From: Gammaproteobacteria bacterium
Lineage (GTDB): Bacteria > Pseudomonadota > Gammaproteobacteria > Nevskiales > Nevskiaceae
DNA: 64,000 nucleotides
Assembly (NCBI GenBank): GCA_022599775.1
Contig: JAHZLQ010000046.1
Coordinates: 1-64,000 of the forward strand
Reading direction: 5' to 3'
Below the pieces are notes generated by a model. That model had not been told where the DNA came from. It was given only the letters and a program-made list of their open reading frames with translations, and did no database searches. Shown here piece by piece: positions 1 to 64,000 of this stretch (its first letter is position 1; the number at the start of each line of letters is the position of its first letter). The position numbers were made by a program, and so were the translations under genes.

Positions 1-137
1 ATCTGGGGTGCGAGTCGGTCCGGCGGGTTACGTTAACGTCGGGGTCCAGCCCACCACAACAATGCACAACCTCTTCCCGCCGCCTTCCACCTCCCAGTCT
101 CTTTCATCATCAGGGGCGGCGAAAGTCGCCATGTCCG

Positions 138-1853
138 TTAATGCGGCAGTCGCAGGCGCAGCTCGGCGATCTGTCCGTTGTCCATGCGCGTGACCACCAG
201 TTGACATTCACCGAGGCGCAGGCGATCACCGGCCACGGGCGTCGGAATGTGGCGTGCGAAGTAGTCCACCACGGTCTCGCCGTCGCGCAGATTCGGAAGC
301 TCCAGGCCATAGACGTCCGCCACGGCCTGGATCGGTGCGCTGTTGTCCAGCACGAACTCGCCGAAACGTTTTACCTCGGCCGCCGACATCGGCTGGTCCT
401 CGGCGCGGAACAGGCCGTCGAGTTCGTCGACTTCGTCCTGATGCACCAGCAGGCTGATGTAGTCACCGGTACGCATCGCGCCCCAGCGTGCCTGCGTCAG
501 TACCTTTCCGCGTCGCGCCAGACTGATCACGCGGGCACTGCGGGGCAGCCGCAGGCGATCCGGCACCTTGCCGACCAGGCGGCTGTTCTGCGACAGCCGG
601 TAACTGGCGATCTCGTAGCCGCGCTGGCCCGGCAGGTCGAATTCCATGCGATGCACCTGCGCCGTAGAGGCCGGTACGGTGATACCCAGCAGGCGCGCCA
701 TCGGCGCCACCGTCCAGCCTTGGATCACCAGTGAGGACAGCACGATGAAAAAGGCCACGTTGAAATACAGGGCGGCGTTTTCGGCCCCCGCCAGCGCGGG
801 ATAGGTGGCCAGCACGATCGGCACCGAACCGCGCAGCCCGACCCAGGCGATATAAAGCTGCTCACGAAACGTGAACCGGAACGGCAGCAGACTCGCGAAC
901 ACGGCGATCGGCCGTGCCAGCAGCAGCAGGACCAGCACGATGCTCGCGGCCTTGGGTGCCAGCGTCCACACCTGGCTGGGATTGGCGAGCATGCCGAGCA
1001 CCACGAACATGCCGATCTGGCTGAGCCAGGCGACACCATCGTGAAAGCGGCGGATGCCGGTGGCGGAGCGGATGCGCCGATTTCCCATTACCAGCCCGGC
1101 GATGTAGACCGCGAGCAGGCCGCTGCCGCCGAGCACCGAGGTCAGGCCGTAGACCAGGATGCCGCCGCACAGCGCCAGCAGCGGGTACAGCGATTCCGCC
1201 AGTTCCAGGCGGTTGATCCCGCGCACCAGGGCCTGTCCGCCCAGCCAGCCGAGTGCACCGCCAAGACCCATCTGCCAGATGAAGAACAGGACCAGATCGA
1301 CGGCCGACGGCAGTTCCGGCGCGGTCAGCATGCCGAGCAACGAGATCGTCAGAAATACCGCCATCGGATCGTTGGTGCCCGATTCGATTTCCAGCGCGCT
1401 GGCGACGCGGCGGTTCAGCGACACCGCGCTGGTCTGCAGCAACGAGAACACCGCCGCAGCATCGGTCGAACCGACGATGGCGCCGAGCAGCAGGCCCTGA
1501 ATCCAGTTCAGGTCGAGCAGCCATGCCGCATAGGCGCCGACGATGCCGGTGGTGATGATCACGCCCATGGTCGCCAGGGTCAGCGCCGGCCGCATCGCCA
1601 CGCGGAAGCTGGCGAAGGAGGTGCGCATGCCGCCGTCGAACAGGATCACCGCCAGCGCCAAGGTCGCCAGCAGATTGGCCAGGCGAAAATCCGAAAACGG
1701 GATTCCGCCGGGGCCGTCGACACCGGCGAGCATGCCGACAATCAGGAACAGCAACAGCAAGGGCACGCCAAGCCGGGGTGTCAGCAGCGTGGCCAGGATG
1801 CTCAGCAGAAACAGGATGCCGCTGCCGAGAATCAGTTGATTGGTGAAATCCAT
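138..1853 (-). CDS. cvrA: K+/H+ antiporter, CvrA/NhaP2 type
   Basis: Inner-membrane CPA1-type cation/proton antiporter that would exchange K+ (or Na+) for H+ in osmotic and pH homeostasis. The first ~390 residues are about 12 hydrophobic segments containing family signatures, including GMLAGVDGPGGIPF near the N-terminus and EIESGTNDPMAVF in mid-membrane, whose acidic residues belong to the ion path. The C-terminal ~190 residues are soluble and look like a TrkA-C (RCK-C) regulatory domain followed by a CorC/HlyC-like tail, as in E. coli CvrA. I chose the ATG at 1853 because family members begin MDxT/MDFT at the first helix; an upstream ATG at 1892 adds 13 polar residues that overlap the thrB leader. 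It is divergent from thrB with about 100 bp between them. Whether K+ or Na+ is preferred cannot be read from sequence. Confidence 0.9.
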   Translation of the reverse strand: MDFTNQLILGSGILFLLSILATLLTPRLGVPLLLLFLIVGMLAGVDGPGGIPFSDFRLANLLATLALAVILFDGGMRTSFASFRVAMRPALTLATMGVIITTGIVGAYAAWLLDLNWIQGLLLGAIVGSTDAAAVFSLLQTSAVSLNRRVASALEIESGTNDPMAVFLTISLLGMLTAPELPSAVDLVLFFIWQMGLGGALGWLGGQALVRGINRLELAESLYPLLALCGGILVYGLTSVLGGSGLLAVYIAGLVMGNRRIRSATGIRRFHDGVAWLSQIGMFVVLGMLANPSQVWTLAPKAASIVLVLLLLARPIAVFASLLPFRFTFREQLYIAWVGLRGSVPIVLATYPALAGAENAALYFNVAFFIVLSSLVIQGWTVAPMARLLGITVPASTAQVHRMEFDLPGQRGYEIASYRLSQNSRLVGKVPDRLRLPRSARVISLARRGKVLTQARWGAMRTGDYISLLVHQDEVDELDGLFRAEDQPMSAAEVKRFGEFVLDNSAPIQAVADVYGLELPNLRDGETVVDYFARHIPTPVAGDRLRLGECQLVVTRMDNGQIAELRLRLPH

Positions 1854-1951
1854 GTTGCTCGCTGTTGTCGTGGTACGGCGGGTGACGAACACGCATGACT
1901 CGGTGGGCCGGCTCTGATCTAATCGGCGCCGAATTCGTGCCGGACGTATCG

Positions 1952-2893
1952 ATGTCCGTTTTCACCAAAGTCAGTCACCGTCAGTTGAAGGCCTTTCTGG
2001 CGCAATACCCCTTGGCGCAACTGATCGGCTTTCAGGGTATCGGCGAGGGGGTTGAAAATACCAACTATTTCGTCGATACGGCGGACGGCCGTTGGGTGCT
2101 GACATTGTTCGAACGCCTCAACTACGATGACCTGCCGTATTTTCTCGGCCTGATGGATCATCTGGCACGGCGCGGCATACCGTGCCCGATGCCGGTGGCC
2201 ATGAACAACGGCAAAACGCTGTCCGAACTCAACGGTAAACCGGCGGCGATCATCAATCGTCTCAGCGGCGGCAGCGTGCTGTTTCCGAACGTGGCGCAAT
2301 GCCGGGCGGCGGGCGAATTGCTGGCGCAGATGCACGTCGCCGGCCGCTCGTTCCCGATGCAGCTCGACAATTCGCGCGGCGCGATGTGGCGCAGCGAAAC
2401 CGCAACGCTGCTGATTCCGCAGGTAGACCAGGATACCGCGGCCCTGCTGGACGATGAGCTGAATGCACAGCGGACATTGGACCTCAACGAGCTTCCGCAA
2501 GGCGTGATCCACGCCGACCTGTTTCGCGACAACGTGCTGTTCGTGGGCGACCGCATCGGCGGGGCGATCGACTTCTACTACGCCTGCAACGATGCGCTGC
2601 TCTACGATCTGGCGGTGACAGTCAACGACTGGTGTTTCGAGATCGACGGTGCGCCGAACGCGGCGCGCGCACGCGCGATGATCGAGGCCTATCGCGCGCT
2701 GCGCGAGTTGACGCCCGCGGAGTCCCGCGCCTGGCCGCTGGTCCTGCGCGCGGCGGCGCTGCGCTTCTGGCTGTCGCGCCTCTACGACTGGCATTTCCCG
2801 CGCGAGGGCGATCTGGTTCACGTCAAGGACCCGGCGCAGTATCGCCGCGTGCTGGAGTACTATCGCCAACATGAACCGCTGCCGCTGGGTTAA
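1952..2893 (+). CDS. thrB: Homoserine kinase (type II, aminoglycoside-phosphotransferase fold)
   Basis: Cytosolic kinase making O-phosphohomoserine from homoserine and ATP for threonine synthesis. It is the APH-fold form found in Pseudomonas and rhizobia, not the GHMP-fold enzyme of E. coli. Visible features are the N-terminal kinase lobe (GEGVENTNYFV, with WVLTLFER following), the catalytic-loop motif HADLFRDN and the metal-binding segment IDFYYA. The protein is 313 residues, normal for the family. The start at 1952 (MSVFTKVS) matches the usual N-terminus; an in-frame ATG at 1895 would add 19 unconserved residues. The TAA stop at 2891-2893 lies inside the end of the 172-bp repeat that follows. 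No other threonine gene is adjacent. Confidence 0.92.
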   Translation: MSVFTKVSHRQLKAFLAQYPLAQLIGFQGIGEGVENTNYFVDTADGRWVLTLFERLNYDDLPYFLGLMDHLARRGIPCPMPVAMNNGKTLSELNGKPAAIINRLSGGSVLFPNVAQCRAAGELLAQMHVAGRSFPMQLDNSRGAMWRSETATLLIPQVDQDTAALLDDELNAQRTLDLNELPQGVIHADLFRDNVLFVGDRIGGAIDFYYACNDALLYDLAVTVNDWCFEIDGAPNAARARAMIEAYRALRELTPAESRAWPLVLRAAALRFWLSRLYDWHFPREGDLVHVKDPAQYRRVLEYYRQHEPLPLG

Positions 2894-3061
2894 CGTGAAT
2901 CTCGCGCAGCGGGTCCGCTGCCCCTCGCCCACGACGTGGGAGAGGGGAGGACCGCCCGCGGAGCGGGTGGTGGGGAGAGGGCGGCCCGCCTGGCCGAGGA
3001 TTCATTTTCCGGGGTGCCTCCGCCGGCATGGCCGTTAACGTGAATCACGCTCGGCGTGATG
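2890..3061 (+). repeat. 172-bp intergenic repeat, copy A (inverted relative to copy B)
   Basis: About 172 bp that recurs in opposite orientation at 8705-8876 with only about a dozen differences. It starts with TTAACGTGAATCTCGC at the thrB stop codon, contains GC-rich internal dyads (CCCCTCGCCC/GGGAGAGGGG and CCGCCCGCGGAGCGGG), repeats the outer motif as TTAACGTGAATCACGC at 3035-3050 and ends in a perfect 7-bp hairpin ATCACGC-tcg-GCGTGAT. No ORF with homology is seen inside. It accounts for most of the non-coding gap 2894-3215. Confidence 0.85.
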
Positions 3062-3215
3062 GCCGTTAGGGCCGCGGCGCGACACCGGCTTGTTGCGTGT
3101 GGTCGGCGGCGAGCGCTTCCAGGCGCTCCCCAAGGAGCCGGCCGATCGACGAGAGCTTGTCGCGCCTGCCGCGGATCCACCAGAATCGTATCGCGCGCTG
3201 TGGAGTGTCATAGGG

Positions 3216-3734
3216 ATGGTCGCCCCGCAAACCTGTCTGCTGTTGTCCGGTCTGGTCGCCTGCCTGTGGTTGAGCGCCTGTTCTCGATCGTCCACGCCCG
3301 AGGGCAGCGCAGAAGCGGAGGCTCCGGTGCCGGCGGCCGAGGTGATGCCCGCGACCCCGCCGCCGGATGCGCCGATGACGGTGGACAGCCTCGACGAACC
3401 GCTTCCGCCGTTCGATGAAATCGGTGCCGATCTTGTGGTGCGTAGCGGGGCCTTGAGTGGCGTCGCCGGCAAGGTCACGCTCTACCAGATTCCGGAAGGC
3501 GAGGCGCTGTTGCGATTCGAGGGACTGCGTGCTCGATCGGCTGTGGGCGTCGACGTCTGGCTCGCCCGATCGCTGGAACCGGGCGCGCCCCATGTGTCGC
3601 TGGGCGCGCTGAAGGCGCGCGCCGGCAACTTCAACTATCTGGTCGAACCGGACATGGCGCCTGAGGACTACGCGGCCATCGTGTTGTACGCCACGGCCGA
3701 GAAATCCGCGCTCGCGAGTGCGAGTCTGCGCTAG
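3216..3734 (+). CDS. Lipoprotein with DM13-like domain
   Basis: Predicted outer-membrane or periplasmic lipoprotein of 172 residues. The N-terminus from 3216 is a lipoprotein signal peptide ending in the lipobox LSAC, followed by a Pro/Ala/Glu-rich linker. The last ~100 residues fit the DM13 pattern: a beta-strand VRSGALSGVAGKVTLYQ, a central VDVWLARS and the late motif GALKARAGNFNYLV. DM13 domains are predicted redox or electron-transfer modules in surface proteins, but the biochemistry is not settled. An ATG at 3090 would put 42 residues before the signal peptide and is rejected. It stands alone between the repeat and a convergent thioesterase gene. Confidence 0.72.
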   Translation: MVAPQTCLLLSGLVACLWLSACSRSSTPEGSAEAEAPVPAAEVMPATPPPDAPMTVDSLDEPLPPFDEIGADLVVRSGALSGVAGKVTLYQIPEGEALLRFEGLRARSAVGVDVWLARSLEPGAPHVSLGALKARAGNFNYLVEPDMAPEDYAAIVLYATAEKSALASASLR

Positions 3735-3773
3735 TTCCGTATTTATGGTTGGGGACGTTCGCCGGCAGACGGT

Positions 3774-4217
3774 TCAGGTTTGAGCTTGAACGTGCCCCAG
3801 CGGCAGCGCGTAGCTGCCGCTGGCCTCAGCGACCACCCGAGTATCGCCGACCGAACGAATGGTCGCCTGCATCACCGCGAGGCGCCGGCCGAGCCGCAGC
3901 AGACGCGCCTCGCAAACCAGATCTGCGGGGCTCGCGCCGCGCAGGAAGTGCATCGTCATGTCGGAGGTCACGGCCATCGGCTGCGGACCGATGTGCGCGA
4001 GCACGCAGGCGTACATCGCGATGTCGGCGACGGCGAACAGCGACGGTCCGGACACGCGATTGCCGGGACGCAGCATGTCCGACGTCACGCCGTAGCGGAT
4101 GCGAGCCTGGCCAAGCTGTAGCGCTTCGATGTGAAAGCCGTCGTGCGTCACCGTCGGCATGTACTCCACGATCAGCGATTCCAGGGTGTGCGCATCCAGC
4201 TTCAGAATAGGCTCCAT
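3774..4217 (-). CDS. PaaI-type hotdog-fold thioesterase
   Basis: Small cytosolic acyl-CoA thioesterase-like protein (147 aa, the usual size of a single hotdog domain). The segment RPGNRVSGPSLFAVADIAMYACVLAH fits the PaaI/YbgC helix region in which Asp or Glu activates water, here the Asp of VADIAMY. The strand MTMHFLRGASPADLVCEARLLRLGRRL is typical of the 4HBT family. Its start overlaps the end of the upstream TSUP permease by 16 bp, so the two are probably co-translated. Acyl substrate unknown. Confidence 0.8.
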   Translation of the reverse strand: MEPILKLDAHTLESLIVEYMPTVTHDGFHIEALQLGQARIRYGVTSDMLRPGNRVSGPSLFAVADIAMYACVLAHIGPQPMAVTSDMTMHFLRGASPADLVCEARLLRLGRRLAVMQATIRSVGDTRVVAEASGSYALPLGHVQAQT

Positions 4218-4957
4218 GACCAGCCTCCCAGGCCGAGCACTCCGTCGGCCAGCAGTTTCAGTGAAAGGACGATCAGTATCGTCTTGAACAGCCGCGTGAA
4301 CAGCGCCTCGCTGACCAGGCGGTTGAACCAGCGACCGATCACGGTGCCGGCGATCACCGCAATCACCAGCGGCACCAGCCAGTCGAGCCGTTCGGTGATC
4401 GAGAAACCGGCGCTGGCATAGGCCAGCACCTTGAGCAGATGACCGGCGGCCTGGGTCACCGCGAGTGTGCCGATCACGGTCTCACGCCGCCACTCCGGGC
4501 GCAGAAACAGCCGCCCCACGAACAGGCCGGTGGCGCCCACGAACATGCCGATACTGCCGTTGAGCAGGCCCGCCAGCATGAACGACCAGCGCTGTGGAAT
4601 CGGATCGCGTCCGCCCCGCGCCGGAATCATCGACAGCAGGATCAGCGCCGCCAGTACCAGCTCGATCCAGTGCACGTCGGCGTGCGCCACCAGCGGCGCG
4701 AACAGGAACGGCGCCGGCACACCGGTCAGCGCGAACCAGGCCAGCGCCCGCCATTCCACATGGCGCAGATAGGCCAGCGTGCGCGACAGGTTGGAGAAGA
4801 ACTGCACCGCCGAGAACAGCGGCACCGCGACCGTGGGATGCAGGCCGATCGCGTAGAACACGCCGATCAGCACGGTGCCGCCGCCGAGCCCGGCGATCGC
4901 GGACAGGGCGGCGCTGAGGAATCCGACGGCAACGACGGCGATGGCTAGCAGGCTCAC
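4202..4957 (-). CDS. TSUP (TauE/SafE) family membrane permease
   Basis: Inner-membrane protein of 251 residues with seven or eight hydrophobic segments. The N-terminal repeat contains GLGGGTVLIGVFYAIGLHP and the second half contains GATGLFVGRLFLRPEW followed by IGTLAVTQAAGHLLK, both typical of the sulfite/sulfonate/organic-acid exporter family (DUF81). The exported anion cannot be told from sequence. The gene overlaps the following thioesterase gene by 16 bp, suggesting a two-gene operon. Confidence 0.82.
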   Translation of the reverse strand: MSLLAIAVVAVGFLSAALSAIAGLGGGTVLIGVFYAIGLHPTVAVPLFSAVQFFSNLSRTLAYLRHVEWRALAWFALTGVPAPFLFAPLVAHADVHWIELVLAALILLSMIPARGGRDPIPQRWSFMLAGLLNGSIGMFVGATGLFVGRLFLRPEWRRETVIGTLAVTQAAGHLLKVLAYASAGFSITERLDWLVPLVIAVIAGTVIGRWFNRLVSEALFTRLFKTILIVLSLKLLADGVLGLGGWSWSLF

Positions 4958-5009
4958 CGCCGCAGTTTACGGACAGGCGCGTCTGCAGGGCGCGTAGTCC
5001 GCACAGAGT

Positions 5010-5414
5010 TCAAGTCAGGTCGACTGAAAGATCTCGCGCCAGGCCATGACTGGCCGACGCCAAGCGGCTGTCGTGGGTCCATAAAGCGTCGCAGCCATGA
5101 TGCTGCGCACAGGCCAGATGCAGCGCATCCGGCGACTTGAGGCCGAATCGGGCGCGAAGACTGGCCGCCTGCAGAAACACCGTTTCCGGCACCGACAGGC
5201 TTCGGAAACGCAGGAACAGCGATTCGTAGTTGCGCTGCAGAACGGGATCACCCCGTTTGAGCGGCGCGACCAGACATTCCATTTTCACGAGCGGTGAAAT
5301 GGCAAAGTTCGCATCAACGATCTGTTCCATCGCGGCCCGGACCCGCGGGCCAAAATCCGGATGCGCTTCCACCAAGTAGATCAGCAGGCAGGCATCGAGA
5401 TAGATCACTCCCAT
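5010..5414 (-). CDS. PIN-domain ribonuclease toxin (VapC-like)
   Basis: Toxin of a type II toxin-antitoxin pair, 134 residues, one complete PIN domain. The acidic metal-binding residues are visible: the N-terminal IYLDACLLIYLVE (Asp near residue 7), a mid-protein MECLV Glu, and the C-terminal pair in SPDALHLACA and WTHDSRL. VapC toxins cut specific RNAs; the target here is unknown. Its start overlaps the antitoxin gene by 10 bp, the normal antitoxin-first order. Confidence 0.87.
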   Translation of the reverse strand: MGVIYLDACLLIYLVEAHPDFGPRVRAAMEQIVDANFAISPLVKMECLVAPLKRGDPVLQRNYESLFLRFRSLSVPETVFLQAASLRARFGLKSPDALHLACAQHHGCDALWTHDSRLASASHGLARDLSVDLT

Positions 5415-5674
5415 GCAGCGCGCTCGTCTCGAACCCCGGCTTCGATTTCTTCACGGCTGCGCCGCGCATGCGCAGGCAATGGATTGCGATCCAGCCACTC
5501 CAGGATGTCGCGCGCGCGACCACTGCCCACTGCCGGAGCATCATCCTGGCCCTCGGCAGGCACTAGTCTGGCCACGGGTACGCCCCGGTTGGCGATAACC
5601 ACCTCGTCCCCGGATTGCGCCGCTTTCACCAACTGCGAAAGCCTGTTCTTTGCTTCGAGAATGTTGACCTGCAT
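5405..5674 (-). CDS. Phd/YefM-type antitoxin partner of the PIN toxin
   Basis: DNA-binding antitoxin of the downstream PIN toxin. The N-terminal part MQVNILEAKNRLSQLV and VVIANRGVPVARLVP is the Phd/YefM fold (about residues 1-50); the C-terminal tail, rich in charged residues, would wrap the toxin. The start at 5674 is chosen because this motif begins the family; an in-frame ATG at 5749 adds 25 unrelated residues. Such antitoxins usually bind their own promoter, so autoregulation is likely. The pairing is a hybrid, with a Phd-fold antitoxin and a VapC-fold toxin. Confidence 0.85.
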   Translation of the reverse strand: MQVNILEAKNRLSQLVKAAQSGDEVVIANRGVPVARLVPAEGQDDAPAVGSGRARDILEWLDRNPLPAHARRSREEIEAGVRDERAAWE

Positions 5675-5755
5675 GGAGCACCTTGGCGTCGGGCGCAGGC
5701 GCTTGACCTGCGACTTGGCCAAGATAGCCAGATGGGGAAACTTTGGCAAACGGAA

Positions 5756-6550
5756 CTACGGCAGCGTGATCAGCAAACCGCCTTCGGCCCGCAGCGCCGC
5801 ACCGGTTGTCGCCGCCGCCAGCGGGCTCGCGGTATAGGCGACGATATTGGCGATTTCCTCGGGCTTGATGAAGCGTTGCAACAGCGATGTCGGCCGCGCC
5901 GAGCGGAAGAATTCCTGCTCCATTTCTTCGGGCGTGATGCCCTTGTCCTCGGCCAGTTCACCGACGAAGGTGGACACACCTTCCGACCAGGTGGGGCCGG
6001 CCAGAATGCTGTTGGCAGTGATGCCGGTCTGGGCGCAATCCTTGGCGACGCCGGCGGCCAATGCGATCAAGGCGGTCTTGCTGAGGCCGTAGTGGATCAT
6101 CTCCACCGGAATGTTGGTGCCGGACTCGCTGGACATGTAGATCAGGCGGCCTGAGTTCCGCGCCTTCATGCCGGGCAGATAGTGTCGCGTCAGGCGGATG
6201 GCGGACATGACGTTGACGTCGAACACGTTCTGCCAGTCCTCGTCGCTGATCTCGACGAAGGGTTTGGCGCCGAAGATGCCGACGTTGTTGACGAGGATGT
6301 CCACGTCCGCAAGTTGAGCCACCAGCGCCTTGACGCCCGCGGCAGTCGAGACGTCCGCCGCGATCCCGCGCAGTTTGGCGCCGGCGAGCTTGTCGGTGAT
6401 CGATGCCATCGCGGCATCGACGCGTTCCTGGGTACGACCATTGACGACCACCGTGGCGCCTTCGGCCGCCAAGCGTTCGGCAATGGCGAAGCCGATGCCG
6501 GCGGTGGAGCCGGTGACGAGCGCGGTCTTGTCCTGTAGTTGCAGATCCAT
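5756..6550 (-). CDS. SDR family NAD(P)-dependent oxidoreductase
   Basis: Classical short-chain dehydrogenase/reductase, 264 residues. The cofactor loop TGSTAGIG lies near residue 14, NNVGIF (the NNAG motif) near 88, the catalytic Ser in YMSSESG and the YGLSK catalytic Tyr-Lys pair near 160. The C-terminal portion (residues ~180-240) carries an insertion typical of 3-oxoacyl-ACP reductase-like SDRs of unassigned substrate. It follows the MDR oxidoreductase gene by 14 bp on the same strand, and both lie opposite a divergent LysR gene that probably controls them. Confidence 0.87.
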   Translation of the reverse strand: MDLQLQDKTALVTGSTAGIGFAIAERLAAEGATVVVNGRTQERVDAAMASITDKLAGAKLRGIAADVSTAAGVKALVAQLADVDILVNNVGIFGAKPFVEISDEDWQNVFDVNVMSAIRLTRHYLPGMKARNSGRLIYMSSESGTNIPVEMIHYGLSKTALIALAAGVAKDCAQTGITANSILAGPTWSEGVSTFVGELAEDKGITPEEMEQEFFRSARPTSLLQRFIKPEEIANIVAYTASPLAAATTGAALRAEGGLLITLP

Positions 6551-6564
6551 AGCTTTTCCTTGAT

Positions 6565-7581
6565 TCAGTTCGTCAGGTCGTTGATGAGAACCACCTTGCC
6601 GCGTGCCTGCCCGGATTCGAGACGGGCATGCGCCGCGCCGACTTCGGTAAAGCCGAAGCGCTGCTCGTCGAGCAGCGGCTTGAGTTCACCGGCGTCGACC
6701 AGGCTTGAGGCTTTCCGCAGAATCTCACCGTGATGTTCGCGACCGCGGTCGTACAGCAGCGGTGGCAGCATGAACTCCGCATGCAGACTTTGCGCACGAT
6801 CATGGAGCGGGGCCAGGTCGACCTTGGCATGGGCCTGGATCGTCACGATGCGGCCGCCCAGTCGGGTTGCGGCAAAAGCCTGCGGCAGCACCTTGTCGCC
6901 GCCGACGGCGTCGAACGTGAGGTCGAAACCCTCGCCGCCGCTGAGGCGCATCGCGCCGTCAGCAATCGATTCCTCGCGATGCAGGATCACTTCGTGTGCG
7001 CCCAGTTCACGCGCGATCCGCGCCTTGTCCGGCGAGGACGCGGTGCTGACAACCCAGGCACCGGCGCGCCGCGCGAGCTGCACGGCGATATGGCCCACGC
7101 CGCCGGTGCCGCCGATGACCAGCACGCGTTCGCCGGGCTTGAGCGCGCCGCGCTCGTAGAGCCCTTCCCAGGCGGTGATGGTGACCAACGGCAGAGCCGC
7201 GGCCGCCGCCATGTCCAGCGACTTCGGCTTCGGTGCCAGCAGACGCGCGTCGGCGAGCATGACTTCGGCAAGGCTTCCGCCCAAGCCGCGGACCCCGCCG
7301 GCGCAGGCAAAGACCTCATCACCGGGCGCAAAGCCCTGCACGTCGTCGGCGACCGCGATCAGGCGGCCGGCGACATCGCCGTGCAGCACCGCCGGCAGAA
7401 TCGGTGCGATACCGGGGCCGTTGGCGCGGATCTTGGCGTCCACGGGGTTGACGCTGCTGGCGGCGACATCAATCAGTACGTGACCGGGCGCCAGCTGCGG
7501 CCGCCCGATCTGCGCACGCCGGAAGACGTCCGGGCTGCCGAACTGCTCGATCAGCATTGCTTGCATCATTGAAGCCTGCAT
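6565..7581 (-). CDS. Quinone oxidoreductase-like MDR (zinc-independent alcohol dehydrogenase family)
   Basis: Medium-chain reductase of 338 residues, NADPH:quinone reductase/zeta-crystallin type. The N-terminal GroES-like domain carries SSVNPVDAKIR and GDVAGRLIAVADDV; no structural or catalytic zinc ligands are present. The Rossmann domain has VLVIGGTGGVGHIAVQLAR. It would reduce quinones or enones with NADPH in the cytosol. A GGAG Shine-Dalgarno lies five bases before the ATG at 7581. It is the first gene of an apparent two-gene unit with the SDR, divergent from the LysR gene at 7677. Confidence 0.85.
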   Translation of the reverse strand: MQASMMQAMLIEQFGSPDVFRRAQIGRPQLAPGHVLIDVAASSVNPVDAKIRANGPGIAPILPAVLHGDVAGRLIAVADDVQGFAPGDEVFACAGGVRGLGGSLAEVMLADARLLAPKPKSLDMAAAAALPLVTITAWEGLYERGALKPGERVLVIGGTGGVGHIAVQLARRAGAWVVSTASSPDKARIARELGAHEVILHREESIADGAMRLSGGEGFDLTFDAVGGDKVLPQAFAATRLGGRIVTIQAHAKVDLAPLHDRAQSLHAEFMLPPLLYDRGREHHGEILRKASSLVDAGELKPLLDEQRFGFTEVGAAHARLESGQARGKVVLINDLTN

Positions 7582-7676
7582 GGGGGCTCCCGAGATAAAT
7601 GGGTGTGCAGTGTCGGCAATCCCATCAAGTCCGGAAACGACTAGAATCGAATAAGACCTGTTCCGGATCAGAATAG

Positions 7677-8606
7677 ATGACGGCCCCGCTGATACAGGAT
7701 CTGCGCGTGTTCCTGCAGGTGATCGACAGCGGCAGCTTCTCGGCGGTCGCGCGCGAACTCAATGTCGGGCCGGCGACTGTCAGCAAGCAGATCGCGCGTC
7801 TGGAGAAGGCCCTGGCGATCCGTCTGTTCGAGCGCAGCACACGATTGCTGCATGTCACCGACGAAGGACGTTCGATCGCGGACCGGGTTCGCACCGCGCT
7901 GTCCTTGCTGGACAGCGTCAGCGAAGTCGGAAACCTTGCCGACGGCGAGCTGCGCGGGTCGATCCGGCTGACGGCGCCCTCGCCATTCGGTCGCAAGTAC
8001 GTGGCGCCCGCCCTGGCGGCGTTTCGTGCGCTGCATCCGCGGGTGGAGTTCGAACTGCACCTGTCGGACGAACTCGTCGACCTGATCGACTCCCGGCTCG
8101 ACCTCGCGGTACGCCTCGGCGGCCTCGCCGATTCCTCGCTGATGGCACGCCGTCTGGCGCCGAACCGCCGTCTGCTGGTGGCCGCGCCGGACTATCTGAA
8201 GCGGCGCGGCGTGCCGCAGCGTCCGGCGGATCTGGGCAGCCACGATTGTCTGGTCCTGGCCAGTCCCGGCCATCTGCAGAACGAATGGCAGTTGCAGGGA
8301 ACACGCGGCAGCGAAACCGTCACCGTCAGCGGCGGTTTGCGCGCCAACAGTGGCGGTGCCTTGCGCGAGTGGGCCGTGGGCGGCGCCGGCATCGCGCTGA
8401 AGTCCACCTGGGACGTCGCCGACGAACTCCGCGAGGGCCGGCTGGTTCCGGTGCTCCCGGACTGGCGCATCCGCGAGCTGTCGATCTACGCGGTGCGCCC
8501 CAGCGGTCGCTATCTGCCGCGGCGCGTGGAGGCGCTGATCGATTTTCTGGCGACACGTTTCGGCGACCCACCACCCTGGGATCGCGCCCTGAGCGGCATC
8601 GTCTGA
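7677..8606 (+). CDS. LysR-family transcriptional regulator
   Basis: LTTR of 309 residues. The N-terminal winged helix-turn-helix spans roughly residues 8-65 (FLQVIDSGSFSAVARELNVGPATVSKQIARLE), followed by the linker helix and a periplasmic-binding-protein-like effector domain. It belongs to the CrgA/DsdC-like branch that often senses quinones, aldehydes or aromatic stress; that placement is an inference. The 95-bp divergent spacer with the quinone-reductase/SDR pair is the expected regulatory site. Confidence 0.88.
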   Translation: MTAPLIQDLRVFLQVIDSGSFSAVARELNVGPATVSKQIARLEKALAIRLFERSTRLLHVTDEGRSIADRVRTALSLLDSVSEVGNLADGELRGSIRLTAPSPFGRKYVAPALAAFRALHPRVEFELHLSDELVDLIDSRLDLAVRLGGLADSSLMARRLAPNRRLLVAAPDYLKRRGVPQRPADLGSHDCLVLASPGHLQNEWQLQGTRGSETVTVSGGLRANSGGALREWAVGGAGIALKSTWDVADELREGRLVPVLPDWRIRELSIYAVRPSGRYLPRRVEALIDFLATRFGDPPPWDRALSGIV

Positions 8607-8704
8607 ACGGCGACGCTCACGGCGATGCCGCAAGCCGTACCCCCGCAGAATGAATCCGCTGCGGCATGGCCGTGTCCCTCACCCACCGCTCGCGTTCGCG
8701 ACGG

Positions 8705-8876
8705 CATCACGCCGCGCGTGATTCACGTTAACGGCCATGCCGGCGGAGGCACCCCGGAAAATAAATCCTGAGCTAGGCAGGCCGCCCTCTCCCCACCACC
8801 CGCTCCGCGGGCGGTCCTCCCCTCTCCCACGTCGTCGGCGAGGGGCAGCGGACTCGCTGCGCGAGATTCACGTTTA
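8705..8876 (-). repeat. 172-bp intergenic repeat, copy B (inverted relative to copy A)
   Basis: Reverse-complement copy of the 2890-3061 repeat. Read on the minus strand it starts at the mgtE stop codon (TAA at 8874-8876), continues AACGTGAATCTCGC, has the same GC-rich dyads, then TTAACGTGAATCACGC and the terminal hairpin ATCACGC-gcg-GCGTGAT. It fills most of the gap between the LysR gene and mgtE. The two copies enclose about 5.6 kb. Confidence 0.85.
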
Positions 8877-10034
8877 AAGCACCAGCAGCGTCGCCAGCAC
8901 CAGCAGCAGTCCCATGCCGCAGATGTCGGTGCCGGTGGTCAGGAAGATGCTCGATGCCGTGGCCGGATCGGCGCCGACACGTTTCAGGATTAGCGGGACC
9001 ATCACGCCGAAAATTCCGGCGCCGACACAGGCGCCGACCATCGCCAGACAGATCGCGAGCCCCAGCATCGGCGCACGCGGGTCGCCGAGGCCGGTCGACA
9101 GAATGATCGCGACCGCAGCGACGATCCCGGTGACCAATCCGTTCATCGCGCCGAGCAGGATCTCCTTGCCGAGCAAACGTCGTGTCGGCACGCCGTCGAG
9201 CTGGCCCAGGGTGAGACCGCGCAAGGTGATCGCCAGCGCCTGGCAGCCGGTATTGCCGGACTGGCCGGCGAGCACCGGCAGAAAGGCCGCAAGCACCACG
9301 ATCTGGGTGATGGTGTCCTGGAACTGGCCGACCACGAAGGCGGCGATGAAGGCTGTCAGCAGATTGAGCTGCAACCAGGGGTGGCGCATGCGAAAGGCTT
9401 TCAGCACCGAGGTGTCGGCACGCTCTTCGCGGCCGACACCGACCATGGCGCCGGACTGGGCGGCAATCTCCACGACCTGATGTTCGAACAGGCGCCAGCC
9501 GCGCACCTGGCCCAGCAGACGGCCTTGGTCGTCGACCACGGGGTAGACCGGATAATGCCGCTTGACGGCGGCGCGCCCGGCCTCGTCCAGCGCGGTGTCG
9601 GCCCTGAGCGTGAATGGTTCGCGCAGCATCAGGCTGTCGACCGATTGGTCCTCACGCGCCAGCAGCAGATCGCGCATGACCAATAGCCCCAGCAGGTGCA
9701 TGTGATCATCGACGACATAGAGATAGGTCACGTCGGTGGGCGTTTCGATGCAGCGCAGGCATTCGATCGCGATGGCGACGGTGGCGCCGCTGGGGACCAC
9801 CCCGGGTGTCGAGTCCATCAGCGCGGCGACGCTGTCAGGTGCGGCTGCCGGCAGTTCGTTTGCAGCGGGGTCGCGCAGATGTTCGGGCAGGTGTACCTGA
9901 ATCAGTTTCGCCAGATTCGGCGGCAGACCGGCCATGACCTGACGCACCCGCTCAGGCGCTTCCCTGGCCAGCATCTCGGCCGCATCCAGCGGCACACGCA
10001 ACCGGACTTCCCGGATCAGCTCCTCACTTTCCAT
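8874..10034 (-). CDS. mgtE: MgtE-family magnesium channel/transporter
   Basis: Inner-membrane Mg2+ channel of about 386 residues. A short N-terminal helical domain (residues ~1-75) is followed by two CBS domains (~85-205; YLYVVDDHMHLLGLLVMRDLL and YPVYPVVDDQGRLLGQV), a plug helix, and a five-helix membrane domain. Conserved elements include GQSGNTGCQALAITLRG and the C-terminal FLTTGTDICGMG, where the conserved Asp lines the pore. The start at 10034 has GGGGGAG eight bases upstream and is preferred over the ATG at 10052. The N-domain is shorter than the ~130 residues of Thermus MgtE, which may weaken Mg2+ gating. Confidence 0.88.
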   Translation of the reverse strand: MESEELIREVRLRVPLDAAEMLAREAPERVRQVMAGLPPNLAKLIQVHLPEHLRDPAANELPAAAPDSVAALMDSTPGVVPSGATVAIAIECLRCIETPTDVTYLYVVDDHMHLLGLLVMRDLLLAREDQSVDSLMLREPFTLRADTALDEAGRAAVKRHYPVYPVVDDQGRLLGQVRGWRLFEHQVVEIAAQSGAMVGVGREERADTSVLKAFRMRHPWLQLNLLTAFIAAFVVGQFQDTITQIVVLAAFLPVLAGQSGNTGCQALAITLRGLTLGQLDGVPTRRLLGKEILLGAMNGLVTGIVAAVAIILSTGLGDPRAPMLGLAICLAMVGACVGAGIFGVMVPLILKRVGADPATASSIFLTTGTDICGMGLLLVLATLLVL

Positions 10035-10114
10035 CCTCGCTCCCCCGATCACTCATGCCCGCAGCGATCGGACTTTACGCGTTTGCGAAACGCTGCGACA
10101 GCGGCATTTCGGGC

Positions 10115-11881
10115 TCAGAATGGCCAGATCATGGGAATCAACACGACCGAAATCCCGCCCAACAGGACGTTGAGCGGCAGGCCCACACGAATGAAGTCCG
10201 CGAAGCGGTAGCGCCCGGGGCCGGCCACCATCAGATTGGTCTGGTAGCCCAGCGGCGTCGCGAAGCTCGCGGACGCCGCCATCATCACGCTGATCACGAA
10301 CGGCATCGGGCTGACATCGAGTTGCTCGGCCGCCGCCAGCACGATCGGGAACATCAGTACGGCGGCCGCGTTGTTGGTGATCACCGAGGTCATCACCGAA
10401 GTCAGCAGGTAGGCGCAGCCCAACACCAGCCAGGGGCGTTCACCCGGCAGTTCGAGCACCGCCTCGGCAATCACGCCGGCCGAACCGGTGACCTGCAGGG
10501 CCTTGCCGAGCGCGAACGAGCAGGCGATGACGACGAGCACCGGAAAATCCACGCTGCGGCGCGCCGCACCCATTCCGACGCAACCGCTGCCGATCATCGC
10601 ACCGGCGCCGAGCAGCGCGGCCGTGAGCATGTCGACGATGCCGGTAGAGGCGCTGATGACGATGGCGCCCAGAATCACCCAGGCCAGTACCGCACGGTCG
10701 AAGCGCGGTGCTTCGGAGTTCTGCACGGCACTGACCAGCAGGAAGTCCGGCGAAAAGCGATGGCGTTCGACCCAGACCGGCCGTGCTTCGAGCAGCAGGG
10801 TATCGGCCGGCTTGAGCACCACATCGCCCAGCGAACCGCGCAGGCGACGGCCATCACGTGCCACGGCGATCACCGAGGCGCCGTAGTAGGTATGGAAGCG
10901 GCCGTCGCGCAGTGTCTGGTTGATCAGGGGGCAGCGCGTAGATACGACCACCTCGACCAGGCGACGCTCCGGGTACTGTCGCTCCAGTGCGGCACCGTTG
11001 GTGAGCGAGGGGTTGAGTCCCCGAATCCGGTTGAGTTCGACGATGGCCGCGACGTCGCCGGCGAAGACCAAGCGGTCGTCTGCCAGCAGGCGTTCGGTGG
11101 CATTGACGGCAGGAACGATGCGCCCGTCGCGCTCGATCTCCACCAGGAACAGTGAGCCGAGGTTGCGCAGACCGGCTTCGGCGATCGACTGACCGACCAG
11201 CGGCCCGTCCTTCGCCACGACCATTTCGATGGTGTACTCGCGCGGGTTGTCGAACACGCCGGCGTTCTCTGCGCGATCCGGCAACAGCCGCGAACCGATG
11301 GTCATCAGGTAGATGATTCCGACGACTGCGGTCGGAATGCCGATCCAGGCCAGATCGAACATGCCCAGACTGGTTTCGCCCTCGGCGATCCACAGGCCAT
11401 TGACGACGAGGTTGGTGCTGGTGCCGATCAGGGTGCAGGTGCCGCCGAAGATCGCGCCGTAGGACAGCGGGATCAGCAGCTTGGAAATCGACAGATTGTT
11501 GCGTTTGGCCCAGGCGATGATCGCCGGCAGGAAGGTGGCGACCACCGGGGTGTTGTTGATGAACGCCGACAGCGTGACCGTTGGCAACATGATGCGCAGC
11601 TGTGCGGCGCCGATGGATTTGGGGTGACCCAGCAGGTAGCGTGTGACCAGATCGATTCCGCCGGTTTCGCGTATGCCGGCGGCGACGATGTACATCGCCG
11701 CCACGGTGATCATGCCTTCGTTGGAAAATCCGGCCAGCGCCTGTGCCGGGCTGAGTACACCGACCGTGAGCAGGGCCACCATGCCCAGTGCCATCACCAG
11801 TTCGGAGGGAAGTTTCTCAAGAACAAGCAGGACAAGACAGACGCCGATAATCGCCAGCGTCAGCCAGGCATCGAATGACAT
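10115..11881 (-). CDS. SLC13/DASS-type permease with two RCK-C (TrkA-C) domains
   Basis: Inner-membrane transporter of 588 residues. Two membrane halves carry the divalent-anion:Na+ symporter signatures: INNTPVVATFLPAI then GTCTLIGTSTNLVVNG in the first half, and ITNNAAAVLMFPI with TPLGYQTNLMV in the second. Between them sit two TrkA-C domains (residues ~210-380), as in the SLC13 subgroup of sulfate, phosphate or citrate permeases. The start at 11881 (MSFDAWLTL) begins the first helix; an ATG at 11947 adds a non-conserved extension. Substrate is probably sulfate or a dicarboxylate but is not decidable. Confidence 0.87.
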   Translation of the reverse strand: MSFDAWLTLAIIGVCLVLLVLEKLPSELVMALGMVALLTVGVLSPAQALAGFSNEGMITVAAMYIVAAGIRETGGIDLVTRYLLGHPKSIGAAQLRIMLPTVTLSAFINNTPVVATFLPAIIAWAKRNNLSISKLLIPLSYGAIFGGTCTLIGTSTNLVVNGLWIAEGETSLGMFDLAWIGIPTAVVGIIYLMTIGSRLLPDRAENAGVFDNPREYTIEMVVAKDGPLVGQSIAEAGLRNLGSLFLVEIERDGRIVPAVNATERLLADDRLVFAGDVAAIVELNRIRGLNPSLTNGAALERQYPERRLVEVVVSTRCPLINQTLRDGRFHTYYGASVIAVARDGRRLRGSLGDVVLKPADTLLLEARPVWVERHRFSPDFLLVSAVQNSEAPRFDRAVLAWVILGAIVISASTGIVDMLTAALLGAGAMIGSGCVGMGAARRSVDFPVLVVIACSFALGKALQVTGSAGVIAEAVLELPGERPWLVLGCAYLLTSVMTSVITNNAAAVLMFPIVLAAAEQLDVSPMPFVISVMMAASASFATPLGYQTNLMVAGPGRYRFADFIRVGLPLNVLLGGISVVLIPMIWPF

Positions 11882-12010
11882 GCGGTGGTCCGCTCTGTAG
11901 GTCTGGGGAAGGAGAGACAGGCTAGCAAGCGCCGCGCCTGAAACCATTAAAACGTTTTGGTCGGTCGATATGCGTTTGAGTTATTGGCCCCGGTTCGGGG
12001 TTCTGGGTCT

Positions 12011-13261
12011 TCACGGTGACAGCACCCGGAATTCCACGCGTCGATTGCGTTCCCGACCCGCTTCGGTTTCGTTGTCGCCGATCGGATGATATTCGCCGTA
12101 GCCCTCGGCGACGAGCCGGCTGACGGGCACCCCGTTCTTCCACAGGAAGTCGCGTACCGCCCAGGCGCGACGACGCGACAGGTCGAGGTTGTAGGCCTCG
12201 GGGCCCAGCGAATCGGTATGCCCGGCGATTTCGACGCGCATCGTCGGTTGCCCGTTAATTCCGAGGACCACCTGCTTGAGCAGGGCCCGGGCATTGCTGG
12301 TGAGCACCGCCGAATCGAATTCGAAGGCGACATTCTCGAGAATCACGCTCTGCGAACGGAGTGCGCAGCCGTCGTCGCCGACCACGAGTCGCCACACCGT
12401 ATCCGGGCAGCGGTCGATGTCGTCCCGAACGCCGTCGGCATCGGCATCATTGTCGACCGAGCAGCCGCGCAGGTTCACACGTGAACCCGGGAACGTGTTC
12501 GGACATTCGTCCTGTGCCTCCGGAACGCCATCCTGATCCGGGTCCAGCGGACAGCCGGCAAGGCCCACCTGCATGCCGCGCGAAGTGTCGGGGCAGCGGT
12601 CGTCTCGGTCGAGGATGCCGTCGCCATCACTGTCGATCGCGCAGCCGTCACTGCCGATCCGGGTGTCCGGTGCGCTGGCCGGGCACACGTCGGCGTAGTT
12701 CGGCACGCCGTCGCCGTCGGCATCACCGAAGCTGCCGCCGCCGGTTTCGGCTGGCCCGAAACGGAAACGCAGCCCCAGCAGGGCGGTCCAGTGATCGTCC
12801 TTGTCCGAAGAAGCGAGGTCGAGCGCATAACGCAGATCGGCGCGCAGGTCCCAGTGCGTGCTCAGCCGGTGCAACAGGCCGCCGCCCACGGCGGTGGCGA
12901 AGGCGTCGCTACTTTGATCGTGGACCTCGACCCGCGCAGCACCAAGACCCGCGGAAAAATACGGCCGCATGCCTGGCGAAGCGCCGAACGGGAACCACAG
13001 GGCCGAGACGTCGAATCCACTGCGGCGCCAGTCCACTGTGCTATCGGTGCGCGCATGCCGTGCCGCAAACTCCAGGGACCATTGCTCGTTGAAATCCCGC
13101 CCCAGCGAAAGGGCCGCGGCGCCGCCCTGGTCTCCGTCTGCCGTGGCCGCGCCGAGCATGGGCGACAGCCACCAGGCCGCTTCGCCGGAACCGTCACCGG
13201 GTGCAGCGAATGCCGATGAGGCCAGAAGACCGGATATGAGCAGGCACACCGCTCGCAACAT
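12011..13261 (-). CDS. OmpA-family outer membrane protein with four thrombospondin type 3 repeats
   Basis: Outer-membrane protein of 416 residues. A signal peptide (MLRAVCLLIS...SAFA) is followed by an eight-stranded OmpA-like beta-barrel (~residues 22-180), then four DxDxDGxxD calcium-binding thrombospondin-3 repeats (~185-295) each closing with a CP.../GC pair, then a peptidoglycan-binding OmpA-C domain (FEFDSAVL, AGHTDSLG, LSRRRAWAVRDFL). The start at 13261 has GGGGAGAA just upstream. It lies downstream of, and is paralogous to, the 519-codon ORF protein at 13435-14943, but a strong terminator separates them. Likely role is tethering the outer membrane to peptidoglycan with a Ca2+-stabilised stalk. 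Confidence 0.9.
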   Translation of the reverse strand: MLRAVCLLISGLLASSAFAAPGDGSGEAAWWLSPMLGAATADGDQGGAAALSLGRDFNEQWSLEFAARHARTDSTVDWRRSGFDVSALWFPFGASPGMRPYFSAGLGAARVEVHDQSSDAFATAVGGGLLHRLSTHWDLRADLRYALDLASSDKDDHWTALLGLRFRFGPAETGGGSFGDADGDGVPNYADVCPASAPDTRIGSDGCAIDSDGDGILDRDDRCPDTSRGMQVGLAGCPLDPDQDGVPEAQDECPNTFPGSRVNLRGCSVDNDADADGVRDDIDRCPDTVWRLVVGDDGCALRSQSVILENVAFEFDSAVLTSNARALLKQVVLGINGQPTMRVEIAGHTDSLGPEAYNLDLSRRRAWAVRDFLWKNGVPVSRLVAEGYGEYHPIGDNETEAGRERNRRVEFRVLSP

Positions 13262-13373
13262 CACGCGTTCTCCCCCCGAAGCGACCCGCGTGGGCCGCCG
13301 ATTGTAGTGTTCCGGTAAGGCAACAAGGTAGCGCAAAAAACGGCTCGGGAGCCCTTGTCTTTGCGCAGCCCAC

Positions 13374-13410
13374 AAAAAAACCCTGGCACCGTCTGCACGG
13401 TGCCAGGGTT
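13374..13410 (-). terminator. Rho-independent terminator after the six-repeat OmpA gene
   Basis: A perfect 13-bp stem (AACCCTGGCACCG / CGGTGCCAGGGTT) with a six-base loop, followed on the minus strand by a run of seven T. It sits 25 bp after the stop of the gene at 13435-14943 and upstream of the next OmpA gene's start, so the two paralogues are transcribed separately. Confidence 0.92.
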
Positions 13411-13434
13411 GGATCGCTTCCGCTCAGGCGTGAA

Positions 13435-14943
13435 TCAACTGCCTTCGTCGGTCACCCGGAAGACCACGCGGCGGTTTTCGCCTCGGCCTTCTTCGGTGGC
13501 GTTGCTGGCGATCGGGCGCGACTCGCCATAACCGACCGGCGTCATCATGCTGCCAGCGACGCCCTTGGACACGAGGTAGTCGACCACGGCCAATGAACGC
13601 TTCTCCGACAGCGCCTGGTTGTAGCCGTCGGTTCCGGTCGCGTCGGTGTGGCCCTCGACATCCACCTTCACATCCGGATAGGCCTCCATCGTCACGGCGA
13701 CATCGTCGAGGATGCGCTTGGCTTCGGCGGTCAGGCGTGCCGAGTCGAACTCGAAGACCACGCCATGCAGGATGAAGTCGCGGTCGAGTGCGAATCCATC
13801 GGCATCGGCCGCCTCGCCCGGACGGGCGAGACGCTTGTCGCCCTTGAGCGCGCAGCCGTTCGGCAGTACCGCAAGCCCGGCCGGTGTCTTCGGACACTCG
13901 TCCATGTAGTCCGGCACGCCGTCGCCGTCGCTGTCGAGCGGGCAACCATCCTCGCCGACCGGCACACCCGCCGGGGTATCCGGGCAGTTGTCCTGTGCAT
14001 CCGGAATGCCGTCACCGTCCTTGTCGACGAACGGGCAACCGCGGGCGTCCACCTGCACACCAGCCGGCGTATTCGGGCACTTGTCGGCATAGTCCGGCAC
14101 GCCATCGCCGTCGGAGTCACGCGGACAGCCTTCGGCATCGACAGCGGCACCGGCCGGCGTATTCGGACACTTGTCGAGCGAATCCGGTACGCCGTCGCCA
14201 TCGCTGTCGCGTTCGCAGCCGTCGGCGCCGACCGGCACGCCCGGCGGGGTGTCGGGGCAACGGTCGTCCTTGTCGAGTACGCCGTCGCCGTCGCCGTCGA
14301 GCGGGCAACCGTTGGGACCCACGGCAACGCCACGCGGCGTGTTGGGGCAGGCGTCCGCACTGTCGGGCACGCCGTCACGATCGGAATCGTTGGGCCAGGT
14401 GCCGATGCGATAACGGAAACCGACCGTGCCGATCCAGTTGTAGAAGGTGTCGTCCTCGACGACGCCCTGGCCGGCCACCATGTCGAGCGCATAGCGCAGG
14501 TCGACACGGAAGTCCCAGTGATTGCTGAGCTGCTGGATCATGCCGCCGCCGGCAGTGAGACCCAGCGAGCCGGTGTCTTCCTGCAGGAAGCTGATGCCCT
14601 GGCCGGCGATGCCGGCGAGCAAATAGGGTTTGAGACTGCCGTTCGCCCCCAGCGGGAACAGCAACGCGGAAACGCCTACGCCGTACTTTTCGTAGTCGTT
14701 GTCGCTGGTGAGATCGTCAACGTCGATTTTTGCGTAGTGGCCCTCGAATTCCAGCGTCAGCCACTGGCTGAGCGGTCGGCCCGCGGTGATGTACGCAGCA
14801 ATGCCGGAATCATAGTCACTCTGATCGGATACGACCCCGCCGACCAAAGGTGATACGTACCAACGATTGTCTGGCTCGTCCTGAGCCCAAATTGGCGAAG
14901 CAACCATCAAGGCTGCCAGGATCAGCCATCCCTGTCTCAACAT
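13435..14943 (-). CDS. OmpA-family outer membrane protein with six thrombospondin type 3 repeats
   Basis: Outer-membrane protein of 502 residues with the same architecture as its neighbour: signal peptide (cleavage after PIWAQ), beta-barrel domain (~20-190), six tandem thrombospondin-3 repeats of about 30 residues each (~195-370; motif DSDGDGVPD...CPNTPAG...GC), and an OmpA-C domain (FEFDSARLT, EGHTDATG, LSEKRSLAVVDYL). The start at 14943 precedes the signal peptide; an ATG at 14994 would add 17 residues. The repeats bind Ca2+ in known homologues. The two genes look like a tandem duplication that then changed repeat number. Confidence 0.92.
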   Translation of the reverse strand: MLRQGWLILAALMVASPIWAQDEPDNRWYVSPLVGGVVSDQSDYDSGIAAYITAGRPLSQWLTLEFEGHYAKIDVDDLTSDNDYEKYGVGVSALLFPLGANGSLKPYLLAGIAGQGISFLQEDTGSLGLTAGGGMIQQLSNHWDFRVDLRYALDMVAGQGVVEDDTFYNWIGTVGFRYRIGTWPNDSDRDGVPDSADACPNTPRGVAVGPNGCPLDGDGDGVLDKDDRCPDTPPGVPVGADGCERDSDGDGVPDSLDKCPNTPAGAAVDAEGCPRDSDGDGVPDYADKCPNTPAGVQVDARGCPFVDKDGDGIPDAQDNCPDTPAGVPVGEDGCPLDSDGDGVPDYMDECPKTPAGLAVLPNGCALKGDKRLARPGEAADADGFALDRDFILHGVVFEFDSARLTAEAKRILDDVAVTMEAYPDVKVDVEGHTDATGTDGYNQALSEKRSLAVVDYLVSKGVAGSMMTPVGYGESRPIASNATEEGRGENRRVVFRVTDEGS

Positions 14944-15151
14944 CGTCGTTCTCCCTAATTCTTCAGAACGTGGGCCAGTAGAACGCAAGTTCATGACCGG
15001 CTCACGAAAAACAAATGCGAAAGATTTGTTCGGTAGTTACTTTAATCTATGGCATTCGCTGCTAGATTATGATTGGCCTTGAGGCGAACGTACAATCTTT
15101 TTGGCGCAATTGTCGCTACGGAGTTCACGGGAAGTGAAGGGAGTTTTCGAA

Positions 15152-16648
15152 ATGAAAGGTATTCGCTGGCTAATCGCGCTAAGCGCTCTGGCTTTGGCCG
15201 CGTGCGGCGACGACTCGATTCAGAGTCCAGACTTCTCGCCGGAACTCGATCACATCGAAGTGACGCCGGCCACCGGTGAAGTGGCTGCGGGCGATACGAT
15301 TCAGTTGACGGCGACCGGATTCTTCACGCGCCAACCCGGCGTGGAAGGTCTGGATTCGGACACGATCGACGCCGATTGGTCGGTCGACGACTCCGATATC
15401 GCCTCGGTCGACGACGACGGCCTGGTCACCGGCCTGAGCCGCGGTCAGGTCACGGTAACGGCCTCGCAGGACGGTGAATCCGCGACCGCCGTGATCACGG
15501 TGCTGAGCCCGCTGCTGGTGGAACTGGTCTTCGAACCTTCGGAAGTCGAGGTGCCCGTCGGCGCCGAACAGACCGTCACCGTTCTCGGGATCTACGCCGG
15601 AAGCGAGGAACCGCGTGAGTTGACGGACGGCACCACGGTGACCTGGACCTCGGGCAACGTGACACGCGCAACGGTGGACCCGAACATCGGCAATCCGACC
15701 ACGGTGACCGGCGTCACCACCGGCGGCACCACGCTGACCGCGACCGCCACCAACACGACCGAAGGCACCACCGTGACCGGCATGGTCGGCGTGACCGTAA
15801 CCGACGCAGCGCTGGTGGGGGTCACCGCCATCGAGCCTGACGAAGCCACGATTGGTGTCGGTCTGAGTCAGCAGTTCACTGCCATCGGCACGTACAGCGA
15901 TGGCAACACCGCGGAAATTCCCGACGAGCAGCTCGATTGGAGCAGCGAAGACGAAGACGTCGCCACGGTCGACGCGGAAGGGCTTGCCAGCGGAACCGGT
16001 GAAGGCGAGACCACCATCACCGCCACGCTCCAGCCGGCGGTGTCGCCCGGTATCGCCGACGAAGACCGCAGCGCCAGTGCCAGTCTGACGGTCACGCCGG
16101 ACCAGTGCACTTCGCGCTTCCTGCAGAGCAATGGCGCTTCGGTGTTGGCCGAGACCGGCCCCAATCTGCTGCTGTGCCTGGGCTGCTTGGTGGACGATGA
16201 AATCAACGTGATCGACGATGATTTCGACAACTTCGCCAACATGATCATTCCGGTGGGTCTGCTGCAGGGGTATACCGAGATCACCGTGAGCGCCGCCGAA
16301 GGTACGGAGTTCGCCGCTGGCGGCGTGCCGGGCTTCATCATTTCGCGCCCGGCCAACGCCTTGCTCAGCGCGGAACTGGTTTCACAGCTGACGGTGACGA
16401 CGCTGCTGGACGGCGAAGAGCAGCAGACCACCAATGAAATCACGCCCCTGCGTCTGACGCTGCTGGGACTGCTCGGTGACGAGCAGCAGGTTCTGGTGAC
16501 GCTGCCCGAACCCGCCGCCGAACCATACGACGCACTGCGTCTGACGTTCAGCTCCGGTCTGCTGTCCGCGCTCGCCACCACCAACGTTTACTCGGCGTGC
16601 GCGACCACCGACATCGTCGCGGAACAAGACGAGGAGGAAACGCCTTAA
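15152..16648 (+). CDS. Lipoprotein with tandem BIG2 immunoglobulin-like domains
   Basis: Surface lipoprotein of 498 residues. The signal peptide ends in the lipobox LAAC. Three bacterial Ig-like (BIG2) domains follow at about residues 35-125, 128-220 and 222-325, each with an xxVxPxxxxVxxGxxxQxTAxGxY-like start and a (D/N)xxIAxVDxxGLVTGxxxGxxTVTA-like end. A C-terminal ~160-residue region with two CxxC-like cysteines has no family I recognise. The composition is acidic and Thr-rich. The start at 15152 has GAAGGGAG upstream. Probable role is cell-surface adhesion or matrix; that is an inference from the domains. Confidence 0.82.
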   Translation: MKGIRWLIALSALALAACGDDSIQSPDFSPELDHIEVTPATGEVAAGDTIQLTATGFFTRQPGVEGLDSDTIDADWSVDDSDIASVDDDGLVTGLSRGQVTVTASQDGESATAVITVLSPLLVELVFEPSEVEVPVGAEQTVTVLGIYAGSEEPRELTDGTTVTWTSGNVTRATVDPNIGNPTTVTGVTTGGTTLTATATNTTEGTTVTGMVGVTVTDAALVGVTAIEPDEATIGVGLSQQFTAIGTYSDGNTAEIPDEQLDWSSEDEDVATVDAEGLASGTGEGETTITATLQPAVSPGIADEDRSASASLTVTPDQCTSRFLQSNGASVLAETGPNLLLCLGCLVDDEINVIDDDFDNFANMIIPVGLLQGYTEITVSAAEGTEFAAGGVPGFIISRPANALLSAELVSQLTVTTLLDGEEQQTTNEITPLRLTLLGLLGDEQQVLVTLPEPAAEPYDALRLTFSSGLLSALATTNVYSACATTDIVAEQDEEETP

Positions 16649-16667
16649 GCTCCGGCTTCAGGTTTGA

Positions 16668-16700
16668 AACAAGAAGGGCGCCATTGGCGCCCTTCTTGTT
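16668..16700 (+). terminator. Rho-independent terminator after the BIG2 lipoprotein gene
   Basis: A 15-bp inverted repeat (AACAAGAAGGGCGCC / GGCGCCCTTCTTGTT) with a three-base loop, 19 bp after the stop codon at 16648. The T-rich descending arm fits termination on the plus strand, and the symmetric arms could also act on the minus strand. Confidence 0.85.
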
Positions 16701-16833
16701 ATCTGCGTGCATACCGCCCCGGTATCGCCATTTACGGACAAGCCGCCGACTTGAGTCGGAATCTGCGTGGCCCGGTTGGCCTGCATCGCTTCGGGGTGCC
16801 GCTGCCAGGCTCCGGCATTCGTTGCGGGGGAGC

Positions 16834-18999
16834 TTACAGTCCTTGCACGCCGGTGAACTCGAAACGAACCCCGGCCATCAGGGTACGGCCTGTCAGTGGC
16901 GCCAAGTCCTTCAGGAACGAGGTGTGCTCACGCGCTTCCTCGTCGAGCAGATTGCGGCCGCGCAGATAGAACGTCGCCATTCCCGTTCCATAGTGCAGTC
17001 GGTAACCGAGGTCGGCCGACAGCAGCGTGTATCCCCCGGTCTCGGTTTCCAGCGCGGCCACGCGATCCTGTTCGTCGACATGCGTCAGGGCCAGCGAGGC
17101 GCTCCACTGGCGGAACGAGGCATCCAGACCGCCGCCAAGACGTGAGGGTGTGATGCGCGGCAGCTCACGGCCGCCGTCGAGTTCGCCACGCACAGTGTCG
17201 AAGAAGATTCGACCGTCGAGCTTGAACGGACCCTGTTGCAGCAGCGCGTATTCGGCTTGCGCTTCCAGGCCGTAGAACGTGGCGCGGCTTTGCTCATAGT
17301 CATAGAGCACCAGCTCTCCGTCCGGATCGAAATGGCCTTCGTCGTCCACCCGGTCGGCGATGCCGTCGCTGGACGCCGTGCCGGAGCCGTCCACGTTCAG
17401 GCCAAGATCCACCGGCTTTTCGTAGATATAGTCGTCGATGCGGTTGTAGTAGACGCTGGCGCTGCTGCGAAATCGTCCGTGGTGACGCTCCAGGCTGAGT
17501 TCCACGTTGTTGGAGGTTTCCACATCGAGATCGACATCACCACGTTCGTAGGCCTTGGTGCCTTCATGTGCGCCGAAGGAATAAAGCTCCTCGGTGGTGG
17601 GCGCGCGTTGTGAACGTGCCAGATTGAAGCGCAGGTGATAGTCGTGGCCCAGGGCGAACACGCTGCCGGCGGACAGGCTCAGGGGCGTGAAATCGAGGTC
17701 GGGCAGGGTCGCGTCGGTGTTCGGTTGGGTGCCGTTGGCTTCCGCCGAGGCACGTTCGACCCGCGCACCGAGTTCGAGGCGATGGCCGTCGCCGAACGGA
17801 TGTTCTTCGACAACGAACAGGCCAAGGTTACGCGCGATCGTCGGCGGCACCAGGGCTTCCTCACCGATCGCCTTGAAGTCGCGGTGTGACAGCTGCGAAC
17901 CGACTTCACCGTGCCAGCCGGCGACGGCAGCGTGCAGAAGTTCGACGCGCGCCTCGTAGGCCTTGTTCTTGAATAGGGTCCCGACTTCGCCGCTGCCCTC
18001 GATTTCGGCGTGCTCGTAGTCGTTGTAGCCGGCACGCAGCTTGATCTTCTCGAGGCCGGCGAAGGGTTCGATCCAGTCGCCGCGCAGGTCGTAGCGGGTC
18101 TGGTCGAGATCGATGTGCGTGCCGTTGCCTTCCTCCTCGGCCACGCCTTCATCGCCTTCCTCGTCGCCATGCTCGTGCCCCGGCACGCCATACAGCGTGT
18201 CGAAGCGGCTGACGGCGAAGCCGAGCACATGCATCGGCGTGATCCAGGACACCGAAGCGCTGCCGCTTTGCGTATCGACATCGCTGTTTTCAAGGACGCC
18301 GCGTTCGCCTTCGCCGTCGGCATCGGCATAGCCGGGAATCTCGAAATCGTCGGCGCGGCGGTAGCCGTAGCTGGCATTGAACTGCACGGCGTCGGTGCCA
18401 TAGCCCAGCTTGAGGCTGCCGTTGCGTTCGTCGGCGTTGTCGGCGAACGCGAAGTCCCCGGCACCGGACAGTCCGCGGCTGATTTCGTCCGGGAGCCGGT
18501 CGTCGACGACATTGATGATCCCGCCGATCGCGCCGCTGCCGTAGATCAGCGTGGCCGGTCCCTTGATGATCTCGACCTGCTCGGCACCGCCGGGGTCGAG
18601 CGCCACCGCGTGGTCGGCGCTGACCGAGGACGCATCCATGCTGCCGATGCCGTTCTGCAGGATCGAAACGCGCGGCCCGCTCTGTCCGCGAATCACCGGA
18701 TGGCCGACGCCGGGACCGAAACCCGAGTTGGCCACGCCGGGTTCCTCCGACAGCAGATCGCCGATCGTCGCCTTGTTCTTGCGGGCCAGCGCGTCGCCGT
18801 AGATCACGTCGACCGGTCGCGTCAGTTCGTCGTCACCGCGACCCCCGAAGGGGCCGGATTCCACGACGACCGTTTCCAGTTGCGTACTGCCGTCCTCATT
18901 CGTGGACGAAGGCTGCGCAGCATTCGATTGGGCGTTTGCCAGGCTCGCGCACAGCGCGCTCAGCAAACCCAGGGTGACGGCTGAATGACGCCGGTGCAT
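16834..18999 (-). CDS. TonB-dependent outer membrane receptor, zinc-receptor (ZnuD) like
   Basis: Outer-membrane receptor of 721 residues. After the signal peptide comes a TonB-box-like segment (TQLETVVVESG), a plug domain with RPVDVIYGDAL, DLLSEEPGVANSGFGPGVGHPVIRG and VEIIKGPATLIYGSGAIGGIINVVD, then a 22-strand barrel ending in VRFEFTGVQGL, with an aromatic residue near the end. An extracellular loop around residues 270-295 is rich in His, Asp and Glu (HEHGDEEGDEG...), as in metal-capturing receptors such as ZnuD. Zinc is thus the likely cargo, by inference. A candidate Zur half-site lies just upstream. A TonB-like protein is encoded at 22204-22956. Confidence 0.85.
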   Translation of the reverse strand: MHRRHSAVTLGLLSALCASLANAQSNAAQPSSTNEDGSTQLETVVVESGPFGGRGDDELTRPVDVIYGDALARKNKATIGDLLSEEPGVANSGFGPGVGHPVIRGQSGPRVSILQNGIGSMDASSVSADHAVALDPGGAEQVEIIKGPATLIYGSGAIGGIINVVDDRLPDEISRGLSGAGDFAFADNADERNGSLKLGYGTDAVQFNASYGYRRADDFEIPGYADADGEGERGVLENSDVDTQSGSASVSWITPMHVLGFAVSRFDTLYGVPGHEHGDEEGDEGVAEEEGNGTHIDLDQTRYDLRGDWIEPFAGLEKIKLRAGYNDYEHAEIEGSGEVGTLFKNKAYEARVELLHAAVAGWHGEVGSQLSHRDFKAIGEEALVPPTIARNLGLFVVEEHPFGDGHRLELGARVERASAEANGTQPNTDATLPDLDFTPLSLSAGSVFALGHDYHLRFNLARSQRAPTTEELYSFGAHEGTKAYERGDVDLDVETSNNVELSLERHHGRFRSSASVYYNRIDDYIYEKPVDLGLNVDGSGTASSDGIADRVDDEGHFDPDGELVLYDYEQSRATFYGLEAQAEYALLQQGPFKLDGRIFFDTVRGELDGGRELPRITPSRLGGGLDASFRQWSASLALTHVDEQDRVAALETETGGYTLLSADLGYRLHYGTGMATFYLRGRNLLDEEAREHTSFLKDLAPLTGRTLMAGVRFEFTGVQGL

Positions 19000-19044
19000 A
19001 GGCCAGTCCTCGAAGGGAAATCAGGAGATCGGCATTCTGCACAT

Positions 19045-19063
19045 AATGTTATAACGTATCAAC
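19045..19063 (-). promoter_or_regulatory. Candidate Zur operator upstream of the TonB receptor
   Basis: AATGTTATA followed by a degenerate second half (CGTATCAAC) about 46 bp upstream of the receptor start. The first half matches all nine positions of the gammaproteobacterial Zur box AATGTTATA-N-TATAACATT, but the second half matches only about four of nine. It overlaps the stop codon of the LysR gene upstream. This is suggestive only. Confidence 0.35.
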
Positions 19064-19970
19064 CCGACAGTTCGCGCAATCGCGTACAGATATCGCCCGA
19101 GTGCAACAGCCATTCACGGATCCATTGCACACCGCGCCCGGCTTCGCTGCCGCGCCAGGCCACACGCAGGGTCAGGGGCTCCCGCGGGGTTTCCACCGCC
19201 TTGAGCCGCAGCCGCCCGGCTTCGATATGCGGCCGCGCCAGATGCAGCGGCAGGAAGCCACCACCGAGTCCGCGAATCTGCGCGGCGATCTTGTGTTCCA
19301 GCGTGGACACCGTCAGCGTCGGCTGGCCGGGATGAACGCCGCTGGTGCCCACGCTGAGGCGGCGCGAGCTGTCGGCCACGACCACGGCGCGGTGCTCGCG
19401 CAGAACGCTTTCCGTGAGCGGCTCGGTCGCATCGGCCAGTGTGTGCACGGGGGCCAATACATAGACCCATTCGACCTCACCGATGACGCGACTGGTCAAA
19501 CCATAGCCGGACGGTGTTTCGCCGGCGGCCACCGCCACATCGACGCGCCGGTCGATCAGCGCATCCCAGGGGCCGCCGATCAGTTCCTGCATCAGGCGCA
19601 GCCGTGTGCCGGCGCCCTGTTGATCGAAGTCCTCGATCATCGGAAACAGCCATTCCATTGGTACCAGGCCATCGACGGCGATCGCCAGCTCCGCCTCCCA
19701 GCCTTCGGACAGGCGTTTGATGCGGCTCTCCACGCGTTCGGCCTGGCGCAGCAGTCCGCGCGCCTCCTCGACCAGCGCCCGGCCAACCGCGGTCGGTTCC
19801 GCGCGCCGGCCGCTGCGTTCGAACAGGCGCACGCCGAGATCGGCTTCGAGCTTCTGGATGGTGTAGGTCAGCGCCGACGGCACGCGATGCAGGGCATTGG
19901 CGGCACCGGCGAAGCTGCCGTATTCGGCGATCGCTTCCAGCGTACGCAGCGCGTCCAGGGAGAGTTTCAC
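19059..19970 (-). CDS. LysR-family regulator, YhaJ-like
   Basis: LTTR of 303 residues. The N-terminal helix-turn-helix (TLEAIAEYGSFAGAANALHRVPSALTYTIQKLE) has the VPSALTYT recognition segment typical of the YhaJ branch, and the effector domain carries GWEAELAIAVDGLVP and TVSTLEHKIAAQIRGLGGGFLP, also like YhaJ. E. coli YhaJ responds to aromatic breakdown products; the ligand here is unknown. The gene lies 59 bp upstream of the TonB receptor on the same strand, so read-through is possible but not shown. Confidence 0.86.
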   Translation of the reverse strand: MKLSLDALRTLEAIAEYGSFAGAANALHRVPSALTYTIQKLEADLGVRLFERSGRRAEPTAVGRALVEEARGLLRQAERVESRIKRLSEGWEAELAIAVDGLVPMEWLFPMIEDFDQQGAGTRLRLMQELIGGPWDALIDRRVDVAVAAGETPSGYGLTSRVIGEVEWVYVLAPVHTLADATEPLTESVLREHRAVVVADSSRRLSVGTSGVHPGQPTLTVSTLEHKIAAQIRGLGGGFLPLHLARPHIEAGRLRLKAVETPREPLTLRVAWRGSEAGRGVQWIREWLLHSGDICTRLRELSG

Positions 19971-20034
19971 CCGGCGATGCTAGCAAAAAATCTGAACTTT
20001 CCGATCAATTAATTCGATGCCCAAACAGCGGCGG

Positions 20035-20994
20035 CTACTCGAACGCCAGCGCGAAATGCAGCGAGAAATCCGGGGAACTGGCGACGACCGGGTCTTCCTG
20101 GAAGCCGATCTGGAATTCGCTGACCGGCGACAGGCGAATCGCCGCGCCGATGCCGAGCTGAAGTCCGGCGCGGCGCAGGATGTCGTCCTCCACGTTTTCG
20201 TACAGCGCCGAATGGGCGTTGAGCTGGACCAGGAACCGCAACGCCGGCCAAGCCTGCCAGCCCAGGCCGGCACCGCCCAGTGCGACCCATCGGCGTTGGT
20301 GCTCGCGGAGCACTTCGCCTTGCGCGGCATAGAGTCCGCCGCCCGAGAGATAGGCGGACCAGGCGCCACGCTGCCAGGCATGGTCGAGCCAGGCCGAGAG
20401 CGCGACGGCGTCGTTGCCGGACAGTCGGTCGGCATCGCCGGTCGGCAGCTTGATTGCGCCACGCAAGGCGGTGTCCGCACCCAGCGCCCAGGCCGCGAGC
20501 AGCCGCGCCTCACCCAGTCGCGTGCCGCGATCGGTGACATCGAGCAGAGTCTCTCCGGATTCCACATAGCGATAGCGGTACTGATCCTGCTCGGCTTCGT
20601 TGCGCCCGCCATTGGGCAGCGAAAACCAGTCGTGCCAGTTCTCGATCCCCGAATCCATGAAACCGCCGCTCTGGTGCAGCAGCGGTAGTTCCACGCCGAG
20701 TTCCAGTCGGGCGCCGATACGGCGCCGGTACGTGATCGCGTAGCGCGCGGTTTCGCCGTCCAGCAGCAAGGCGGAGCCGCCGTCCTGCGAGGCGTGATAT
20801 TCGTTGCTGAGATCGGCACTCAGAATCCAGGCATCGCCCTCGGCCAGATGCGCGCGCCCCAGCGCCGGCAGGCCGAATCCACGCGCCAGTGCCGCTTCGT
20901 TGCGCAGGTTCATGAAGCGGTCCGCCTGTGCGCTCAGCGGGATCAGGCCCAGTGCGGCCGACAGCAGAATCCTTGCCCCTAATCGTCCAAACAT
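20035..20994 (-). CDS. DUF3187 outer membrane beta-barrel protein
   Basis: Secreted protein of 319 residues with a signal peptide (cleavage after SAQA). The start of the mature part (LRNEAALARGFGLPALGRAHL) and alternating amphipathic strands fit DUF3187, predicted beta-barrel proteins of gammaproteobacteria with no known function. The last residues (FSLHFALAFE) end in an aromatic-plus-acidic residue, somewhat unlike the usual terminal Phe BAM signal. Single gene, divergent from the DAHP synthase gene. Confidence 0.78.
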   Translation of the reverse strand: MFGRLGARILLSAALGLIPLSAQADRFMNLRNEAALARGFGLPALGRAHLAEGDAWILSADLSNEYHASQDGGSALLLDGETARYAITYRRRIGARLELGVELPLLHQSGGFMDSGIENWHDWFSLPNGGRNEAEQDQYRYRYVESGETLLDVTDRGTRLGEARLLAAWALGADTALRGAIKLPTGDADRLSGNDAVALSAWLDHAWQRGAWSAYLSGGGLYAAQGEVLREHQRRWVALGGAGLGWQAWPALRFLVQLNAHSALYENVEDDILRRAGLQLGIGAAIRLSPVSEFQIGFQEDPVVASSPDFSLHFALAFE

Positions 20995-21129
20995 CGGTGT
21001 TGCCCCAGACCGCCGAAATCGAAGTCCGGCAGATTAGCCGAAAGCGGTGGCCGTGCGCCGCTACGGCTGCGTGACAGTGCGGGCTCTGATAGCATCCCCG
21101 CCCCGTTTGTGCTAACCGCGGTTGTTGCC

Positions 21130-22197
21130 ATGAAACGCGTCACCGAAAACCTGCGTATCAAGACCATCCGTCCGGTCTCCATGCCGGCACAGGTGCAGGC
21201 CGAGTATCCGCTGTCGGACAGCGCCGCCCAGACCGTGTCCGAGACGCGCGCGCAGATTCAGGACGTGCTCGCCGGTCGTGACGACCGTCTGCTGGTCGTG
21301 GTCGGGCCGTGTTCGATCCACGACACGCGCGCAGCGCTGGAATACGCGCAGCGCCTGGCCGCGGCCAAACAGCAGTTCTCGAAGAATCTGCTGATCGTGA
21401 TGCGCGTGTATTTCGAGAAGCCGCGGACCACCGTCGGCTGGAAGGGTTTGATCAACGACCCCGATCTCAACGACAGCTACGACATCGACAAGGGCCTGCG
21501 CACCGCGCGCAGCCTGTTGCTGACACTCGCCGAACAGGGCATGCCGGCCGGTGTGGAATACCTCGATATTCTCACGCCGCAGTACCTCGCGGACCTCGTG
21601 GCCTGGGGCGCGATCGGTGCCCGCACCACGGAATCGCAGCTGCACCGTGAGATGGCCTCGGGTCTGTCGTGTCCGGTGGGCTTCAAGAACGGGACCGACG
21701 GCAGCGTCAAGGTCGCGGTCGACGCCTGCCAGTCGGCGTCCAGTCCGCACCGCTTCCTGTCGCTGACGCAGACCGGGGAAGTCGCAATCTTCGAAACCGC
21801 CGGCAATGCCGATTGTCATCTGATCCTGCGCGGCGGCTCCAGCGGCACCAACTACGACGCCGCCAGTGTGGAAGCCAGCTGCGCGGCGCTGGCCAAGGCC
21901 GGTCTGCCGCAGCAGGTGATGATCGACTGCTCGCACGCCAACAGCCAGAAGCAGCACAAGCGCCAGCTCGCCGTGGCCCAGGACATCGGCAACCAGATCG
22001 CCGGCGGCGACCAGCGCATCATCGGCGTGATGATCGAAAGTCATCTGGTCGAAGGGCGTCAGGAGATCGGACCGGACGCGGTCTACGGTCAGTCGGTCAC
22101 CGACGCCTGCATTCACTGGGATGACACCGCCCAGGTCCTGCGCGAACTGGCCGGCGCCGTGGCGCAGCGACGCGAGCGGCTCGTCGCCAGCGCCTAA
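21130..22197 (+). CDS. aroG: 3-deoxy-7-phosphoheptulonate (DAHP) synthase, class I
   Basis: Condenses phosphoenolpyruvate and erythrose 4-phosphate to DAHP, the first step to aromatic amino acids. The 355-residue protein is the usual length for AroF/G/H. It carries VVVGPCSIHD, the substrate-binding MRVYFEKPRTTVGWKGLINDP, PAGVEYLDI, WGAIGARTTESQLHRE, GFKNGTDG and IDCSHANSQK. Which isozyme (Phe-, Tyr- or Trp-sensitive) cannot be safely read, so the symbol means only the family. The ATG at 21130 matches the family start; an ATG at 21109 adds seven residues. Confidence 0.9.
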   Translation: MKRVTENLRIKTIRPVSMPAQVQAEYPLSDSAAQTVSETRAQIQDVLAGRDDRLLVVVGPCSIHDTRAALEYAQRLAAAKQQFSKNLLIVMRVYFEKPRTTVGWKGLINDPDLNDSYDIDKGLRTARSLLLTLAEQGMPAGVEYLDILTPQYLADLVAWGAIGARTTESQLHREMASGLSCPVGFKNGTDGSVKVAVDACQSASSPHRFLSLTQTGEVAIFETAGNADCHLILRGGSSGTNYDAASVEASCAALAKAGLPQQVMIDCSHANSQKQHKRQLAVAQDIGNQIAGGDQRIIGVMIESHLVEGRQEIGPDAVYGQSVTDACIHWDDTAQVLRELAGAVAQRRERLVASA

Positions 22198-22203
22198 GAA
22201 GCC

Positions 22204-22956
22204 TTACCGTACGACCACGATCGGGATATTGAATTCGGCGCGTTGCTGCGTCATGTCCTCGGACATGCGTGGCAACGGCGACGCCGCAAGCACCATTCCC
22301 ACGGCGGCCCGGTCGAGATCGGCGTAGCCGCTGCTGCGAACCACGCGCGTATCGATCACGCGCCCCTGCCGGTTCACTGCGAGCCACACTTCCACGGTGC
22401 TGTGGCGCCCGCTGCGGCCACGGGCTGCGGCCACCGCTTCCAGCACGTCCTGATTCACCCTGAACAGTTGAGCCGTGGCGCGCGAATAGAACGCGTGCTT
22501 GTTGGGCGTTGAAGCACCGATCGGCGGTTCCGGCCCTGTCAGCGGATCGTGCTGCGCCGGCATCTGCCGCCATTCGGCATCCAGGCCGGCCGCGTCCGCC
22601 AGCACCGCCTTGGCGAGATCGATCGGAACGGCGACCGTGGTTCGCATCGGCAATTTCCGCATTTCCAGAGTGGAGGACGTGCGGACCGCTCGTGCCTGCG
22701 CTGCGGACCCGAGGCGCTGACTCATCTGCAGGTCCAGCGGCCGCAGGCCCGCCTGCCGCGTGGCGGGCACGGAGCCCTGCACCCGCTCAATCCCGATTTC
22801 GTTCGAAAGCTGCAGGGCCACGGCCGGCGGTGCCAGCCGTATCGGAATGGCAGGTGGTCGGCCGCGATGTTCCAGCACGCCGAGCCCGGCGATCACGCCT
22901 GCGGCATGCAGGCCAAGTGCGATCAGTAGTGCCGGACGGATGCGTCGTGAATTCAT
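22204..22956 (-). CDS. TonB-like energy-transducing protein
   Basis: Protein of 250 residues with an N-terminal signal anchor (LLIALGLHAAGVIAGLGVL) and a TonB C-terminal domain in the last ~85 residues (VEVWLAVNRQGRVIDTRVVRSSGYADLDRAAVGMVLAASPLP). The linker is Arg/Ala/Pro-poor for a TonB and lacks long Pro-Glu/Pro-Lys repeats, so it may span a shorter distance or serve another process. No exbB/exbD genes are adjacent. It is convergent with aroG with only six bases between the stops. Confidence 0.75.
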   Translation of the reverse strand: MNSRRIRPALLIALGLHAAGVIAGLGVLEHRGRPPAIPIRLAPPAVALQLSNEIGIERVQGSVPATRQAGLRPLDLQMSQRLGSAAQARAVRTSSTLEMRKLPMRTTVAVPIDLAKAVLADAAGLDAEWRQMPAQHDPLTGPEPPIGASTPNKHAFYSRATAQLFRVNQDVLEAVAAARGRSGRHSTVEVWLAVNRQGRVIDTRVVRSSGYADLDRAAVGMVLAASPLPRMSEDMTQQRAEFNIPIVVVR

Positions 22957-22992
22957 GGCCCGGCGTCCCTGCCAAGCAGATCGAGACCTGGG

Positions 22993-24984
22993 TTACCAGT
23001 GCTCGCCCTTGAACAGATTGGCGAACACCACCTGTTCCAGCGTCGGCTTTTCGCCGCCTTTGCGCCCTCCCTTGGCAGCGCTTGAGGACGGAAACAGCTG
23101 AAAGCCCTTGGACAGCACGTAGTCGTTGACCTTGGGCCACATCGCGTAGCTCAGCGCCGCCGCTGTGCCCAGCGGCGTGGCGATCGACTTCGGCCGCTTG
23201 ATGATCGCGCGCATCACGGTGTCGGCGGCGTCGTCCGGCGACCAGGTTGGCACGTAGTCGTAGATCTTGGTCGGCGCGATCATCGGTGTGCGCACCAGCG
23301 GCATGTAGATCGCGGTGGTGTGGATATTGCGCCCGCGGATTTCGGCCGACAGGCAGCGCGTGAACGCGTCCAGCGCCGCCTTGCTGGCAACGTACGCCGA
23401 GAAGCGGGCGGCGTTGGCGAGCACTCCGATCGACGAGATGTTGATGATGTGTCCCTGACGCCGCTTCGACATCGTCGGCAGCAGCGCCATGATCATCCGT
23501 ACCGCGCCGTAGTAGTTGAGCTCCATGGTGCGTTCGAAGTCATGGAAGCGTCCATAGGATTCGGCGACCGCCCGACGGATCGAACGCCCGGCGTTGTTGA
23601 TCAGAATGTCGACATGGCCGAAATCCTTCAGCACCTGCTGGCCGAGCTGGTCTACGGCGTTCATGTCCGCCAGATCGCAGGGATAGGCGTAGACCTCGCT
23701 GCCGAAGTTGAGCAGCGTCTGGCGTGCTTCCTCCAGCTTGGTCGGCTTGCGCGCCACCATGATCACGCGCGCGCCGGCCGCCGCCAGTTTCTTGGCGGTG
23801 GTGAAGCCGATACCGCTGGAGGCGCCGGTGATCAGCACGACCTTGCCGGCGACCTTGCGCGGCAGTTCCGGCGGCAGACGCACATGCGTATCCAGATGCG
23901 CCTCCCAGTAGTGCCACAGGCGTTCCACGTAGTCGTGGAACTCCGGGCATTTGATGCCACTGTCCTTGAGCGCAGCACGCGTTTTGCGATCGTCGAAGAT
24001 CGCGCGATTGTTGATGTAGCCCAGCACCGAAACCGGAATGCCGATGGTCCTGGATACCGTGCGTTCGATGTCGATCGGCAGCCGGCTTGTCACGGAGCGC
24101 GAAACCCGGCGCACGCTGCGCGGCAGGCTCAGCGGCGGCAGGTCCACGTTTCTGGTGATCTCGGGGCCATGTGCGGCTTCGAGCAGCAACTGAATGAGAT
24201 CACCCACGGTCGGCGCATTGCGCTGCACGAGGTGGAAGCTTTGCCCGTCCAGGCCGTCGCGGTGGGCGAGTTCGTCCATCGCCGCGGCTACGTAGTCGAC
24301 CGGAACCACGGGAACGTGGCCGCCCTCCACGCCCATCAGCGGCAGCCATTTCGGCACGGCGTCGCGGATGCGCTGGATCGTCTTGAAGAAATAGTAGGGG
24401 CCGTCGACCTTGTCCATCTCGCCGGTTTCGGACGAACCGACGACGGTGCCGGGCCGGTACACCCGGAACGGCACACTGGATTCTTCGCGAACGATCTTTT
24501 CCGATTGGAACTTGGTGCGGAAGTACGGATGGTCGAGATCCTGACCCTCGTCGAACATTGCCTCGCTGAAACGACCCACGTAACCGCCGCCGGCCACGGC
24601 GATGCTGGACACATGATGCAGGCGAACATTGCCGCCCAGGCCGTTGACGAAGTTCACGAGGTTGCGCGTGCCCTCGTTGTTGACACGATCGGCCGTGGCG
24701 TCGTCCATGTTCATGTCGTACACGGCCGCCAGATGAAACACGTGGTCGATCTTGCCGACCAGCTTCCGGCGCGCGGCGGCCGACATCAGCCCGTCCTGCG
24801 TCACGTCGCCATGCACGGCATGCAGTTGCCTGGCCTGTTCCGGGAAGCGTTCGACAAGCCCGTCGAACTTGGCGGTGGAGCCTTCCCGGACCAGCACGTG
24901 CACCTGGGCGTCTTCACGCTGCAGCAATCGTGCAATCAGAAAACGCCCGATGAATCCCGTTCCCCCGGTCACCAGATAGTTCAC
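22993..24984 (-). CDS. Fatty acyl-CoA/ACP reductase (alcohol-forming), two fused SDR domains
   Basis: Long enzyme of 663 residues matching the architecture and length of the Marinobacter fatty acyl reductase that takes acyl-CoA through the aldehyde to fatty alcohol for wax-ester synthesis. The N-terminal extended-SDR domain has TGGTGFIGRFL, HVFHLAAVYDM and the catalytic HPYFRTK. The C-terminal classical SDR domain (from ~residue 375) has VVLITGASSGIGFTTAKKLA, NNAGRSIRR, ISSIGV and YVASK, with IAPTKIYDYVPT near the end. A linked SDR gene follows upstream on the same strand. No wax-ester synthase (WS/DGAT) is seen in the window. Confidence 0.88.
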   Translation of the reverse strand: MNYLVTGGTGFIGRFLIARLLQREDAQVHVLVREGSTAKFDGLVERFPEQARQLHAVHGDVTQDGLMSAAARRKLVGKIDHVFHLAAVYDMNMDDATADRVNNEGTRNLVNFVNGLGGNVRLHHVSSIAVAGGGYVGRFSEAMFDEGQDLDHPYFRTKFQSEKIVREESSVPFRVYRPGTVVGSSETGEMDKVDGPYYFFKTIQRIRDAVPKWLPLMGVEGGHVPVVPVDYVAAAMDELAHRDGLDGQSFHLVQRNAPTVGDLIQLLLEAAHGPEITRNVDLPPLSLPRSVRRVSRSVTSRLPIDIERTVSRTIGIPVSVLGYINNRAIFDDRKTRAALKDSGIKCPEFHDYVERLWHYWEAHLDTHVRLPPELPRKVAGKVVLITGASSGIGFTTAKKLAAAGARVIMVARKPTKLEEARQTLLNFGSEVYAYPCDLADMNAVDQLGQQVLKDFGHVDILINNAGRSIRRAVAESYGRFHDFERTMELNYYGAVRMIMALLPTMSKRRQGHIINISSIGVLANAARFSAYVASKAALDAFTRCLSAEIRGRNIHTTAIYMPLVRTPMIAPTKIYDYVPTWSPDDAADTVMRAIIKRPKSIATPLGTAAALSYAMWPKVNDYVLSKGFQLFPSSSAAKGGRKGGEKPTLEQVVFANLFKGEHW

Positions 24985-25108
24985 CTGCCTCTCCTCCTCT
25001 AACGGCCTGTTGTTTTGGTAGCTTCCTTACGCCTAGTGTAGCCGTGCGCAGGTGACAGGGCGTGTCCTCAAAACGGCCCGCGTATCGCGCTGCGGCGCAG
25101 TGAAGTTT

Positions 25109-25939
25109 TCAGACCGTCGGCCGCCCGTGGAAGTCCTCCATGGACTTGTACACGCCGAAGAATTTTCCGCCGACCCAGTCCCAGACGCGGATCGGCAACA
25201 GGCCGCGGAACAGCATCGACAGCCGCACCATGAACGGCATGGTCAGGAATGGCTTGCCGAGCTTCATCGCACGCCAGACGCGGTTGACCACATACTCGGG
25301 CGTCAGGATCGGCGTCAGCAGGGGCGCCTTGGCGCCGTCGAACATGCCGGTGCTGATGTAGCTCGGACACACCGTGGTGAACTTGACGTGACGGTGCCCG
25401 GCCTGCTCCAGCTCCAGTCGCACCGAATCGGACCAGCCGATCGCCGCCCATTTGGAGGCGCAGTAGACGCTCATCTTTGGATTGGAGACCAGCCCGGCCG
25501 CCGATGCGATGTTGACCACACGGCATTCGCTGCCGGAGGCGATCATGCCCGGCAGAAACTCACGCGCGATGTACATGATCGCCAAGGAGTTGATCGCCAT
25601 CGTCAGAAAGGTGTCGCGGCGGTGGTCGTGTTCCCAGAAGAAGCGTCCGCGTACGATGCCGGCGTTGTTGAACAGCAGCTCGATATCGCCAACCTCGGCA
25701 CGCACTTTCGCCGCAGCGTCCTCGATGGCTTCAAGGCTGGAGACATCCACGACGTAGGAATGCACCGTACCGCCCTGTGCGCGCAGCGACTCGGCGGTTT
25801 CCGTCAACGCGGTCTCGTTGATATCCCAAAGCACCACCGCGGCGGCCGACTCGCGAATCGCCAGCTCGGCATAGAGTCGGCCCATGCCCATGGCGGCGCC
25901 GGTGATCAGAATCTTCTTGCCTGCGACCGATTGCATCAT
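25109..25939 (-). CDS. SDR family oxidoreductase
   Basis: Short-chain dehydrogenase of 276 residues: cofactor loop ITGAAMGMG near residue 13, LLFNNAGIV near 90, NIASAAGLV and the YCASKWA catalytic Tyr-Lys. The C-terminal tail (FMVRLSMLFRGLLPIRVWDWV) is amphipathic, as in membrane-associated SDRs acting on lipids or sterols. The start at 25939 is supported by AAGGAGAA nine bases upstream; the long N-terminal extension to 26095 has no such support. Being 125 bp upstream of the fatty acyl reductase gene on the same strand, it may act on the same lipid pool. Confidence 0.85.
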   Translation of the reverse strand: MMQSVAGKKILITGAAMGMGRLYAELAIRESAAAVVLWDINETALTETAESLRAQGGTVHSYVVDVSSLEAIEDAAAKVRAEVGDIELLFNNAGIVRGRFFWEHDHRRDTFLTMAINSLAIMYIAREFLPGMIASGSECRVVNIASAAGLVSNPKMSVYCASKWAAIGWSDSVRLELEQAGHRHVKFTTVCPSYISTGMFDGAKAPLLTPILTPEYVVNRVWRAMKLGKPFLTMPFMVRLSMLFRGLLPIRVWDWVGGKFFGVYKSMEDFHGRPTV

Positions 25940-26031
25940 CGAATGTTCTCCTTGGATCGAGATAGGCGGGCTCCACCGCGCGTGCGCACAGCATACGGTA
26001 ACGCATTGACGCGCCGCAGCATTTCGGATCC

Positions 26032-26063
26032 AAAAAAACGGGCGCAAGACCCCATGCGCCCGT
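26032..26063 (-). terminator. Rho-independent terminator downstream of the HIT gene
   Basis: A nine-base stem (ACGGGCGCA / TGCGCCCGT) followed on the minus strand by seven T. It lies between the HIT gene, which ends at 26199, and the SDR gene that starts at 25939, so the SDR has its own promoter. A second hairpin, GCCTGCCG/CGGCAGGC at 26176-26198, sits directly after the HIT stop but has no T run. Confidence 0.85.
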
Positions 26064-26198
26064 CTCCCCGGTGCAAGGTCTGCACCATTCCCCAAGAATC
26101 GTCAGGCAGCATGGGCGGTGGATTCCGCTCTGCTTTGCTGCACCGTGTCGATTGAGCTGTCTACGGAGTCTAGCAGCCTGCCGCGCCGCACGGCAGGC

Positions 26199-26636
26199 TC
26201 AGTCCGTGCGCAGCGCGATGCCGGCCGCCCGCAAGGATGCGGACACCGCCTGCCGGCGCCGCTGTGCCTCGTCATCCGCCAGGGCCAGCGGCGGCGAATG
26301 GCCCCACACCGGGGCCGGCCAAGCATCGTCATCCGCGAATCGGACCACATGGTGCAGGTGCAGTTGCGGCACCAGATTGCCGATGGCGGCCACATTGAGC
26401 TTGTCGCCGCCGAAAACCTTCAGCAGCGCGCGTGACAGCGCCGCCGATTCGTCACTGAGCCGATGGCGGCCGGCATCGTCCAGCTCGTGCAGTTCACGCA
26501 GGCCGGCAATGCGCGGCACCAGCAGAAACCAGGGATAGCGCCCGTCGTGGCTCATCAGCAGACGTGACAGCGGCAATTCGCCCAGACTAGAGGTGTCGGC
26601 GGCGAGGCGTTCGTGAAGTTCGAAAGGGACGGTCAT
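26199..26636 (-). CDS. HIT-family hydrolase/transferase
   Basis: Small nucleotide-binding protein of 145 residues. The histidine triad appears as QLHLHHVVRF, i.e. Q-x-H-x-H, a form common in the small gammaproteobacterial HIT group where Gln replaces the first His, followed by AWPAPVWG. HIT proteins hydrolyse or transfer nucleotidyl groups; the substrate is unknown. Divergent from the NAD(P)-binding protein gene at 26702 with 65 bp between them. Confidence 0.82.
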   Translation of the reverse strand: MTVPFELHERLAADTSSLGELPLSRLLMSHDGRYPWFLLVPRIAGLRELHELDDAGRHRLSDESAALSRALLKVFGGDKLNVAAIGNLVPQLHLHHVVRFADDDAWPAPVWGHSPPLALADDEAQRRRQAVSASLRAAGIALRTD

Positions 26637-26701
26637 GTCGGTCTTCGGTCGATGCGGCGACCGCCCGCAGGCAGCCGGAAAACAATGGAGAGCCCCAGTT
26701 T

Positions 26702-27357
26702 ATGACAGAGATCGTTCCGCGCATCGCGGTCATCGCCGGCGCCACCGGCCTGGTCGGGCGGTGCTGCCTGCAGCGGCTGCTGGATGATCCGCGCTATGGG
26801 CGCGTGATCGCGCTGACGCGCCAGGCGAACCCGTTCGAGCACCCGAAGCTGAAATGGCTGCGAACCGATTTCGATGACCTGATGGCGCTCGTGCCGGCTC
26901 TGCCGGCCGACGATGCCTATTGCTGCCTCGGCACCACACTCAAGCGTGCCGGCTCACGCGCCGCGTTCGAGCACGTCGACTATCACCTGGTGATGGCGTT
27001 TGCGCGTGCCGCGCACGCCGCCGGTGCCTCGCGTTTCATGGTCGTGTCCGCCTACGGAGCGAATGCCCGCTCACTGGCGTTCTATTCGCGGGTCAAGGCG
27101 CGCATGGAACAGGCGGTATCGGATGTCGGTTACAGCGCCGTGCACATTCTCAGACCCTCGTTGCTGCTGGGGGATCGCAGCGAACAGCGTCCGCTCGAAT
27201 CCTTCGGTCAGGCCGTCGCACCGCTGCTGGCACCGCTGTTTCGTGGCGCTCTGGCGCCAATGCGTCCGGTCCAGGCGGACGAGGTCGCCGCGGCGTTGAT
27301 CGCGGCAGCCTTCGATCCGCGCACCGGCACCACGGTGCATCGCTGGCCGTTCCAGGT

Positions 27358-27382
<25 letters not shown>
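26702..27382 (+). CDS. NAD(P)-binding atypical SDR (HTATIP2/YbjT-like)
   Basis: Cytosolic Rossmann protein of 226 residues. The cofactor loop is GATGLVGRCCLQ near residue 14, followed by CCLGTTLKRAGSRAAFEHVDY and the late FYSRVKARMEQAV motif in place of YxxxK, as in the TIP30/HTATIP2-like group. Enzymatic substrate unknown. The last 25 bases overlap the convergent hemolysin III gene. Confidence 0.8.
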
Positions 27383-28230
<848 letters not shown>

Positions 28231-28354
28231 GTCACCGGTTTCGCAAGAACCGCACCGATGACGGACACAGTCGCTGCGCGAGCGGTCCTAAGACTTCTTT
28301 AAGAATCCGGCTCCAGAGTGCATCCACCACAACAGCAGATTCGGGAGTTCACCG

Positions 28355-29827
28355 ATGCAGTTACGCAAGACAAGCTGTGCAATCGCCGCCGCCGGCCTGG
28401 TCGCGGCCGGCGCCGCGCTCGGCGCGGTGGTTCCGGACACGCTGACGCCGACCGATGCGTCGCCGACCGTCACCATGGTCGCCAGTGCTTCGCCCTTGAG
28501 GCCGCTCAGCGACAAGCAGCCAATTCCGATGATGACCGCGCCGAACTATCGCGCCATCGTCGAGCAGAACGCCTCCACGGTGGTCGGCATCACCACGGTC
28601 GGTGAAGCCAAGGCGCCGCAGATGCAGAATCCGTTTGGCGAGAACAGCCCGTTCTCGCAGTTCTTCCGCGGGCAGCCGGGCATGTCGCCGCAGGCCCGCG
28701 TGCCGACGCGTGGTCTCGGCTCCGGCTTCATCGTGCGCGAGAACGGTCTGATCCTGACCAATGCGCACGTGGTCGCGGACGCGACCAAGGTCACCGTCAA
28801 GCTGTCGGACAATCACGAGTACGAGGCCAAGGTGCTCGGCAGCGACGAAGCCACCGACATCGCGGTGATACAGATCGAGGCCAAGGGGCTGCCCACGGTC
28901 CGTACCGGCAACCCCGAGGCGCTGGGCGTTGGCGACTACGTGCTGGCAATCGGTGCGCCTTACGGCCTGGAACAGAGCGCCACCGCCGGCATCGTCAGCG
29001 CCAAGGCGCGTTCGCTGCCGAACGATGCCTTCGTGCCGTTTATCCAGACCGACGTAGCCGTCAATCCCGGCAATTCGGGCGGTCCGCTGTTCGACGCCAG
29101 CGGCGCGGTGGTCGGCATCAATTCCCAGATCTATTCGAACACGGGTGGCTACGAAGGCGTGTCCTTCGCGATTCCGATCGACGTGGCCATGCACATCAGC
29201 GATCAGCTGGTGAAGCACGGCAAGGTCGAGCACGCCCTACTCGGCGTGTCGGTCCAGGGCGTGAACCAGTCGCTGGCACAGTCCTTCGGTCTCAAGGAGC
29301 CGGCCGGCGCGCTGGTGGCCAAGGTCGAATCCGACAGTGCCGCAGAAAAGGCGGGCCTCAAGGCCGGTGACGTGCTGCTCTCGTACAACGGCGTGCCGAT
29401 CCGCGCGGCCGGTGATCTGTCGTCTCGCGTCGGACTGGCCTCGCCCGGCGACAAGGCGGAACTCGAAGTGTGGCGCGACGGCAAGACCAAGACCGTGGTC
29501 GCCAAGCTCGGCGCGCTCAGCGAGGTCGCCTCCGCCGACGGCACTGACGATCCGAGCGGCGACGCCCGGCTCGGTCTCGCGGTGCGTCCGCTGTCACCCG
29601 AGGAACAGCGCGCGTCGGGCCTCTTGGCCGGCATGCTGGTCGAGGAAGCCTCCGGCCCGGCGGCCGAGGCGGGCATCCAGCGTGGCGATGTCGTGTTGTC
29701 GATCGACGGCCAGGAAGTCAGCAGCGCCGAGCAGATGCGCAAGATCGTCGGCAAACACGACGACCGCGTGGCGCTGCTGATCCAGCGCGGCAACGTCCGC
29801 ATCTTCGTTCCGGTCGGGCTGGGCTGA
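28355..29827 (+). CDS. degP: Periplasmic serine protease, HtrA/DegP family (Do)
   Basis: Periplasmic protease/chaperone of 490 residues. After a signal peptide comes a trypsin-like domain with the catalytic triad visible: His138 in LTNAHVV, Asp168 in ATDIAVI and Ser241 in NPGNSGGPLF. Two PDZ domains follow (about 290-380 and 400-488). A Gln/Gly/Phe-rich LA-loop (QNPFGENSPFSQFFRG, ~91-106) precedes the protease core. It would degrade or refold misfolded envelope proteins. The absence of a Cys pair in the LA loop makes it closer to MucD/DegQ than to E. coli DegP. A strong terminator follows. Confidence 0.92.
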   Translation: MQLRKTSCAIAAAGLVAAGAALGAVVPDTLTPTDASPTVTMVASASPLRPLSDKQPIPMMTAPNYRAIVEQNASTVVGITTVGEAKAPQMQNPFGENSPFSQFFRGQPGMSPQARVPTRGLGSGFIVRENGLILTNAHVVADATKVTVKLSDNHEYEAKVLGSDEATDIAVIQIEAKGLPTVRTGNPEALGVGDYVLAIGAPYGLEQSATAGIVSAKARSLPNDAFVPFIQTDVAVNPGNSGGPLFDASGAVVGINSQIYSNTGGYEGVSFAIPIDVAMHISDQLVKHGKVEHALLGVSVQGVNQSLAQSFGLKEPAGALVAKVESDSAAEKAGLKAGDVLLSYNGVPIRAAGDLSSRVGLASPGDKAELEVWRDGKTKTVVAKLGALSEVASADGTDDPSGDARLGLAVRPLSPEEQRASGLLAGMLVEEASGPAAEAGIQRGDVVLSIDGQEVSSAEQMRKIVGKHDDRVALLIQRGNVRIFVPVGLG

Positions 29828-29861
29828 GCCACCGCCTGCGTCGTTCATCCGCGGGACATCC

Positions 29862-29903
29862 GGCGGGTCGTATCGTGCAGAGCGATACGACCCGCCCTTT
29901 TAT
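29862..29903 (+). terminator. Rho-independent terminator after the HtrA gene
   Basis: A perfect 14-bp stem (GGCGGGTCGTATCG / CGATACGACCCGCC) with a seven-base loop, followed by CTTTTATT. It ends only a few bases before the amidoligase gene start, so that gene must use read-through or a promoter overlapping the hairpin. Confidence 0.93.
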
Positions 29904-29909
29904 TGAGTG

Positions 29910-30899
29910 ATGAGCACCGGATACGAAATGCCGCCACGGCGCCACAATGCCGACGGCGAGGAACGCCGCGTTGGCGTCGAGCTGGAAATGTCCGGCATCT
30001 CCCTGGAGCAGATCGCACACTGCGTGCAGTCCGTTCATGGCGGCAGCATCGATGCGCATGACCGCCTGCTGATCGACGTGCGCGAGGCGGACTTCGGCGA
30101 CTATCGAATCGAGTTCGATGCACGCTGGCTGCATGACCGCAAGAAAAGCGACAGCGAGGAAGTCAGTGAATTGTGGGCGGCTGTGGAGCGCTATGCGGAA
30201 GACGCACTGCTGGGTCTGGCGGAAACCGTAATCCCGGCCGAGCTGGTCTGTCCGCCGCTGCCGATCAGTCAGCTGGCGCGGCTCGACGATACCGTGACGG
30301 CACTGCGCGAGGCCGGCGCACTCGGCACCGGTGCCTCGGTGATCTACGCCTTTGGCCTGCAATTCAATGCCGAGCTCCCGGCCCTGGACGCCGACACCAT
30401 CCGCCGTCACCTCCAGGCTTTCGCCTGCCTGACGGACTGGCTGCGTGATCAGGAACAGATTCCGCCCACGCGTCGATTGTCGCCGTTCATCCGCGACTAT
30501 CCGCTGGCCTATCTGCGGCTGTTGTTGCAGCCGGACTACGCGCCGGACATGAACGGTCTGATCGACGACTACCTCGAACACAATCCCACGCGCAATCGCA
30601 CCTTGGACATGCTGCCGCTGTTCGCGCTGATCGACGAGGCGCGCGTCCGCGCCAAGGTGCCGGATCAGAAGATCAACAAGCGCCCGACGTTTCACTATCG
30701 CTTGCCGAATTCGGAGATCGACGATGCGCAATGGTCGCTGCACGCGCCGTGGAACCGCTGGGTGCAGGTCGAAGCGCTGGCCGACGACCAGGCGCGCCTG
30801 AAACGGTGGAGCGCCGCCTGGCGTACGCATGACTCCGAGAACTCCATCGACTTCGTTGGCTGGCGTGACAAGGTGACGCAGTGGCTGAGCGGCCGCTGA
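29910..30899 (+). CDS. Putative amidoligase (Amidoligase_2, glutamine-synthetase-like fold)
   Basis: Cytosolic protein of about 329 residues that fits the putative amidoligase family. The N-terminal VGVELEMSGIS provides the paired Glu of a glutamine-synthetase-like site, and DYRIEFDARW and the Arg-rich late region (NKRPTFHYRLPN) fit the rest. These enzymes are predicted to join an amine to a carboxylate using ATP, in peptide or cell-surface modification. The next gene, a class I glutaminase-type hydrolase, overlaps it by 19 bp, a known genomic pairing. A GTG at 29907 and an ATG at 29928 are alternative starts; no clear Shine-Dalgarno is visible. Confidence 0.78.
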   Translation: MSTGYEMPPRRHNADGEERRVGVELEMSGISLEQIAHCVQSVHGGSIDAHDRLLIDVREADFGDYRIEFDARWLHDRKKSDSEEVSELWAAVERYAEDALLGLAETVIPAELVCPPLPISQLARLDDTVTALREAGALGTGASVIYAFGLQFNAELPALDADTIRRHLQAFACLTDWLRDQEQIPPTRRLSPFIRDYPLAYLRLLLQPDYAPDMNGLIDDYLEHNPTRNRTLDMLPLFALIDEARVRAKVPDQKINKRPTFHYRLPNSEIDDAQWSLHAPWNRWVQVEALADDQARLKRWSAAWRTHDSENSIDFVGWRDKVTQWLSGR

Positions 30900-31621
30900 T
30901 CGCCGTCACCGGCTCGGATCGTGGCGTACCGCTGGCATGGTGGGCGACGCGCCTGCAGTTGTGGCTGGCCGGCGCACGCGCGCTGCGCTTGACGCCGTCC
31001 ACACCGCCGGAACGCGTTCATCGCCGTTTTGATGGCCTGATCATCGGCGGCGGGTCGGATATCGACCCCAGTCTGTATGGCGGCAGCGACGACGGCGTCG
31101 CCAAGATCGATACACGGCGCGACCGCTTCGAACTCGAGATCATCGATCGCGCACTGCGTACCAATCTGCCGATACTCGGAATCTGTCGCGGTGCGCAGCT
31201 GATCAACGTGATGCGCGGCGGCTCGCTGTACGGCGACATCCGTGGGCTGCGCCGGCGCACCTCGAACCGGCGCAGCATCCTGCCCACCAAGTCCGCGATC
31301 GGAACCGTGCAGCAGGAGTTGCACCGCATCCTGCGGCGTACGCGCTGGCGCATCAACAGCCTGCACCATCAGGCCGTGGAGCGTCCCGGCAAGAACCTGG
31401 ATGTCGCGGCACGCGATCTGGACGGCTTCGTTCAGGCGATCGAATCGACCGACGAGCAATACCTGATCGGCGTGCAATGGCACCCCGAGTACCTGCCCTA
31501 TCTGGCTCCGCAGCGCCGACTGTTCCGCAATCTGGTGGCGAAGGCGCGCACCGCGAAGTCCGAAGATCTCGAAGTGCCGGCCGATCAGCGCAGAACGAAC
31601 GAGGCCGTGAAGCCGGGTTGA
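30881..31621 (+). CDS. Class I glutamine amidotransferase-like hydrolase (peptidase C26)
   Basis: Protein of 246 residues in the gamma-glutamyl hydrolase/PuuD family. The nucleophile is Cys102 in LGICRGAQ, with His201 and Glu203 in VQWHPEY; IIGGGSDIDPSLYGG near residue 55 is the usual oxyanion region. The GTG start at 30881 lies inside the amidoligase gene, so translation is probably coupled. It could free ammonia for the amidoligase or remove a gamma-glutamyl group from its product; both are inferences. Confidence 0.86.
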   Translation: MAERPLIAVTGSDRGVPLAWWATRLQLWLAGARALRLTPSTPPERVHRRFDGLIIGGGSDIDPSLYGGSDDGVAKIDTRRDRFELEIIDRALRTNLPILGICRGAQLINVMRGGSLYGDIRGLRRRTSNRRSILPTKSAIGTVQQELHRILRRTRWRINSLHHQAVERPGKNLDVAARDLDGFVQAIESTDEQYLIGVQWHPEYLPYLAPQRRLFRNLVAKARTAKSEDLEVPADQRRTNEAVKPG

Positions 31622-31637
31622 AGGCGTCGATGCGCGT

Positions 31638-32573
31638 TCAGCGCGTCGTTTCCGGAAACTGCGGCAGACCTGCGGCGAGCCGGGCATCGTGCGCCGGCAC
31701 CATCTGGATTTCCGGAAAGCGCTGATGGATCGCGGCGAGATGACGCAGCTGTTCGCGCACCGCGCCGGCGTCGTCGTCGACCAGCATGCGCGATACCCAG
31801 GGACGTTCGGCAGGAATCTCGATCGCCTCGGTCTGCCAGGCGATGTCGCCGATCAGGGCTAGGCGCTTGCCGGACGGCAGATTCAGAAACGCGATGACCG
31901 AACCCGGCGTATGGCCGCCAGCCGGCACCAGCACGATCGAGCCGTCGCCCCAGACATCGAAGCTCCGCGCGAAACCGAGGTACGGCTTTTCATCGAAGCC
32001 GTAGGTGCGGGTCGGCATCGGCAACAGGCTGTGTGCAAGTTGCGCCATCGGCTTGTCGCCATCGATGAACAACTGCTCCGCCGTATCCAGCCACACCGGC
32101 ACGCCCGGCAGATCCGGAACGCCGCTGATGTGGTCCCAATGCGCATGCGTGAGCACGATGCCGGCCAGTTGGGCGGGTTCGTAGCCGTGCGCCGAGAACT
32201 GATCGGCGATCGGTGTGCCGACGCTGTAACGAGTGGTGAGCTTCATCAGCAGCGGCAGCGTTTCGGCGTGGTCCACCACGTGCCGTCCGAAACCGGTATC
32301 GAACAGCAGGTCGCCGCGCGGGTGCTGCACGAGGATGCCGCTCATCGAAAAATCACGCGCGTCGAATGGCGAGCCGCCGCGATAGGCGAAGATCGCCTGG
32401 GAATGCATGCGTCCGGTCGGCAGCAGACTCAGCTTCATCTCCGCGGGCGGATTCGCCGGCGGCAACAGCTCAGCCGACATCGCTTCGAAATCCAGCCGTT
32501 GTGGCAGAAAAGTCCAGACCAATGCCACGGCCAGCACCAACAGCGTTACGCCGGTTGCTTTCAGTAGCCGCAT
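31638..32573 (-). CDS. Metallo-beta-lactamase-fold hydrolase, membrane-anchored
   Basis: Protein of 311 residues with an N-terminal membrane anchor (LLVLAVALVWTFL) and an MBL domain. The HxHxDH motif THAHWDH gives His143, His145, Asp147 and His148; GGHTPGS and GDIAWQ give the later His and the bridging Asp. The layout is like AHL lactonases (AttM/AiiA branch), but many such enzymes act on other esters. It faces the envelope lumen if the anchor is an inner-membrane segment. Substrate unknown. Confidence 0.83.
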   Translation of the reverse strand: MRLLKATGVTLLVLAVALVWTFLPQRLDFEAMSAELLPPANPPAEMKLSLLPTGRMHSQAIFAYRGGSPFDARDFSMSGILVQHPRGDLLFDTGFGRHVVDHAETLPLLMKLTTRYSVGTPIADQFSAHGYEPAQLAGIVLTHAHWDHISGVPDLPGVPVWLDTAEQLFIDGDKPMAQLAHSLLPMPTRTYGFDEKPYLGFARSFDVWGDGSIVLVPAGGHTPGSVIAFLNLPSGKRLALIGDIAWQTEAIEIPAERPWVSRMLVDDDAGAVREQLRHLAAIHQRFPEIQMVPAHDARLAAGLPQFPETTR

Positions 32574-32592
32574 GAAGTCCCCCGGTGCCGGG

Positions 32593-33060
32593 TCACTCGT
32601 CCTGGTCCGCGTATTGGCCGCAATCCGGACCCGACCAGGCTGCGTCGACCTTCATGTCCACGTCGATCGGCATCGGCTTGGCATCCGGCTGCATGCTCAG
32701 GCTGCCCTTGAAGTTCATCGTCATCGTCCAGTGCTCGGAATCGCTGAGCGTCATGCTCATGCTGCCGGTCCCTTTCTGATGTTCGCTGTTACACAGGTAC
32801 TCCACCGAGAAGCCGTCGCTGCGTTGCTTGCGATCGGTGGTCTCGCAGTTCTCGTAGGGCGGTTCGAACGAATCCCAGCCACCGCTTTCGAACTTCGCCA
32901 CTTCCTCGTCGGTCACGCAGTCGAAATTTTCGTGCTCGGCGCTGGAGCCCTGCATCGTGATCTTCCACAAGCCCGTTTTCGGGGCCTCCGACCACGCAGT
33001 GGCGGGTAGCAACGCGGCGCCGAAAAGGACGGTGCCGCCGACGAATCGAGCGGATTTCAT
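32593..33060 (-). CDS. Secreted DUF3617 protein
   Basis: Exported protein of 155 residues with a signal peptide (cleavage near WSEA). The start of the mature part, GLWKITMQG, and two Cys pairs (DCVTDEEV, NCETTDRK, LCNSEHQ, PDCGQY) follow the DUF3617 pattern of periplasmic proteins with no known function. The start at 33060 begins the signal peptide; the ATG at 33087 adds nine residues. Its neighbour 19 bp downstream is the MBL hydrolase, on the same strand. Confidence 0.78.
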   Translation of the reverse strand: MKSARFVGGTVLFGAALLPATAWSEAPKTGLWKITMQGSSAEHENFDCVTDEEVAKFESGGWDSFEPPYENCETTDRKQRSDGFSVEYLCNSEHQKGTGSMSMTLSDSEHWTMTMNFKGSLSMQPDAKPMPIDVDMKVDAAWSGPDCGQYADQDE

Positions 33061-33162
33061 GACTAGGGCCTTGGGCAACAGGGGCATCCAAGCATAGCGG
33101 ACCCCCGGTGATACGGCGTGACGGCGGCATCACACCGCCGCCACGCAGCTTCGCCAGCGGCG

Positions 33163-34701
33163 CTAGTTGGCTGGCGCCTGCGGCAGGTCGCCGTCGAACA
33201 GCGGCAGGCCCACCACCGCCTCCACCGTGACCGGCGCGCCGATTGTGGAGGCCGAACCCGCATAGCGCGCAACGAATGACGGATAGAGCAACAGGCTGAT
33301 TTCATCGCCTTCGTCGAGCCGCACCGAGACGCCGGTGAGTTCATCTTCGAACATGCCGTAGCCGCGGAATGGTCGGACCTGATTGCCCATGATCAGCGTG
33401 TCGCTGTTCTCGCCCGGCGCGCGGCGGCCCAGGCCGACGAACAGGATCGGGTCGCCGAGCTGCGGCGCGCCGAGCACGGCATCGGTGACCGTCATGCTGA
33501 TTTCGGGCAGGCCAATCATCACGGCGCCACCGGCACCGATCGTGGTCAGCGGTATGCGCTTGCGAAACACATTGGCATTGGACGGTGTGATCGAGGTCGG
33601 CGGCACCTGGAACACCTGCGTGGCCTCCGGCAGTTCGTCCGGCACCACGCCATCCTCGCCGTCATCGCCAAGGTGGAAACAGAACTCGGGGATGTCATCG
33701 TCGGCACCGGATACGCCGCGCAGCTTTTCCTGATACCAGCCGAGAATCGCGCGATTCTTGTCGAGCTTGCCGCAGGCTTCGAGCCCCCCGGAATCATGGC
33801 CCGGCGCCTTGACCAGCAGGCGCACGTCGCCACCCTGTGCTTCCACGCAGCGATAGTTGGCGTAGGCCTCGTTGAGGTTGAACAGGGTGTCGCGCGCGGA
33901 CTGCCAGTAGAGCGCGTCGATCTCGGTCAGCGTGCCGAGCGCGCAGTACGAGGCCAGACTGTTCTGATAGAGCAGGGCCTGCTGGTCTTCGCTGAGCGTA
34001 TTGGTCGCGATGCCCTGCACCAGGCCGGCATCGACCTCCGGATCCTGATTGAGGCCGCCGCCCACCGACAGCAGCGTGGCCCAGTAGCTCTTGAAGGCCT
34101 CGCCCGAGTAGAGGCTGTAGCGCAGGTCGTTCCAGGTGACTTCCGGTGCGATCGCGTCCAGGCGATGCTCGGGATCGATCGCATAGATCAGGTGCTGAAA
34201 GCCGCCGCCGTAACTGCCGCCGGTTGCGCCGAGCAGCAGATTGCCGTCGCGGTAGGCGAGCCAGTCCAGATTGTCCTCGGCCCAGTCGATGATCTGCAGG
34301 TTGTCCTGGCCTTCGAGATTGGGATCGAGAATGCGGATGGTGCCGCCGGACTCACCGTGACCGCGCTGGTCGATGGAGATGATGCCGAAGCCGGCGGCAG
34401 ACAGGTCCGCCAGCAGACCTTCGGTCGGGCGCGTGCTCTGGCGCGAGCCGCCGTAGCCGTGGCTATGCAGAATCAGCGGATACTTCGCGCCTTCGGCAAA
34501 GGTCTCCGGTTCGATCACGGTGAAAGCGATCTGTTCGCCGTCCACGCCCGAAGCGAGATAGACGTTCTCGACCGTGCCTGCGCGGGTTTCGGCACCGGGC
34601 GGCGGATCGAGGGAATCGGTGTCGCCACCGCCACCTCCGCTGCCACCACAGCCGGCCAGCAGCATTGCGGCCAGCACGGACCATAGGATTCGTATCGTCA
34701 T
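33163..34701 (-). CDS. Alpha/beta-hydrolase lipoprotein (CocE/NonD-like peptidase fold)
   Basis: Lipoprotein of 512 residues. The lipobox LAGC is followed by a Gly-rich linker. The hydrolase core holds ILHSHGYGGS (oxyanion strand), the nucleophile elbow GATGGSYGGG, where Ser is the likely nucleophile, and a later acid/His. The C-terminal ~150 residues form a beta-rich X-Pro dipeptidyl-peptidase C-like domain (RIPLTTIGAGG...). It would cut esters or peptides in the periplasm or at the surface. The start at 34701 has GGAAGGGAG just upstream. Confidence 0.78.
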   Translation of the reverse strand: MTIRILWSVLAAMLLAGCGGSGGGGGDTDSLDPPPGAETRAGTVENVYLASGVDGEQIAFTVIEPETFAEGAKYPLILHSHGYGGSRQSTRPTEGLLADLSAAGFGIISIDQRGHGESGGTIRILDPNLEGQDNLQIIDWAEDNLDWLAYRDGNLLLGATGGSYGGGFQHLIYAIDPEHRLDAIAPEVTWNDLRYSLYSGEAFKSYWATLLSVGGGLNQDPEVDAGLVQGIATNTLSEDQQALLYQNSLASYCALGTLTEIDALYWQSARDTLFNLNEAYANYRCVEAQGGDVRLLVKAPGHDSGGLEACGKLDKNRAILGWYQEKLRGVSGADDDIPEFCFHLGDDGEDGVVPDELPEATQVFQVPPTSITPSNANVFRKRIPLTTIGAGGAVMIGLPEISMTVTDAVLGAPQLGDPILFVGLGRRAPGENSDTLIMGNQVRPFRGYGMFEDELTGVSVRLDEGDEISLLLYPSFVARYAGSASTIGAPVTVEAVVGLPLFDGDLPQAPAN

Positions 34702-34901
34702 GAGCGTCTCCCTTCCAGAACTCGCAAGATTGTTTTCAGGCGCTCGGCGGCGCCTTTGTGACCATTCTATGACGGTTTTCGGCCGCGGCGCCCGATCCAT
34801 CCGCCTTTGTCGCAGCCGTGCTTCAGGCAGCTTTCAGTGCCGATCGCAAAAATGGGGCACTGCAACACGATTCACCCCGACATGGATTTCAGGAGATTGC
34901 G

Positions 34902-35372
34902 ATGAAAATTGCCATTCCTTCTACCCTCGGCGCCCTGGTTCTTGGCCTGCTGTGGACCGCTTCAGCGACTGCCGCCGCCGATGCTGGCGGCAAGGTCGAC
35001 TACAGGATCGGCGGCGTGGGACGCGAGTCCGCCAGCGAAATGAAAGCGGCGCGGGATCAGTACCCGCTGGCCATGACCTTTGCCGAATCGATCGACGGCA
35101 AGGCGGCCTACACCACGGACGTCGCCGTGCGCATTCGCGACAGCAACAACGACGAACTGGTGGAGACCAAGGCCGACGGCCCGCTGATGCTGGTCGATCT
35201 GCCGGCGGGCCGCTATCGAATCAGCGCCGAACGAGACGGCAAGCCGATCGAACGTGACGTGGAGATCGCCTCCGGCGAGCGGCGCCAGATGCTGTTCGAG
35301 TTTCCCAGCGACGAAACCGCGCATTCGATCCGGCCGAACGACATGGTCGTGCGTCTGCCCGGCTCGGACTGA
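34902..35372 (+). CDS. Secreted protein of unknown function
   Basis: Small exported protein of 156 residues with signal peptide (cleavage after SATA). The mature part has YPLAMTFAE, an immunoglobulin-like stretch DVAVRIRDSNNDELVETKADGPLML and LPAGRYRISAERDGK, the pattern of carboxypeptidase-regulatory-like or PEGA beta-domains. I recognise no catalytic residue. The start at 34902 has AGGAG seven bases upstream. It is divergent from the hydrolase gene, with ~200 bp of spacer. Confidence 0.65.
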   Translation: MKIAIPSTLGALVLGLLWTASATAAADAGGKVDYRIGGVGRESASEMKAARDQYPLAMTFAESIDGKAAYTTDVAVRIRDSNNDELVETKADGPLMLVDLPAGRYRISAERDGKPIERDVEIASGERRQMLFEFPSDETAHSIRPNDMVVRLPGSD

Positions 35373-35381
35373 GCGGCGGGC

Positions 35382-36977
35382 TCAGGATGTGGGCGAGTGT
35401 TCGCGCGTGTCGTCGAAGGCGATGTCCGGGAACCGCTCCCGCGTCATCGCCAGATTGACCGGGCTGGACGCGAGGTAGACCAGCGCGCCCTGATGATCGG
35501 CGGCGATGCGCAGTTCGTTCTTTTCGCGGAAATCGCGAAACTTCTTCTCGTCCGGACACGAGACCCAGCGCGCGGTGCTGATTGCGGCCGGTTCGAACAC
35601 GCAGTCCACGCCGTACTCGTCCTTGAGCCGGTACTGCACCACGTCGAACTGCAACACACCGACCGCGCCGAGGATGATGTCGTTGTTGCTGACCGGTCGA
35701 TAGACCTGCGTCGCGCCCTCCTCGCACAGCTGGTCCAGCCCCTTGTTGAGCTGCTTGGACTTCATCGGATCGCGCAGCACCACACGCCGGAACAGCTCCG
35801 GTGCGAAGTTGGGAATGCCCGAGAACGTCAGCTCCTCGCCTTCGGTGAATGAATCGCCGATGGAGATGGTGCCGTGGTTGTGCAGACCGATGATGTCGCC
35901 GGGGTAGGCCTGTTCCACCACGTCGCGGTCCGAGGCCATGAAGGTCAGCGCATTGGAGATGCGCACATTGGAGCCCACGCGCACGCTGTGCAGGTTCATG
36001 CCGCGCGTGTACACGCCGGAGCAGACGCGCAGAAAGGCGATGCGGTCACGATGCTTGGGGTCCATGTTCGCCTGAATCTTGAACACGAAGCCAGAGAAAC
36101 CATCATCCGACGGCGCAATCGGACGCAGGCTGGATTCGCGCGGTTGCGGCGGCGGCGCCCAGTCGACAAAGCCGTTGAGCAATTCGCGCACACCGAAGTT
36201 GCTGATTGCCGAGCCGAAGAACACCGGCGTGAGCTTGGCTTGTCGGTACAGGTCCATATCGAATGGGGTGCCGGCCATCTGCACCAATTCGATTTCATCC
36301 AGCAGCGTCTGATACGCGGGCCCCAGGCGTTCCGCCAGCCCCGGTGCGCGCAGCCCGTCGACGGTCTCGATGTCCGAGACCCGGTCCTTGGGGCCGGTGT
36401 AGAGATAGAAGCGGTCTTCGAGCAGGTGGTACACGCCCTTGAACTCACGCCCCATACCCACCGGCCAGGTGATCGGCGCGCAGGACAGGCCGAGCACGTT
36501 TTCGATCTCGTCGAGCAGGTCCAGCGACGGCCGGCTTTCGCGGTCCAGCTTGTTGACGAAGGTGACGATCGGCGTGTCGCGCAGGCGCGTGACTTCCATC
36601 AGCTTGATGGTGCGCGGTTCCACGCCCTTGGCCGCGTCGATCACCATCAGCGCCGAGTCCACCGCCGTCAGCGTGCGGTAGGTATCTTCCGAGAAGTCCT
36701 CGTGACCCGGTGTGTCCAGCAGATTGACGATGCGGTCCCGATACGGGAACTGCATCACCGAGGTCGTCACCGAAATGCCGCGCTGCTGTTCCAGCGCCAT
36801 CCAGTCCGAGGTCGCATGACGCGAGGCCTTCTTGCCCTTCACGGTGCCAGCCAACTGGATCGCGCCGCCGAACAGCAGCAGCTTTTCGGTCAGCGTCGTC
36901 TTGCCCGCGTCCGGATGCGAAATGATCGCAAAAGTGCGCCTCTTCCTTGATTCTTCGAGAATTTTCTCGCTCAGCAT
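35382..36977 (-). CDS. prfC: Peptide chain release factor 3 (RF3)
   Basis: Ribosomal GTPase of 531 residues that recycles RF1/RF2 after termination. G1 motif [16 protein letters not shown]2 region [10 protein letters not shown]3 [15 protein letters not shown]4 FVNKLDRE; the later motifs [27 protein letters not shown] and [13 protein letters not shown] are RF3-specific and separate it from EF-G. Length equals that of E. coli PrfC (529). It is upstream-divergent from the accessory region that begins at ~37,000. Confidence 0.95.
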
Positions 36978-37060
36978 GTCGTTAATTTCTCGAATATGTA
37001 CGCAGGCATGTACACGAAAACAAAAGGCACCCGGCCCATCACTTCTCCCATTAACAGCTA

Positions 37061-37142
37061 ATAACCAGCCACGCTACAGCATGATAACCTAAAAACTGTT
37101 TGACACAATAACCTAGAAGTCGTACAACTTAATAACCTAGAA
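37061..37142 (+). repeat. Four phased direct repeats (ATAACC) over the Fic promoter
   Basis: ATAACC occurs at 37061, 37084, 37108 and 37132, a spacing of 23, 24 and 24 bases. The last three share the longer core ATAACCTA(A/G)AA; the first diverges after ATAACC. The repeats overlap a good promoter (next entry), so they look like an operator array. No Rep gene is near that would make them plasmid iterons. Confidence 0.75.
37100..37128 (+). promoter_or_regulatory. Sigma-70-like promoter of the Fic gene
   Basis: TTGACA at 37100-37105, a 17-base spacer, and TACAAC at 37123-37128. Repeat unit 3 lies in the spacer and unit 4 just past the -10. Transcription starting near 37135 would give a ~36-base leader to the ATG at 37171. 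Bases match well, but no expression data are available. Confidence 0.6.
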
Positions 37143-37170
37143 ACGCTTATCAAGCGGAAAGCGACTTCAC

Positions 37171-37261
37171 ATGGCATACCCCCTCGGCGAGCCTCGCCGC
37201 CTCACTGGAAATCCTTAAAGAACTCCAAGATCGCGGGGTCGTCGCCATTCGCACCCGGCAC
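37171..37261 (+). pseudogene. Detached N-terminal coding stretch of the Fic gene (frameshifted)
   Basis: The ATG at 37171 reads MAYPLGEPRR and stops at once. Deleting one C from the C5 run at 37179-37183 gives MAYPSASLAASLEIL, then KELQDRGVVAIRTRH, directly in frame with the ATG at 37262. That fused sequence is a natural helical start for the AbiEi-like domain and uses the promoter's leader. The lesion may be a mutation or a sequencing indel. Confidence 0.65.
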
Positions 37262-38695
37262 ATGACCCGCACGCACCGGGAACGGCTGCTGAAGAACGGC
37301 TTCATCCGGGAAGTGATGAAGGGCTGGTACATCCCAACCCGTCCCGACGAACCGGCGGGCGAGAGCACGGCATGGTACGCCTCGTTCTGGGCGTTCTGCG
37401 CCGACTACCTGAACGAACGCTTCGGTGAGGCCTGGTGCCTCAGCCCGGAGCAATCGCTGACCATCCACGCTGGCGACTGGACCGTTCCCCGGCAAATGCT
37501 GGTGCGCTCACCCAAGGGTGGAAACAAGCCAACCGCATTACCGCATACCACCTCGATCCTCGATGTCCGGCTGGAACTGCCACAGAAGCAGGACATTGAG
37601 ACCAAGGACGGGCTGAGGGTTTTTCGACTGCCTGCGGCCCTGATTGCCATTCCGCCCGCCTATTTTACCGCGCATCCGGTCCCGGTTCGCGCAGCCCTTT
37701 CAGCCGTCACCGATGCATCCGATGTGCTAAGCCGCCTGCTCAAGGGCGGGCACAGCACCATCGCGGGCCGTCTGGCCGGGGCCTTCCGTAATATCGGACG
37801 AACGCAAATCGCCGACGATATTCTCGGAGCCATGACGGCGGCCGGGTACACGGTCAACGAAGCCGCCGCATTCGCGGACCAAGCCCCCATTATCTTCGGG
37901 TTGCGGGAAACCTCTCCCTACGTCAACCGCGTCCGCATGGATTGGCAGCGCATGCGCGAGGATGTACTGGCGCACTTCATCCAGCCGCCCGCGCAAAAGC
38001 CAGACAAGACGGCTTACCTCAAGCACGTCGATGATGTTTATGTCCGCGACGCCTACAACTCGCTTTCCATCGAAGGCTACCGGGTCAGCGCCGAGCTGAT
38101 CGAACGGGCCCGCTCCGGTAACTGGAACCCTGAAGCCAATGCGGCTGACCGCAATCACCGCGACGCATCGGCGGCACGGGGTTACTGGCAAGCTTTCCAG
38201 CAGCTCAAGCAGAGCCTCGATAAAGTCTTGAACGGCCAGAATGCCGGGGCAGTTGCCAGTCACGATCATCGGACGTGGTACCGGGAACTCTTCGGCCCCA
38301 GCGTCGTTGCGGGCATCATCAGGGCAACCGACCTTGCGGGCTACCGGAACAATCCGGTCTATCTCCGACACTCCATGCATGTTCCGCCACGCTATGAATC
38401 AGTGCGCGAACTCATGCCGGCCTACTTCGATCTCCTGCAGAACGAAGAAGAACCGGCGGTGCGTGTCGTGCTCGGCCATTTCGTCTTCGTCTATATCCAC
38501 CCCTACATGGACGGCAACGGCCGCATGGGCCGCTTCCTGATGAATGTCATGCTCGCGTCCGGCGGATATCCGTGGACCGTCGTTCCGCTGGAACGGCGTG
38601 ACGAGTACATGGCGGCACTGGAGCAGGCCAGCGTGAACAAGAATATCGTTCCGTTCACGCAACTAATCCGCGTTCTGGTCGAGAGCGAAAAATAG
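37262..38695 (+). CDS. Fic-domain AMP transferase with AbiEi-like N-terminal domain
   Basis: Protein of 477 residues as it stands. The Fic motif is IHPYMDGNGRMGR (His413 to Arg424, with Asp417 and Arg421), complete for adenylylation or another NMP transfer. An inhibitory motif SxxxEG (Ser267, Glu271) lies ahead of the Fic core, placing it in class II, autoinhibited from its own N-terminal side. The first ~200 residues (RERLLKNGFIREVMKGWYIP, LSPEQSLTIHAG, VRSPKGG) resemble the AbiEi antitoxin/winged-helix fold; that assignment is mine from pattern. No Shine-Dalgarno precedes 37262, and the gene looks cut by the upstream frameshift. Adjacent to a promoter with phased repeats, it could be self-regulated. 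Confidence 0.82.
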   Translation: MTRTHRERLLKNGFIREVMKGWYIPTRPDEPAGESTAWYASFWAFCADYLNERFGEAWCLSPEQSLTIHAGDWTVPRQMLVRSPKGGNKPTALPHTTSILDVRLELPQKQDIETKDGLRVFRLPAALIAIPPAYFTAHPVPVRAALSAVTDASDVLSRLLKGGHSTIAGRLAGAFRNIGRTQIADDILGAMTAAGYTVNEAAAFADQAPIIFGLRETSPYVNRVRMDWQRMREDVLAHFIQPPAQKPDKTAYLKHVDDVYVRDAYNSLSIEGYRVSAELIERARSGNWNPEANAADRNHRDASAARGYWQAFQQLKQSLDKVLNGQNAGAVASHDHRTWYRELFGPSVVAGIIRATDLAGYRNNPVYLRHSMHVPPRYESVRELMPAYFDLLQNEEEPAVRVVLGHFVFVYIHPYMDGNGRMGRFLMNVMLASGGYPWTVVPLERRDEYMAALEQASVNKNIVPFTQLIRVLVESEK

Positions 38696-38726
38696 AAGTG
38701 AACCTCCCCTGGTTTTCCCGGAGGCT

Positions 38727-39055
38727 CCTTGGTGTGAGTCACGCCGACGATACGGCGCGCGCGTACATCGCGATGTACGAAGGCCACGTCGACGAGGCCC
38801 TTGCCGGGTCGATACGAAGGTGAAGTCAGACATCCACAGCGCGGTGGGTCGATCAGCCTTGAACTGTCTGCGCACGTGATCGTGTGGGCACCGTGCGTTC
38901 ACATCACGGATCGTCGCTTTTACGCCCCTGCCACGCACTGCAACGCGCAGGCCTCGGCCGCACGAGTCGCCCAACCGTGCAACGCGCACGGCCTCGGCGA
39001 ATCTGCCTATTTCGGCAGGCGCGTCGCAGCCGCAGTGGCGGATATAAAATGACAA
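38727..39055 (-). pseudogene. IS3-family transposase orfB fragment
   Basis: Decayed transposase. On the minus strand, VNARCPHDHVRRQFKADRP then TALWMSDFTFVSTRQG matches the start of the IS3 orfB integrase core, including the first catalytic Asp (SDFTFVST). Reading then continues in a second frame as VAFVHRDVRARRIVG. The rest of the core, with the second Asp and the Glu, is missing. Two imperfect 22-bp direct repeats (TGCAACGCGCA...) lie at 38939 and 38977. It marks the left edge of the catabolic island. Confidence 0.75.
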
Positions 39056-39342
39056 CGCAGATAGACGTCACTCGGTCTCAAGCTTGAGACGTAGTTCACT
39101 TCGCTCAGGCTGACTGCCAACTCGTCGTCGAGCGGCTTGCGATGGTAGATGATGTGGTGCGCGCGCCTATAGCCTTTGTCCACGCGACGGATTCCGAATA
39201 AGGCGATTCTTCCGGAAAATGGAAAGTAGATTTCCAAAATCTCTATTTAAAGTCATATTTAGAAATAATATTCTGCAGACATCGAACAAGACAGCCGTCG
39301 TTCACGAGCTGTCGAACCAGAAAAATCTGGAGGAGCTAAACA
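39056..39342 (+). promoter_or_regulatory. AT-rich leader of the catabolic operon
   Basis: No gene is seen. The stretch 39,210-39,290 is clearly AT-rich compared with its surroundings (TATTTAAAGTCATATTTAG and similar) and likely holds the operon promoter, though I cannot fix -35 and -10 boxes. A loose dyad GGAAA...TTTCC at 39218-39236 could bind a LysR protein. GGAGGAGC precedes the dioxygenase ATG. A minus-strand ORF at 39007-39237 has no recognisable similarity. Confidence 0.4.
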
Positions 39343-40245
39343 ATGTCAGCAGATCCGAGAACTATTCGCGCGGACAGCGCGTACTTCGAGGAAGACTCAT
39401 CGGCTGAGATCGTCAACTCTCGCATGGGGGAAGATGCCGATCCGCGCCTGCGCGAAATCCTGAGCATCCTCACGCGGCACCTTCACGCCGCGATCAAGGA
39501 AATCGAGCCCTCGCACCATGAGTGGTTTTCGGCGATTGAGTTCCTGACGGCAACCGGCCACATGTGCAGCGACTGGCGGCAGGAGTTCATTCTCCTGTCC
39601 GACGTGCTCGGCGCCACGATGCTCGTCGACGCCATCAACCATCGGCGTCCAAGCGGGGCGACACCCAACACGATTCTTGGGCCTTTCTATGTGGAAGGGG
39701 CGCCTCGGTATTCGAACGGCGACAACATTTGTCTGGACGCCAAGGGCCAGCCCACCTTGATTCGGGGGCGCGTGCTCGGCGTTGACGGGCAGGCCATCGG
39801 CGGTGCCACACTCGACGTCTGGCAAACCAACGACGATGGCTACTACGACGTCCAGCAAAAGGGCGTTCAGCCGGACTACAACCTGCGGGGACTGTTCACC
39901 TCGGAAGCCGACGGCCGCTACTGGTTCCGAACGGTCAAGCCGCGGTTCTATCCGATTCCGTATGACGGTCCCGTCGGCAAGTTGCTGAAGGCGGTGGATC
40001 GTCATCCGAATCGCGCGGCCCATCTGCACTTCATCGTCGAAGCCGCCGGCTACGAGCAGGTCATCACTCACATTTTCACACCGGACTGTCCCTACTTGGG
40101 CGAAGACGCCGTGTTCGGCGTCAAGCGCGATCTCGTCGCGGAATTCAAGACGATAACCGATCCGGAACTCGCCGAGCGGTACGGCATGCCGTATCCGTTC
40201 CTGCTCGTGGACTGGGACTTCGTGCTCGCGCCGAAGTCTGCCTAA
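39343..40245 (+). CDS. Intradiol ring-cleavage dioxygenase, hydroxyquinol 1,2-dioxygenase type
   Basis: Non-haem Fe(III) dioxygenase of 300 residues. It would cleave hydroxyquinol (1,2,4-trihydroxybenzene) between adjacent hydroxyls to maleylacetate. The N-terminal dimerisation helices (~20-110) are followed by the catalytic beta-sandwich. Iron ligands are visible: Tyr in NDDGYYDVQ, Tyr in RFYPIPYDGP, and the His pair in HLHFIVEA. NTILGPFYVEGAPR is typical of the hydroxyquinol and catechol 1,2-dioxygenase group. Partner maleylacetate reductase at 47644 favours hydroxyquinol over catechol. First gene of a ten-gene same-strand run; GGAGGAGC lies upstream. Confidence 0.87.
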   Translation: MSADPRTIRADSAYFEEDSSAEIVNSRMGEDADPRLREILSILTRHLHAAIKEIEPSHHEWFSAIEFLTATGHMCSDWRQEFILLSDVLGATMLVDAINHRRPSGATPNTILGPFYVEGAPRYSNGDNICLDAKGQPTLIRGRVLGVDGQAIGGATLDVWQTNDDGYYDVQQKGVQPDYNLRGLFTSEADGRYWFRTVKPRFYPIPYDGPVGKLLKAVDRHPNRAAHLHFIVEAAGYEQVITHIFTPDCPYLGEDAVFGVKRDLVAEFKTITDPELAERYGMPYPFLLVDWDFVLAPKSA

Positions 40246-40284
40246 GCACGCGCTCTGCCTTCGCCTTGCCCGGAACTGACCTTC

Positions 40285-41160
40285 ATGAAAATGGGTGACA
40301 TTGAACTTTGCGCTTCATACTGGACGATTGCGGGGAACACCTTCCCCGGCGACGGCAGCGAGATCAGCTCATTCCCCTTGCGCGAACGTGCGCAGGTCGC
40401 AGGAAAGATCGGCTGGCGCGGCATGGGACTGGTCTATGCCGACCTTGAAGCGACGCTCCGCAAGGAGGGTATCGATACCGTTCGCAGCATCCTGTCCGAC
40501 AACGGCATTCGTCATCTCGAGCTTGAGTTCCTGGTCGACTGGCATCTTGACGGCGCCCGGCGATTTGCTGCCGATGCGATGTTCGGCGACATGCTCGAAG
40601 TGGCTTCGAAGCTCGAAGTTGCGAAGATCAAGCTGGGCGCGGGCTTGTTCGAAGAGGGTGAGCCCGATCTGCCGCGCATGCGCGAAGCCCTGGCGCTGAT
40701 CGGCGAGCGGGCAAACCCTCTCGGCATCGATATCGCGATCGAATTCCTGCCGTTTGCGAGCATCAATACCATCGAGCGTTGCGTGGCGCTGACGAAGGAT
40801 CTGGGCACGGACAACGTCGGTGTTCTGGTGGACACCTGGCATGTTCATCGCGGCGGCATGAAGTCCGACGACATCCGTTCCATTCCGTCGCAGTTGCTCA
40901 AGGCAGCGGAGCTCGACGATGCCGGGCCTGAGCTCATTGACTCATTGTTCAACGACTCGACACATCACCGCCACCTTTGCGGCGAAGGGGTCATCGATAT
41001 ACCCGCACAGATCCAGGCCCTGCTCGATACCGGATATCGCGGCTATTGGGGTGTCGAAGTGATCTCCGCGGCGCATCGCCAGCTGCCACTCGAGGAGGCT
41101 GCACGGCGCGCATACGACACGACGATGGCTCAGTTCCATAACGTTCGTCTTCCCGCCTAG
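40285..41160 (+). CDS. Sugar phosphate isomerase/epimerase-like TIM barrel (AP endonuclease 2 fold)
   Basis: Cytosolic metal-dependent TIM-barrel enzyme of 291 residues in the xylose-isomerase-like superfamily, which includes inosose dehydratase (IolE), inosose isomerase (IolI), and the large subunits of C-deglycosidases. Likely metal ligands are Glu in IAIEFLPF, Asp and His in VDTWHVHRGG, and the last Glu in WGVEVIS; THHRHLCGEG is the usual late loop. It follows the dioxygenase by 39 bp and precedes the inositol-dehydrogenase-like gene. I infer that it dehydrates or isomerises a keto-sugar or keto-cyclitol made by that enzyme. Confidence 0.8.
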   Translation: MKMGDIELCASYWTIAGNTFPGDGSEISSFPLRERAQVAGKIGWRGMGLVYADLEATLRKEGIDTVRSILSDNGIRHLELEFLVDWHLDGARRFAADAMFGDMLEVASKLEVAKIKLGAGLFEEGEPDLPRMREALALIGERANPLGIDIAIEFLPFASINTIERCVALTKDLGTDNVGVLVDTWHVHRGGMKSDDIRSIPSQLLKAAELDDAGPELIDSLFNDSTHHRHLCGEGVIDIPAQIQALLDTGYRGYWGVEVISAAHRQLPLEEAARRAYDTTMAQFHNVRLPA

Positions 41161-41195
41161 GTCGGCCCGTTAATTTTGTTCTCAGGATGCTAACC

Positions 41196-42191
41196 ATGCT
41201 TGGAATCGCAGTTCTCGGTGCAGGCCGTATCGGCAAGATCCACGCGGCGAATGTGGCCGCCAATCGCAATGCCAGACTGGTCGCGGTCGCCGATCCCTAC
41301 GGAGACGCCGCAAGCTCGCTGGCGAGCTTGCACGGCGCAGAAGCGGTCCTGGACCCATTCGCAGCAATCGAACGCGCCGACGTCGATGCCGTGGTGATCG
41401 GGACGCCCACCAATACGCATCTTCCGCTGCTGCTGAAGGCGGTGGAGCTGGGCAAGGCGGCGCTGTGCGAAAAGCCGATCGATCTCGATATGGAAAGGAG
41501 CCGGGCGGCCGTCGCACAGATCAAGGAGCGTGGCGGCAAGGTGATGATGGCGTTCAATCGCCGCTTCGAAAACACCTTTGCCGAAATGCGTCGCGCGATC
41601 GACGCCGGCGAAATCGGCGAGGTGCGCCAGGTTGTCATTTCGAGTCGCGATCCCGGAATGCCGCCCGCAGAGTACGTCAGGACTTCAGGTGGCATCTTCC
41701 GCGACATGACCATCCACGATCTGGACATGGCGCGCTTCCTCCTCGGCGAAGAACCCACCGAAGTCAGCGCCGTCGCGAGCCGCATCGTCGATTCCAGCTT
41801 GTGCGAGGCGCACGACGACTTCGACACGGTCATGCTGATAATGAAAACGGCCAGCGGCAAGCAGTGCCACATCAACAACTGCCGCGAGGCTGTCTACGGC
41901 TACGACCAGCGCGTCGAAGTCTTCGGATCCACCGGCATGCTGTTGCAGGAGAACCAGCGCAAGACCTCGCTTCGGCGCTGGTCGGCTACGACCACGGACG
42001 CTCGAGAGCCGCTGCTCAACTTCTTTCTTGAGCGCTACACGCAAGCCTACAAGTCCGAGGTCGATGCCTTCGTCAACGCGTTGATCAAGGACCTGCCGCT
42101 GCCAACCAGCCTCGACGACGGTCTGCAGGCCTTGCGCCTGGCTGACTGCGCGCTTGAAGCCGTGCGCACGGGTCGCACCGTCGCAGTCTGA
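41196..42191 (+). CDS. iolG: Inositol 2-dehydrogenase-like enzyme (Gfo/Idh/MocA)
   Basis: NAD-dependent dehydrogenase of 331 residues. It has the Rossmann start GIAVLGAGRIGKIHA, the dinucleotide/catalytic EKPIDLD (Lys), GFNRRF-like AFNRRF, and SGGIFRDMTIHDLDMARFLLG with the catalytic Asp and His (D-x-x-x-H). The sequence, through YGYDQRVEVFGS and ENQRK, reads very like rhizobial IdhA, which oxidises myo-inositol to scyllo-inosose. The start at 41196 is chosen because AGG lies ten bases before it; the ATG at 41187 abuts the same AGG. True substrate in this operon could be inositol, a deoxyinositol or a sugar. Confidence 0.85.
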   Translation: MLGIAVLGAGRIGKIHAANVAANRNARLVAVADPYGDAASSLASLHGAEAVLDPFAAIERADVDAVVIGTPTNTHLPLLLKAVELGKAALCEKPIDLDMERSRAAVAQIKERGGKVMMAFNRRFENTFAEMRRAIDAGEIGEVRQVVISSRDPGMPPAEYVRTSGGIFRDMTIHDLDMARFLLGEEPTEVSAVASRIVDSSLCEAHDDFDTVMLIMKTASGKQCHINNCREAVYGYDQRVEVFGSTGMLLQENQRKTSLRRWSATTTDAREPLLNFFLERYTQAYKSEVDAFVNALIKDLPLPTSLDDGLQALRLADCALEAVRTGRTVAV

Positions 42192-42218
42192 GCCCAAAAA
42201 GACAAAGGAGGAGTTTCG

Positions 42219-43304
42219 ATGAGCTACGCACTCGGTACCGAAGAACCCATCGGTATAGCCTGTCTGGGAATCACTCACCCGCACACCTCAGGACGCGTGA
42301 AGGCGTTTCAGCGTGCGCCGGGCGTCAGCTTTTTCGGCGCGTACGACGAGAGTCCGCTACTGCAGCCGTTCGTCGAAGCGCTGGGGCTGGAAGCCCGAAG
42401 CAAGGACGAGATTCTGAGCGATCCCAAGGTGCATGCGGTTCTCGTGCATCCCAAGAGCTACCTGATGGCCGATTGGGCCATCGAAGCGCTCAAGGCCGGC
42501 AAGGCCGTGCTCTGCGAGAAGCCCGCGGGCCGCGGGTCTCACGACACCCAGCGTATCGCCGAAGCCGTGGAAGAGACCGCTGGCCTGTTTCAGGTCGGAT
42601 TCTGCTGGCGCTACGCGCCCTCCGTCGACAAGCTGCAGGAGGCGCTCGCCGCCGAGCGCTTCGGCAAGGTTCTCCAGGTGCGCGCTCACGCGGGTTGCTC
42701 ACATGACGAAGCCGACACCAGCCATATGAAGCAGCCTGGCGATATCGGCGGTGCGTTCTACGTGATCGGCTGCCATACGGTCGATCGCCTGCTGCTGCAC
42801 TTCGGCATGCCGCGCTCGGTCAACGCTCGCATCACCAAGTTTGCGGGCGCGATGAGCGATACGGCGCGCGAAGACGCGGCCGGCGCCATCCTCAACTACG
42901 ACGACAAACTCATCACGCTGGACTTCATGTCCTGGGATCCCCTGCCCTGGACGGAGAGTTGGGACATCACCGTTTACGGCACCGAAGGTCTCATGTATTC
43001 GCGGCCGCTCCCGGCGTCCTACAAGGTCTACGACAGCGGTCGAAACGGTTATCCGGAAGGTTGGACGGACTGGAACGAGACCAGTTTTCCCGAGATCTGG
43101 GCCATTCGAAAGACCGTCTACTCGCCCGAACTCGCGGAGATCGGCAACCCGGTCTACTTTGATCGCGAAGCGGCGAAGTTCATCAATTCGCTGCGTACCG
43201 GTGCGCCATCCAACGTACCGGCGTCCCAGGCGCACAACATCAATCGGGTACTCGAAGCACTCTTTGCTTCGTCCAGCAGGAATGGCGAGGAAGTACTGCT
43301 GTAG
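42219..43304 (+). CDS. Second Gfo/Idh/MocA family oxidoreductase
   Basis: Rossmann-fold dehydrogenase of 361 residues distinct from its neighbour. The N-terminal GIACLGITHPHTSGRVKAF is unlike the GxGxxG loop and typical of a divergent branch. The catalytic Lys is present in CEKPAGRG. The later core GGAFYVIGCHTVDRL has the conserved His, but the usual catalytic Asp (GG-x4-D) is Val. It has a perfect AAAGGAGG upstream. With the first dehydrogenase it could oxidise a second carbon of the same ring, or reduce an intermediate; the altered catalytic residue makes the role uncertain. Confidence 0.78.
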   Translation: MSYALGTEEPIGIACLGITHPHTSGRVKAFQRAPGVSFFGAYDESPLLQPFVEALGLEARSKDEILSDPKVHAVLVHPKSYLMADWAIEALKAGKAVLCEKPAGRGSHDTQRIAEAVEETAGLFQVGFCWRYAPSVDKLQEALAAERFGKVLQVRAHAGCSHDEADTSHMKQPGDIGGAFYVIGCHTVDRLLLHFGMPRSVNARITKFAGAMSDTAREDAAGAILNYDDKLITLDFMSWDPLPWTESWDITVYGTEGLMYSRPLPASYKVYDSGRNGYPEGWTDWNETSFPEIWAIRKTVYSPELAEIGNPVYFDREAAKFINSLRTGAPSNVPASQAHNINRVLEALFASSSRNGEEVLL

Positions 43305-43348
43305 CGCGCAGGACCGTTGTTAAAAAATTAAAGAGGAGAGATTGGATC

Positions 43349-44437
43349 ATGTTCAAAAACATAAAGGCACTGACCCTCTATGGCGTGGCTCCGTTGCTTT
43401 TGCTGTCGGCTTTGTTGGCCGCTTGTGGTCAACAGCGGAGCGAAAAAGGCGTCATCGGCATCACGCTGCCAAGCAAGACCGAGGCGCGCTGGGTGTCGGA
43501 TGGCAGCAACATGGTTCGAACACTCAAAGCGATGGGCTATGACGTGGACCTGCAGTACGCGCAATACGACGTGCCGGTCCAGCTGTCTCAAGTCGAGAAC
43601 CTTGTGGCCAAGGGCGTTCGTGCACTCGTCGTTGCGCCCATTGACGGCACGACTATGGTGTCCGTGTTGCACCAGGCACACCAGAACGGCATTGCGATCA
43701 TCTCCTATGATCGCCTGATCCGCGAGACCAAGGATGTCGACTACTACGTCACGTTCGACAACCGCCAGACCGGCGTGCTGCAGGGCAAGGACATCGTCGA
43801 CAAGCTCGGGCTGGCGCAGGGCAAGGGGCCGTTCAACCTCGAGATCATCTCGGGCTCGCTGGACGACAACAATGCGCATGTGGTCTATGACGGCGTCATG
43901 TCGCAGCTCAAGCCTTACCTCGAGAGCGGCAAGCTCGTCGTGCGTAGTTCGCAGGTCTCGCTCAAGCAGACCGCAACCCCGAACTGGGACGGTGCCCTGG
44001 CGCAGGCCCGTATGGACAACCTGCTCAGTGCGTACTACAGCCGGGATCACCTCGATGCGGTGCTGGCGATGAACGATTCCATCGCGACGGGTGTGGTGTC
44101 ATCGCTGCGCAGCGTGGGCTACGGCACGCCGGACAATCCGATGCCCATCGTTACCGGCCAGGATGCCGAGGTGCCGAACATCAAGTCCATTGTCGCTGGG
44201 CATCAGACCTCTACGGTTTTCAAGGACACGCGAGCACTGGCCGAAACCGCGGCGACGATGGTGGATGCGATCCTCAGCAAGAAGCCTGTCGCCGTAAACG
44301 ATACGAGTTCCTATGACAACGGCGCTTTTGTCGTGCCGACGCAGTTGCTTGCCCCGGTTCTGGTCGATAAGTCGAACTGGAAAGAGGCGTTGGTTACGGA
44401 CGGGCACTTCTACTCCGAAGAACAGATTCTGCGCTGA
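43349..44437 (+). CDS. Sugar ABC transporter substrate-binding lipoprotein (ChvE/XylF-like)
   Basis: Periplasmic receptor of 362 residues tethered by a lipobox (LLAAC). The two-lobed periplasmic-binding domain carries GITLPSKTEARW, PIDGTTM, ISYDRLI, FDNRQTGVLQG, and the late motif TGQDAEVPNIKSIVAGHQTSTVFKDTRALAE, nearly that of ChvE/XylF. These bind aldopentoses and aldohexoses; related proteins bind inositol, so the cargo fits a sugar or cyclitol. Precedes its ATPase by 14 bases and permease in the same operon. Confidence 0.88.
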   Translation: MFKNIKALTLYGVAPLLLLSALLAACGQQRSEKGVIGITLPSKTEARWVSDGSNMVRTLKAMGYDVDLQYAQYDVPVQLSQVENLVAKGVRALVVAPIDGTTMVSVLHQAHQNGIAIISYDRLIRETKDVDYYVTFDNRQTGVLQGKDIVDKLGLAQGKGPFNLEIISGSLDDNNAHVVYDGVMSQLKPYLESGKLVVRSSQVSLKQTATPNWDGALAQARMDNLLSAYYSRDHLDAVLAMNDSIATGVVSSLRSVGYGTPDNPMPIVTGQDAEVPNIKSIVAGHQTSTVFKDTRALAETAATMVDAILSKKPVAVNDTSSYDNGAFVVPTQLLAPVLVDKSNWKEALVTDGHFYSEEQILR

Positions 44438-44451
44438 AGGAGATGAACGCG

Positions 44452-46047
44452 ATGCTCGAGAAAACCAGAACGTCCCGAGACTCTGCCCATGAGGAGACCA
44501 GTGGCCAGTCCGACCTGATTCTCTCGATGCGAGGTATCGCCAAGACCTTTGGTCCCGTCAAAGCGTTACGACGTGTGGACCTATCCGTCCGCCGTGGCGA
44601 AATTCACGCGATTTGCGGCGAAAACGGAGCGGGCAAATCGACGCTCATGAACATCCTGAGTGGCGTCTATCCATACGGCAGCTACTCGGGCGATATCGTC
44701 TTCGACGGGCAGGAGCGGCGCTTCGACAGCCTGCGCGACAGCGAGAAGGCCGGCATTTGCATCATTCATCAAGAGCTTGCCTTGGCGCCCCTGCTGTCGA
44801 TCACTGAGAACCTGTTCCTCGGCAACGAGCGATCGAAACGCGGAATCATCGACTGGGACGACGCGCATCTGGAAGCGCGGACTTTGCTGGACCGCGTGGG
44901 TCTCGGCGATGCGCCGCAGCAGGCCGTCGGCGAACTCGGCATTGGCAAGCAGCAACTGGTCGAGATCGCCAAGGCCTTGTCCAAGGACGTCCGGCTGATG
45001 ATCCTCGATGAGCCCACCGCCAGCCTCAACGAGCACGACAGCGATCGTCTGCTCGCGCTGATGCAGGAACTGAAATCGCGCGGCGTCACCTCGATCATCA
45101 TCTCGCACAAACTCAACGAGATTCGCCACATCGCCGATTCGGTCACCGTGATACGCGACGGCTCCACCGTCGACACGATGGATTGCGGGGAACAGCGTAT
45201 CGATGAATCCCGAATCGTCAGGGCCATGGTGGGGCGGGAACTCTCGGATCGATATCCGGCGCGGGAACGCCATCTAGGTGAGGTGATGTTCGAGGTTCGC
45301 AACTGGCGGGCAATCGATCGCCAGCGCCACGATCGCGAGATCGTTCGCAATGTCAGCTTCAAGGTCCGCCGTGGTGAAGTGGTCGGAATCTCCGGCCTCA
45401 TGGGGGCCGGCAGAACCGAGTTGGCGCTGAGCCTGTTCGGCCGCCTGCACAGCAAGTACGTCGGCGGTGATGTGCTGCTCCACGGCCAGCCCATCGACAC
45501 CTCGACGGTCGTCAAGGCCATCCGTAACCGCCTGGCTTACGTCACCGAGGATCGCAAGGGCGCGGGCCTCGTGGCCGAAGAGAGCATTGCGCGCAACACC
45601 GTACTGGCCAGCCTCGACCGGGTCTCGCGCCTGGGTTTTGTCGTCGACCCGTTCGCTGTGATGGATGCCGCTGAAGCGTACTGCCGCAAGCTGGGGACGC
45701 GCTGCCACGACGTCCTGCAGAAGGTCGGTACGCTGTCGGGAGGCAACCAGCAAAAGGTGGTGCTGAGCAAATGGCTCTTCACCGATCCCGAAGTGCTGAT
45801 CCTCGACGAACCCACGCGCGGAATCGACGTCGGCGCCAAATACGAGATTTACAAAATCATCAACGAGTTCGCCGAATCGGGAAAGTGCGTCGTGATGATC
45901 TCGTCCGAGATGCCCGAACTGCTGGGCACTTGTGATCGCATCTACGCCATGAACGAGGGGCGCTTCGTCGGCGAGTTCGATGCCGCGCAGGCGACACAGG
46001 AAAGAATCATGCGCTCGATCCAGAACAACCAGGCGCTTACGGCATGA
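44452..46047 (+). CDS. Sugar ABC transporter ATPase (MmsA/XylG-like, two nucleotide-binding domains)
   Basis: Cytosolic ATPase of 531 residues with two ABC domains. Domain 1: Walker A GENGAGKST, a degenerate signature ELGIGKQQ, Walker B MILDEPTASL. Domain 2: a loosened Walker A GLMGAGRTE, intact LSGGNQQK and Walker B LILDEPTRGIDVG. This asymmetric pair is normal for CUT2 sugar importers. The start at 44452 has AAGGAG nine bases before it; the ATG at 44443 abuts the AAGGAG and is unlikely. Its TGA overlaps the next ORF's upstream ATG (ATGA). Confidence 0.9.
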   Translation: MLEKTRTSRDSAHEETSGQSDLILSMRGIAKTFGPVKALRRVDLSVRRGEIHAICGENGAGKSTLMNILSGVYPYGSYSGDIVFDGQERRFDSLRDSEKAGICIIHQELALAPLLSITENLFLGNERSKRGIIDWDDAHLEARTLLDRVGLGDAPQQAVGELGIGKQQLVEIAKALSKDVRLMILDEPTASLNEHDSDRLLALMQELKSRGVTSIIISHKLNEIRHIADSVTVIRDGSTVDTMDCGEQRIDESRIVRAMVGRELSDRYPARERHLGEVMFEVRNWRAIDRQRHDREIVRNVSFKVRRGEVVGISGLMGAGRTELALSLFGRLHSKYVGGDVLLHGQPIDTSTVVKAIRNRLAYVTEDRKGAGLVAEESIARNTVLASLDRVSRLGFVVDPFAVMDAAEAYCRKLGTRCHDVLQKVGTLSGGNQQKVVLSKWLFTDPEVLILDEPTRGIDVGAKYEIYKIINEFAESGKCVVMISSEMPELLGTCDRIYAMNEGRFVGEFDAAQATQERIMRSIQNNQALTA

Positions 46048-46064
46048 ACAGGAAGGAGATTGAG

Positions 46065-47264
46065 ATGTCCACATCGTTCTACAGCCCGAATGAAGCGGCG
46101 AAGCGGGAAAGTGTCCTCGTGCTGCTGAAGCGCAACGCGGGCGACTACGGCCTGCTGGCGTCGCTGGTCATCATCACCGCGTTCTTTCAGTTCGCCACTC
46201 ACGGTGTGCTGCTGCAGCCGCTCAATATCACCAATCTGCTGTTGCAGAACAGCTACGTCGTGATCATGGCGTTGGGCATGCTGATGGTAATCGTCTGTGG
46301 CCACATCGATCTATCAGTGGGATCGGTGGTGGGCTGCATCGGTGCGCTGGCCGGCGCGCTGATGGTTACGCATCAGGTCGACGTGTTCACCTCGGTGCTG
46401 ATCTGTCTGGTGGCCGGAGCGGCCGCTGGCGCCGCCCAGGGTTATTGGGTTGCCTATTGGCGCATGCCGTCCTTCATCGTCACGCTCGCGGGCATGCTGG
46501 TGTTTCGCGGCATCACGATCGCGATATCGGACGGCGCCTCGGTCGGGCCGTTCCCGTCATCGTTTGCCGCGATCAGTTCGGGCTTCCTGCCCGATCCGTT
46601 CACCAAAACCGGCATTCATCTGTTGTCGCTGCTGATCGGCGTGGCCGTCGCGGCCCTCTTCCTGGTCGTCGAGTTCCGCGCCAGGGCCCGCTCCGTTTCG
46701 CGCAATGCCAGCGTGCAGTCGATGCCGGTGTTCGTGCTCCGCAATGGCGCCGTGACGCTGCTGCTGCTGGCCTTCTGCTACATGCTGGCCCAGTACCGCG
46801 GTATTCCCATGGTGGTACTGATCATGGGGCTGCTGATCGCCGCCTACACGTTCCTGATGAACCGGACGGTCATCGGCCGGCGCATCTACGCGGTCGGTGG
46901 GAATCTCAAGGCGGCACGGCTATCGGGTGTCAACACCTCGCGCGTCACCTTCATCGCCTTCGTCAACATGGGCATGTTGGCCGCCGTGGCCGGGCTGATT
47001 TTCGCATCCCGCCTGAACAGTGCGACGCCGAGAGCCGGAACCGGCTTCGAGCTGGACGTCATCGCGGCAGTGTTCATCGGCGGAGCGTCCGCTTCCGGCG
47101 GCGTCGGCAAGGTGCTCGGCGTGGTGATCGGCGCTTTCATCATGGGCGTGCTCAACAACGGCATGTCCATCCTCGGCCTTGGTGTCGACTATCAGCAGAT
47201 GATCAAGGGCATCGTTCTGCTCGCCGCGGTTCTGATCGACGTCTATCAGAAGAACAAGGCCTGA
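46065..47264 (+). CDS. Sugar ABC transporter permease (XylH/MmsB-like)
   Basis: Inner-membrane permease of 399 residues with about ten to twelve hydrophobic segments. GHIDLSVGSVVG and MPSFIVTLAGMLVFRGI, and the late GGNLKAARLSGVN with GVLNNGMSILGLGVDYQQMIKG, are CUT2 permease hallmarks. The start at 46065 has AAGGAG six bases upstream and is preferred over the ATG at 46044, which overlaps the ATPase stop. Cargo is set by the ChvE-like receptor. Confidence 0.88.
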   Translation: MSTSFYSPNEAAKRESVLVLLKRNAGDYGLLASLVIITAFFQFATHGVLLQPLNITNLLLQNSYVVIMALGMLMVIVCGHIDLSVGSVVGCIGALAGALMVTHQVDVFTSVLICLVAGAAAGAAQGYWVAYWRMPSFIVTLAGMLVFRGITIAISDGASVGPFPSSFAAISSGFLPDPFTKTGIHLLSLLIGVAVAALFLVVEFRARARSVSRNASVQSMPVFVLRNGAVTLLLLAFCYMLAQYRGIPMVVLIMGLLIAAYTFLMNRTVIGRRIYAVGGNLKAARLSGVNTSRVTFIAFVNMGMLAAVAGLIFASRLNSATPRAGTGFELDVIAAVFIGGASASGGVGKVLGVVIGAFIMGVLNNGMSILGLGVDYQQMIKGIVLLAAVLIDVYQKNKA

Positions 47265-47302
47265 TTGGTGTCAACACTGCCCATCATCTTCCAGGAATCC
47301 GA

Positions 47303-47614
47303 ATGATCAAGCACATCGTCATGTGGAACGTTCGCGGCGAGACGCCGGAGTGCAAGGCTGAGGCAATGCAGTTGGTGAGGTCGCGCTTCGAACAGCTGGC
47401 GGACCGGATTCCCGGGCTCGTCAGACTCGAAGTGGGGCTGGACGTCAGCCGCATCGATTACGCCTGCGACATGGTTCTCTATACGGAATTCGATAGCGAA
47501 GAATCGCTGGCCGCCTATGCCACTCACCCCGAACACCTTCGCGTGAGAGACGAGTTGATTGGAGCGCGGATCGCTCGCTATCAGGTCGATTACGAGATCG
47601 AGGTTCCGGCCTGA
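47303..47614 (+). CDS. Dabb (stress-response alpha/beta-barrel) domain protein
   Basis: Small protein of 103 residues lying 38 bp after the permease. It begins MIKHIVMWNVRGETPECK and later reads YACDMVLYTEFDSEESLAAYATHPEHLRV, the standard Dabb ferredoxin-like fold with the conserved HPEH. Members are dimers; some, such as olivetolic acid cyclase, close or isomerise polar ring precursors, while others have no known role. Found in sugar and aromatic operons. Here it could aid ring dehydration or enolisation (inference). The larger ORF around it (46445-47614) is a shadow of the permease. Confidence 0.83.
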   Translation: MIKHIVMWNVRGETPECKAEAMQLVRSRFEQLADRIPGLVRLEVGLDVSRIDYACDMVLYTEFDSEESLAAYATHPEHLRVRDELIGARIARYQVDYEIEVPA

Positions 47615-47643
47615 TCGTCTCTTGAATCCTGGAGCCCATCGTC

Positions 47644-48705
47644 ATGTACAACTTCGTCTATTCGGCCCAGCCCGCACGCGTGGTCTTTGCGAAAGGCAGC
47701 GTCCGTTCGATTGCGCGTGAGATTGAGGCGCTGGGCTGCCGCCGCGCGCTCGTACTATGCACCCCGACGCAGCGTGAGCAGGCACAGATGGTTTCCGCCT
47801 TGCTCCGGGACTTGAGCGTCGGCGTCTATGACGGCGCGGAGATGCACGTGCCCATCGAGGGCGCCCGCAAGGCCCGCGAGTATGCGCGACAAATTGACGC
47901 GGACTGCGCTATCGCGGTCGGTGGCGGTTCGACGATCGGACTCGGCAAGGCGATCGCCCTGGAATCGTCGATCCCGATTCTTGCCGTGCCGACGACCTAC
48001 GCCGGCTCCGAAATGACGCCGATCTTCGGCATTACCGAGGCCGGCCTGAAAAGGACTGGCCGCGACCCGCGCGTTCTGCCGAAGACCGTGATCTACGACC
48101 CGGACCTGTCGTCGGCGCTACCGGTTCCGATGTCGGTGGTCAGCGGGATGAACGCGATCGCGCACGCGGCGGAAGGCCTATATGCGCAGGACGGCAATCC
48201 GGTGATGTCGCTGATGGCCGAGGATGGCATTCGAGCCCTCGCCCAAGGGCTGCCTGTCCTGATGAGTCGCGCGGACGACGTGGAAGCGCGGTCACAGTGC
48301 CTGTACGGGGCCTGGTTGTGTGGAGCGGTGCTCGGGCACGTCGGCATGGCACTGCATCACAAGCTCTGCCACACCTTGGGCGGCAGCTTCAATCTTCCAC
48401 ACGCCGAAGCACACACGGTGATCCTGCCGCACGCATTGGCCTACAACGCTGGCGCCGCGCCCGAGGCGATGCGGCGCATTGCACGCGCCATCGGCGCGCC
48501 GGAAGCGGCGACGGGCCTGTATAGGCTTGCCCGGCAACTAGGGGCTCCGGTCTCGCTCAGGGAGATCGGCATGAAGGCCCAGGACCTGGACAAGGCATCC
48601 GAGATGGCGCTGGCGAATCCGTACTGGAACCCGCGCGCCATCGAAGCCAACCCTGTTCGGGCATTACTGCAGCGTGCGTGGGAGGGCGCGACGCCCGAGC
48701 TCTAG
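47644..48705 (+). CDS. Maleylacetate reductase
   Basis: Iron-containing-alcohol-dehydrogenase-fold enzyme of 353 residues that reduces maleylacetate, the product of hydroxyquinol cleavage, to 3-oxoadipate. The cofactor site is VGGGSTIGLGKAIA, with PTTYAGSEMTPIFG after it. The His-rich active-site features are MNAIAHAAEGLY, MALHHKLCHTLGG and NLPHAEAHTVILPH, the pattern of TftE/MacA/TcbF proteins. It separates from the dioxygenase by the sugar-uptake genes but lies in the same run. Confidence 0.9.
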   Translation: MYNFVYSAQPARVVFAKGSVRSIAREIEALGCRRALVLCTPTQREQAQMVSALLRDLSVGVYDGAEMHVPIEGARKAREYARQIDADCAIAVGGGSTIGLGKAIALESSIPILAVPTTYAGSEMTPIFGITEAGLKRTGRDPRVLPKTVIYDPDLSSALPVPMSVVSGMNAIAHAAEGLYAQDGNPVMSLMAEDGIRALAQGLPVLMSRADDVEARSQCLYGAWLCGAVLGHVGMALHHKLCHTLGGSFNLPHAEAHTVILPHALAYNAGAAPEAMRRIARAIGAPEAATGLYRLARQLGAPVSLREIGMKAQDLDKASEMALANPYWNPRAIEANPVRALLQRAWEGATPEL

Positions 48706-48837
48706 CTTCACCGCAAACCCCGCGATTGAGAGTTTTCTTTCCGGCCCCCTGGCCGGGATGGTGGGGTTCTGCGTGCCTGAAAAACACAAATTCAATGACG
48801 TGGTGCGAGCCACGAATCACTGCGAGGAGAAGAGGTC

Positions 48838-50130
48838 ATGGGACATATCGAATCGGTTTTGGAGTCACGGACGAGCGCATGGATGGCTGCGGCCGGCGGC
48901 ATGGCGCTGATGTTCGGGCATGCCGCGTATGCGACCGATACATCGGACGCATACGCGAGTTGGAAGGAAGACCTGAAGGCTCAGGGCGTCCAGTACGCCG
49001 CCGGCTATCGGTCAGAAGACCTGGCCGCCGTCGACGGAGGCTCGAATAATGACGTGGTTCATGCTGGCCAAGTGTTTTTGTCGTCGACATTCGATCTGCA
49101 GCAACTCGCCGGTTGGCGCGGCGCGAGCGTTACCGCAAGCCTGTCTCTGAGAGACGGCGACAATGTCAACGACGAATCGGGGGTCGGCGCATTGCTCGGG
49201 CCCCAGGAAATCTATGGCCGCGGCCACTATTTCCGGCTCTCGCAGCTGTGGCTCGATCAACAGTTGTTCGCCGATCAGCTGGCGTTGCGCATCGGCCGCT
49301 TGAATCCGGGTGAAGACTTCCAGGCCACCGAGTGCAGCTTCTTGAATCTGTCGTTCTGCGCCAACCAGGCAGGCAACTTCGTCGCCGACTACTGGTTCAA
49401 TTGGCCGATCAGCCAATGGGGTGCCACGGCGACCTTGCAACTTGGCACCGAGCACTACGTCAGACTCGGCGCCTATCAGGTCAATCAGCGCAATCTTGGA
49501 AGCGATTTCTGGGACGTGTTGAGATTTGATGGTGGGGCCGGCGTGCTGGTGCCTGCCGAGTTTGCCTGGACTCCGACAGCGGAGAACGGCCGTATGACCG
49601 AGTTCAAGATCGGCGGCTGGTACAGCAGCGCGGATCGCGCCGACGTCGAGGAAGACATCAACGGTGAATCCGCCGCGGTGAGCGGCTTGCCGTTTCGCGA
49701 ACACAACGGGACGTATGGCACCTTTGTCAGCCTGGTGAAGCAGCTCACGCGCGGCGACGCTAGCAGTGCAGAGAGTGGCTTGCGGATGGTGCTCAAGGTG
49801 TCGATGGCCGATCCCGACACCAGCACCGTCGACCGGACGATTGCCGGAACGTTGGTCTACACCGGGACGTTTCCGTCGCGTGGTCGCGATGACGTCGGAC
49901 TCGCCCTGGCGTTCAATCATCTCAACGACCGCGTCGCGGACTATCGTCAGGCATTGCCATCCGACGTGCAGTACGGCGGAAACGAACGAACCATTGAGGC
50001 CTACTACTCTCTACGCGTCGGTCGCTACCTGATGTTCCGGCCTGACATCCAGTGGATACACAACGCCGGCGGGATCAGTCAGCGCGACGATGTGCTGATC
50101 GTGGGCATGCGAACTGAACTCACGCTATAG
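48838..50130 (+). CDS. OprB-family carbohydrate-selective porin
   Basis: Outer-membrane porin of 430 residues. A weak signal peptide region with long N-terminus (to about residue 32, cleavage after AAYA) precedes beta-barrel repeats such as FRLSQLWLDQQLFADQLALRIGRLNPGEDF and AQGVQYAAGYRSE that fit OprB. It ends in MRTELTL. OprB porins let monosaccharides or cyclitols into the periplasm, matching the ABC importer. A hairpin CCGGCC-ccct-GGCCGG lies in the 132-bp leader. Confidence 0.84.
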   Translation: MGHIESVLESRTSAWMAAAGGMALMFGHAAYATDTSDAYASWKEDLKAQGVQYAAGYRSEDLAAVDGGSNNDVVHAGQVFLSSTFDLQQLAGWRGASVTASLSLRDGDNVNDESGVGALLGPQEIYGRGHYFRLSQLWLDQQLFADQLALRIGRLNPGEDFQATECSFLNLSFCANQAGNFVADYWFNWPISQWGATATLQLGTEHYVRLGAYQVNQRNLGSDFWDVLRFDGGAGVLVPAEFAWTPTAENGRMTEFKIGGWYSSADRADVEEDINGESAAVSGLPFREHNGTYGTFVSLVKQLTRGDASSAESGLRMVLKVSMADPDTSTVDRTIAGTLVYTGTFPSRGRDDVGLALAFNHLNDRVADYRQALPSDVQYGGNERTIEAYYSLRVGRYLMFRPDIQWIHNAGGISQRDDVLIVGMRTELTL

Positions 50131-50181
50131 GCCTGCACGCGGAAGGCTATGAGCGGCGGACCACCGGAATGCCGCTCAAAG

Positions 50182-51096
50182 TCACTGCGTCCATAGTGCT
50201 TCGTAACCCCCGCGTTCGAAATGATCCTTGAGGAACTCAATAAACAATCGAGTCTTGGCCGGCATGTGGCGTCTTTCCTGGTACGCGATATTGATCGTGA
50301 GCCGCGGCAGATCCCAGTCGTCGAGCACAGGCAGCAAGCGTCCCGCCTTCAGATCGTCGTGGATGATGTACTTGGGCTGCACCAGAATGCCTGCGCCGGC
50401 CAAGGCTGCGGCACGAATGATCTGTCCATCGTTTGCTTCCAGCGACGGCGCCACTTTTACGCTGGCTGTCTCGGGCCCGCGGGTGAAGTCCATCAGGTTT
50501 GGATGATTCGCATGGCTGTAGATGAGCATATCGTGGTCGACAAGTTCACTGACCTGCCGGGGAACGCCCCGCCTGCACAGATACTCGTGCGAGGCGGCCA
50601 GAACACGCCGGGTCACCGCGAGTTTTCGGACCGTGATCTGGGAGTCCGCTTCAAACTCTCTGGTTCGCACGGCAAGGTCGATACCGCTGTCAATGATGTC
50701 GTAGTAGCGGTTCGCACTGAGGATGTTGACCTTGATTCCGGGATAAAGCTTTTGGAATTCCGGCACCAGCGGTGCGATGTGCAGCATCGAGAAGGACACC
50801 GTGGCCGTTACCGAGAGCAAACCGATCGGCTTGAGCAGTGTGGCCGTCAGGGAGGCCTCTGTTTCATAAAGCTCTCCAAGAAGGCTCTTGCAGCGCGCAT
50901 AGAAATCGTGGCCCGCGGTCGTCAGAGACAGACGCCGGGTATTGCGTTCGACGAGACGAACGTTCAGACGGGTTTCCAATGCTGCGAGCAGGCGACTGGC
51001 GGCGGCATTGGATATGTTCAGCTTCTCGGCGGCTTTGCTGAGAGTACCCAGTTCGGCCGTCTGCACAAAAAGTTCCATCTCGGCGAATCGATCCAC
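50182..51096 (-). CDS. LysR-family regulator of the catabolic island
   Basis: LTTR of 304 residues. The N-terminal helix-turn-helix FVQTAELGTLSKAAEKLNISNAAASRLLAALE has the form of the CrgA/DmlR branch, followed by the effector-binding domain. It is transcribed toward the porin and away from pcaI, with 248 bp between it and pcaI, so it may control pcaIJF and perhaps the upstream operon. A dyad sits just upstream. The effector is probably a pathway intermediate, not known. Confidence 0.86.
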   Translation of the reverse strand: MDRFAEMELFVQTAELGTLSKAAEKLNISNAAASRLLAALETRLNVRLVERNTRRLSLTTAGHDFYARCKSLLGELYETEASLTATLLKPIGLLSVTATVSFSMLHIAPLVPEFQKLYPGIKVNILSANRYYDIIDSGIDLAVRTREFEADSQITVRKLAVTRRVLAASHEYLCRRGVPRQVSELVDHDMLIYSHANHPNLMDFTRGPETASVKVAPSLEANDGQIIRAAALAGAGILVQPKYIIHDDLKAGRLLPVLDDWDLPRLTINIAYQERRHMPAKTRLFIEFLKDHFERGGYEALWTQ

Positions 51097-51116
51097 CCGG
51101 AGGCTCTCCTTCTATT

Positions 51117-51141
51117 TGTTCCTTCCGCTGTGAGGAATACA
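51117..51141. promoter_or_regulatory. Candidate LysR dyad (TGTTCC...GGAATACA)
   Basis: TGTTCC at 51117-51122 and GGAATAC at 51134-51140 form an imperfect inverted repeat with a T-N-A spacing typical of LysR sites, in the 248-bp divergent region. It lies about 20 bases before the LysR start, where autoregulators often bind. Short and imperfect, so only suggestive. Confidence 0.35.
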
Positions 51142-51344
51142 GAATTCCAAGCTGAGCATTTTACGCGCAAGCCGGCTTCCTTAACATTTGACCCCTGCCC
51201 AAAGGGACACCGCATTTCGACGTCAAGCATCACAGGAATATGGAGTAGGAACACCATCGCATCAGCACTGGCAACGGTGCTCTCCCGAGCGGGACGAGAA
51301 ACTCAGCCTCGTCGACTGCCCGCAAACAACAATGAGGTGGTCTA

Positions 51345-52028
51345 GTGATAGACAAAACCCTTCCCACCGTCGAGGCCGCGGTGGCCGACATCCACGACGG
51401 TGCTTCGGTGATGATCGGCGGCTTCGGCACTGCCGGCATGCCGGACCAGCTTATCGACGCCCTGATCGTGCAAGGTGCGCGTGATCTGACCATCATCAAC
51501 AACAATGCCGGCAGCGGCGAAGCCGGCCTGGCCGCGCTGCTCAAGGCCAAGCGCGTGCGCAAGATCATCTGCTCGTTCCCGCGACAGACCGATTCGCATC
51601 ATTTCGACGCCCTCTATCGCGCCGGCGAGATCGAACTGGAACTCGTACCGCAGGGCAATCTCGCGGCGCGCATCCAAGCAGCCGGGGCCGGGCTGGGCGC
51701 CATCTTCACACCCACGGGCTACGGCACGCTGCTGGCCGAGGGCAAGGAAACGCGCGAGATCAACGGCAGGCATTACGTGCTTGAGTACCCGATCCATGCC
51801 AGCTTCGCGTTGATCAAGGCACAGCAAGGCGATCGCTGGGGCAACCTCGTCTACCGCAAGACGGCGCGCAACTTCGGGCCGATCATGGCGATGGCGGCGG
51901 CATGCACGATCGCGCAGGTGGCCAAGGTCGTGCCGCTCGGCACGCTCGATCCGGAAGGCGTTGTGACGCCCGGCATCTTCGTGCAACGCGTCGTTACCAC
52001 TGCTTCCGCGATCGCGGTGGCCGCATGA
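51345..52028 (+). CDS. pcaI: 3-oxoadipate CoA-transferase alpha subunit
   Basis: With PcaJ, transfers CoA from succinyl-CoA to 3-oxoadipate in the beta-ketoadipate pathway. The 227-residue protein has the alpha-subunit signature MIGGFGTAGMPDQLIDALI and IINNNAGSGEAGLAALL, normal for PcaI/ScoA/AtoD. The GTG at 51345 is the first in-frame start, preceded by GAGGTGG. Stop and next start share ATGA at 52025-52028, so PcaIJ are co-translated. It cannot be distinguished from acetoacetate CoA-transferase by sequence alone; context favours 3-oxoadipate. Confidence 0.9.
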   Translation: MIDKTLPTVEAAVADIHDGASVMIGGFGTAGMPDQLIDALIVQGARDLTIINNNAGSGEAGLAALLKAKRVRKIICSFPRQTDSHHFDALYRAGEIELELVPQGNLAARIQAAGAGLGAIFTPTGYGTLLAEGKETREINGRHYVLEYPIHASFALIKAQQGDRWGNLVYRKTARNFGPIMAMAAACTIAQVAKVVPLGTLDPEGVVTPGIFVQRVVTTASAIAVAA

Positions 52029-52693
52029 GTCCTGCCATGAACAAACTGAGTCGTGAACAAATGGCCGCGCGCGTGGCGCGCGACATTCCCGAAGGCGCCT
52101 ACGTGAACCTCGGCATCGGTCTGCCGACGCTGGTCGCCAACTTCCTGCCGGTCGACAAGGAAATCATCCTGCAGTCCGAGAACGGCCTGCTCGGGATGGG
52201 GCCGGCGCCAGCCAAGGGGGAGGAAGACCCCGAGCTCATCAACGCTGGCAAGCAGCCCGTGACACTACTCACGGGGGGCGCGTTTTTCCATCATGCCGAC
52301 TCGTTCGCGATGATGCGTGGCGGCCACCTGGACATCTGTGTGCTTGGCGCGTTTCAGGTTTCCGTCACCGGCGACCTCGCCAACTGGCACACCGGCGCTG
52401 CCGGTGCGATCCCGGCGGTCGGCGGCGCGATGGATCTTGCCATCGGCGCCAAGCAGGTTTTCGTGATGATGGAACTGCTGACCAAATCCGGCGAGAGCAA
52501 GCTCGTCGGCCGTTGCAGCTATCCCGTCACCGGTCTCGCCTGCGTTTCACGCGTCTATACCGACCTCGCCGTGTTCGAGCTTGGATCGCGCGGCGTGAGC
52601 GTGATCGAGATAGCCGAAGGCCTCTCCCTCGACGATCTGCGCAGCCTAACAGACCTTCCGCTGCGCGGCGCGGAAACCACGGCAACAATCTAG
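52025..52693 (+). CDS. pcaJ: 3-oxoadipate CoA-transferase beta subunit
   Basis: Beta subunit of 222 residues. The active-site Glu lies in [11 protein letters not shown], following the nucleotide-like [12 protein letters not shown] and preceding the conserved [20 protein letters not shown]. The start at 52025 overlaps the pcaI stop; an ATG at 52037 (MNKLS) is an alternative. The ORF upstream to 51902 is in another frame over pcaI and is not real coding. The product 3-oxoadipyl-CoA feeds PcaF. Confidence 0.9.
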
Positions 52694-52701
52694 GTACATC
52701 C

Positions 52702-53907
52702 ATGGCCCATGCTTACATTTGCGATGCAGTGCGCACCCCCATCGGCCGCTACAACGGCATTCTCGCCGGGGTGCGCCCCGACGATCTGGGCGCACTGCCG
52801 ATGCAAGCCCTGCTCGCACGCAATCCGCGGCTCGATGCGGCCGCGATCGAGGAAGTGTTCTACGGCTGCGCCAACCAATCGGGCGAGGACAATCGCAACG
52901 TCGCGCGCATGAGCCTGCTGCTCGCTGGCCTGCCGCACTCGGTGCCGGGCATCACGCTCAATCGTCTTTGCGCTTCGGGCCTCGACGTCGTCGGCTCTGC
53001 CGCGCGCGCGATTCGTCTTGGCGAGATGGGCCTTGCCATCGCGGGCGGCGTCGAGTCGATGACGCGCGCTCCGCTCGTGATCGGCAAGGCCGGTTCGGCC
53101 TTCAGCCGCTCGCAGACGCTGGAGGATTCGACGATGGGATGGCGGTTCATCAATCCCAAGCTGCGTGAGCTCTACGGCGTCGAGACGATGCCGCAAACCG
53201 GTGAGAACGTCGCCAATGATTACCGCATCTCGCGTGAAGATCAGGATGCATTCGCACTGCGCAGCCAACAGCGCGCAGCCATGGCGCAGGCCAGCGGATT
53301 TCATGCAGCGGAGATCATCGCGGTGTCCACGCCGGGCACGCGACGCGGCGAAACGGTGGAAGTGCGCAAGGACGAACATCCGCGTGGCGATACCACACTC
53401 GAAGCGCTCGCCAGACTCAAAGCGTTGTTCCCGCAAGGTACGGTCACAGCCGGCAACGCTTCCGGCATCAACGATGGCGCCGCGGCACTGATCATCGCCA
53501 GCGAAGAGGCCGCCAAGCGCTACGGCCTGACACCCCGTGCGCGAATCCTCGGCATGGCCTCGGCCGGCGTGGAGCCACGGGTGATGGGCATCGGCCCGGT
53601 TCCGGCAACGCGGAAGCTCATGGCACAGCTGGGACTCGAGATCACTGATTTCGACGCCATCGAACTCAACGAGGCGTTCGCGAGCCAATCGCTCGCGGTG
53701 CTGCGCGGTTTGGGCCTACCCGACGATGCGCCGCAGGTGAACGCCAACGGCGGCGCCATCGCGCTAGGCCATCCGCTCGGCATGAGTGGCGCGCGGATGG
53801 TCCTGACGCTTACGCATCAGCTCGAAAAGATCGGCGGCAAGCGTGGTTTGGCGACGTTGTGTGTCGGCGTGGGCATGGGGCTGTCACTCGCGATCGAGCG
53901 GGAATGA
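52702..53907 (+). CDS. pcaF: 3-oxoadipyl-CoA thiolase
   Basis: Thiolase of 401 residues that cleaves 3-oxoadipyl-CoA to succinyl-CoA and acetyl-CoA. The active-site Cys lies in [12 protein letters not shown], the His in [17 protein letters not shown] and the second Cys in [27 protein letters not shown] near residue 50 is characteristic of PcaF/PaaJ. The start at 52702 is eight bases after the pcaJ stop. The ORF beginning at 52513 runs over pcaJ in another frame and is not used. Nothing is seen in 53908-54130 except intergenic sequence. Confidence 0.93.
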
Positions 53908-54251
53908 GCAGCTGGGAAGGACGATCGGCGAGCTCTTGCAATTTTTGATGGGTCGGTCGCCGCGCTTATGAGCGAGTGGCGCTCGTACCACCTCTCCGAG
54001 TGCGCACGTGCCCTGCGGCGTCGCAGCTTCAGTTCAGCAGCTCACGCCCCGCCAGCGCGGGTTTTTCGTAGACAGCCGCCAGAACTACCTTCACAGCTTT
54101 CGCTGGGCTGCGCTCTGATGCGAAGCTAACAGACAGGCCGTCCATCGACTCCGCCGGAGCAGTTGCTGCGGGCCCTGCTGTTCCGTTGTTTGTCGGTCTT
54201 CAGATTGACGATCCGATCTGGGATCGCACGGTCTTCAGCACCAATCGGAAT

Positions 54252-55454
54252 GGTAACCCCCCAATTTTAGCGATCGTCAAAAATGGAGCTATGCGGCGAG
54301 TGCCAACTTCTGCATGGGCGTGATGCCGCAGAGCGCCATGTTCGGGCGCTCGTGGTTGTAAGTCCATAGCCAGCGAGTGGCCATGTCCTGCACCTGTTCG
54401 ATCGTGTCGAACAGGGTCCGGGCCGAGCCACGCATAGCGCACGGTGCGGTTGTAACGCTCGATGTAGGCGTTCTGCTGCGGCCTGCCGGGCTGGATGTAT
54501 TCCAAACTAATGCTCCGATTCTGTGCCCAAGCCTGTAGTGCGCCGCTGATGTATTCGGGGCCGTTATCACAGCGGATCGCCTTGGGCGCGCCGCGCCATT
54601 CGATGATCTGCTCCAGCGCCCGGATCACTTGGGCTGAAGGCAGCGGCAGATCGATCTCGATGGCCAGACCTTCGCGGTTGAAATCACCAAGGACGTTGAA
54701 CAACCGGAAGCTGCGGCCGTCACCGAGCTGGTCGTGCATGAAAGCCATTGACCAAACTTGGTTGATCGTCGCGGGTACGGCCAGCGGTTCTGGCTTCTCC
54801 CGGACCATTCGCTTCCTCGGTTTGATCCGCAGGGTCAATTCCAGCTCCCGGTAGATTCGGTACACCCGCTTGTGGTTCCAGCCGAACGTCTTCACGTGGC
54901 GGAGGTGCAGAAAGCACAGGCCAAAACCCCAATCGCGATAGGTCGTGGTCAACCGCACCAGCCAGTCAGCGATCCGGGCGTTCTCCTCGCGGGCCTTGGC
55001 CTGGTAGCGATAGCAGGTCTGGCTGACCTCGAAGGTCAGGCAGGCGTGCCAGATACTCGTTCGCCCATCTTCAACCGCCCAGCGGGCCATCCCCCGACGT
55101 TGAGATCGCCTCGCCATTTTTTTTGCCATGGCTTCCTTCAATAGATCGAGATCGGCGCTGAGCTGAGACTCGGCGTACATCTCCTTCAGGCGCCGGTTCT
55201 CGTCCTTAAGCTCTTTGAGCTGGGACATCAGAGACGGGGCCATGCCGCCGAACCGGCTGCGCCATTTGTAGAACGTCGCTGAACTGATGCCGTGCTCTCG
55301 GCACAGCTCCGGGACGGGTGTGCCGACTTCGGCTTGCTTGAGCACGGCAATGATCTGGCTGTCACTGAATCGGGATGCCTTCACGGAAATCTCCTCGGGA
55401 AAGGTTACGAGAAAATTCCACTTCTGACGTCAACTAATCTGTGAGGGGATTACC
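54252..55454 (-). mobile_element. IS3-family insertion sequence (about 1.2 kb) with 4-bp duplication
   Basis: Bounded by short inverted ends GGTAACCCCC (54252) and, reading inward from the right, GGTAATCCCC (55454). The 4-bp GAAT is repeated on both sides (54248-54251 and 55455-55458), a fit for IS3-family target duplication. It sits inside an older IS5-type transposase gene. Transposase lies on the minus strand. Confidence 0.8.
54289..55384 (-). pseudogene. IS3-family transposase OrfAB, inactivated
   Basis: Starts MKASRFSDSQIIAVLKQAEV (OrfA helix-turn-helix), then the OrfB core. At the OrfA/OrfB join (AAAAAAAA near 55115-55122) the frames run straight through with no slip needed. In the DDE core the first Asp position is Ala (VWSMAFMHD, where relatives have SMDFMHD); the second Asp (CDNGPEY) and Glu (NAYIERYN) are present. 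One extra base near 54416 shifts the end: the native tail TLFDTIEQVQDMATRWLW and NMALCGITPMQKLALAA is in another frame ending at 54289. Two lesions make it inactive. Confidence 0.82.
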
Positions 55455-56037
55455 GAATCGCCTGCTGGATACCGACATGGCTCGGGTCTTGTTCCGACGC
55501 GTGCTGTATCTGGCCGAATGGCAGGGATGGGTCTCCGACGAGCATTTCAGCGTCGATGGTTCGATGATCGAACCGTGGGTGAGTCGCAAGCGCTTCGTGC
55601 GCAAGGATGATGATGGCGCCGGTCGGCCTGGCAGGCGTAATCCTACAGCGGACTTCAAGAGCGAGACGCGCAACAGCAAGACACACCGAAGCCAAGCTGC
55701 GTTATTTGACGCATGCCTTGGCCGGGAATCGAAACGGCTTGGTCGTGGATGTGGAAACGACCCAGGCCAATGGCCGTGCCGAGTGGTTCGCGGCCGAGCG
55801 TATGATCGCCCGTAGCATCCAAAAGCCCGGCGCCAGCCTTGCCGACGATAAAGTTGATGACGTGCCGGAATTCGTGCAAATGCTCAAGTGCCGCGGGTTC
55901 AGGGACATAGGCTGCGACGGACTTCCGGCGTCAAAATCATCGGAAGATGGAAAATTCACGAAGGGTGAGGGTGTTTTTCGCCAGCCTGTTAGGCTCACTT
56001 CCCAGGTGCAACACTTCACTAAAGGTAGAGCGTTGCG

Positions 56038-56320
56038 GTGGGAACGAAATACCAGTACCTGAGCCGTGAAGAGTGAGCTGTGATCATGATCGAACTGCAA
56101 CCGGGCGGCAGTGCGTACGGCGCTACGAAATCCGCGAAGGCCTACGGGCAGCGCCGTCGCCGCAGCGTGCGTTGCCGCAAGCTCGCCGAAGGCGCGGCCT
56201 TGTTCGAGCACGTCCACAACCTGCTGCAATACTGGCGCTGGTCGCCCGAGCAGATCGCCCGCAGATCGGCGCGCATGCATGGAAATGAACCGGAGTGGCG
56301 CATCCGCCACGAAACTGCAG
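56038..56320 (+). pseudogene. IS30-family transposase remnant
   Basis: From a GTG at 56038: GTKYQYLSREE, then an in-frame TGA where relatives have Arg, then AVIMIELQPGG, a jump of about 25 residues, and SAYGATKSAKAYGQRRRR, VRCRKLAEGAALFEHVHNLL and WSPEQIARRS...RIRHETA. This matches the N-terminal DNA-binding half of IS30 transposases with an internal deletion. The DDE core is missing. The interval 55921-56037 has no gene I can name. Confidence 0.72.
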
Positions 56321-56427
56321 TTTCGGATCCCGTACGCATCGGGGACGACCATTCGCGCCCCTCTGGATTGGACTTTGCCTCGTCGCGCATTGAACTTTGA
56401 TGGCATACCGCTGTAGAACACTGCGCC

Positions 56428-57906
56428 ATGATGAATGTATCGGTTGCACGCTGTCGCATCGGCGCCGCTGTTCTCGCTCTCGTTTGTGTGATGACTCCAG
56501 TATCGCAGGCCCTCGCGGCCTGGGATTCGATGCGTGCGCTGGAGCTGCGCCGCGGCGCCGAGGTCACCGCGATCGCGGTCGATCTGGACAACGGCAAGGT
56601 GATCCAGTCGCTGTCACCGGCGCTGCGGCTGACGCCGGCCTCGCTGACCAAGCTGGTGCTGGCGGCCGCCGCGCTCGACACCTGGCCGGCGGACAAGACC
56701 TTCGCCACGCGCATACTGGCGAACGGTACGATCTCCGACGGCAGCCTCGCCGGTGATCTGATGGTCGTCGGTGAGGGCGATTCCACGTTCGACCATCAGT
56801 CCTTGTGGTTTCTGGCCGCGCAGGTCAAGCAGGCCGGGATCACCACGGTGGACGGTGATCTGCTGATCAACCCGCTGCCGTTCGGTCCGCTGGCCTGCGA
56901 AACCAAGGATCGCTGCGAAGGCATGGTGCGCACGCACACCTCATACGACGCCCTGCCCTCGGCCTTTGGCGTGGACTACGGAAGCTGGTGCCTGGACATC
57001 AAGCCCACGCTGCCGGGCGCTTTGGCCCAGGTCTTCAGTTGCGCCGGGGTGGCCTTGCCGATCCCGCTGAGCGGCACGGTCAACACCGCCACGCCGCTGG
57101 ACGGCGGCCTGTGGCTGGATCGCGTCACGCTGCCGGACGGCGACAGCCTCAGCATGGGCGGCGGCGTCGCCTCCGGCGCGCCGATACGGTTGTACCGGTC
57201 GATGGGCGACCCGGCACTGGGCGGCGGCCTGTTGCTGCGCCAGGTGCTGGCCAGCCTGGGTGTGAAGGTGCGCGGCAATGTCGTGGTGGAGGCGAAGCCG
57301 ATGCCGGGCGACGCGGCCGTGATCGCCGAAATGCAGGGCATGCCCCTGCGTGAGCAGATTCAGCGCCTGTTGCGCTACTCGAACAACTACATCACCGACG
57401 TGTTGACCCTGAATATCGCCGCCGAGCAAGTGCCCGAACCGGTGACGAGTCTGGCCGGGGCTTCGCGCAAGCTTTCCGAGCTGGTGCAGCGCGCCCTGCT
57501 GGCCGCGAACCATCCGGATGCGGGACCGCCGACGCTGCTCAGCGGCAGCGGTCTGACGCCGGAGAACCGGCTGTCCGCGCAGGATTTGGTTGCGGTGCTC
57601 GAGTACGAGTACCGGCGCACCGAAACCTTTCCGGTGTACTACGCCGGCCTGGTGGTGCCTGGTCAGGCGCCGCATGGCTATCTCAAGCGCGGTGACACCG
57701 CCTGGAAGGAGCGTGTGGCGCTCAAGACCGGCACGCTCAGCGAACCGCATTCGGTGTTTGGCACGGCCGGCTATCTGCGCAAGAGCAACGGCGGCTGGAT
57801 TGCCTTCGCGGTGCTGGCCAACGGCGCGCCGCGCAAGCCGGTGCCGATGCGCGAAACCCTGGCGGCGATCCGCAGCGACATCGACCGCCTGCTGGCGCGG
57901 TACTGA
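56428..57906 (+). CDS. dacB: D-alanyl-D-alanine carboxypeptidase/endopeptidase (PBP4)
   Basis: Periplasmic low-molecular-mass penicillin-binding protein of 492 residues trimming peptidoglycan. Signal peptide (cleavage near ALAA) is followed by the SxxK box LTPASLTK (Ser72, Lys75), the SxN box in LLRYSNNYITD and the KTG box VALKTGTLSEPHS near residue 430. The large insert between SxxK and SxN is the class C PBP4 domain. Being directly after IS debris, its native promoter may be lost; no promoter is obvious in the 100 bases upstream. Confidence 0.9.
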   Translation: MMNVSVARCRIGAAVLALVCVMTPVSQALAAWDSMRALELRRGAEVTAIAVDLDNGKVIQSLSPALRLTPASLTKLVLAAAALDTWPADKTFATRILANGTISDGSLAGDLMVVGEGDSTFDHQSLWFLAAQVKQAGITTVDGDLLINPLPFGPLACETKDRCEGMVRTHTSYDALPSAFGVDYGSWCLDIKPTLPGALAQVFSCAGVALPIPLSGTVNTATPLDGGLWLDRVTLPDGDSLSMGGGVASGAPIRLYRSMGDPALGGGLLLRQVLASLGVKVRGNVVVEAKPMPGDAAVIAEMQGMPLREQIQRLLRYSNNYITDVLTLNIAAEQVPEPVTSLAGASRKLSELVQRALLAANHPDAGPPTLLSGSGLTPENRLSAQDLVAVLEYEYRRTETFPVYYAGLVVPGQAPHGYLKRGDTAWKERVALKTGTLSEPHSVFGTAGYLRKSNGGWIAFAVLANGAPRKPVPMRETLAAIRSDIDRLLARY

Positions 57907-57917
57907 GCCCTAAGCGC

Positions 57918-59678
57918 CTAGTCCGGCAATTCGAACACCAGCAGGCCGTTGCCGGGGCCGGACTGGTATTCGTTGCTGCCGCCGAAGGTGTCGTAGCCGG
58001 AGTTGACCAGCAGCATGTCGCCGGCCGGCACCGCGCCCACCGAATCGATGGTGCCGCCGTGGCTTGCGACACCGTTTACATCCACGAACTCCTGCGCCGT
58101 GTCGTATCGCCACAGCTCCTTGCCGTTGGCGGTATCGAAGGCGCGCAGTTCGCCGTCCAGGGCGCCCGCAAACAGCACATCCTTGCTCAGGGACAGCGCC
58201 GCCGAGTAGATCGAGTCGTAGTCGGTGTCCTGATAGCGATGCTGCGGGCGGATCTGCCACTCCACGGCCCCGGTCAGCAGGTCCAGCGCGTACAGACCCG
58301 GGGTCGCGCCCTCCACAGGAAGCACATCGGCGCTCGTCAGTATCGCCACGGCCAGCCCCGAGGTCTTGTCGACGTGCACATCGGACACGCCGACATAGAC
58401 CCGCTCGTCATCGGCCGCCATGCCCCAGTGGATGCCGCCCAGAGTTCCGCCCTGCCCGAGTTTGCGTGACCAGTTGAGCGCGCCGTTGTCGGCGTCCAGG
58501 GAATACACCACCCCATTCTTGGCGCCGGCCAGGACCGCGTCCGAGCCATTCGACTGGTGCACCAGGATCGGCGGTGCACCGATGTCGAAGTCGCCACCGG
58601 CCGGTTTCACGCAGGCGCTGTTGAGCAAGGGTGGCAGCTCGCAGGCGGCGTTCCAGGCGTCATCGGAACTGGACTGGAACACCCAGCGGGTTTCACCGCT
58701 GTCCATGTCCAACGCCACGATCGCATCGGCATTGGGGGTGATCGGCGGCGTCAGGTTCTGGCCGGTGCCCACGTAGACCAGATTGCGCGCGGCATCGATC
58801 GCCGGCGTGCCCCAGATGCTCATGCCGTTCGGCCCGAGCTTGCCGGTCGAGGCTTGGTAGCTCGCCTCGGGTGCCGTGTGATAGGTCCACAGGCTTTCGC
58901 CGGTGTAAGGGTCCAGCGCCTGCAGCATGCCGTGGCTGGTGCAGCACAGCGTCAGGTCCAGTGCCACGGACACCACTTCTTTGCTCGCCACCGGTACGAA
59001 CAGCTTGCCATCATGGAACTGCGCGCCGCCGGTGATCCAATGATGCGATTTTTCGGTGCCGAGAAAGCGTGACCAGCGCAGCTCGCCGCTCACGGCATCC
59101 ACTGCATAGAAGTTGCCGTAAAAGTCGCCGGCCAGCACCAGCGCGGGCTGTCCGGGTTCATTGAGCAGATAGATCGCCGCCGAGCGCACCGCGTTGCCGC
59201 CGACCAGGGCCGCGCGATAGCGTTGTGGAATGCGATGCGCCCAGTAGACACAGCCGGATTTGCGATTCATTGCGATCAGGTCGCGCCCGGACGAAAAGAA
59301 GATCGCCTGCGTGGTCACCGCCGGCGCACCGCGTTTCCAGGTGTAGCCCTGCGCCGCGTGCGCGAAGCGCAGGCGCAGTTGCGCGACGTTGGAGGCATCG
59401 ATGGCCGAGTCATTGCGTCGGTGATTGGCCGGGCCGAAAGCGAAGCCATTCGACAGGATCGCTGCGTTGCGATCGACAGTTCCGGTGCAGGTCGGTTCGA
59501 CGCTCGCCACATCGGGATCGGAATCCGGCGTTTCCGCGGATCCGGCCGGCGCTTCGGCCGCCGGTGGCGAAGCTGCCGCATCATCACTGTTCGATGAGCT
59601 GCACGCGCCCAACAGCAAGCCCAACGCAAGGCACAAGCTCCAACCGCTCCCGCGAGCAACGGGCACAGGGTTGTTCAT
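57918..59678 (-). CDS. PQQ-like beta-propeller lipoprotein (quinoprotein dehydrogenase-like)
   Basis: Lipoprotein of 586 residues. The lipobox LLGAC is followed by a Ser/Ala/Pro-rich linker and then a beta-propeller with many Trp-docking repeats such as GCVYWAHRI, GELRWSRF, GALNWSRKL, GAVEWQIRP and GKELWRYD. This is the quinoprotein/BamB-type fold; VYVGTGQNLTPP is like PQQ-alcohol dehydrogenases, but the adjacent-Cys ring and full PQQ site are not confirmed, so it may not bind PQQ. Start at 59678 is chosen at the lipoprotein signal peptide. Confidence 0.8.
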   Translation of the reverse strand: MNNPVPVARGSGWSLCLALGLLLGACSSSNSDDAAASPPAAEAPAGSAETPDSDPDVASVEPTCTGTVDRNAAILSNGFAFGPANHRRNDSAIDASNVAQLRLRFAHAAQGYTWKRGAPAVTTQAIFFSSGRDLIAMNRKSGCVYWAHRIPQRYRAALVGGNAVRSAAIYLLNEPGQPALVLAGDFYGNFYAVDAVSGELRWSRFLGTEKSHHWITGGAQFHDGKLFVPVASKEVVSVALDLTLCCTSHGMLQALDPYTGESLWTYHTAPEASYQASTGKLGPNGMSIWGTPAIDAARNLVYVGTGQNLTPPITPNADAIVALDMDSGETRWVFQSSSDDAWNAACELPPLLNSACVKPAGGDFDIGAPPILVHQSNGSDAVLAGAKNGVVYSLDADNGALNWSRKLGQGGTLGGIHWGMAADDERVYVGVSDVHVDKTSGLAVAILTSADVLPVEGATPGLYALDLLTGAVEWQIRPQHRYQDTDYDSIYSAALSLSKDVLFAGALDGELRAFDTANGKELWRYDTAQEFVDVNGVASHGGTIDSVGAVPAGDMLLVNSGYDTFGGSNEYQSGPGNGLLVFELPD

Positions 59679-59785
59679 GAAAGACCATCCTTGGAATTCA
59701 ACGCGAATCGCTTTGCCCCAAGAATATCCACGAGCCGTCTGTCGGCGATACCCTTGAATGACGGCAACCGAGTCGGTTTGCAACA

Positions 59786-61132
59786 TCAGCGGCCGAACCA
59801 ACCGTCAGCACGATCCAGACGCACAGCCGCCGCGGCCAGCACCGCGCCACGAACCGCCATGAACAGCAGAAACGCCGACCACAGTCCGTGGTTGCCGAGC
59901 GGCTGCAGTATCCAGGCCAGCCCCATGAAGGCGCCACTGGCCAGCAGCATCGCGTTGCGCATCTCGGCGGCACGAGTGGCGCCGATGAACAGTCCGTCCA
60001 GCAGATAACTCCACACGGCAACCAACGGCAGCAGCGCGAGATACGGCAAATAGCGATGCGCGACCGTGCGGACTTCGAGCTGATTGGTTTGCAGGTCGAC
60101 GAAGCGGTCGCCGGCGATGGCGAAGCCCAGGGCGTAGACCAGAGCGCCGAGCACCGACCAGCCGCCGGCCACGGTCAGTGCGCGATACAGGGCCGGTTTG
60201 TCGCGCGCACCGATGGCCCGCCCGCTCAATGCCTCCACGGCCTGCGCCAGCCCATCCAGGCCGTTCGCAGTCAACAGCAAGCCATTGAGCAGCAGACTGT
60301 TGGCCGCGACCACGGTATCGCCCAGGCGCGTGCCGAACACGGTCAGCACGAAAAACACGGATTCCAATGCCAGCGTACGGATAAAAATGTCTCGATTGAC
60401 CGACAGCAAGGGGCGCCACAGCGCCCAGCGGCGCAAGGCCGTGGCGGACAGCCGCCCGGGCCAGCGCCGCAGCGTCGTCAGCGCCAGCACCGCCCCCAGC
60501 ACGGCGCCGCTCCATTCACCGATCACCGAGGCCCAGGCCAGCCCGGCGACGCCCCAGCCGAGACCCAGCACGAACCACAGATTGAGGACGATGTTGCCGA
60601 GGTTGGTCGTCAACAGCAGGCACAGCGCGATGCCGGCGCGGTGCAGGCCCAGAAACCAGCCGACCAGGGCGTAGCTGAGCAGCGCGGCTGGCAGACCGAA
60701 CAGCCGGATTTCCAGATAGGTCGAGGCCAGGGCCGCCAGTTCGGCCGAAGGCTGCATCAGGGCCAGCAAGGGGCCGCGCAGCAAGCTGATTCCCGCACCT
60801 AGGACCACCGAAAGCACCAGTGCCAGAAGCAGCGACCGCAGCAGCACGCCGCGGATGGCATCGCCGTCGTTGCGGCCCAGCGCCTGAGCGGTGAAACCGG
60901 TGGCACCCATGCGCAGAAAACCGCAGGCCCAGACCAGAAGCGTGTAGAGACTGGAACCGATGGCCACCGCACCGAGTTGCTCGGAATGCGGCAGGTGTCC
61001 GGCGACGATGCTGTCGACCAGACTGACCAGCGGTACGGCCAGATTGGACGCGATCATCGGCAAGGCCAGCCGCCACACCTGACGGTGGGTGCCGGCGTCA
61101 CGCCAGTATTGGATCAAGCTCGCGCCGCGCAT
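59786..61132 (-). CDS. dinF: MATE-family efflux protein, DinF type
   Basis: Inner-membrane antiporter of 448 residues with 12 hydrophobic segments. Signatures of the DinF branch are LALPMIASNLAVPLVSLVDSIVAGHL, LVWACGFLRMGATGFTAQALG and VNRDIFIRTLALESVFFVLTVFG, with a second-half GLDGLAQAVEALSGRAIG. It would export toxic organic cations using H+ or Na+. No lexA gene is adjacent, unlike E. coli. Confidence 0.87.
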   Translation of the reverse strand: MRGASLIQYWRDAGTHRQVWRLALPMIASNLAVPLVSLVDSIVAGHLPHSEQLGAVAIGSSLYTLLVWACGFLRMGATGFTAQALGRNDGDAIRGVLLRSLLLALVLSVVLGAGISLLRGPLLALMQPSAELAALASTYLEIRLFGLPAALLSYALVGWFLGLHRAGIALCLLLTTNLGNIVLNLWFVLGLGWGVAGLAWASVIGEWSGAVLGAVLALTTLRRWPGRLSATALRRWALWRPLLSVNRDIFIRTLALESVFFVLTVFGTRLGDTVVAANSLLLNGLLLTANGLDGLAQAVEALSGRAIGARDKPALYRALTVAGGWSVLGALVYALGFAIAGDRFVDLQTNQLEVRTVAHRYLPYLALLPLVAVWSYLLDGLFIGATRAAEMRNAMLLASGAFMGLAWILQPLGNHGLWSAFLLFMAVRGAVLAAAAVRLDRADGWFGR

Positions 61133-61214
61133 GGCGCGAACTTAACCGAAAAGTCTCAGCAGAACCTTATGTCCGCGCCCGAGGGGGCGTGGAGTCGGAC
61201 GCAAGGTTTTCAGA

Positions 61215-61493
61215 TCAGCGAGTGGCCTGGGCGGCAAAACCGCTACTGCTCAGCATCTCGATCTGGAAGCGCTGCTTGATCAGCATATTGCGCAGCTCGC
61301 GTGTTTCGAGTTCGAGCTGGCGAATGCGGTCGGTCTGCGTCGCGTCGGTGCCGTACTTGGCCCGCCAGTAGTAGTAGGTCTGCCGTGATATCGAATACTT
61401 CTGGCACAGCGCCACAACGGAGGGAGCTTCCTGCGCGTCCATTTCCTGCAGGATGTTCTGAATCTGCTTCGGGGAAAACTGGTTCTTTTTCAT
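61215..61493 (-). CDS. Orphan IS3-type transposase orfA
   Basis: A 92-residue protein starting MKKNQFSPKQIQNILQEMDA, with a helix-turn-helix SVVALCQKYSISRQTYYYWRAKYG and a leucine-rich coiled end. It matches IS3 OrfA proteins. No orfB follows within 1 kb, so it is a solo remnant or a domesticated DNA-binding protein. A GTG at 61496 precedes the ATG. The stretch 61494-61748 holds no other gene I can see. Confidence 0.75.
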   Translation of the reverse strand: MKKNQFSPKQIQNILQEMDAQEAPSVVALCQKYSISRQTYYYWRAKYGTDATQTDRIRQLELETRELRNMLIKQRFQIEMLSSSGFAAQATR

Positions 61494-61748
61494 CACGGTT
61501 CCACGGCTTTGAACAGATTGGCATTCGGCAATCGCTGCCTGAGCGACCTGAAGCCAAGCTTCCCCGGATTCAGATCTCAGATTCGTTAGTCAATATCATT
61601 TGGGAATGGTTCCAGTGTCATGCCGAATTTTGCGCTCAAAGCCTCGCACAACAAGACAAACTGCTTTCGAAGATGGCACTCATAGCCAAGCAAGCAGCAT
61701 CTGCGCGATATTCTCGATCCTGCGTACGCGGCAGGAGGCCGGGCCGGC

Positions 61749-62132
61749 ATGAGCAAAACCGTTACTTACGAACGCGCGCTGGAGTGTGCGCAACGACTTC
61801 GCCCGGCCGGGTGTGTCGAGGTGCGCCGATTCTTTGGTGGCCACGGTCTGTACTGCGAGGGCGTGCAGTTCGGCATGGTGATGAAGGGCAGCCTATACCT
61901 GCGCGTCGATGACGACTCGCGGTCGGACTACGAGCGATACGGTGCCCAGCCGTTCGGCTATTCCACCCGCACCAAGGCCGTTACGGTCACCGGCTACTAC
62001 ACGGTGCCGGACGAGATTTTCGAGGATGACGAGCGGCTCGGCCTCTGGGCGGCGCGGGCGCTACATGCTGCCCACAACAAGTCCAAGTCCAAGTCCAGGA
62101 CGCGCCGCTCGAGAGGCGCGACGGACGCCTGA
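61749..62132 (+). CDS. TfoX N-terminal-domain protein
   Basis: Protein of 127 residues with the TfoX-N fold: VEVRRFFGGHGLYCEGVQFGMVMKGSLYLRVDD and a Tyr-rich GYYTVPDEIFED near residue 90. TfoX/Sxy proteins aid competence, but this stand-alone N-domain group lacks the C-domain and has no defined role. A Lys/Arg-rich tail (KSKSKSRTRRSRG) ends it. Convergent with the SMC-like gene by six bases. Confidence 0.82.
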   Translation: MSKTVTYERALECAQRLRPAGCVEVRRFFGGHGLYCEGVQFGMVMKGSLYLRVDDDSRSDYERYGAQPFGYSTRTKAVTVTGYYTVPDEIFEDDERLGLWAARALHAAHNKSKSKSRTRRSRGATDA

Positions 62133-62138
62133 AGCCGG

Positions 62139-64000
62139 TCACGCCGCAGCGTCGCCGCTGCGATCGCGCCGCAGAAACGCCACCGGCGGCGCCCACTGCT
62201 CGCCGGGGCGGCGCTTCTGCGTCACCAGCGTCAGGTCCGAGGGCTTGTAGACGTTGACGTTGTGCGTGTTGGGCGTGGTCAGGATGTATTGCGCACGAGT
62301 GGCTTCGAGGAAGCCGCCGACCTTGTCGATGTTGAAGATGTCGAGATGCGCGAAGGGTTCGTCGATGAACACGAAGCCGCCGCCGGCGTCCTCATCCATC
62401 AGCAGGCTGACCAGCAGGATCATGGACTTCATGACCTGCTGGCCGCCCGAGGCCTCGCCGTCGTTGAGGCCGATCATGCCCTTCTGGTCGAAATTGAAGC
62501 GCACCGCCAGCGCCGCCTGGGCGAGCTGCACATCGTCATTGGCGAGCTGCGGATGTTCGACTTCCACGGCGATGCCGGCGAGTTCGCCGAGCGTGCGCAG
62601 GTTCTGCGCGTAGCGCCGGATCGTGCCCTTGAGTACGTTGATGTAGCTGCCGCGCGCACGTTCGGTGGCGGTCTTGGCACGTTCGAGGTGGACGTACTGG
62701 TTGTCGATGGTGCCGGCCAGCTGCGCATGATCGCGCGCCAGCTTCTCGTGCTTGGCGATGCAGCTGTCATCGCGCACGAACTTGCCTTCCTCCAGTCTGG
62801 TGCGTTCGCGCCCGATCTCGCGCTCGACTTCGTGCACGCTCTCGAACTTCTTGCGCGCTTCATCCAGGGCATCCGGTGTCCGTTTTTCGGCCGGCAACCG
62901 CAGGCGTTGCTTGCGCAGTTCGACAATCCGCCGCACCTGTTCCTCGCGGGAATTGCCGACGCTGATGGAGAGCCGTTCGATGGCCGCTGCCATCTGTTTC
63001 AGACGCGCGGTCAGCTCGCCACGCTCTTCGCGCACCGCCTGGGCACGCAGGCCGGCTTCGCGCCGACGCGACTGCGCATCGGCCAGGGCTTCGGCGGCGG
63101 CCTGGGCGCGCGCCGCGCACTGCGGCCCGCGCATTTCGGCATCGGAAAATTCGGCCTGTCGCGCCGCCAGCTCGCGCGCGGCGTCCACACCGGCGATCAG
63201 CATCTGCAAGTCGCCGATGCGTTTCAGGGTCTGCTCCAGTGCGGGCTGCACGGCGTCGTGCTCGGCCTGCAGTTGCACCACGCGCTGCTTCATCGGCACG
63301 GCAGCGGCGCGTCCGAAATAGAAGTCGTCCACGGACACGTCGCGTGCACCGCGCCGTTCGCGGTGATAGCCCTGCGGCGTGATCCAGCTTTGTCGCGCCG
63401 GCAGGTCCGCACCCTCGGCAGCGTCGCGCACGCATTGGATGTCGTTGAGCATGCGCGGCAACCACACCGGCGGTTTGGCGGTGAAGCGTACGCAGGCGCC
63501 GAGCGAACCGGCCGTGGCCGGCGGCGCGAGTTCGCGGTCCGGCACCACGTAGTGGCGGAACCGCAACTGCTCCCCGAGCCGCCAGGCGCGCGCCCGGTCG
63601 TCGGGATCATCCAGCAATACGACGTGGCGCAGGCCGCGCAGCACCGCTTCGACCGCGCCCTGCCAGGCGGGATCGCTGATTTCGACGATCTCGGCCAGGC
63701 CGCAATGTGCGATTCCGGCGTCGGTGAGTGCCGAACGAAATTGCTCGACCTCACGCGGCGCCAGGCTGCGGCCGCTTTCCAGGGCGGCGATGCGCGCCTT
63801 GAGTTCGCTGATGCTTTGCGCCAGTTCGGCTTGTCGGCGCGTCAGCGAAAAGCGTTCCTGCTGGGCGGCGTCGAACTGCGTGCTGGCTTTCCCGACATCG
63901 ATGCCGGCGGCCTGTTCGCGCGCCATGCCGAGCAGACGCTCACGCGATTCCAGGGTCTTTTCGATGGCACCGGCGTCGCTGCGCGCGGCAATGAATGCCT
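62139..64000 (-). CDS. SMC-like ATPase, C-terminal part (runs off the window)
   Basis: Open reading frame that continues past the right edge of the window; 620 codons are seen. Most is coiled-coil (LTRRQAELAQSISELKARIA...), a hinge-like globular region around 300 residues before the end (EIVEISDPAWQGAVEAVLRGLRHVVLLD), and the C-terminal head with the signature SGGQQVMKSM and Walker B GFVFIDEPFAHLD, ending near residue 560 of the visible part. Family is SMC/RecN-like; Walker A lies off-window. Function in chromosome segregation or repair cannot be settled. Confidence 0.8.
   Translation of the reverse strand, partial: AFIAARSDAGAIEKTLESRERLLGMAREQAAGIDVGKASTQFDAAQQERFSLTRRQAELAQSISELKARIAALESGRSLAPREVEQFRSALTDAGIAHCGLAEIVEISDPAWQGAVEAVLRGLRHVVLLDDPDDRARAWRLGEQLRFRHYVVPDRELAPPATAGSLGACVRFTAKPPVWLPRMLNDIQCVRDAAEGADLPARQSWITPQGYHRERRGARDVSVDDFYFGRAAAVPMKQRVVQLQAEHDAVQPALEQTLKRIGDLQMLIAGVDAARELAARQAEFSDAEMRGPQCAARAQAAAEALADAQSRRREAGLRAQAVREERGELTARLKQMAAAIERLSISVGNSREEQVRRIVELRKQRLRLPAEKRTPDALDEARKKFESVHEVEREIGRERTRLEEGKFVRDDSCIAKHEKLARDHAQLAGTIDNQYVHLERAKTATERARGSYINVLKGTIRRYAQNLRTLGELAGIAVEVEHPQLANDDVQLAQAALAVRFNFDQKGMIGLNDGEASGGQQVMKSMILLVSLLMDEDAGGGFVFIDEPFAHLDIFNIDKVGGFLEATRAQYILTTPNTHNVNVYKPSDLTLVTQKRRPGEQWAPPVAFLRRDRSGDAAA

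Follow-up and report, generated by a model that had tools for sequence, protein, structure and literature searches.

The window analysed here, 64,000 nucleotides of contig JAHZLQ010000046.1 from a Nevskiaceae bacterium, carries a run of ten same-strand genes (39343-50130) followed by pcaIJF (51345-53907). All gene families listed by the initial annotation were recovered at their positions. The run opens on the plus strand with HQD, a hydroxyquinol-type intradiol 1,2-dioxygenase (39343..40245; Pfam Dioxygenase_N and Dioxygenase_C), and TIM, an AP_endonuc_2 TIM-barrel protein that we propose as a keto-cyclitol dehydratase (40285..41160, +). These are followed by IDH1, an IolG-type inositol/cyclitol dehydrogenase (41187..42191, +; TIGR04380, 391 bits, cut-off 355), and GFO2, a second Gfo/Idh/MocA protein by Pfam with unusual motifs (42219..43304, +). 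An importer is encoded by genes for a ChvE-like periplasmic sugar-binding protein (43349..44437, +; NF040907, 459.8 bits, cut-off 460), a GguA/MmsA-like ABC ATPase (44443..46047, +; NF040905, 801.8 bits, cut-off 810), and a GguB/MmsB-like permease (46044..47264, +; NF040906, 540.8 bits, cut-off 450). A Dabb protein (47303..47614, +; PF07876, 73.6 bits, cut-off 25), the maleylacetate reductase MAR (47644..48705, +; Fe-ADH Pfam), and an OprB carbohydrate-selective porin (48838..50130, +; PF04966, 287 bits) complete the run.

Spacers within the run, from each stop to the next start, measured 39, 26, 27, 44, 5, -4, 38, 29, and 132 bases. A LysR-type regulator (50182..51096, -; PF03466 and PF00126) lies between oprB and pcaI. 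The last three genes encode 3-oxoacid CoA-transferase subunits A (pcaI, 51345..52028, +; TIGR02429, 384.6 bits, cut-off 128.5) and B (pcaJ, 52025..52693, with a start at 52025 or 52037, +; TIGR02428, 292.8 bits, cut-off 243.6) and 3-oxoadipyl-CoA thiolase (pcaF, 52702..53907, +; TIGR02430, 668.7 bits, cut-off 597). An IS3-family transposase ORF follows pcaF (54200-55384, -). A search of the island region for sigma-70 promoters returned 0 matches, compared with 3.6 in shuffled sequences.

Sequence comparison places HQD with the hydroxyquinol rather than the catechol type. Against solved structures, it scored 319 bits with 6-chlorohydroxyquinol dioxygenase, 270 with PnpC, and 232 with hydroxyquinol dioxygenase, while the best catechol dioxygenase match reached only 121 bits. 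HQD also scored below every catechol equivalog cut-off, and the two comparisons together ruled out a catechol or chlorocatechol dioxygenase. Among 42 sequences, at least 93% retained each of Tyr 168, Tyr 203, His 227, and His 229. HQD is the single PF00775 gene in its own genome. MAR matched solved maleylacetate reductases at 401 and 396 bits (4e-119 and 2e-117). Conversion of hydroxyquinol to maleylacetate, 3-oxoadipate, and finally succinyl-CoA and acetyl-CoA comprises established reactions of the HQD, MAR, PcaIJ, and PcaF families. Thus, the type of HQD, the MAR matches, and the above-cut-off PcaIJF scores agree with the initial reading of the lower half as a hydroxyquinol path. A hydroxyquinol-supplying monooxygenase was absent above Pfam cut-off among the island genes. 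The Dabb protein also matched PF03992 (ABM) at 21.9 bits, under the cut-off of 23.1, which we count against the aromatisation route proposed below.

For the upper half, IDH1 is a predicted inositol/cyclitol dehydrogenase by its IolG model match. The module IDH1 proteins (32 rows) grouped on a single branch (support 99/97) that excluded 13 other IolG-type proteins from 17 module genomes. Classical inositol genes were sought in the host genome. It contained no match for iolB (controls matched in 3 of 14, all above cut-off) or iolE (7 of 14, 2 above cut-off). Its four iolD matches all fell below cut-off (best 187 of 715 bits; controls above cut-off in 3 of 14). The canonical inositol pathway was thereby ruled out in this host. 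Since IDH1 is also the only IolG-type gene above cut-off and HQD the only PF00775 gene, the product of IDH1 has no classical exit. Elsewhere, iolB was above cut-off in 16 of 26 module genomes; together with the separate IDH1 branch, this suggests a substrate other than myo-inositol.

TIM has an AP_endonuc_2 barrel in which four metal-site columns and a DxxH motif are present. It scored 43.8 bits with the QuiC equivalog, so far under the cut-off of 1200 that identity with QuiC itself was ruled out. A true IolE was likewise rejected, as TIGR04379 had no match in the genome. QuiC forms an aromatic product by dehydration, converting dehydroshikimate to protocatechuate. The isomerase IolI, Lmo2234, and the dehydratase QuiC all lay within 1.3 Z units of TIM, with none favoured, and this equal closeness to isomerase and dehydratase folds counts against the aromatisation route.

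GFO2 gave clear domain and fold matches to Gfo/Idh (Pfam, Foldseek). IDH1 contains Lys-Asp-His, which we take to be the catalytic triad of Gfo/Idh/MocA dehydrogenases. In GFO2, Lys101 and His186 are kept and Val182 occupies the Asp position of the IolG triad (35 of 35 sequences), while GITHPHT, invariant in 21 of 21, replaces GxGxxG. The GFO2 structure model, with a mean pLDDT of 73.9, is too weak for active-site claims, and Foldseek confirms the Gfo/Idh fold only.

These properties bear on a redox-neutral triple dehydration, a possible though doubtful alternative. Here, IDH1 would oxidise an inositol isomer, TIM would dehydrate it, GFO2 would reduce the resulting diketone with NADH, and loss of two more waters would give hydroxyquinol. 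The balance closes (C6H12O6 to C6H6O3, three waters lost) if GFO2 is an NADH-dependent reductase. The IolG score of IDH1, the constancy of GFO2 as a partner, and the missing iolB, iolE, and above-cut-off iolD in the host are consistent with this scheme. The consulted portion of PMC7676230 describes a comparable levoglucosan route, in which the sugar is oxidised, undergoes elimination, is hydrated, and is finally reduced, the first and last enzymes being of Gfo/Idh type. However, the glycine motif typical of the family and the catalytic Asp are both missing from GFO2, and iolB is also present in the 16 module genomes noted above. Moreover, chemical double elimination of inososes yields tetrahydroxybenzenes, not hydroxyquinol, according to the part of PMC11467972 consulted.

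Conservation of the neighbourhood was assessed in 80 loci, 28 of which had a TIM at least 50% identical to that of the window. In all 28, an intradiol dioxygenase, an IDH1-type gene, and GFO2 were near TIM, and a LysR homologue was found in 25. The genes pcaI and pcaJ were near 2 of the 28 and pcaF near 1. Across the family, TIM matched 1 of 58 genomes at 1e-20, namely its own. Because a class-wide GFO2 search at 1e-60 likewise matched its own genome alone among 369, a plasmid collection was used for GFO2 linkage. All 13 GFO2-seeded plasmid records contained HQD, MAR, Dabb, and TIM within approximately 18 kb. IDH1 was found in only 2 and absent from 11; annotated records without it hold SDR genes and retain GFO2, Dabb, TIM, HQD, and MAR. 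The GFO2 match was split into 2-3 pieces in 5 of the 13, where the gene may be broken.

Module loci displayed at least seven gene orders, with importers of low identity to that of the window. Conserved neighbourhoods were seen in Rhodobacterales, Hyphomicrobiales, Azospirillum, and Pseudomonas; one short Sphingomonadales MAG contig opens with the same arrangement. A variant module is carried by rhizobial plasmids whose sources were clover, pea, and vetch. The initial annotation had proposed a search for neighbourhoods combining an intradiol dioxygenase, IolG-like and Gfo/Idh proteins, a CUT2-type importer, and MAR; these exist in several orders, so the neighbourhood is conserved elsewhere even though gene order shifts. 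Since loci differ in gene order, importer, and entry dehydrogenase, the coupling of upper and lower genes looks selected, and a chance neighbourhood was ruled out by the 28 loci and 13 plasmid records. By this comparative evidence, the earlier suggestion that both halves form one pathway gains support. Catabolic islands do mix modules, and a transposase ORF adjoins this one. Nevertheless, recurrence of the same genes in all 28 and all 13 loci, in shuffled orders and with different importers, makes two unrelated pathways sharing a mobile island by chance very improbable.

More divergent clusters, with TIM at approximately 40-44% identity (Burkholderia, some Pseudomonas, Agrobacterium), add flavin enzymes (FMN_red, Bac_luciferase, LLM) and amidohydrolases. 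Given these flavin enzymes, hydroxyquinol might arise there by monooxygenation. A second intradiol dioxygenase (29-36% identity; one Pfam-checked) lies beside the module in 10 Pseudomonas loci, such that the hydroxyquinol-cleaving enzyme there is not certain.

We also considered that the Gfo/Idh proteins and TIM strip the sugar from a glycoside of hydroxyquinol or a related compound by 3-oxidation and beta-elimination, with the aglycone alone entering HQD and MAR. Gfo/Idh-type dehydrogenases and isomerase-like lyases act in this manner on levoglucosan in the consulted text of PMC7676230, and IDH1 is weakly akin to DgpA-type enzymes. Its IolG type and its score of 70.8 bits against the levoglucosan dehydrogenase cut-off of 650 argue otherwise, as do the single TIM barrel and the monosaccharide-type importer of the window. 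No glycosidase or sugar kinase was annotated inside any of the annotated modules inspected. We therefore regard this scheme as improbable. GFO2 scored 46.0 bits with the same levoglucosan dehydrogenase model. CGDB (PF19906, the small beta subunit of DgpBC/CarBC) had 0 matches in the host genome, and control genomes likewise had none. A DUF5060 protein, possibly glycosidase-like, was observed approximately 3.5 kb beyond pcaF in one related locus.

With moderate confidence, we favour a single aerobic pathway that starts from a cyclitol, probably a deoxyinositol (quercitol, for example). Its oxidation would give a ketone, dehydration of the ketone would yield hydroxyquinol, and ring cleavage would lead on to 3-oxoadipate. 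The genes are linked; the substrate and chemistry are predicted. The cyclitol would enter through OprB and the ChvE/GguAB importer, families whose ligand here is presumed. IDH1 would then oxidise the ring carbon adjoining the CH2, and TIM, with GFO2 and Dabb, would strip two beta-hydroxyls so that the ring tautomerises to benzene-1,2,4-triol. HQD would form maleylacetate, MAR would form 3-oxoadipate, and PcaIJ with PcaF would release succinyl-CoA and acetyl-CoA. The new step, an aromatising dehydration, is suggested by the fold kinship of TIM with QuiC and IolI, by atom balance, and by linkage. By analogy with the conversion of dehydroshikimate to protocatechuate, aromatisation of a keto-cyclitol would be the best join between the two halves. 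Deoxyinositols (quercitols) are preferred because atom balance and regiochemistry fit, while inositol needs an extra reduction. The substrate of the upper half, initially annotated as inositol or sugar catabolism, would narrow to a cyclitol, probably a deoxyinositol. There is precedent in the levoglucosan route, as described in the portion of PMC7676230 consulted, for a Gfo/Idh oxidation whose product undergoes beta-elimination by proteins annotated as "sugar phosphate isomerase/epimerase".

Some observations count against this quercitol route. GFO2 is constant (28 of 28 loci), yet the route needs a single oxidation. Unless GFO2 is redox-inactive, the presence of a second oxidoreductase is easier to reconcile with inositol. 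The scarcity of pcaI, pcaJ, and pcaF near the 28 loci and the missing sigma-70 match also weigh against the route, as do the split GFO2 matches on plasmids, the flavin enzymes of the more divergent clusters, and the second intradiol dioxygenase in 10 Pseudomonas loci. Somewhat less firmly, we lean towards a general view that bacteria aromatise neutral cyclitols as food. TIM would dehydrate a keto-deoxyinositol or keto-inositol straight to hydroxyquinol, with the motif-altered GFO2 and Dabb as dehydratase/tautomerase partners, swappable entry dehydrogenases, and spread on plasmids and islands.

Quercitols occur in oaks, and the pathway, if true, would provide carrier bacteria with a catabolic route for such cyclitols, joining sugar-alcohol and aromatic catabolism. 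It would also supply a role for a TIM-barrel family whose sole annotation is "sugar phosphate isomerase/epimerase", for an unusual Gfo/Idh subfamily, and for a Dabb family. Enzymatic conversion of a sugar-like ring into 1,2,4-benzenetriol would be useful for bio-based aromatics, and the module on rhizobial plasmids may bear on life near legumes. Among the matches listed in the open-access PMC literature (subscription papers and patents lying outside this scope), no cyclitol-to-hydroxyquinol pathway was described; the consulted parts of PMC9007349 and PMC6170601 contained nothing on hydroxyquinol.

The proposed route differs from several known systems. In quinate/shikimate catabolism, QuiC/AsbF leads into the beta-ketoadipate pathway; TIM scores far under the QuiC cut-off, and the island is expected to operate without a carboxylate and uses the hydroxyquinol/maleylacetate branch, not protocatechuate. 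Bacillus-type inositol catabolism (iolG-E-D-B-C) shares an IolG-type first enzyme above the curated cut-off. However, the island genome is without iolB, iolE, or iolD above cut-off, and the island route ends in aromatic ring cleavage. Degraders of resorcinol, nitrophenol, and chlorophenol have a hydroxyquinol-type dioxygenase and maleylacetate reductase in common with the island, which lacks a Pfam-level monooxygenase and has upstream genes of cyclitol/sugar type. The proposed route resembles the levoglucosan pathway (LgdA-B1-B2-C), as described in the portion of PMC7676230 consulted, in its oxidation by a dehydrogenase, in the beta-elimination by an enzyme that carries the annotation sugar phosphate isomerase/epimerase, and in having a reductase of Gfo/Idh type. 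In contrast, the island has one TIM barrel rather than two and dehydrogenases of another type, and its product would be aromatic instead of glucose.

Database scores bore out the assignment of the two halves in the initial annotation, one to hydroxyquinol cleavage and the other to import and oxidation of inositol or a sugar. The intradiol dioxygenase (HQD) scored 319 bits against 6-chlorohydroxyquinol dioxygenase, 270 against PnpC and 232 against hydroxyquinol dioxygenase, with catechol dioxygenases at 121 or below. The maleylacetate reductase (MAR) matched solved maleylacetate reductases, and PcaF exceeded its equivalog cut-off. On the cyclitol side, the dehydrogenase IDH1 scored above the IolG cut-off, its closest solved structures being the inositol dehydrogenases 4hkt and 3euw. 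Judged by multiple-monosaccharide cut-offs, the importer's permease lay above, its binding protein and ATPase slightly below.

Ten plus-strand genes (39343-50130), separated by 5-44 bases except for one pair that overlaps and another that lies 132 bases apart, encode HQD, an AP_endonuc_2 TIM-barrel protein (TIM), IDH1, a second Gfo/Idh/MocA protein (GFO2), a ChvE/GguA/GguB-type importer, a Dabb-family protein, MAR and OprB, in that order. A LysR gene of opposite orientation (50182-51096) follows, then pcaI, pcaJ and pcaF. Directly upstream of the island, a Fic/DOC-domain protein is encoded at 37262-38695, adjoining RF3. The best named relatives of this RF3 come from Nevskiales, Fontimonas, Nevskia and Solimonas, which makes the host a Nevskiaceae-like gammaproteobacterium.

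An alignment of 29 TIM proteins was scanned against one genome per species (84,980 species), yielding 100 relatives, and the best 80 loci were kept for neighborhood counts. The gene set proposed in the initial annotation as one pathway recurred: in the 28 of these best 80 loci with TIM at least 50% identical, which are not independent (15 are from Pseudomonas and some are near copies), homologues of HQD, IDH1 and GFO2 were each present, and hence together, in 28 of 28, counting as HQD a 44-46% identical dioxygenase in L018, L020, L024, L026 and L027. Of the same loci, one of which is a contig of 5.4 kb (L003), 27 had Dabb, 26 a homologue of the permease, 25 LysR and 23 MAR; pcaI and pcaJ each occurred in 2 and pcaF in 1. 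At 40-50% TIM identity, HQD was found in 13 and GFO2 in 6 of 21 loci; below 40%, the counts were 4 and 0 of 31.

Gene order varied among the loci. The window shares HQD-TIM-IDH1-GFO2-importer-Dabb-MAR with Azospirillum, while many Pseudomonas loci have this order without MAR, which is instead divergent and adjoins a second dioxygenase. A different importer precedes HQD-TIM-IDH1-GFO2-Dabb-MAR in L010-L013, and TIM-IDH1-GFO2-Dabb-MAR-HQD in L004-L008 and Aureimonas, where pca genes are sometimes present. In these last two orders, identity to the window's importer is low: 28-32% for binding protein and permease, and 23-25% for the ATPase in loci where it was matched. The module is split and inverted in L018 and L020.

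Searching 72,556 plasmid records with GFO2 returned 13 records, not all independent (9 are from Rhizobium, and L132 and L133 are the same region in two strains), with the GFO2 match broken into two or three pieces in 5. HQD, MAR, Dabb and TIM lay within about 18 kb of GFO2 in all 13, and IDH1 in only 2. On this gene content, GFO2, TIM and Dabb are part of the module core, and the entry dehydrogenase therefore seems exchangeable. One example of the order in Rhizobium and Agrobacterium is importer-GFO2-Dabb-YciI-MAR-HQD-SDR-SDR-TIM, with a tautomerase gene following TIM in Agrobacterium.

The 4.27-Mb draft genome holding the window has one IolG-type gene above cut-off and one PF00775 gene. It lacks iolB and iolE, and no iolD reached cut-off. 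Among island genes, no monooxygenase family scored above its Pfam cut-off, a weak ABM match in Dabb falling below it. In Pseudomonas loci there is an extra gene of 480-530 residues, of which two copies were scanned, and each encodes a Sugar_tr transporter. With neither a classical inositol exit nor a monooxygenase above cut-off, whatever joins the two halves should lie among the candidates TIM, GFO2 and Dabb.

By our own derivation, quercitol (C6H12O5) would be oxidized at the ring carbon beside the CH2. Loss of both hydroxyls beta to the new ketone, followed by tautomerization, would leave hydroxyls at positions 1, 2 and 4, giving hydroxyquinol (C6H6O3) with no redox step beyond the first oxidation. 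Starting from an inosose, this pair of eliminations would leave four hydroxyls; a review describes conversion of inososes or their protected forms to 1,2,3,5- and 1,2,3,4-tetrahydroxybenzene (PMC11467972). Inositol would require one additional reduction and three dehydrations to reach hydroxyquinol, a route favored by the constant presence of GFO2 if this protein is a reductase. However, iolB was above cut-off in 16 of the 26 module genomes tested (of the 28), and the 32 module IDH1 sequences formed a single branch (support 99/97) separate from 13 other IolG-type proteins from 17 module genomes, with a long-branch warning for some of these other proteins. Both observations argue for quercitol instead. 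Twenty-five positions distinguish module IDH1 from the 5 nearest of these 13 proteins. Among the listed results of searches of the open-access literature, no cyclitol-to-hydroxyquinol pathway appeared.

Some observations do not fit the proposed pathway. Clusters with TIM at about 40-44% identity also contain flavin enzymes and amidohydrolases, and hydroxyquinol may be supplied differently there. In addition, ten Pseudomonas loci carry beside the module a divergent second intradiol dioxygenase, 29-36% identical to HQD; it mostly adjoins maleylacetate reductase (e.g. L014 2365-4731, L017 4363-6360). In L031, L037 and L039 (Burkholderia and Pseudomonas), TIM of 41-44% identity, HQD and Dabb occur with an FMN reductase, a luciferase-like monooxygenase or an amidohydrolase; these related clusters may represent a sister pathway acting on a different substrate. 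A 38% TIM relative on a Sphingobium plasmid (L087) has a different neighborhood, where the annotation names a choline dehydrogenase and an FAD-binding protein and no intradiol dioxygenase.

G+C content is 61.6% in the island, 64.6% in the left flank and 64.8% in the right. Among 58 genomes of the family, the host's was the only one with TIM, and among 369 of the class it was the only one with GFO2. IDH1 grouped with a Sphingomonadales MAG and Azospirillum rather than Pseudomonas, and an IS3-family transposase ORF lies at 54200-55384 on the minus strand. Together, these features suggest that the island was gained by transfer. The transposase match stops at residue 322 of 394, so its 3' part is probably altered. 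Window PcaI (within 51345-52693) is 87% identical to that of Azospirillum oryzae (L084, within 1-871), a possible sign of a recent shared source; the latter lies about 10 kb from a module whose nine proteins are 64-78% identical to the window's.

The predicted TIM model (mean pLDDT 85.9) had IolI, Lmo2234 and 5hmq as nearest folds, within 1.3 Z units of one another. 5hmq, a fusion of a TIM barrel with 4-hydroxyphenylpyruvate-dioxygenase, is presumably QuiC, and TIM matched the QuiC model weakly. E153, D183, E209 and E258 of TIM align with columns of IolI and 5hmq that we take to be metal sites, and an S-x-H-x-R stretch is common to TIM and 5hmq and absent from IolI. GFO2 orthologues had a mean column identity of 85% (21 rows) versus 70% for TIM (29 rows, a different sample). 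GFO2 retains Lys101 and His186, but the Asp position is Val182 in 35 of 35 sequences and GITHPHT replaces the GxGxxG motif in 21 of 21; it may therefore not be an ordinary dehydrogenase. A precedent for Gfo/Idh and isomerase-like enzymes in one route is levoglucosan use, where a dehydrogenase acts in one path with isomerase-like enzymes for beta-elimination and hydration and with a reductase of the Gfo/Idh family (PMC7676230).
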